Shown in pieces: positions 1 through 23,861 of a DNA stretch of 23,861 bases; position 1 is the first letter of the stretch, and each line of letters opens with the position of its first letter. The notes beneath the pieces were generated by a model. It saw only the letters and a list, made by a program, of their open reading frames with translations, was not told the origin of the DNA and did not search any database. Origin of the DNA: Gracilaria domingensis (lineage: Eukaryota > Rhodophyta > Florideophyceae > Gracilariales > Gracilariaceae); the NCBI GenBank assembly GCA_022539475.1, contig VCMS01000490.1, forward strand, positions 1 through 23,861. The letters are read 5' to 3'. The position numbers were made by a program, and so were the translations under genes.

Positions 1-1560
1 CTTTCATTTTGCTCCTCGCCGCACAGTCTCCACGTCATCTCATCGCTGCTATCCACACCTCAGTCTAGTACGCAGTAGCACAGCGCGATGTTAAGCCCTG
101 CAGCCGGCGGCCCTGGAGACGAAATTGGACTGGGCGACGGACTTCACATTGAAACAGCGAGAGGGAGCGGGCTGCAGGTTCCCTGACAATTAATCAAAGC
201 GCAATTACACAAGAGGGTATTTCTGAGGGTGGTGCCCTGGGCCGTCCGACGCCCATCGCGCTGACCAAGGCGCACCAAAATCAACATCCACAGTCCGAAG
301 AGTTGCCACATCGTCAGCTAACTGTGGAGAGGGGCACGGTGATTCGCTGGAACCAATTCAGCGGGGCCGGCGCTGACAGAATCCATTCAGTTGCTTGCGA
401 AATAGCTCCGTGCGTCTGACATGTGAACGGCGCGAACATACGCGCAATAGTTTGGACGCAGGGCAATTGCACCGCGGGACTAATAGCGAGTTGAGCGGCG
501 GAGGCGAGATCGGGAATCTGAGACCATTGAAGACGGAGAACAGCTGGTCGATGGCACAGCGGCGTCATGCAGGCGGCACGCATCAGAGCCCGCGGCCGTG
601 GTCCTGGCAAATTAAGTCACCAGCACAGCGCGGCCCCATTTGTCGTCGCGTTGACACACCGCGCGGGCCCAAATGGAGTGCGCGTGGTTCGGAGATATGG
701 CCGGCAGGAGCCAACTGGCGAACAGCGCCGACAAGCGAATGATGTCTGCCCTCGGCGCGCGCACCCAGCGCGTCGCGTGGCTCTTTGTGGTCTGGTGGTC
801 TTGAAGCCTCGCCCAGGAGCGCGCGCGGTGCGCGACAAGGCCAGTATGCGCATGCAAGTTGGGCCGCGCTGCGGCCGCCCGAGAAAAAGGGGGGTGGCAG
901 CCACTGCGAATCACAAGCCGCGGAATGCAGCTTCTAGCACACAAGCCTGGATCTTACGGTGTCGATTGCGCGATTCCATGCAGCCCGGCGACGGTACAGA
1001 GCCGAAGATGGCAAAGAAGCCGTTCATGCAGCGCCAGGACGAGGAAAGAGCGCGGTGCACGAAGGCGGCTGGCTAGCGGCGGTCTACCATACAGGAGGGA
1101 GCGAAAGGCGAGAATTGCTCAGACGCTAGGTGCGTGAAACCAGAGACGGATGACGATCCATATGCAAATTCGCACGGGTACGGCCGGCGGTCATGGCGCA
1201 ATCGTAGCGAAGTCATGCACAGCGAAACGGCGCCGTGGTGTATAACAACGAAGAACAAGAGCAGAGAAACACAGGCATATGCGGCGGAGGTGGACACGCC
1301 ATATAAATATACATCTACATAACGACCAGGTGCGGGGTAGCTGCGGCAGCGTGATCAAAGATTGCGGTAATAATTCCTACGGCGGCGCGAATCAAAGTGG
1401 CGGTAGCTACGGCAGCGTATTGGGTTGAGCGGTAGCAAACTAAACTCATAAAAAGAAACGGCCCCCGCAAGGACCATAAGCATCAGCGACGAGGAGAGGA
1501 CGCGTAGTTCCTATCGGCGCAACGACGCACCCCGGCCTCAAGGAACTGGCGCCGCGCGCT
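1..1560. other. GC-rich stretch, no gene supported
   Basis: Several open frames of 90-170 codons occur on both strands, the longest an ATG-started plus-strand frame at 567-1076 (169 codons). They overlap one another and are Arg/Ala/Pro-rich, as chance frames in GC-rich DNA usually are. A plus-strand frame from 153 to 419, continuing past a TGA to about 495, has a more protein-like composition and could be a decayed gene, but I recognise no family. No tRNA or rRNA was seen. Confidence 0.5.
1336..1420. repeat. Short imperfect direct repeat
   Basis: GGTAGCTGCGGCAGCGT at 1336 recurs as GGTAGCTACGGCAGCGT at 1402, a 66-bp offset. Each is followed or preceded by an ATCAAAG-type stretch and GCGG. 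One frame would read Gly/Ser/Tyr/Asn-rich up to a TGA near 1430, but no start or flanking gene supports translation. Confidence 0.45.
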
Positions 1561-1670
1561 TCATGGGCGTCGCGGAGAGTTTCTGTTGCATTGGCCGAGG
1601 GTTGTGCAGGGCGGGTGTCATCAGATATGTTCGTAATGTCATTCTGTTCGTATTGGCAGCGCCGAGATCA

Positions 1671-2122
1671 AAGTTTGTGTTAAGGGTCGCTACCCTACAA
1701 CTCGACCGCCCTGTATCCCGCGGGCACGTTACCCGTTTTTTTTTTGGCTGGATTGGTGCGGTGTTGTTTTTGGGAGGTCTGTGGACGCCTCGGAAGAATG
1801 AAGGCGAAAACGAGGCCCCCCGCGGGCGCGGGGGGTCCGGCGTGTTAGGTAGGTACCGCTAAACACGACCGGACCCGCCCGCTCTCCCCGCGGGCAAATA
1901 TGAAAATCGCACACATTTTTGAAAAAAATGCCAAAACGTGGCGCCGCGGGATGCGTGGGGGGTCCGTTCCGTGGTTAAGGGTAGCTACCAACACGAACGG
2001 ACCCCCAGCCCGCCGGGCATAAAAAAGCACATTTTTTAAAAAAACCGGCCATGAAAAACGTAGCCCGCGGACGGGGAGGTGACGTGCGGTTTGTGTAGGG
2101 TAGCCACCCTAACACAACCGAT
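1671..2122. repeat. Degenerate tandem array of hairpin-centred units
   Basis: About four diverged units lie head to tail with centres near 1690, 1853, 1984 and 2104 (spacing about 163, 131 and 120 bp). Each centre resembles AGGGTAGCTACCCT and is flanked by an inverted repeat. In unit 2, GGGTCCGG (1833-1840) pairs with CCGGACCC (1869-1876). In unit 3, GGGGGTCCGTTC (1958-1969) pairs with GAACGGACCCCC (1995-2006), 12 of 12. In unit 4, 2087-2101 pairs with 2106-2120, nearly perfectly. Between centres the units share a CCCGCGGG-like box, an A/T-rich tract with ATTTTT-A(n), and an AACGTGG or AACGTAG motif. No coding capacity is visible. It could be a minisatellite, a remnant of foldback elements or a regulatory array. 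Confidence 0.75.
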
Positions 2123-2169
2123 GCCCCCCCACGCCGGCGGGACGCGCACGTTCTGTTCACTATTTTCCG

Positions 2170-4423
2170 CACTGAATGCCGAGACTCCCAAAACCCCTTC
2201 TCAACACTTTTTGCAACTCACTTACCATGCACCCGCCCGCGAAACACGTTGGCACCGCTGTCTACGTAGGATGTCGCGGGATGGCAAAAAGCTGTACATT
2301 AATTAGAGGTAATATCTTTGAGTATTAGGAGCGCTTCAATAAAACGATGAAATGGAGAGCGCTGCATTGTTCGCATAAATCTACGTCCACCAAGAACGCC
2401 TTTGGAGCCTAGAAAGAACAGAAATAGGTTAGAGGGCCATTCTGTGGCGTTTGATATCCTCCCAATAACCAATCGGTTGCAATTCCTTGCAACTCGAATT
2501 TGTTGCGAGCTCAGTACAAGATCTTTAAGAGATAAACAACTAGTTTTTTCATACCAATTGATGCTCAACAGTCAACACAATAACGTCGACCTTGTTTACA
2601 ATTTTGTGTAAGTTTCTGACACACTAACTATTTAACTGATCAAAGTGGCTGAAGACGACGTAACCACCGAAGCGCGGCCAACGGGTCCTCACGCACGATT
2701 TAAGTTATTTTGAAGTGTAATAGCGCTGGTGATGAAGATGCATAAAAAAACAGAGTGAAGACAGTATGTGCTACTTAAATTAATAAACTCCCGCCACACT
2801 TTTTTCCGCGTGAAGATCAAAATATCTACCGATGATGAAGATAAGGTATCTATATAATAGCATGAGCGCTTCGCTCTAGCTTCATTTATATATATGAATC
2901 TAATTTGTTCGTATGTGACGGTCTTGACAAACAAGCGATGAAGGCCTCCAACGACCATATATACCGGATTATTTATAGGGGTCAATAGAGCGAGCTCTCT
3001 GCGAAGCACCATAAATAAAAACTAAATGGAGTCGCACTGATAGGGCTACTACTACATTATTTTCAGAGGTTTAGAGAACGGGGTTTGAAGCAGCTCTATA
3101 TGCTAAATTCATAGTATAAAACTCCTATGAAATAACTAGAATGGACGACGAGAGTCGTCGCGGAAGCAAAACAGGATAGGAATACTGGGTAGGCATGAAA
3201 ACGTTCAGACCCCTGTGTGCTTGAGCTGGTACACATGATTATCGTTCCGATTTTGAAATCGTATCGCTTCTAACCTTCGTTACATAGGGCTGTACACAAT
3301 ACAAGAGAAACATAACGACGTGTTGCGGGAAATCCGTAAAAGGCTGGCCAAATGTGTTAGTTTTTTCTTTCGGTGTTGGAGTCGAGATAGAACCTCAGAC
3401 GTCCCAGTTCTAGAGCTATGAATTCCTTTTCCACGAACTTTGTCCTCGAGGAGCGTTAAAGGGGCTTCACAAATCTGCCAACGAAAACCGAAGGGACGAA
3501 TAGAGTTTTTCAATTACAGTATTCATGCGCCACGGATTGCACCTATAACACGTCCAAGCGACGCCCGAGTACTGAGAGAAAACTGTTTTGATTGAAGCCC
3601 TGTCCTGCGATCCCTATCAAATTTCAAAGAAACTTCCTTTACCGAACAGGAAAACCAATATCAAGGTTTTGTATGCTTTGGCCTCCATCATTCAACCAAG
3701 GAATCGGCTCTTGTGATGTGAAGGTTCCATTTCAGTGACGCTGCCTTTCTCGACGGTGAACAAATCTATATGTTATAACCTTTGCATAAAACAGAGGTTG
3801 CATTTGCATTGGGGATAGGATTGCGTTTGTAAAGTTGCTAATTTGAGTCACGTATCGTTTCGAATAAACGTGAGACGTGGATGATTCTATTGCAACTGAG
3901 TAAGCGTCTCTAGGCGACAGAAAGTTTCCGTTTCTGGAGTAATTAAATCAGCTTCAGATTTTGTCTGGATCAAGTTGCGTAACTGTTCGAAAGAGCTCTC
4001 TCCTGTTTCCCACGTTAAAAACTGCCACTGTCGAAGAGAGGTTGTTCCCAACGACTGCATGGAAACAACCTCTGGATCAATCCTACCGTCAAGGGGGTTT
4101 CGATGAACGACGGAATAAGAGATATGTAATCAGAACGCTTGAGAGTACCGCCTGAGATATACTCTCCCTCGCAAGACATATACTTCTTCCTGCCTCGTCT
4201 TTCTTTGCATATTCTAGAATAACTGAGTATGTATCTCTAACGCTTTTTGGTTTGGTCTTGAGAGGGTCCAGTGAATGAAGTAAGAATACTACTGCATAAA
4301 GATGAGGGAGGGGCCTCGAATCTATGACCGGAGCTCCCCGTTTTGGTCCCATGAAGAGTTAACAGAATGTCTTTAGCCTCAAAAGTATCCGCACGAAAAC
4401 TTGCAGAGGATGGCACACTCGAC
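2170..4423. other. AT-richer stretch, no gene supported
   Basis: Composition changes from GC-rich to AT-rich around 2280. Only short frames are present. A minus-strand frame at 2299-2568 (89 codons, no ATG at its 5' end) ends with a segment faintly like the N-terminal region of piggyBac-type transposases, too weak to call. A minus-strand ATG frame at 4089-4352 (87 codons) lies just downstream of the transposase-like ORF and might be decayed 3' coding sequence. No RNA gene was seen. Confidence 0.4.
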
Positions 4424-5692
4424 TTAGTTGGTCTTCGCCGATGAACTGAAAACTTTCTGCGTGAGATTTAGAATTGGCACCAGGACTTGACGAAGAGATT
4501 CTTGAAGGATTTGCATCCTGGACTCGCGTAGAGACTTGCTAGAAACGAATGGCATTGCGTCTGCTTCAGATGCGGAAACCTCGATCAGTGTGGTAGGGAA
4601 GTATGCCACTACTGTGAGGTCATCACGGATGCACTCACGGCGAAGCTCGTCCGAGAAGTTGAGAAATATGAGGTGAAGAGGATAGGCGGTAACCGATGTT
4701 TGCTTTAGAGTTGTTGAAGACTTATCGGTGTATACCTGCAGAAGACCTACGAAAGATTCACTGTAACTTATTTCTTGGGAGTACCACACTATTCTACTAT
4801 CCAACGAGCCCATGACCATTTCCTTAAGTTTTGAGGTGGCGTCTCTTGCGATAGAGCCGGACATGGGGTGAGATATTTTCGTGGAGTGGGTCTGAGGTAT
4901 AGGGTGGAAGAATGTTTTTTCGTTGTTAGCCAACTGGAGCTGTTTCACAAGTGTCTGAACGGGATCTCTCGTGTAGAGGGTGGCGCTGAACTTACATCCT
5001 TCTGGCGAGACAGTTCTTCGATTGAAACCGTCCTTTGAAGCGTATCGTTCGAAAATGGCGTTCTTCAGTTCTGTACAGCGCTTGGAACTTGTTATGGTCT
5101 CGTTGAATCGCTTTTGCGAGAATCGCGGGTCCCGAAGTAGCCCAATTAGCTCGTCTGCCTCACGATGACCAAGGTTGGAAGCTACTGAAGCCAGACAAAC
5201 CGTGAGATAATCCATATGCAAATCACCGAGGGCCTCCTCAGAAGGCACTGGGCGGGAACTGCTTCCGTGTTCTCGCTCTAATGACGCGGGACCCGGGGAA
5301 GGAGAAACACAATGCGTATTTTCCGGAATGGGAGGGGCGCACGGAGTGTGGTCAACGATTTCCTCGGACACCGGAGGCTCGGGAAGGCGAAAAGGGGCAG
5401 TGACCGTTTCGGAAGATGCGGCCGCGTACGCGGAAAGCTTGAGACGCTTGCTTCTCCGAATGGGCCGCCTATTGTCGTCTTCCAGCGCTGCTTTCAGATG
5501 AAACGGGCAATGGTTGACATGCTGTTGAAGAGATAAGACTCCTCGGCGAGTAACGAAGGGGCACACACGCTTCTTATGTGTACAGTAGTAGACCATGGGA
5601 AGAAGAAATGAACGAGAAACGACGACAAAGACTTCAAGGGAAGGTCGTCCGAAGGGAGAAGGAGGTCGAGCGACAGTCAAGATCGACGTCAT
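4424..5692 (-). CDS. Zinc-finger protein resembling a Plavaka-type transposase (N-terminal part)
   Basis: This is a 422-residue ORF from a true ATG (5692); a second Met at residue 33 precedes the finger and is an alternative start. Residues 37-62 form a Cys-x6-Cys-x13-His-x3-Cys cluster, ending NHCPFH, like N-terminal fingers of fungal Plavaka transposases. A Ser/Pro-rich linker (about 75-155) follows. The C-terminal half contains IVWYSQ, then VYTDKSST, a YPLHLIFLNFS segment, VVAYFP and a LQESLRQVLVPI helix. That order matches, from memory, the conserved 'WYS ... DxS ... WPvy..N ... vayiP' block of Plavaka/KDZ-related transposases. Those proteins are usually much longer, so this is probably a truncated remnant or a domesticated piece. 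No terminal inverted repeats were identified. The ORF is clear; the family assignment is inference. Confidence 0.5.
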   Translation of the reverse strand: MTSILTVARPPSPFGRPSLEVFVVVSRSFLLPMVYYCTHKKRVCPFVTRRGVLSLQQHVNHCPFHLKAALEDDNRRPIRRSKRLKLSAYAAASSETVTAPFRLPEPPVSEEIVDHTPCAPPIPENTHCVSPSPGPASLEREHGSSSRPVPSEEALGDLHMDYLTVCLASVASNLGHREADELIGLLRDPRFSQKRFNETITSSKRCTELKNAIFERYASKDGFNRRTVSPEGCKFSATLYTRDPVQTLVKQLQLANNEKTFFHPIPQTHSTKISHPMSGSIARDATSKLKEMVMGSLDSRIVWYSQEISYSESFVGLLQVYTDKSSTTLKQTSVTAYPLHLIFLNFSDELRRECIRDDLTVVAYFPTTLIEVSASEADAMPFVSSKSLRESRMQILQESLRQVLVPILNLTQKVFSSSAKTN

Positions 5693-5882
5693 GCTGAGAA
5701 CGGAGAATATATTTTGAGTTTAAATCACGTGCTTTCGTTCAAAAAGGAACGTAGGTACACGTCGACCTCAACACAAGGGTGTACTTCTCGTAATATCTAC
5801 CACTGGTTATAAACCTGTGGTTTTCCAACGTTGTAAGCTGTACACCTGTCCAATCTCGCACAGAGAAATAAATCTCTTCCTT

Positions 5883-5903
5883 CCGCCGCCGCCGCCGCCG
5901 CCG
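5883..5903. repeat. (CCG)7 microsatellite
   Basis: Seven uninterrupted CCG triplets followed by CGCC. The minus-strand reading gives a poly-Arg run in a frame with no other support. Confidence 0.9.
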
Positions 5904-5971
5904 CGCCTCCGACGTCCGACCTTCCGTCACCGTCGTGATCCGTGCCATCCACATCCTCGCGTTATACTCCG

Positions 5972-6046
5972 CTCCGTCCTTCTTTTTTCCTCCCTCTACT
6001 TTATGGAGGCTCCTTAAAGTAGAGGGCGGAAAAAAGAAGGACGGAG
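5972..6046. repeat. Hairpin 1: 32-bp arms, 11-nt loop
   Basis: Left arm 5972-6003 starts CTCCGTCCTTC; right arm 6015-6046 ends GAAGGACGGAG. The arms pair along their whole length with a single mismatch. The left arm is pyrimidine-rich and the right arm purine-rich. The loop TGGAGGCTCCT is itself partly self-complementary. Confidence 0.9.
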
Positions 6047-6048
6047 TC

Positions 6049-6065
6049 ATCCGTATCTCACGGAT
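6049..6065. repeat. Hairpin 2: 6-bp arms
   Basis: ATCCGT (6049-6054) and ACGGAT (6060-6065) flank a 5-nt loop, only 2 bp after hairpin 1. Alone this could be chance; it is listed because of the clustering. Confidence 0.5.
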
Positions 6066-6188
6066 GTATTCCGTGCAGTCTATTCGTACGTTCTTCCATA
6101 TCTCTCCACGTATCTTTGCTCTAAACTAACCAATCCTGACCACGTTTCTTCGCGCTCTGCGACATGCAAACGGCAGGAAATAAGCTAA

Positions 6189-6240
6189 TCACCCTCAACT
6201 TCTTCTATTCGCTCAAGATATAGAACGAGTTGAAGGGTGA
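6189..6240. repeat. Hairpin 3: two-segment stem
   Basis: TCACCCTCAACT (6189-6200) pairs with AGTTGAAGGGTGA (6228-6240) with one bulged base. Inside it TTCTAT (6203-6208) pairs with ATAGAA (6220-6225). The 2-nt internal loop is symmetric, giving a long rod-like stem. Confidence 0.8.
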
Positions 6241-6299
6241 AAACGGGAACCTGGTAACCCAAAGCGACGACTGTAAGTACGCGACCAATGGTTCATTTC

Positions 6300-6384
6300 G
6301 TTGCGCCATAGGCTCTAGTTTCGCCTCTTGCGCTACTTTTCAAAAGTAGCGCAAGACGCGAGAAGCTAGAGCCTATAGCGCAAC
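6300..6384. repeat. Hairpin 4: about 41-bp arms
   Basis: The outer 19 bp, GTTGCGCCATAGGCTCTAG (6300-6318), pairs with 6366-6384 with one mismatch. The inner 15 bp ending CTACTTTT pairs perfectly across a one-base centre at 6341. An internal loop of about 7-9 nt separates the two stems. A foldback of this length is very unlikely by chance. Confidence 0.9.
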
Positions 6385-6797
6385 AAACCAAGTTGGTTTC
6401 TTGGCGATCTTGGATCTCTGACTGTTCGGGATAGACGATTCTGGTACTTGGTTGGGACATAGGCTGCTTTCTCGTTTATCGCATCTTGCGGTATGTTTGC
6501 TGCATGGGCATTCTTGGTGTCCTTGCTTGTGAGTTCTCGCTTCGACACCTTTCGCGCTTTAAGATGATGGTGGGCTGGTAATCTAACCGATCCCTTTCCT
6601 TCTTCTTCTTCCTTTTGCGAGTTACTAGGTCCTTCGACTTTTCTAGCGCAACGTTTCTGTTCTGTTTCATCAATGGTACGTTCCATCGCATTTCAAATGC
6701 ATCCAACGGATCTTTGACTAACTTATGAATACTTTCTGCTTGCGTATAGAGGTAAACGGATTTTGATGCGGACGTAGCTCACGAGTTGCAGGTGCAG

Positions 6798-6849
6798 GTT
6801 CCTCAAGTAGGGAACCATGCATCTAGGCATGGTTCCCTACATGAGGAAC
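6798..6849. repeat. Hairpin 5: 23-bp arms, 6-nt loop
   Basis: The left arm contains CCTCAAGTAGGGAACCATGC (6801-6820); the right arm, 6827-6849, is its reverse complement with one mismatch, extended by GTT/AAC. The loop is ATCTAG. Confidence 0.9.
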
Positions 6850-6850
6850 G

Positions 6851-6883
6851 GAGAGGATGAGGCGCTTCGCGCCTCATCCTCTC
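6851..6883. repeat. Hairpin 6: perfect 15-bp arms, 3-nt loop
   Basis: GAGAGGATGAGGCGC (6851-6865) and GCGCCTCATCCTCTC (6869-6883) are perfect complements around TTC. It starts 1 bp after hairpin 5. There is no U-run after it, so it is not a simple terminator. Confidence 0.95.
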
Positions 6884-6930
6884 GAGGTGCGTATTTGTTC
6901 TACCGATACCGCACTATGGTGGAGGTGCCC

Positions 6931-6950
6931 TCTGCGGCATCTGCCGCAGA
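6931..6950. repeat. Hairpin 7: 9-bp arms
   Basis: TCTGCGGCA (6931-6939) and TGCCGCAGA (6942-6950) are perfect complements around a 2-nt centre. Flanking bases add interrupted pairing. Confidence 0.8.
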
Positions 6951-7249
6951 TTGCGCCTACACACGCTTCATCATGGGGAAATGGTATATGTAATATAGTG
7001 AAGTAGTGGTTAGCAAAAACGGTCGATAGAAGAATAGATACGAATAAAACGGTATGATTTCATAATGGACATCATCTGTACTAGCAACAGTATTCCATGC
7101 GTTGCAGGGTATCATTCCGCAGAAGGTATCGTGTAATGTGCACCTTAATGGAAACTGAACCTAGACTTCGCGAAATACCGTTCAGGTAGCCCTCGACTAA
7201 AGAACTAGCACGAGTGGAAAACCCACCAGTATTTACTGCACAGCGATTC

Positions 7250-7348
7250 TGGACGACCCAAGCAATTATCTTCAAATTTTGAAATAATTGATCTCGATAT
7301 TTTTTCAAAAAATTTACTGGACGACCCTTGCCACTTTCTGGACGACCC
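7250..7348. repeat. Three direct copies of TGGACGACCC
   Basis: Copies lie at 7250-7259, 7318-7327 and 7339-7348. The last two extend to TGGACGACCCTYGCCA with one difference. They lie just outside the retrotransposon, in the 3' flank of the interrupted minus-strand gene. Confidence 0.7.
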
Positions 7349-7425
7349 TCGCCAAAAACTAGCATCTGCAAGAGACAGACGTTACCTATGTCTATTAAAA
7401 GTCTCCTTCTCACCCGTGGTGAACA

Positions 7426-7436
7426 TTACAGTTCAT
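7426..7436 (-). pseudogene. Displaced 3' tail of the interrupted Cys-rich ORF
   Basis: If the retrotransposon and one copy of its target duplication are removed, the minus-strand frame at 19704-20956 continues across the junction for Asp-Glu-Leu and then TAA (7426-7428). The original protein would have ended ...SSEDEL. The insertion therefore removes only the last few codons from the main body of the ORF. Confidence 0.65.
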
Positions 7437-7441
7437 CTTCT
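7437..7441. repeat. Target-site duplication, left copy (CTTCT)
   Basis: CTTCT immediately precedes the TG of the 5' LTR and is repeated exactly after the CA of the 3' LTR. Five bp is the usual duplication for Gypsy-type integrases. Confidence 0.95.
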
Positions 7442-8256
7442 TGTAGTGCAACGCGATTGCGGGACTCCTTCGCTGATGCGATTCATAACATGCACGGCGA
7501 TGCCGGGAGGTGGTGGCACACAGTATGAGTAACTGGTGAGATCAGCCCATTCTTGGGTATACTTAATATTAGAATTAGTGTTATGAGGCGCACGGCTTAG
7601 CCGGTGGGTCACACACGTGTGGGAAGTTTGCACCCATTAGTTGGGGTATTTTAGATGTTTATTCTAGATATTTTCGCTACACCGCTTGACAGTGGGTTGG
7701 CACTCTACACTACTTAGTAGGTTGAGCTGCACCCATTGTCGGGGAAGTAAACGAACGAACCGAGTGTTCGGCTCTGATGTTTCACCCTTGGTGACCGATA
7801 TCCTCCTCCCGGAGAGTCGACACCTTGTGCAGGGCTCATCATCCGCCTCGCGGCATCATTAACACCACTACCGCTTTCGCGTGTTTACTTTGTGTGTGTT
7901 TTCTTTATTTCTGTCCCTGTTATACAGGTAGCACTACTTGGTGTACCGGTGCATACCGTTCGTGGCTCGACACACTCGCGTGGGCTATTACCGCTCTCGC
8001 GTGTCATCGCCACACTCGTGGGTACCGCGTGCTACGCACGTGACGCTACTGCCGACTTGTGTCGTGTGTTCTCTACCGCTGGACGCTTCTTCTTCGCCGC
8101 TTCGCTCCCTCCATTACTTGGGAAGGGTCGACCCCGGTCTTACACCCGGCATTGCCGTGTCGTACCTGTGGGAGCGCTCTACTGCAGTGCTCGCCTCCTG
8201 AGAGAGGGTCTGAACCGCCTTGCGTGTCTTTCCCCATCGCTGGGTTTTGCACAACA
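7442..8256 (+). repeat. 5' LTR
   Basis: 815 bp, begins TGTAGTGCAACG and ends GGTTTTGCACAACA, 812/815 identical to the 3' LTR. U3, R and U5 limits cannot be read from the sequence, and I see no clear AATAAA. Long frames inside it (for example around 7892-8256) have no recognisable product. Confidence 0.97.
7869..8004 (+). promoter_or_regulatory. Paired 16-bp motif inside the LTR
   Basis: TACCGCTTTCGCGTGT (7869-7884) recurs as TACCGCTCTCGCGTGT (7989-8004), 15/16 identical and exactly 120 bp apart. Related CACTCG and CGCGTG words lie between them. The same pair is at 19311 and 19431 in the 3' LTR. It could be a binding site for a transcription factor driving the LTR promoter; this is inference. 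Confidence 0.35.
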
Positions 8257-8258
8257 AT

Positions 8259-8270
8259 TGGTCTCCCGAC
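8259..8270 (+). other. Primer binding site for minus-strand synthesis
   Basis: TGGTCTCCCGAC starts 2 nt after the 5' LTR and would pair with a tRNA 3' end of the form GTCGGGAGACCA. The acceptor-stem sequence is similar to some eukaryotic tRNA-Tyr, but the tRNA identity is not established. A small hairpin, CGACTT-AG-AAGTCG (8267-8280), overlaps its 3' edge. Confidence 0.75.
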
Positions 8271-8696
8271 TTAGAAGTCGCGTTGATCCAGCAAGTTGGT
8301 TTTCTGATCAATTTCCGGTTTGCCGGTTCGTATCTGGTCGTGGAGATACACTACACAGTTTCTACTGGAAGGCTTTGCCGACAGACGTCGTGTTGGTACT
8401 GATTTCCTCATTTTGGGTTGTTGTTTGGACACGGTTTACTACCGGTGGCACTACCTATTTCCGTAGTGTGTGATTCCCGTCGGTACGGTTGTTGTCACCC
8501 CGTTTGGGTTGTCTACCGTTCCCAGCAATCTGGTCGAATCAGCCCTAATTCCGTATACGGCTGTTCCCGTTGGTACGGTCGGTTCGTCCGATTTGTCGGT
8601 TATCGTCACTCGTGTGAGGACGCTACACTCATTCGAAGTTAATTTGTTGTTTTGCTTTCCTGGTCCCAGTTTTCTGGTTGTATCTCGTCGTGGACG
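8271..8696 (+). other. Untranslated leader before gag
   Basis: About 430 bp between primer binding site and gag. It is T/G-rich with short recurring GGTACGG and CCGTT words. Packaging or dimerisation signals would be expected here, but none is identifiable by eye. Confidence 0.6.
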
Positions 8697-10781
8697 ATGG
8701 TGTCGGGCAAGCGCTCGAGCCCTACGAAGTCTCGCTCCGTTGGCTCTGGCTTGCCCCCACGCCTGCGGTCTGTTCCTGAACCCCTACAGGGTGATGGAAA
8801 GAAACCCGGAAACCGGAAACAGCCTGACAAGTCGTCTGACGCCCCAGTGGCTGGGCCCTCATCTGCTCCTTTGGAGGGTCTTATACCCGCTGTCGCGGCG
8901 ATGGATGCGCTCGTAAACGAGTTGGAGACTCAAGTTCGTGTGCTTGAGGCTCAGACTGCTGTCATGAGGAGTTCTCATGAAGCACTCGTTTCCGAGGTCG
9001 ACACACTTCGTTTGAAGGTTGACGCAGCCCTCAACGGAGGTGTATCAGATGATCTACGTATTTTACGGAAGGATGTTAATGCTCTCTTGGAGGTTCTTCA
9101 AGGATATCCCAGTTTCACCGAGGAGGTTAACACGAAGTTCATTCGGATCCTTGGCCGTCTTGAGACGTTAGAGGCCACCATCCGTGAGGATGACGGCCCT
9201 GCTGCCGCCTCTGCGGGAGTGTCTCGTGGTACACGTGACCGGAAGTCCGGGAAGAGTCGCTCTAAGAAGAGGAATGTCGACGAGTATGACTCGGATTCGT
9301 CACAGTCTTCTGGTATTTCAAACCGCTCGGCGGGTTCCTTATCATCGAGCTCGTCAAGTGACGGTGAACGTCGCGCTCGTTCTACGCGTTCGCGGAGTTC
9401 TACGTCCACCTATGGTGTTGTTGGTACCCGGAAACGGGGGCGAAAGCACTCAGGTTTGAGGGAACTGGAGCCGACGAATCCCTTGTTCAAAAGGTTGTTA
9501 TCTTACCGGTATTACCGTTTGGAAGATTCAAGTCTGAACCGGACGCCCCGTGGCACGGGTAAGGTGAAGGACTGCATCAAACGCATGTCCTTAACCTTTC
9601 GCAACCAGTTGTTCACTGGGGAGGATCCCATTCTGGTGCTCGACTTTCTTTCACGCTTTGTAGCGGAAGCTGACATCCTCGGCATGAGTGAGGGGCAAGC
9701 TTATGTTGCCTTACCGTATTTTCTACGGGGACTCGCTGAAGATCAGTATAACTCTGTAAGAGGTTCATCTCGCGCCTCTGAAGGAGGGGTCACCTGCTGG
9801 CCCGAAGCAGTGCAGTATTTGTTGCGCTCGTATGCGACAAATACCTCTATCGAGGAAGCAATCACCGCGTTGCGGGAGACGAAACAACGCCCGAAGGAGT
9901 CGGAAACCGAGTACTCGGTACGCCTGAATAAGGCATTCCACCGTTGTGGCAATGTTTACTCCTCAAACGAGCGCTGTACGCTGTTTATCAACGGATTGAA
10001 TCCGGCTATTCGCACTCTGGTTGCCCAGCGACGGGAAGACCGGAAGAAGACTACCTATCTGGAGTTAGTGCAGTACGCGAAGGCGGAGGGAGACGCCTTG
10101 CGCGCACGCACCGGATACCGGGTTTCAACCAAGGCGTTGCACCTCGAAGGAGGGTCGTCATCGGCTTCACTGCTACCGCAGGACTTTTCTGGCCACGATG
10201 TGGATAACTTACATCTCGCACAGGTGGACCTGGATTCTATTCCGACTACGGAGTTGCCTTCTACTTCAGAAGCCTCGTCGAAGACGGAAGATGCGCTGCT
10301 TTACGCAGACCGTCCACGCGTTCGCGGTCCTCAAGTACCCTATTCAGGGAGTCGTTACCAGCGACCTGGTTGGGTAGACCCGCGAACGGTGAAGTTCCAA
10401 GACCCACGGAGTTCCGGAAGACCACCCCTGATCTGTTTCACGTGTTACAACCACGGTCATGCAGCTCCGAACTGCAACCTCTCGATGAGGGAAATGCCCA
10501 CGGTTGTGGCGAATTTTGAAGCGCTGACCCCCGCCGAACAGGCGTCAGTGCCGGTAACCGCATATCTGCGTGCGAAGGCTGAGTACCCCCGTAGGGTGTC
10601 TGCTGCAGAATTGGCTGCGTTACTGCACTCTGGTTCGACCCAGGTCAATGTTTCACCGGCTCAAGCCGTGGCGGCAACCGCTGTTGCGGGTAGTTCTGTC
10701 GCTGTTCCACAGGAATCTGTGAAGATGCCTGCTGCACAGGACGCCGTTCCCGTTAGAACGGATGGAACTCAGTTAAACTGA
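8697..10781 (+). CDS. gag: Gag polyprotein
   Basis: 694 residues from the first ATG in frame (8697); the frame is open a little further upstream without an ATG. It forms the virus-like particle and binds element RNA. Visible in order: a basic N-terminus (MVSGKRSSPTKSRS), a predicted coiled coil (VNELETQVRVLEAQ region, nt about 8910-9030), a Ser/Arg-rich basic stretch with a KKR run (nt about 9240-9460, possible nuclear localisation), a helical capsid-like retrotransposon Gag domain (nt about 9570-10120, LFTGEDPILVLDFLSRF to LFINGLNPAIR), and a single CCHC zinc knuckle, C-x2-C-x4-H-x4-C (nt 10433-10474), followed by an Ala/Val-rich tail. The stop TGA directly follows a slippery heptamer, so some ribosomes continue into pol. 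Confidence 0.95.
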   Translation: MVSGKRSSPTKSRSVGSGLPPRLRSVPEPLQGDGKKPGNRKQPDKSSDAPVAGPSSAPLEGLIPAVAAMDALVNELETQVRVLEAQTAVMRSSHEALVSEVDTLRLKVDAALNGGVSDDLRILRKDVNALLEVLQGYPSFTEEVNTKFIRILGRLETLEATIREDDGPAAASAGVSRGTRDRKSGKSRSKKRNVDEYDSDSSQSSGISNRSAGSLSSSSSSDGERRARSTRSRSSTSTYGVVGTRKRGRKHSGLRELEPTNPLFKRLLSYRYYRLEDSSLNRTPRGTGKVKDCIKRMSLTFRNQLFTGEDPILVLDFLSRFVAEADILGMSEGQAYVALPYFLRGLAEDQYNSVRGSSRASEGGVTCWPEAVQYLLRSYATNTSIEEAITALRETKQRPKESETEYSVRLNKAFHRCGNVYSSNERCTLFINGLNPAIRTLVAQRREDRKKTTYLELVQYAKAEGDALRARTGYRVSTKALHLEGGSSSASLLPQDFSGHDVDNLHLAQVDLDSIPTTELPSTSEASSKTEDALLYADRPRVRGPQVPYSGSRYQRPGWVDPRTVKFQDPRSSGRPPLICFTCYNHGHAAPNCNLSMREMPTVVANFEALTPAEQASVPVTAYLRAKAEYPRRVSAAELAALLHSGSTQVNVSPAQAVAATAVAGSSVAVPQESVKMPAAQDAVPVRTDGTQLN

Positions 10782-12754
10782 GTACGGGAGTCTCCAATGG
10801 AGAGGCGCCCGAGTCGAGGTCTACGGCGCCCGAGGCGTCACCGCCTCGCTCCCAGGTCAAAATCCTTTCGAGGAAACAGACCGTCTTAGACGTGGACTCT
10901 ACCACCATCGGTGTGTTACGTCGCCCGTGGATACGGTTCAGGAACAACCGGATCCCGGATCGAGTCATGGTGCTGGCCAAGCGAAACTACAAGATATTTG
11001 CTGACCTTGGCCTATCCACCCAGTATATGGTGCGTCATCTCTCTGTCTTGGATACAGGTGCTGGCCCCAACTTCATTGTTGAGTCGTTACTACCGCCGGA
11101 AGTCCGTTGTCGAATCCGCTCTGGACCCGTCATGGACGTGTCAGATGCTAACAATAACCCGTTACAAACGGCTGGAATGGTTTCACTGATTGTCAGGATT
11201 GGTAACTGCATCGAGCAGGTAGAATTCATCGTCTGCAAGACGCTCGCTGCCCCTGTCATTCTAGGGTGTGACTTCTGCGACAGATATGTCGAAGCCATAC
11301 GACCGCGTGCGCGTGAAGTGGAAATGGAAGATGGTTCGGTTGTACCGATTGTTCGTCGCTCATTACGCCGAGCGTCAGCTAAGCTGGTACCACTACCCGC
11401 TCCTCTACAGGACTCCTCACCTCCGAAGGAGTCGCCGAAGCTCCGCGTAGCGCGTGCAATTTCTATTCCGCCAGAATCCCAGGTTTGGGTTGATGTTACT
11501 GCCGCACCGCGTGGTTTGCGGGTTGTTCAACCATTGAACTCGTTATACGAGAAGTATCAGGTCGCGTTGGCGAACGGAGTTGTTCAAATCAACAGCGAAC
11601 ACCCCTTTCGGGTTATGTTGGCCAACTTTGGCAAGAAGCCCCAGTATCTGGTGAAGAACCAAGTAATTGGTACTGTCTTACCGCACCCTACGGCGCTTAT
11701 CCTTACAAAGGTGACTGCCGCCGAGATGCTCGGGCTTGCTGAAGAACGCACTGGGGTGCTTCACCCTAAGGAGGGGGAGGGAGAATCGTCGCGCTCGTCT
11801 GCGTCGGACCCGTCCCAGACGGTTGAACACACGAATGACTCGGAAGCTAAGACCGTTCCTACGAGTTATGACAAGATTGACCCTATCAAGGAGTTAGAAG
11901 AATTGAATCTCGGTCATGTACCGGTTTCACACCGTGAGAAGTTGCGCAACATGTTGCGAGAGTTTACACCAATGTGGGATGGCTCCCTCGGAGAGGTTTC
12001 AACTACGGAACACCGGATTGACCTCCTGCCGGAGACCAAGCCGATTGCTCAGCACCCTTACAGGGCAGGCCCGAAAGCACGGGAAGAGGAAGAGTTTCAG
12101 ATCAACAAAATGCTCCGCGCTGGCGTGATAGAACCGGCTCAGTCGCCGTGGGCATCTCCAGTTGTACTGGCTCCGAAACCCGATGGGTCCTGGCGCTTTT
12201 GTATCGACTATCGTCGCTTGAACGATGTCACCGTCAAAGACGTGTACCCCATACCTCGTATGGACGAGTATATCGACTCGCTTGGCGATGCTACTGTTTT
12301 CTCCACTTTGGATGCAAACTGGGGTTACTGGCAAGTACCAGTTAGACCGGAAGACCGTGACAAGACCGCGTTTACCTGTCATTCAGGACTATACCGCTTT
12401 AAGCATATGCCGTTCGGGTTAACGAACGCCCCCGCTACGTTTCAGCGTGCCCTGGACATTTTGTTAGCTCGCTTCAAATGGCGGAGTTGCTTGGTATACC
12501 TCGATGACATCATCGTGTTTTCCAACAGTTTGGACGATCACCTCGAACATGTTCGGGAGATAATGACCGCTTTGCGGGATGCTGGAATTACTCTCAAATT
12601 GAGGAAGTGTGAGTTTTTCACTGACTCAGTGAAGTATCTGGGCCATGTCATACGTCCAGGACGGTTACTGATCGAGGAAGCTCGCGTGAAGTCCCTCAAA
12701 GAGGCGAAGCACCCCACTACACAGACAGAGCTACGCTCCTTTCTGGGGCTATGA
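10757..12754 (+). CDS. pol: Pol, first part: protease and reverse transcriptase
   Basis: Open in the -1 frame relative to gag from 10757; no ATG is expected because translation enters by frameshifting. The aspartic protease has its active-site triad in VLDTGAGPNF (Asp codon at 11051) and a VILGCDF C-terminal motif. The reverse transcriptase region (nt about 12030-12760) shows SPWASPVVLAPKPDGSWRFC, YPIPRMDEYID, FSTLDANWGYWQV (first catalytic Asp), MPFGLTNAPATFQR and the catalytic YLDD box (12497-12508), then KYLGHVI. The frame ends at TGA (12752-12754) inside FLGL-stop-NVYRRF, where Gypsy elements usually have Cys. The next part continues in the same frame, so this is a point nonsense mutation rather than a natural end. 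Confidence 0.95.
   Translation, partial: NGWNSVKLSTGVSNGEAPESRSTAPEASPPRSQVKILSRKQTVLDVDSTTIGVLRRPWIRFRNNRIPDRVMVLAKRNYKIFADLGLSTQYMVRHLSVLDTGAGPNFIVESLLPPEVRCRIRSGPVMDVSDANNNPLQTAGMVSLIVRIGNCIEQVEFIVCKTLAAPVILGCDFCDRYVEAIRPRAREVEMEDGSVVPIVRRSLRRASAKLVPLPAPLQDSSPPKESPKLRVARAISIPPESQVWVDVTAAPRGLRVVQPLNSLYEKYQVALANGVVQINSEHPFRVMLANFGKKPQYLVKNQVIGTVLPHPTALILTKVTAAEMLGLAEERTGVLHPKEGEGESSRSSASDPSQTVEHTNDSEAKTVPTSYDKIDPIKELEELNLGHVPVSHREKLRNMLREFTPMWDGSLGEVSTTEHRIDLLPETKPIAQHPYRAGPKAREEEEFQINKMLRAGVIEPAQSPWASPVVLAPKPDGSWRFCIDYRRLNDVTVKDVYPIPRMDEYIDSLGDATVFSTLDANWGYWQVPVRPEDRDKTAFTCHSGLYRFKHMPFGLTNAPATFQRALDILLARFKWRSCLVYLDDIIVFSNSLDDHLEHVREIMTALRDAGITLKLRKCEFFTDSVKYLGHVIRPGRLLIEEARVKSLKEAKHPTTQTELRSFLGL
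10772..10778 (+). promoter_or_regulatory. Slippery heptamer for -1 gag-pol frameshift
   Basis: G TTA AAC in the gag frame is followed at once by the gag stop TGA (10779-10781). Pol is open in the -1 frame from 10757, so the two frames overlap by 25 nt, including the heptamer. GUUAAAC is a known functional -1 site (used, for example, by equine arteritis virus). After the slip the reading is Val-Lys-Leu-Ser, in frame with the protease. Confidence 0.9.
10786..10853 (+). promoter_or_regulatory. Frameshift-stimulating RNA: gap-free four-way junction
   Basis: It starts 7 nt after the slippery site. Outer stem: GGGAG (10786-10790) with CTCCC (10849-10853). Arm 1: TCTCC-AAT-GGAGA (10791-10803). Arm 2: GGCGCC (10804-10809) with GGCGCC (10825-10830), 15-nt loop. 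Arm 3: CGAGGCG-TCAC-CGCCTCG (10831-10848). All four helices abut with no unpaired base at the junction and all 23 pairs are Watson-Crick. The same bases also encode the start of pol in the -1 frame. The pairing is read directly; the stimulatory role is inferred from position. Confidence 0.8.
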
Positions 12755-15700
12755 AACGTTTATAGACGGTTCATTTCTCGCTTCGCAAAGATCGCGGGAC
12801 CGCTCAACGAACTCCTGAAGAAGGGACAACCGCCCAAATTGGGACCACTTACCCCCACGCAAGTGGAGGCCTTCAACTCTCTTAAAGAGGCTGTTACCAC
12901 GGCACCCGTGTTAGCGTTACCAAAGAACGGGTTGCCGTACACCGTGGATACGGATTCGAGCGATTACCAAATTGGCTGCGCTCTCTTTCAGAGTACACCC
13001 GAAGGGGAACGCAAACCAATTGGCTATTGGTCTCGTACACTCAACGTGCACGATCGCAATTACTCGGTATCCGAGAAGGAGTGTCTCGCCATGGTATGGG
13101 CTTTGCAGACTCTACGACCATATCTTATGGGTGTGCACTTTACCGTCAATACGGATCATTCCGCCTTGCGTTGGTTAATGTCAGTCACGGAGCCTTCCGG
13201 ACGCTTAATGCGTTGGCGTCTTCGGCTTGCCGAGTTTGACTACGAGGTCACCTATAAGAAGGGTTGTTTAAACGCGCAAGCGGATGCTCTTTCACGCCTA
13301 GGAACTGAAGGTGAAGCTTTACCCGTCGATGACGAGGATGAAGATATCCCCTGTTTCCTCATGGAGGAGGGTGATGAAGACTACGACATCGTGTCGGACG
13401 ACATCTGTGATGATTTGCTCGTCGCAGACGGTGAAGACCCGGAATCCGGTACATTCGTCCCCATTACTCCAGAAGAGCTGGTGCGGGAACAGCAATCTGA
13501 CCCGTTCTGTACGAGGATACGCTCCCAAATTAATGGTGGTGCTAACATCCCGTTCGGGGTCAACACACAAGGTTACCTCGTCAGAGTGGTTCGTTCTGCC
13601 CCACAGATTGTGATTCCTCACTCCTTACAAACAAGGGTATTGCATCTCTCGCATCACTCGCGGATGGCTTCCCATCCGGGTGCTAAGCGGTTATACACGA
13701 CACTGCGTCGGGATTTCTACTGGCCCGCGTTAGCGTTGGACTGCTACACCACCGTGAAGGCGTGTACACATTGTGCTCGCGAGCGAGTTAAACAGCGTCG
13801 CCATGCGAAGAAACTAACACTTTTCCCCGCAAGGGCGCCGTTGGAGTTTATTGCCATCGATATACTCGGTGAGTTCTTGCGTACTTCCCGAGGAAATCGG
13901 TTCTTACTCGTTATTACGGATAGATTCAGTAAGCTAGTCCGGACAGTTCCGTTGAAGTCGATTACAGCACGCAGTGTTGCGGAGGCATTCGTTCGCCATT
14001 GGGTTATGGTCTACGGTCCCCCGGTCAATCTCCTCTCAGATAATGGTCCGCAGTTTACTGCACGTTTCTTCCAGGATGTCTGTCGGATACTCGACGTGAA
14101 GAATCTCTTCACGACGACGTATCATCCCCAATGCAATGGGCAAGTCGAACGGTTTAACCGGACAATGCTCTCCGCGTTGCGGGCTTATACAGTTGAACAC
14201 CCGAAAACTTGGGATCTCTACACGGATACCGTGACGTATGCGTATAATACGCAAGTTCACAGAGTAACTGGTTTATCGCCCTTTGAGCTCGTGCTCTCAC
14301 GGACACCACCGCCAGTTGCGGTTGAACCATCAGCAAAGCTGGATACGTCACCGTCAATACGGGATCACTACTTGCAATGGAAGCAGTGGTTATCCGCAAT
14401 GGTACCTGTCGCCAGGTCGTCAATGGCGAAAGCACAACACGCTTACAAGCGGAACTTTGATGCCCGGGTACGGAGACCACTACCGCCACTGAAAGTGGGA
14501 AACCTCGCCTTTGTCAGGAAGGAGTACTACAACCCTGAAAAGGAGCGGCGCCACAAGCTTTCACCCATCGCTGATGGTCCATACCGCGTTATTAGCGTGA
14601 ATACGGACACAGTCGTACTGGAAGTTGGCGACGCTCATGAGCGTTTCTCCCGCGATCGCGTTGTGCAGGGCCCAACCGTGCACACGGAAATAGTTTCAGA
14701 TTCACAGCAGGAAGCTGGACAGACACAGAACCGAGAATTCTCGTCGCAGAACACTACACCTAGTGTGGGGCTTCGCAACCCTGCAAGGGGTCTCGCAGAG
14801 GTACCGATTATATCGTCCCAAGCCGAGATATCGGAACATACACCGCTGGTGAAATCGCGTTTCACAGCGTCTATTACACCGTCAACAGACGTGATGACTG
14901 CTCCCCGTAACGCTCCACCTAAGAAGGGGGAGGAGGATTCACGCTTCGTCGCGGAGAGTGAGTCACCGGTGTCGCTACCGTCGCAGCACCGTGATTCACG
15001 GGAAGATAATGAAGAGGAGGCGGGGTCGCCTCAGGACACCGTCGAAGACGTAGTTGCTACGGACACCACTGTCAGTGGGAAGGATCACCCGCTGTCGCGT
15101 GTTGAGGCCGCGAAGGACGCGCTCCAGTCGGCCGCTGTCGCGCAGAACTCCGCGGAGGATGCACAACCTTCTACGAAGGATCGCGACCTTTCTGAAGGAT
15201 ACCGCACGCAACGAACGGACTCGAGGTTGTCCCAGGATACTGGTATCGCTCACCCGCTGGGGGAATTGTCGCCAGAACACGCGCCCATCGCCTCGTCGGC
15301 GCAGGACGCGGAGCATGCTCTCGTTCGCGACGTTACCACGGCAAGGCCGGAAGTTGATCAAGAACACTCGACTTCTCGGCAGAGTGAGGCTACAGCGAAG
15401 CTGGATAGTGTATCACGGAGTATTCCGGACGCGCAGTCGCCGCAAACCGTCGCTGACGACCGCCACATACCGCCTTCGCGGGCGCGCACTAAGGAAGTCA
15501 CGGCAGATCCCGGTACCTTAGACACTGCAGAGCAGGAAGAAGAGGAGACGCTCGCTGAAGCGAAGATCACACACCCCGGTTCGGGTAATGGTAGTGCACC
15601 GTTGCACCCAGCCGTGGGGAAGTCGCAAGTCGCACGTCATGACGTTTCGATAAGTCATGACGGCGCACCGCTCGCTGGAGATACGGATTACAGCCCTGAT

Positions 15701-16312
15701 TTAGGGAAAACGCACACTGCATCTGCAGGAGCGCTTGCGCACCACAAATCTTGGGGTGCGCAGCGCGCGCCACACAATGGGCCAATCACAGCTCGTGGCA
15801 GTGCCACCACCACGAAACGTCGCGTGTCGTCACGTGAACCGGCACGTGCCGTGGTGAACAATCCGCCTCCGCGTCTGCCTTCACCGTCAGGACGGGAACT
15901 ACAGCGTGAACTAGCCGTTCGCGGACCCGCCGAAGCGGCGAAGCTGCTTAAAGAAGCCCGGAAACGGGAAACGAACACTCAGCAGAGGGCAAGTCTACCG
16001 CCGAAGGCGTCAGGAGAAACTCACAGCACCGCTGGTGACGAAGTTACGGCACCGCCGCGGCGCGCTGACGACCTTTCGCAGGAAGAGCTCGAGCGGGGCG
16101 TATACTCGAAAGAGTTCGTCGTAGACCACATCGTGGGACACAGTTGGAACCCGAAGGGGTATGTTCAGTACCAGGTACGCTGGTATGGCTATCCGCCGTC
16201 GCGGGATTCCGACGAACCCGTGGAGCACTTACCCCGATCGAATATCGTGCAGTACCATCGTCGAACTAACACGGCGTTGCCGGCTAACCTACATCAAGCG
16301 ATGGTCGGATAA
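12755..16312 (+). pseudogene. pol: Pol, second part: RNase H, integrase, chromodomain (downstream of in-frame TGA)
   Basis: 1185 codons in the same frame as the first part, open but cut off by the TGA. RNase H: TVDTDSSDYQIGC, SEKECLAMVWAL and NTDHSALRWL supply the acidic residues. Integrase: an HHCC finger (SHHSRMASHPG ... CTHC), then a DD35E core with Asp codons at 13859 and 14039 and Glu at 14147 (NGQVERFNR). A GPY/F-type module follows (KLSPIADGPYRVI). A linker of about 490 residues, Ser/Glu/Ala/Thr-rich and apparently disordered, runs to about 16100. The chromodomain (16106-16266) reads EFVVDHIVGH ... YQVRWYGYP: F, W and Y occupy aromatic-cage positions, but the Trp of the usual WEP is replaced (DEP). 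The chromodomain is expected to guide integration to particular chromatin. The linker is unusually long for the family. Confidence 0.93.
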
Positions 16313-16920
16313 CACACGTCGTGGGAGACGGAGGCTTATCGCGTACCGCGCACGAACGGTCCTACGAACGACAACACTCAATCGAGGAACACTGCGACAA
16401 CCTCCAGAGGAGTATTGTACCGCTACTCGCGTGGTGAGGAGACACTCTAGGGAGAGAAAAGTTGAAGTTCGAACAGTTATGCCCTCAGGAAGAGGAGACG
16501 ATAGATACACTCGAAAGAGGAAGAAGACTCTATAAAGAGGAAATGAAGCTCGAAAGAGAAAGAAGAACTCTATGAAGAGGAAATGGAAACTCGTAAGAGG
16601 AAGATTACCCCGAAAGGGAGAAGTTATGAAGTATGTACCTTGAGAAAGGAAAGAAGCCTTGAAGTTAAGAGAAGTCACAGTTTTACTGGTTATCGTAACT
16701 ATGTTGCGGCTCGCTACTCGAGCCCGCAACCGCCTAGCTAATGGGTATTACCCAGGGGGGGGCTCCATGGAGGAGAAGTTGCACGAGTCACTCGGAACTA
16801 GGCTGATTGTTCGCGAGCTGCGCAAGGAGAGCATCGCGCATTTGCGAAACGTCCCCCGACGCTGCGTCGGAAGCACCAGCCTCGCTGAGGAACTGAGCAA
16901 TCACGGCAGCCCGTACTTCA
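16313..16920. other. Spacer between pol and the antisense ORF
   Basis: Non-coding junction between two convergent reading frames. It contains purine-rich degenerate repeats (separate entry), a G-run at about 16755-16762 and a palindrome CTCCATGGAG (16763-16772). GGGT-ATT-ACCC lies at 16743-16753. It may hold 3' ends for both transcripts; no polyadenylation signal was recognised. Confidence 0.6.
16510..16620 (+). repeat. Degenerate about 40-bp purine-rich tandem repeat
   Basis: CTCGAAAGAG starts at 16510 and 16549, then CTCGTAAGAG at 16590 and a CCGAAAGGGAG relative near 16610. Each is followed by GAAGA-ACTCTAT-AAGAGGAAAT-like sequence. The surrounding 16450-16680 is strongly purine-rich on the plus strand. 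Confidence 0.75.
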
Positions 16921-18000
16921 TCAGAGATACCCGCGTTCGCGGCTTCGTTCGGCGCAGCTGACGCCGCCATCGCAGAAGGCAGCACTCTCTGGAGTCGAGA
17001 CAACCACTGGTGTGGGTACAGGAACCGCTTGAGGCGCAGAAGGAACATTCACCGCGCCCGACAAGGTCGCGTTAGCACCCGCTTGGGGACCTGGCACTGC
17101 TGAAGCAGGTACTGTCCCCTCCACCGGAGCTGCCACGAAGTCGTCGTCGCCGTACTCGTCACCGTCATCGGGAGCGTCGTCAACCATGATGTTCTGGTCC
17201 CCAACAGGGTGGAAGAACTCATCAGTTATGATGAAGCCCGTAGGGTGCCCCGGAGGGATGACTCGCTCGGCGTTCCGAAGGAGCTCCGCCTCGGCGTTGG
17301 TAATCGGCACCCGTGTCCAGGGGTCGTAATAGATGTAATCACCCGACAGTGGGGACCTGCGACCCGGAGACCGATCAATAGCGGAATCGCCTTCGTCCCG
17401 CGCGCTCTGCGAAAGAGGAACTTGACTCCAGTCAACGCCATCGATCACTCGCAAGAGGCACATGACTTCCGAGAAGTTTCCATTACCGCCAAGCGGGATA
17501 GTGAGATCCAAGGCTCGGATGAGTTGCCGCAAGCGCGGGGGAATGAACCACAGTCGATACTGGTCATATACCTCGTTGAGGAGATACACCGCTGTTCGCG
17601 CCGCCCACTCCGTGAGGACAACGCTCCACCATCCCGTAAACGGGTTTGTCACGAGCCTACTACCCACATACGTGAGACAGGGGGGGAGTTCCACGTAACA
17701 GCCACGGCAGACCTCCACGGACGCCCACACAAAGGGGAGAGGAACATATCTCCCACGCATGTGGCGCGGACGAATCCGGTTTGACTCCGTGTTTTGATAC
17801 GGGATAAGGTAACCCCATCGGGAGCGGGCACGTCGTTCGGGACGGATCATTGTTTGAAGGTAGTTGGACCGCGGTACGCGTGGGAGATATCGAAATTCTG
17901 CTCGCAGAAGCGGACGGGTCCAGCACAGGAGATCCTGGTGAACGGGGACGTTCTGGTAACGCTCCACCACACCGGCGAGCCGGGCAAGATTCTCTCCATA
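16921..18000 (-). pseudogene. Antisense ORF, C-terminal segment (after in-frame TAA)
   Basis: 359 codons, in the same frame as the segment at 18001-18804 and separated from it only by TAA (18001-18003). It has no ATG for about its first 50 codons, so it is best read as the continuation of one protein rather than a separate gene. The first 200 residues are rich in Arg, Tyr and Trp and look globular (for example LLCWTRPLLRAEFRYLPRV, NPFTGWWSVVLTEWAAR, YRLWFIPPRLRQLI). Then come a Ser/Arg region, an acidic stretch (DDAPDDGDEYGDDDF) and an Ala/Pro/Val-rich tail ending at TGA. I recognise no family. It is encoded against the direction of gag-pol and lies wholly inside the element. Confidence 0.7.
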
Positions 18001-18804
18001 TTAGATTTCGCCGAGTGTTCGGAAGAAGGCCACGTCGAAACGGAAGTTCGCCGGAATCGGGCGCTCTGAGTACGTGCGAAACATGCGCATGTGCGCTACG
18101 CGAACCATGGCCGCTCGGGCGGAGTTGTGCGACTGACCACGATGGTGGACGAGCGCGTTGGTAGGCACGGTAATCCGGTAATGCCAGTCGAACGTCACCG
18201 TCATCCAGACGTGCACGCCTCCTGGGAGGTGACCACTGCCATCGGCATACGCCTCGACGAGGGAACGATTGGTCACGCCTTGCGGATGAAACCACGGAGC
18301 TCGTAAGAACGGTGTGGGATTGCTGCGAGGGTCGACGTTGTCGAGTTCGTCATACGACGCCCACGCGCCCGCATACGGGTTGACTACCGGTTGGACCGGA
18401 ACAGCAGGAGCGATCCAGTTCCACTGCGGTACAGACGCCGGGGGCGGAAGTTGACCACCCGTCTGGGGAAGAGGAGCCGTGTGAAATCCCGGATTGACCG
18501 GTTGCGGAAACGGAACGCCAGCGGAAGACGGCTGTGAGAGAGGCACTCCAGAGGAGGAAGGGTGTGAAGGCCCAGCGAAACCACCAACGTATTGGTTCTG
18601 AGACCCGCCAGGCGGTTGGTTGCTACCCTGATTCGGGTTCGGCATCGCGGGAAGCGCGCGAGGAAGAGACGAAAGCGCTGGAAGCGAGAGAGAAGGGAGA
18701 GCGCGCCGAGGTATCGGAGGAGACACTACCGCAGTACGCGTGGAGAGGGGTGGACCGGAGTCGCCGTTAGAAGAGACCGGGGAGGCTGGATTGGAGGCCG
18801 TCAT
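18001..18804 (-). CDS. Antisense ORF, N-terminal segment; unknown protein
   Basis: 267 codons from a true ATG at 18804, 79 bp inside the 3' LTR boundary, so its promoter would lie in the 3' LTR or the junction. The frame is open further upstream without an ATG. Residues 1-125 are Pro/Ser/Gly-rich and disordered, with an imperfect 10-residue repeat (SSGVPLSQPS, SAGVPFPQPV). The rest looks folded (WNWIAPAVPVQPVVNPYAGAW, HVWMTVTFDWHYRITVPT, MRMFRTYSERPIPANFRF). It ends at TAA after RTLGEI, and the same frame runs on for 359 more codons, so this is probably a nonsense mutation in a protein of about 627 residues. Antisense ORFs between pol and the 3' LTR are known in some plant Gypsy lineages (Tat type); I see no recognisable similarity to those. 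Confidence 0.7.
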   Translation of the reverse strand: MTASNPASPVSSNGDSGPPLSTRTAVVSPPIPRRALPSLSLPALSSLPRALPAMPNPNQGSNQPPGGSQNQYVGGFAGPSHPSSSGVPLSQPSSAGVPFPQPVNPGFHTAPLPQTGGQLPPPASVPQWNWIAPAVPVQPVVNPYAGAWASYDELDNVDPRSNPTPFLRAPWFHPQGVTNRSLVEAYADGSGHLPGGVHVWMTVTFDWHYRITVPTNALVHHRGQSHNSARAAMVRVAHMRMFRTYSERPIPANFRFDVAFFRTLGEI

Positions 18805-18870
18805 GCCGACGTGCTTAAATACACTCCAGAGGAGGAAAGCGAAACCGCTCGCGTGGTCGTCTCGCACCCT

Positions 18871-18883
18871 AAGGAGGGGGAAA
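18871..18883 (+). other. Polypurine tract
   Basis: AAGGAGGGGGAAA directly abuts the TG of the 3' LTR. This is the expected primer for plus-strand synthesis. Confidence 0.95.
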
Positions 18884-19698
18884 TGTAGTGCAACGCGATT
18901 GCGGGACTCCTTCGCTGATGCGATTCATAACATGCACGGCGATGCCGGGAGGTGGTGGCACACAGTATGAGTAACTGGTGAGATCAGCCCATTCTTGGGT
19001 ATACTTAATATTAGAATTAGTGTTATGAGGCACACGGCTTAGCCGGTGGGTCACACACGTGTGGGAAGTTTGCACCCATTAGTTGGGGTATTTTAGATGT
19101 TTATTCTAGATATTTTCGCTACACCGCTTGACAGTGGGTTGGCACTCTACAATACTTAGTAGGTTGAGCTGCACCCATTGTCGGGGAAGTAAACGAACGA
19201 ACCGAGTGTTCGGCTCTGATGTTTCACCCTTGGTGACCGATATCCTCCTCCCGGAGAGTCGACACCTTGTGCAGGGCTCATCATCCGCCTCGCGGCATCA
19301 TTAACACCACTACCGCTTTCGCGTGTTTACTTTGTGTGTGTTTTCTTTATTTCTGTCCCTGTTATACAGGTAGCACTACTTGGTGTACCGGTGCATACCG
19401 TTCGTGGCTCGACACACTCGCGTGGGCTATTACCGCTCTCGCGTGTCATCGCCACACTCGTGGGTACCGCGTGCTACGCACGTGACGCTACTGCCGACTT
19501 GTGTCGTGTGTTCTCTACCGCTGGACGCTTCTTCTTCGCCGCTTCGCTCCCTCCATTACTTGGGAAGGGTCGACCCCGGTCTTACACCCGGCATTGCCGT
19601 GTCGTACCTGTGGGAGCGCTCTACTGCTGTGCTCGCCTCCTGAGAGAGGGTCTGAACCGCCTTGCGTGTCTTTCCCCATCGCTGGGTTTTGCACAACA
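18884..19698 (+). repeat. 3' LTR
   Basis: 815 bp with the same ends as the 5' LTR and three substitutions from it. On the minus strand, the interrupted host frame reads into it from 19698 to a stop near 19556, adding a foreign C-terminus of about 48 residues to the host ORF. Confidence 0.97.
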
Positions 19699-19703
19699 CT
19701 TCT
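19699..19703. repeat. Target-site duplication, right copy (CTTCT)
   Basis: Exact match to 7437-7441, directly after the terminal CA of the 3' LTR. Confidence 0.95.
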
Positions 19704-20956
19704 GACGACAAAGAAACGTAACAGTGTAAAGTGCTGTTGACGGAATCCATGATTGCATAGCAGCGAAACTTGCGAGTTAACGAGTAAAGGTGCACATTTT
19801 TAGAAGCCAATACTGGGCTTAATCGTGAATGAACAGTTTTTGAACATACATCGCCGTCACTGCTTCTCTGTGTAAGCGACCGACGAAGATTAAAAACTGC
19901 TGAAGCTGGCAGAAAGCGTGACCGCTTCATTGTTGATAGAAGAGTCACAACTTTTTCTCGTAGAATTTGTGCATGGCGCAATACTTCGGGACAACGCATG
20001 AAACATGATTCGTTGACCACGAGATCTAAAGCAAACAGCACACAATCAACCAGGCAGCGATCTGCAGGGTGATCCAGAAAAGAAGAGTCAAGACTTGGAG
20101 GCACGCCTTGTGTGCCCCTAGTAATAATATACCGACAGTGTCGACACGCCTGCTTTCCTGCGACGTCACTAATGGTCAAGACATCTCCTGAGTGACTTCT
20201 TACGAGAAAGTCGTACTCGTTTGTTTCTTCCAATTGTTCCAATGTCCGTATTTTGATACGCGGTAAGGGGCGCAATCCCGAACTTTGCGTTGGACACCCC
20301 TTTCCATTGAAAATGCAGACACCACCCGGAGAACCCTTCAGAGAAGGTTCGAATTTCGAGCATTCATCGATCGAGTGGCGAGTGTGATTGTGGTGCACAG
20401 AACAAAATCGAGCTTCAGGTATAGAATGCAGCAGAAAGCGCGAGTCTGATTTTTGCATTCCTGTTCGTCGAGAAAGATCTTCACAAAATACTTCCTGAGC
20501 TTCTTGACAAAAGAGCAAAGCCCTAAACAGATTAAGGTTGAGCGAGTGATTGCGATTGTAAACAGCCTTGGTTTTATCATTCTCAGAGTAGACAAATGGG
20601 GAAATGCTTTTGCATATGTAACAAGGGTAAAGTTTTCCTCTTTTTGCTGGACATATTCTTCGTTTCCAAGCTTTCAGTGCAGATCAGGACCTGGGTCCGT
20701 AATGTCGAGGATCTGCGATAACTGTCCATCCATGCTTTTTTGATGTGCAATCTGTGCATAATTTCATAAATCCAGGTTCCTTTTGCAAGAAAGGATTGAC
20801 GTATGGTGCGGTATCAACAGAGGCTCTTTTAGAAAGTTGACTTTGATTTAAAGCGACACTTGAAACTGGACGCTTCTTGGAGTTTTGCCCACAAGCTGCG
20901 CAAATGTTGTCAAACGGCAAGACAGTTGGATCTATTGACACTTTCTTGGTGGCCAT
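19704..20956 (-). pseudogene. Cys-rich protein interrupted by the retrotransposon
   Basis: It begins at a true ATG (20956). The frame stays open to the retrotransposon junction except for one TGA at codon 91 (20684-20686); including the tail beyond the element, about 422 codons. Cys pairs suggest zinc binding: CAAC near residue 19, CTDC near residue 74, PCYIC after the TGA, a CSVHHNHTRHSIDEC cluster, and CRHC. Spacing is not that of a finger family I recognise. The composition stays protein-like on both sides of the TGA, so the TGA is either a nonsense mutation or lies in a short unrecognised intron. The element inserted only about four codons from the original end. Confidence 0.55.
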
Positions 20957-21800
20957 GGGAAATACTTTACTTGCCGGAATTACCTCTTAGAAAAAGAGTG
21001 GCTGATTTTGCGGTATGTGGATCAAAAGTTTGTGACAAAGTAAAAGAGCATCACGGAGAACGTGGCCTGTTCTTTTGTAGAGAGAACGTTGGCTTGGACT
21101 ACATCGATGGTGATCGGGACTAAAGAGCTGCAGTCGGAGAACCTCCTAGGGAACATATTTGGCTGGGTTCGTCCTTGCTGTATTTGAGGTCGGCCTTGGT
21201 TGGTTGCAGCAATTTCCGAATTTTTGCGAAGCTCACCGACTGCACAATTTTGGGGTCGCTTCTGAGCGACCCCACTGAAGAGACACTTCAAAAATCGTTC
21301 TGTCAGATTTGTTTTTAATTTTTCTGCCGGCAAGGTTGATTTGTTTTTAATTTTTATGGTACACGTGTGCCAGTTTTGCATGTCCAAGTCCTGGTGTAGA
21401 ACGGGGCTTACCTCGGAGCCTCCGTTGTACATCCTCCCCATCTCCCATTACAGGACGAGAACACGAAGCAACTGTGATCATCAACAGTGCTCCTTAGATA
21501 TCACGGGATCCCGACGGCTAACCAATTCAGAACGGAGTTTTAACCACTTTCGGTACGATGCCGCCTCCGGTAGTAGTATCTCACCCAGCAGTGCGTGGCG
21601 AAGGGGTACCATTAGTGACAAGCGCGTGGAGGTACCTAGTCAATGAGGTAGACTTTATCCAAACCCTGAGTTGGAGTACTCAATCTCTTTTTGCAGTCGT
21701 TTGCGCACAAGTATATGCACGTGTCCGATCTGCTCGGCTCATAATCTGCACTACATAACCACTAAGCAAATGAATGGTTGGTACTTGCTTGTCATTGTCA
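20957..21800. other. Intergenic stretch with a hairpin and a direct repeat
   Basis: A perfect hairpin, TGGGGTCGCT-TCTG-AGCGACCCCA, lies at 21251-21274. An 18-bp direct repeat, GATTTGTTTTTAATTTTT, occurs at 21306-21323 and 21338-21355. An ATG-started minus-strand frame at 21022-21441 (139 codons) spans both; its composition is unremarkable and I recognise no family, so I do not call it a gene. Confidence 0.45.
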
Positions 21801-23772
21801 TCAGCCTTGTATAATGTTCAGCATGGTATCGTTGCCGAAGATACCGAACGCCTCCGTGAGCTCGTACCCGCCATCTGCCGCAGCCAGTTGCATCTGCTTC
21901 AAGAATTTGGGCGCCGCCTCTCCGTACGCTCTCTGCAAAAAGTTGATCACGTCCTGGCCGCCCATCTTCCTCGGCCATTCCTTCGCCCAATGCGGTCTCA
22001 ACTTCAGAGCCTCGCCCGTCAGAGGATTCTTTAACGTCTCCCATCGTGCCACGACGCGGTCCACAAACGCCTTCCACTCCTCCTCCTCCACCAGCGTGTT
22101 TGTCAGCACTTCAATCGCGCACGTTCCATGCACGTTCCCGCGCTGCGTGCTCATAAGGGTGTCACTGCCACCTACTATCCTCATCTCCACTGCCGTTCGC
22201 ATTGGCACTTCGCCCCGTTCTTCAAGAGACTCATACACCTCGCTGATTGCGTGCCACCACGCCTTTCTACAGATGGAAAAGTCTTGCTTACCGTCCTTCG
22301 TGCCTGGAATCTCGATCGATACCTTCGTGTCACGAACCGGTATGCGGTGAATGCCACGGCGAAAGTGCAGTGCGTTAGACACACTTGTGGACAAACTGCC
22401 TGTCGGCAGAAAGAACATGGCCGCCGTGCCGAATAGTCTGGCTTGCACCTTGTCGGGAAGGAACTTAAGCAGTGTCACTTCAAACAGTCTGGAGATCGAG
22501 GATTGAAGATTTTGATTCTCCACCTCCTTGGCGTCAGGGTAAACTGGGCGCTCGTCTCCTACTGCTGTAACGTTCCAGCTGTTAAGCCAACACTCATCCT
22601 GAAATGGGAACCAGAACCATTCCGAGTAGAACTTGTTTGCGTCACGTTCAAAGTCTCGTTCTGCCTTCCTCAATTGGCTTTCTGAGAAGTCTGTTCGAAA
22701 GTCTTTTTGAGTCGGCATATCTTATCGCTCTACAGGCGGCACAGAGAGCATCGTATCAATCTTGCGAGGGAAAAGCCGGGCGATCTTCATTGGGTCCATG
22801 ACCAACACCTGGGACACCACCACGCCTAGCATCCCAAAGCTACCCGCTACCGCACGCAGCTGCTGCTTGAGATGGTCTGTAGCACACCCTTGCAGTTAAC
22901 GATAGTCATCTCCACGCAAAGGTCAGGCACCGACGGATGGGTGATTCCTGCACCGTGACAAATAGGCTGCGTCCAGCCACGGCTGGTAATTTCCGTGAGA
23001 ATGGGCAGCGAGCGAATCATCCATTGCCAATCACCACCCCCTCGCTCGTTCGACAAGGTTCACTGCCGGAAATGCTCACTTGTGGCTGCTCCGCCGAGAC
23101 GAATACGCGCGTAACGCGAACCGTCCTCGGCGGTAAAAGTACCGTCAAACGCCACGGTTTCCAGCTCGTTGTCTTGCGGATTGTCCTTCGGCGGCAGCCA
23201 GTGAATTTGTGGGATGGCAGCGCCTATCTCCATCATAGAAATCATGATGTCGTTTGCGCTACCATATATGGGCGACCAACTGTGACGACTACCAGATACA
23301 CGAACGCGACGGTGCGACTTTCGAGCGAACTTGACGATATTGATGACGCCTAGCTGGGTCTTTGGAAAAAATGTGTACGAAGTTGGGAACGACACAGTTT
23401 CGCCCCAGTTGCGGAACGGCTCATTGAAGAAGACTTTGACGGGGCTGCCGTCTCTCTCTACGACACTTGGCACACCGTTCGGGTCTGGGCTGAGAAAAAT
23501 TGATGAGCCATCAGAACGGCGACCTGTGCGGAGGTCTTGCTTGGAAAGGGCATCATTACGGTGCAGCCTCACAATGGAGGCCGTGGCGGGATCGGCTTCC
23601 AGCCATTGGGCAATGAATTGCGCGATAAGGTCGTCGTGCCGGTCGGCAATGCGTGCAATGTCGCGGATGTGGCGTTTGAAGGCGCGTTCAAAGCCAAGGT
23701 GGGCCACGAGTTGCTTACAATGTGTGGTATCCTTGTAACTTTTTTTTCATGTTCTGTCTCGAAAGTCACCAT
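21801..23772 (-). pseudogene. FAD-linked oxidoreductase (D-arabinono-1,4-lactone oxidase type), broken
   Basis: Members oxidise sugar lactones or related substrates with FAD. Order on the minus strand: PDPNGVPSVVERDG and FFNEPFRNWGETVSF, then the FAD-binding (PCMH-type) segment with VRVSGSRHSWSPIY, RIRLGGAATSEHFRQ, ICHGAGITHPSVPDLCVE, and an ALO-type C-terminal domain with FRRGIHRIPV, VEMRIVGGSD and LRPHWAKEWP (the His-Trp-Lys signature), ending at TGA (21801-21803). Breaks: an in-frame TGA at 23060-23062 directly after EHFRQ, where Trp would fit; a frameshift between about 22875 and 22890 (after GVLQTIS); and an in-frame TAA at 22722-22724. A likely original ATG at 23772 is joined only through a run of eight A (23740-23747), a possible fourth break. 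Introns do not explain the breaks, since conserved coding sequence continues on both sides. Confidence 0.8.
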
Positions 23773-23861
23773 AGACGATACGCGGTGCTATGAAAGGTCA
23801 TGGCTGCGGGCAAGTCTTCATGGAGACTGTCCACACCCTTTCTCGAGCGAACTGCTTTTTG

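Follow-up and report, generated by a model that had tools for sequence, protein, structure and literature searches.

How the ribosomes translating a retrotransposon of the red alga Gracilaria domingensis may pass from its gag frame into its pol frame, and which RNA structure may assist them, is the question raised by contig VCMS01000490.1 (assembly GCA_022539475.1), whose 23,861 nucleotides are referred to below as the window. According to the prevailing view, stimulators of -1 frameshifting are mostly hairpins and pseudoknots. An initial annotation of the window had pointed instead at a perfect four-way RNA junction placed behind a slippery heptamer. Here, we conclude that this fold is very probably the gag-pol -1 programmed frameshift signal of a Ty3/gypsy chromodomain lineage.

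The retrotransposon and its reading frames

Judged by its sequence features, this is a young retrotransposon of the Ty3/gypsy chromodomain type, with pol (10757..16312) situated between two long terminal repeats (LTRs). Its protein matches pointed to red algae, and an earlier assignment to oomycetes was dropped. The following features were assigned:

7437..7441, no strand: target-site duplication CTTCT, 5' copy, 5 bp (3' copy at 19699-19703 after the 3' LTR; read from the flanks)
7442..8256, + strand: 5' LTR, 815 nt, TG start and CA end, 3 mismatches to the 3' LTR by base-by-base extension
8643..10781, + strand: gag open frame, first in-frame ATG at 8697, TGA at 10779-10781
10757..16312, + strand: pol open frame, -1 relative to gag, final stop at 16310
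11051..11071, + strand: aspartic protease-like motif DTGAGPN in pol (Pfam gag-asp_proteas E 0.099, below the cut-off)
12173..12652, + strand: reverse transcriptase domain (PF00078, E 5.5e-38)
12935..13237, + strand: RNase H domain (PF17917, E 1.5e-34)
13835..14128, + strand: integrase core (PF00665, E 1.1e-10)
16115..16261, + strand: chromodomain at the end of pol (PF00385, E 4.1e-6)
18884..19698, + strand: 3' LTR, from the LTR comparison

The order reverse transcriptase, RNase H, integrase and chromodomain, flanked by LTRs, is that of chromoviruses, with the protease represented by its motif only. With blastn, the LTR pair extended over 818 nt with 4 mismatches. The gag frame had no Pfam match at 1e-3; a CCHC zinc-knuckle-like stretch near its C-terminus, CFTCYNHGHAAPNC, was spotted by eye and likewise missed by Pfam. 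The pol frame of this copy is interrupted by one in-frame stop at 12752.

Slip site and spacer

10767..10783, + strand: possible slip-site hairpin, tentative, ACTCAG/CTGAGT with loop TTAAA
10772..10778, + strand: slippery heptamer G_TTA_AAC, from the sequence (GGGAAAC and GAAAAAC in other sub-families)
10779..10785, + strand: 7-nt spacer, beginning with the gag stop TGA

The downstream frame overlaps gag in the -1 register by 25 nt only, because the pol frame is open from 10757, and the heptamer lies inside this overlap; with such frames and overlap, -1 slippage would be the simplest way of reaching pol from gag. As annotated initially, the heptamer GTTAAAC (10772-10778) abuts the gag stop, with TGA at 10779-10781 immediately 3' of it, and the fold follows after a spacer of 7 nt (10779-10785) that starts with this stop codon. 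Spacers of -1 frameshift signals usually measure about 5-9 nt up to the stable structure, a range into which the 7 nt found in 37 of the 38 distinct copies aligned (see below), and the 6 nt of the remaining one, fall. A stop triplet follows the heptamer in 38/38 rows by alignment columns, the stop of copy L032 being outside the gag frame.

The heptamers of these copies are GGGAAAC (14), GAAAAAC (13), GTTAAAC (4), GGAAAAC (2) and five others present once each. A strict X_XXY_YYZ heptamer occurs in 15/38 rows (GGGAAAC 14, AAAAAAC 1), and the GTTAAAC of the window, which breaks this rule, and the GAAAAAC rows are relaxed versions with the AAAC half intact. GUUAAAC is used by equine arteritis virus. 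The searched part of a review (PMC5009743) counts G_GGA_AAC and A_AAA_AAC among the shiftiest heptamers on mammalian ribosomes and is without the string GUUAAAC.

The slip site itself might be folded as well, since a 7-bp version of the hairpin at 10767..10783 is present in the fold of 10760-10900. Two of its pairs covary in some sub-families and several are broken in B1 and E; 73.7% of its cells are paired vs 71.9% in shuffles, and its covariation score was matched by 28/500 shuffles. Because both pairing and covariation are so close to those of shuffles, we rate this hairpin as tentative.

The four-way junction in the window copy

10786..10790, + strand: P1 outer stem, 5' arm GGGAG, 5 bp with 10849-10853, from folding and alignment
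10791..10803, + strand: H1 hairpin, 10791-10795/10799-10803, 5 bp, 3-nt loop AAT
10804..10830, + strand: H2 hairpin GGCGCC/GGCGCC, 10804-10809/10825-10830, 6 bp, 15-nt loop; the arm with compensatory changes
10831..10848, + strand: H3 hairpin CGAGGCG/CGCCTCG, 10831-10837/10842-10848, 7 bp, 4-nt loop TCAC
10849..10853, + strand: P1 outer stem, 3' arm CTCCC, from folding and alignment

The architecture proposed at the outset was recovered in full: an outer 5-bp stem encloses hairpins of 5, 6 and 7 bp, giving four helices over 68 nt (10786-10853) with zero unpaired bases at the branch point. Minimum-energy folding of these 68 nt returned the four-way fold as the lowest-energy one (-36.3 kcal/mol), with two additional pairs inside the H2 loop.

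It is the topology, gap-free and four-way, that is rare, being found in 0/4000 synonymous recodings, in 1/4000 dinucleotide shuffles and at this single locus of the contig (11,897 windows of 68 nt per strand, every second start). Stability alone is unremarkable: 27/4000 recodings and 35/4000 shuffles were as stable, a separate shuffle run gave a folding-energy z of -2.90 (1/200 shuffles), and stabler folds exist elsewhere in the window. In longer pieces the probability of the full junction varied from 0.02 to 0.52 with the chosen ends, and a competing fold sometimes won; this competitor, in which the H2 loop region is paired long-range with 10880-10900, has similar energy and was preferred in some pieces. 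Rfam searches of the window gave no match at gathering scores, and those of 10740-10930 none up to E 1.

Copies and sub-families

The genome holds 93 near-identical junctions. All copies studied originate from this one genome, within which the trees were also built, and they were sorted into sub-families A, B1, B2, C, D and E. The alignment analysed, A1, comprises 38 distinct rows matching the downstream coding pattern. Placed outside it were L078 (Ns), L054 (in alignment A2 only), L128 (unmatched), four copies with changes in the coding pattern (L121, L122, L125 and L127) and L129, an E copy in which the two arms of P1 are changed. Changes common to L122 and L125 disrupt P1 and H2. The set contains duplicate loci, where the same place was fetched twice (e.g. 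L032 = L061). The L063 locus holds a second, reverse-strand match.

Most rows were recruited by a search pattern containing the P1 3' arm CTCCC. A pattern without this arm returned 58 matches, of which 49 were common to both; the nine copies lacking an exact CTCCC had been missed by the P1-arm pattern, and one of the nine (L129) was read. A further pattern, AAACTRANNNNGGGAGYCTCC, matched 6 viral-contig and 29 genome-contig loci; none of the 35 combined a fitting heptamer with CTCCC where the P1 3' arm should lie, and they were therefore taken as chance matches. Comparison of a pol piece with viral contigs revealed no relatives.

The window's own sub-family was available as 35 variants (80 of 82 positions shown), copies that are too alike. 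Its singleton substitutions fall on paired, loop, slip and spacer sites 12, 5, 1 and 1 times (44, 22, 7 and 7 sites, respectively); stems are thus not spared, which resembles dead copies. Nine substitutions recur in two or more copies: four of them reach at least four copies each, and every one of these lies in the spacer or a loop, whereas the other five, each seen twice, all affect stems.

Conservation and covariation of the fold

A four-way fold shared by the divergent sub-families is supported by their sequence comparison. From a MAFFT alignment built without structural information, RNAalifold recovered the four-way shape, with H2 called with 3 pairs and the covariation term accounting for only -0.49 of -21.62 kcal/mol. 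Across the 38 distinct copies, 91.5% of 873 cells pair, vs 40.3-54.4% with partners slid by 1 to 3 columns, and the covariation score is 0.144 vs 0.094 (sd 0.006) in shuffles. Two other measures were not above shuffles, namely double-change pairs (4 vs 4.9) and further pair types (15 vs 17.3).

Compensatory change, for which the initial annotation had proposed a test stem by stem, was found in H2 and at the branch point, was confined in H3 to the loop-closing pair, and was missing from H1, where changes are one-sided. In H2, pairs 54-80 and 57-78 (both CG to TA) underwent a double change on an internal branch however ties were resolved, and pair 53-82 (GC to AT) did so if ties favour pairing. 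The loop-closing pair of H3 covaries, yet it also breaks on internal branches. P1 had no inherited change across the 38 rows, and covariation is consequently silent on the outer stem. The branch-point quartet reads U,A,C,G in 20/38 rows and C,A,U,G in 14/38, each closing two pairs; from these sequences, it looks as if the junction had moved by one pair between two closed states.

Stem breaks without compensation had been named as what would speak against the fold. Such breaks do occur in some copies, mostly at single tree tips, the clade-level cases being 57-78 (E) and 58-77 (D). All core pairs together with the closed junction are kept in only 18/38 rows. In 17/38 rows the minimum-energy structure is the zero-gap junction, and in 35/38 the core four-way fold lies at most 3.0 kcal/mol above the minimum. 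Each of the sub-families A, B1, B2, C, D and E has at least one member whose lowest-energy fold is a zero-gap four-way one. L101, the E variant present at the largest number of places, prefers by 3.0 kcal/mol a four-way structure in which 8 bases are unpaired. Alternative five-base pairings of the GAG- and CTC-rich arms are available in 9 to 13 of 14 rows, that of the H1 5' arm with the H3 5' arm in 13.

Among seven sub-family representatives, third-codon identity is 0.86 in stems, 0.59 in loops and 0.53 downstream (stem vs downstream, Mann-Whitney p 0.0006), and within stems it is flat over codon positions, with third positions at 0.86 and first and second alike at 0.87 and 0.88.

The suggestion that the 15-nt loop of H2 makes tertiary contacts was not borne out, as the loop varies in length and sequence and has no conserved compatible partner; H2 itself is longer in some sub-families. 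No five-base pairing between a hairpin loop and the outside that is compatible with the four helices was present in at least 9 of 14 rows (ungapped pairings only); loop bases pairing outside their own hairpin are what marks H-type and three-stem pseudoknots. The window copy and the alignment fold both have four helices, unlike a three-way structure of the IS911 type. Elsewhere in this genome, two to four sister lineages may use H-type pseudoknots.

Proposed mechanism and alternative explanations

The computations established the frames, slip site, spacer, shared fold, H2 compensation, coordinated branch point and conservation at the RNA level. The frames, the conserved slip site, stop and spacer, and the changes in H2 and at the branch point together favour the -1 frameshift reading offered initially. 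With UUA in its P site, AAC in its A site and the stop codon next, a ribosome near the end of gag would have the closed four-way junction in front of its mRNA entry channel. This junction would resist unwinding, and a fraction of the ribosomes would move back by one base on G_UUA_AAC, continuing into protease, reverse transcriptase, RNase H and integrase. We infer that the junction RNA stimulates frameshifting; its helices presumably stack coaxially in pairs, which would explain why few or no junction bases are unpaired. In a further step, to which we give about even chances, the lineage would have evolved an unknotted, gap-free four-way stimulator replacing the apparent pseudoknots of sister lineages, and selection would keep the branch point closed, even by letting it migrate one step, since coaxial stacking without interruption where the ribosome enters would be what makes it work.

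The same bases could act through another fold, such as a pseudoknot, a long-range pairing or a gapped four-way structure, the gap-free form being one minimum on paper. Such an arrangement is favoured by the pairing of the H2 loop region with 10880-10900, winning in some pieces, by the pseudoknotted appearance of two to four sister lineages, by the ability of the H2 loop to pair with the H3 3' arm in 11/14 rows and the recurrence of other register shifts, and by the 21/38 rows in which another fold is lower in energy than the zero-gap junction. We nevertheless consider it unlikely, as the downstream partner region differs among sub-families, the 14 rows show no conserved loop pairing that fits the four helices, and the changes track the four-way fold, branch point included. 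It is very unlikely that the fold is real and serves RNA dimerisation, packaging or another step, with frameshifting needing only the slip site and any roadblock: GGCGCC and GACGUC are palindromic, and palindromes are a common kissing motif, but the palindrome is unconserved (GGCGUC/GACGCC in B2; C and E differ) and the fold lies 7 nt past the slip site in 37/38 rows, which is the place of a stimulator.

Conservation of the pol-leader protein in a G+C-rich sequence might produce pairing as a by-product, and the peptide GVS..GEA...PEA.PPRS.VKIL is indeed partly common to the copies, just as the energy by itself is unexceptional. The absence of the gap-free four-way fold from 4000 synonymous recodings, stem third-codon positions as conserved as first and second ones, and H2 changes that alter amino acids yet keep the pairs make this highly improbable. 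Just as improbable is expression of pol by stop-codon readthrough or separate initiation; a possible pseudoknot after the gag UGA was described for Tca2 in the part of PMC2194720 consulted, whereas readthrough of TGA would involve no change of frame and pol lies in the -1 frame. This frame opens only at 10757, and its 25-nt overlap with gag contains the slip site.

Implications and comparison with known systems

If a perfect four-way junction is kept by compensation, an elaborate stimulator is possible without a knot, and it would offer a new test of mechanical resistance vs stacking vs refolding as the driver of slippage. One genome would serve as a natural comparison of related gag-pol junctions, with putative pseudoknots vs a four-way junction. 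Should other species confirm that the branch point shifted by one pair, evolution would have left a clear trace of selection keeping the junction closed.

Four-way RNA junctions of the perfect (4H) type, e.g. that of the hairpin ribozyme, have four helices and no unpaired base at the branch point; to our knowledge, they have not been linked to frameshifting, and we know of no closed four-way junction in the HIV-1 frameshift element. The latter resembles the window element as a gag-pol signal and is counted among elaborate stem-loop structures in the consulted part of PMC5009743. Solved viral frameshifting elements share a stable RNA 3' of the slip site; the part of PMC9408923 consulted gives three motifs for them, one unknotted and two pseudoknotted, and names no four-way junction. 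For the recoding site of umbravirus-like ulaRNAs, the structure compared is an alternative to the main fold that needs more experimental evidence, as far as covered by the part of PMC8068935 consulted. IS911, of the bacterial IS3 family, likewise has a branched, unknotted stimulator in a mobile element, but a three-way junction and a bacterial one, as the same part of PMC5009743 describes; pseudoknots of PEG10 and Ma3 are described there as well. With retroviral and PEG10 -1 signals, the window element has in common the heptamer, the short spacer, a structured RNA at the entry channel and the shift from gag to pol; theirs is an H-type pseudoknot, whereas the algal element is predicted to present the ribosome with an unknotted, gap-free four-way junction.

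A predicted gap-free four-way junction at the gag-pol boundary

In the window, gag ends as ...CAG TTA AAC TGA and the pol frame (-1 relative to gag) is open from 10757, giving a 25-nt gag/pol overlap that contains the slippery heptamer GTTAAAC (10772-10778). Seven bases 3' of the heptamer, at 10786-10853, an outer stem (P1, 5 bp) encloses three hairpins, H1 (5 bp), H2 (6 bp) and H3 (7 bp), each helix adjoining its neighbour with zero unpaired bases at the junction. The initial annotation had drawn this four-way junction on paper; it was confirmed, gap-free, as the fold of lowest energy for these 68 nt (-36.3 kcal/mol), plus two pairs inside the H2 loop. A long-range alternative fold competes in the window copy, and the probability of the complete junction ranged from 0.02 to 0.52, depending on the ends chosen. 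The direct repeat GGCGCCCGAG, at 10804-10813 and 10825-10834, was noted by eye within the junction, where it spans both arms of H2 and extends into the start of that hairpin's loop and the start of H3.

The energy of the junction was low, not extreme (z -2.90): 35 among 4000 dinucleotide shuffles reached the same stability, as did 27 among 4000 synonymous recodings. A gap-free four-way junction arose in one of 4000 shuffles and in none of 4000 recodings, and among 11,897 68-nt windows per strand (every second start) the shape was unique to this locus, the minus-strand matches being the same locus. The rarity lies in the shape of the junction rather than in its energy.

The host element and its surroundings

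The following features were located in the contig:

7442-19698: LTR retrotransposon; LTRs of 815 nt, starting with TG and ending with CA
8259-8276: TGGTCTCCCGACTTAGAA, directly 3' of the 5' LTR, resembling by eye a tRNA primer-binding site
16921-17970 and 18001-18867, minus strand: pair of long open frames in antisense orientation in the interval from pol to the 3' LTR
4424-5692, minus strand: open frame outside the element, matching Plavaka transposase (PF18759) at the curated cut-off
21801-22718, minus strand: open frame weakly matching D-arabinono-1,4-lactone oxidase (PF04030), under the curated cut-off

The two LTRs differ at 3 sites, and CTTCT flanks the element on either side. Pol carries reverse transcriptase (RT), RNase H, integrase and chromodomain (Pfam), with a single in-frame stop in this copy at 12752. 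Both antisense open frames were without a match in Pfam and perhaps represent a captured or antisense gene. A protein search with one piece of pol matched 436 proteins; the 120 of these listed, mostly without an organism name, include six named proteins of the red alga Agarophyton chilense, the best with 66% identity across 77% of the query and ranked below nameless proteins of higher query coverage, and one match assigned to a bacterial metagenome bin. On these matches a red alga is the probable host.

Relatives and sub-families

The genome searched was the 77.9-Mb assembly of 680 contigs, of which the window is one. The 82-nt junction region occurs in 93 places at three or fewer differences, 58 of them with zero, and relatives beyond such near-identical copies were sought in two ways. 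A search with DTGAGPN, an aspartic protease-like motif in pol, with the window's codon excluded, returned 158 matches, of which the first 100 were listed and 30 fetched; the coding stretch 3' of the junction gave 60 matches, all fetched. Together with the window's own group, both searches yielded 38 distinct rows, which downstream pol sequence sorts into sub-families A (the window), B1, B2, C, D, E and F. One locus, L063, groups with C on a very long branch of the pol tree, its placement being unsure; some 150 nt 3' of the junction its pol sequence diverges from that of the C group, a second junction-like match lies on its opposite strand, and the locus is perhaps made of nested or rearranged copies.

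By alignment columns, which in the L032 row differ from the gag frame, the heptamers were GGGAAAC (14 rows), GAAAAAC (13), GTTAAAC (4), GGAAAAC (2) and, once each, AAAAACC, AAGAAAC, GAAAAGC, GAAGAAC and AAAAAAC; the next triplet was TGA in 28 rows, TAA in 9 and TAG in 1, and the spacer was 7 nt in 37 of 38 rows and 6 nt in the other. A possible small hairpin at 10767-10783 would hold the slip site in its loop; covariation is seen at two pairs of this hairpin in A, B2, C and D, but in B1 and E several of its pairs are disrupted.

Conservation and covariation of the stems

RNAalifold on a plain MAFFT alignment returned the four-way shape with 18 pairs, 3 of them in H2, and a covariation term of -0.49 out of -21.62 kcal/mol. 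When the 23 pairs of the window were imposed on the 38 rows, 91.5% of 873 cells were paired, as against 40.3 to 54.4% with partners slid by 1 to 3 columns. The covariation score was 0.144 (shuffled mean 0.094, sd 0.006) and 34 cells were changed on both sides vs 13.5 in shuffles; neither pairs with a double change (4 vs 4.9) nor pair types (15 vs 17.3) were in excess over the shuffles.

Changes were traced on a pol tree of 24 rows, as the initial annotation had proposed looking for compensatory changes in other copies, and such changes were found in H2. Alignment columns 54-80 changed from CG to TA on the internal branch before E, and 57-78 likewise before B1 with B2, both under either resolution of ties; the double change of 53-82 from GC to AT falls before B1 when ties are resolved towards pairing. 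The arm sequences of H2 accordingly differ yet pair in A (GGCGCC/GGCGCC), B1 (GACGTC/GACGTC) and B2 (GGCGTC/GACGCC), and these changes alter amino acids. When ties are again resolved towards pairing, internal branches carry breaks at 57-78 in E, at 58-77, the pair that closes the H2 loop, in D, and at 90-95, which closes the H3 loop and is regained later in D and part of E; all other breaks in traced pairs, branch point aside, were on single tips.

P1 showed no inherited change on this tree, so that support for its pairing comes from energy, invariance and third codon positions. The pattern that found the 60 coding-stretch matches included the 3' arm of P1; a pattern lacking this arm found 58 places, 49 common to that search and nine additional, and in L129, the one copy examined of these nine, both P1 arms were changed. 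GAG- and CTC-rich arms can also form other five-base pairings, shared by 9 to 13 of the 14 rows compared. Of the four stems first proposed, covariation upholds H2; P1 lacks inherited change, and the loop-closing pair of H3 is broken on internal branches.

Among seven sub-family representatives, pol-frame third codon positions showed an identity of 0.86 over 16 stem sites, 0.59 over 7 loop sites and 0.53 over 35 downstream sites. The Mann-Whitney p of 0.0006 for stems vs downstream is a guide only, since the sites share one tree and the row-finding pattern covers some of them, 2 in the stems and a few of those downstream.

Branch point and lowest-energy folds

In A, B and C, U35 pairs with A51 and C84 with G101; in D and E, C35 is able to pair with G101 and A51 with U84. 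Judged by sequence, the junction appears shifted by one base pair between sub-families and can remain closed. The first state (U35/C84) was found in 20 of 38 rows, the second (C35/U84) in 14 and neither in 4 (L032, L049, L097 and L099), L032 being closable both ways. Columns 35 and 84 change between the same clades, D vs C and E vs the rest, which makes two switches; an intermediate with a U84-G101 wobble pair would stay fully paired.

In 17 of the 38 rows no fold had a lower energy than the zero-gap four-way junction. With the core pairs imposed, the energy came to within 1.0 kcal/mol of the lowest in 27 rows and to within 3.0 in 35, and the fold was without gaps in 25; a closed junction with all core pairs was counted in 18. 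When 20 rows were folded alongside shuffles, the zero-gap junction came out in 9 and a three-branched loop leaving 2 to 10 bases unpaired in 7; the remaining 4 had neither. Within E, the closed junction is predicted for four members (L066, L067, L087, L107), but in four others (L101, L038, L086, L096) a four-way fold that leaves 8 bases unpaired is favoured by 3.0 kcal/mol; L101 is the commonest E variant, found in six places.

Sister lineages

Upstream of the DTGAGPN motif, further lineages in this genome that have it carry a slip-like site (e.g. GGAAAAC, GGGAAAC) followed by a putative H-type pseudoknot, the stems being found by simple enumeration without energies and the slip site designated by the analyst. 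Candidate stems of 9 and 9 bp occur in L031 and L060 (absent from L050 and L039), of 9 and 7 bp in L043, and of 7-8 and 7 bp in L036, L048, L053 and L055; in L034 a second stem of 6 bp goes with a first stem of lower rank, and L040 is weak. The clearest are L031 and L043. If these pseudoknots are right, the junction lineage would have departed from a pseudoknot background.

Interpretation

The -1 frames, the heptamer, the 7-nt spacer and the fold common to relatives were all shown computationally, and they support the frameshift signal that had been proposed; a tertiary role for the H2 loop, suggested at the same time, is excepted. The most likely mechanism is -1 frameshifting with the junction as roadblock: the ribosome would pause at the four-way junction, whose helices may stack, and would slip by -1 at the heptamer. 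On present evidence, this is a -1 frameshift signal with a conserved four-way junction as stimulator, gap-free in many sub-families. That the lineage evolved an unknotted, gap-free junction as stimulator, with selection keeping the branch point paired for stacking, we hold to be evenly balanced; it had stood slightly better than even and was lowered because the lowest-energy fold of the commonest E variant is not closed.

In the accessible portions of open-licence PubMed Central papers, no report was found of this element or of -1 stimulation by a closed four-way junction. Stimulators include, according to an excerpt of PMC5009743, hairpins, pseudoknots and the junction of IS911, and solved viral frameshift elements are sorted in an excerpt of PMC9408923 into one unknotted and two pseudoknotted motifs. 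The IS911 stimulator is described in the former excerpt as a three-way junction, whereas the stimulator predicted in the window is four-way.
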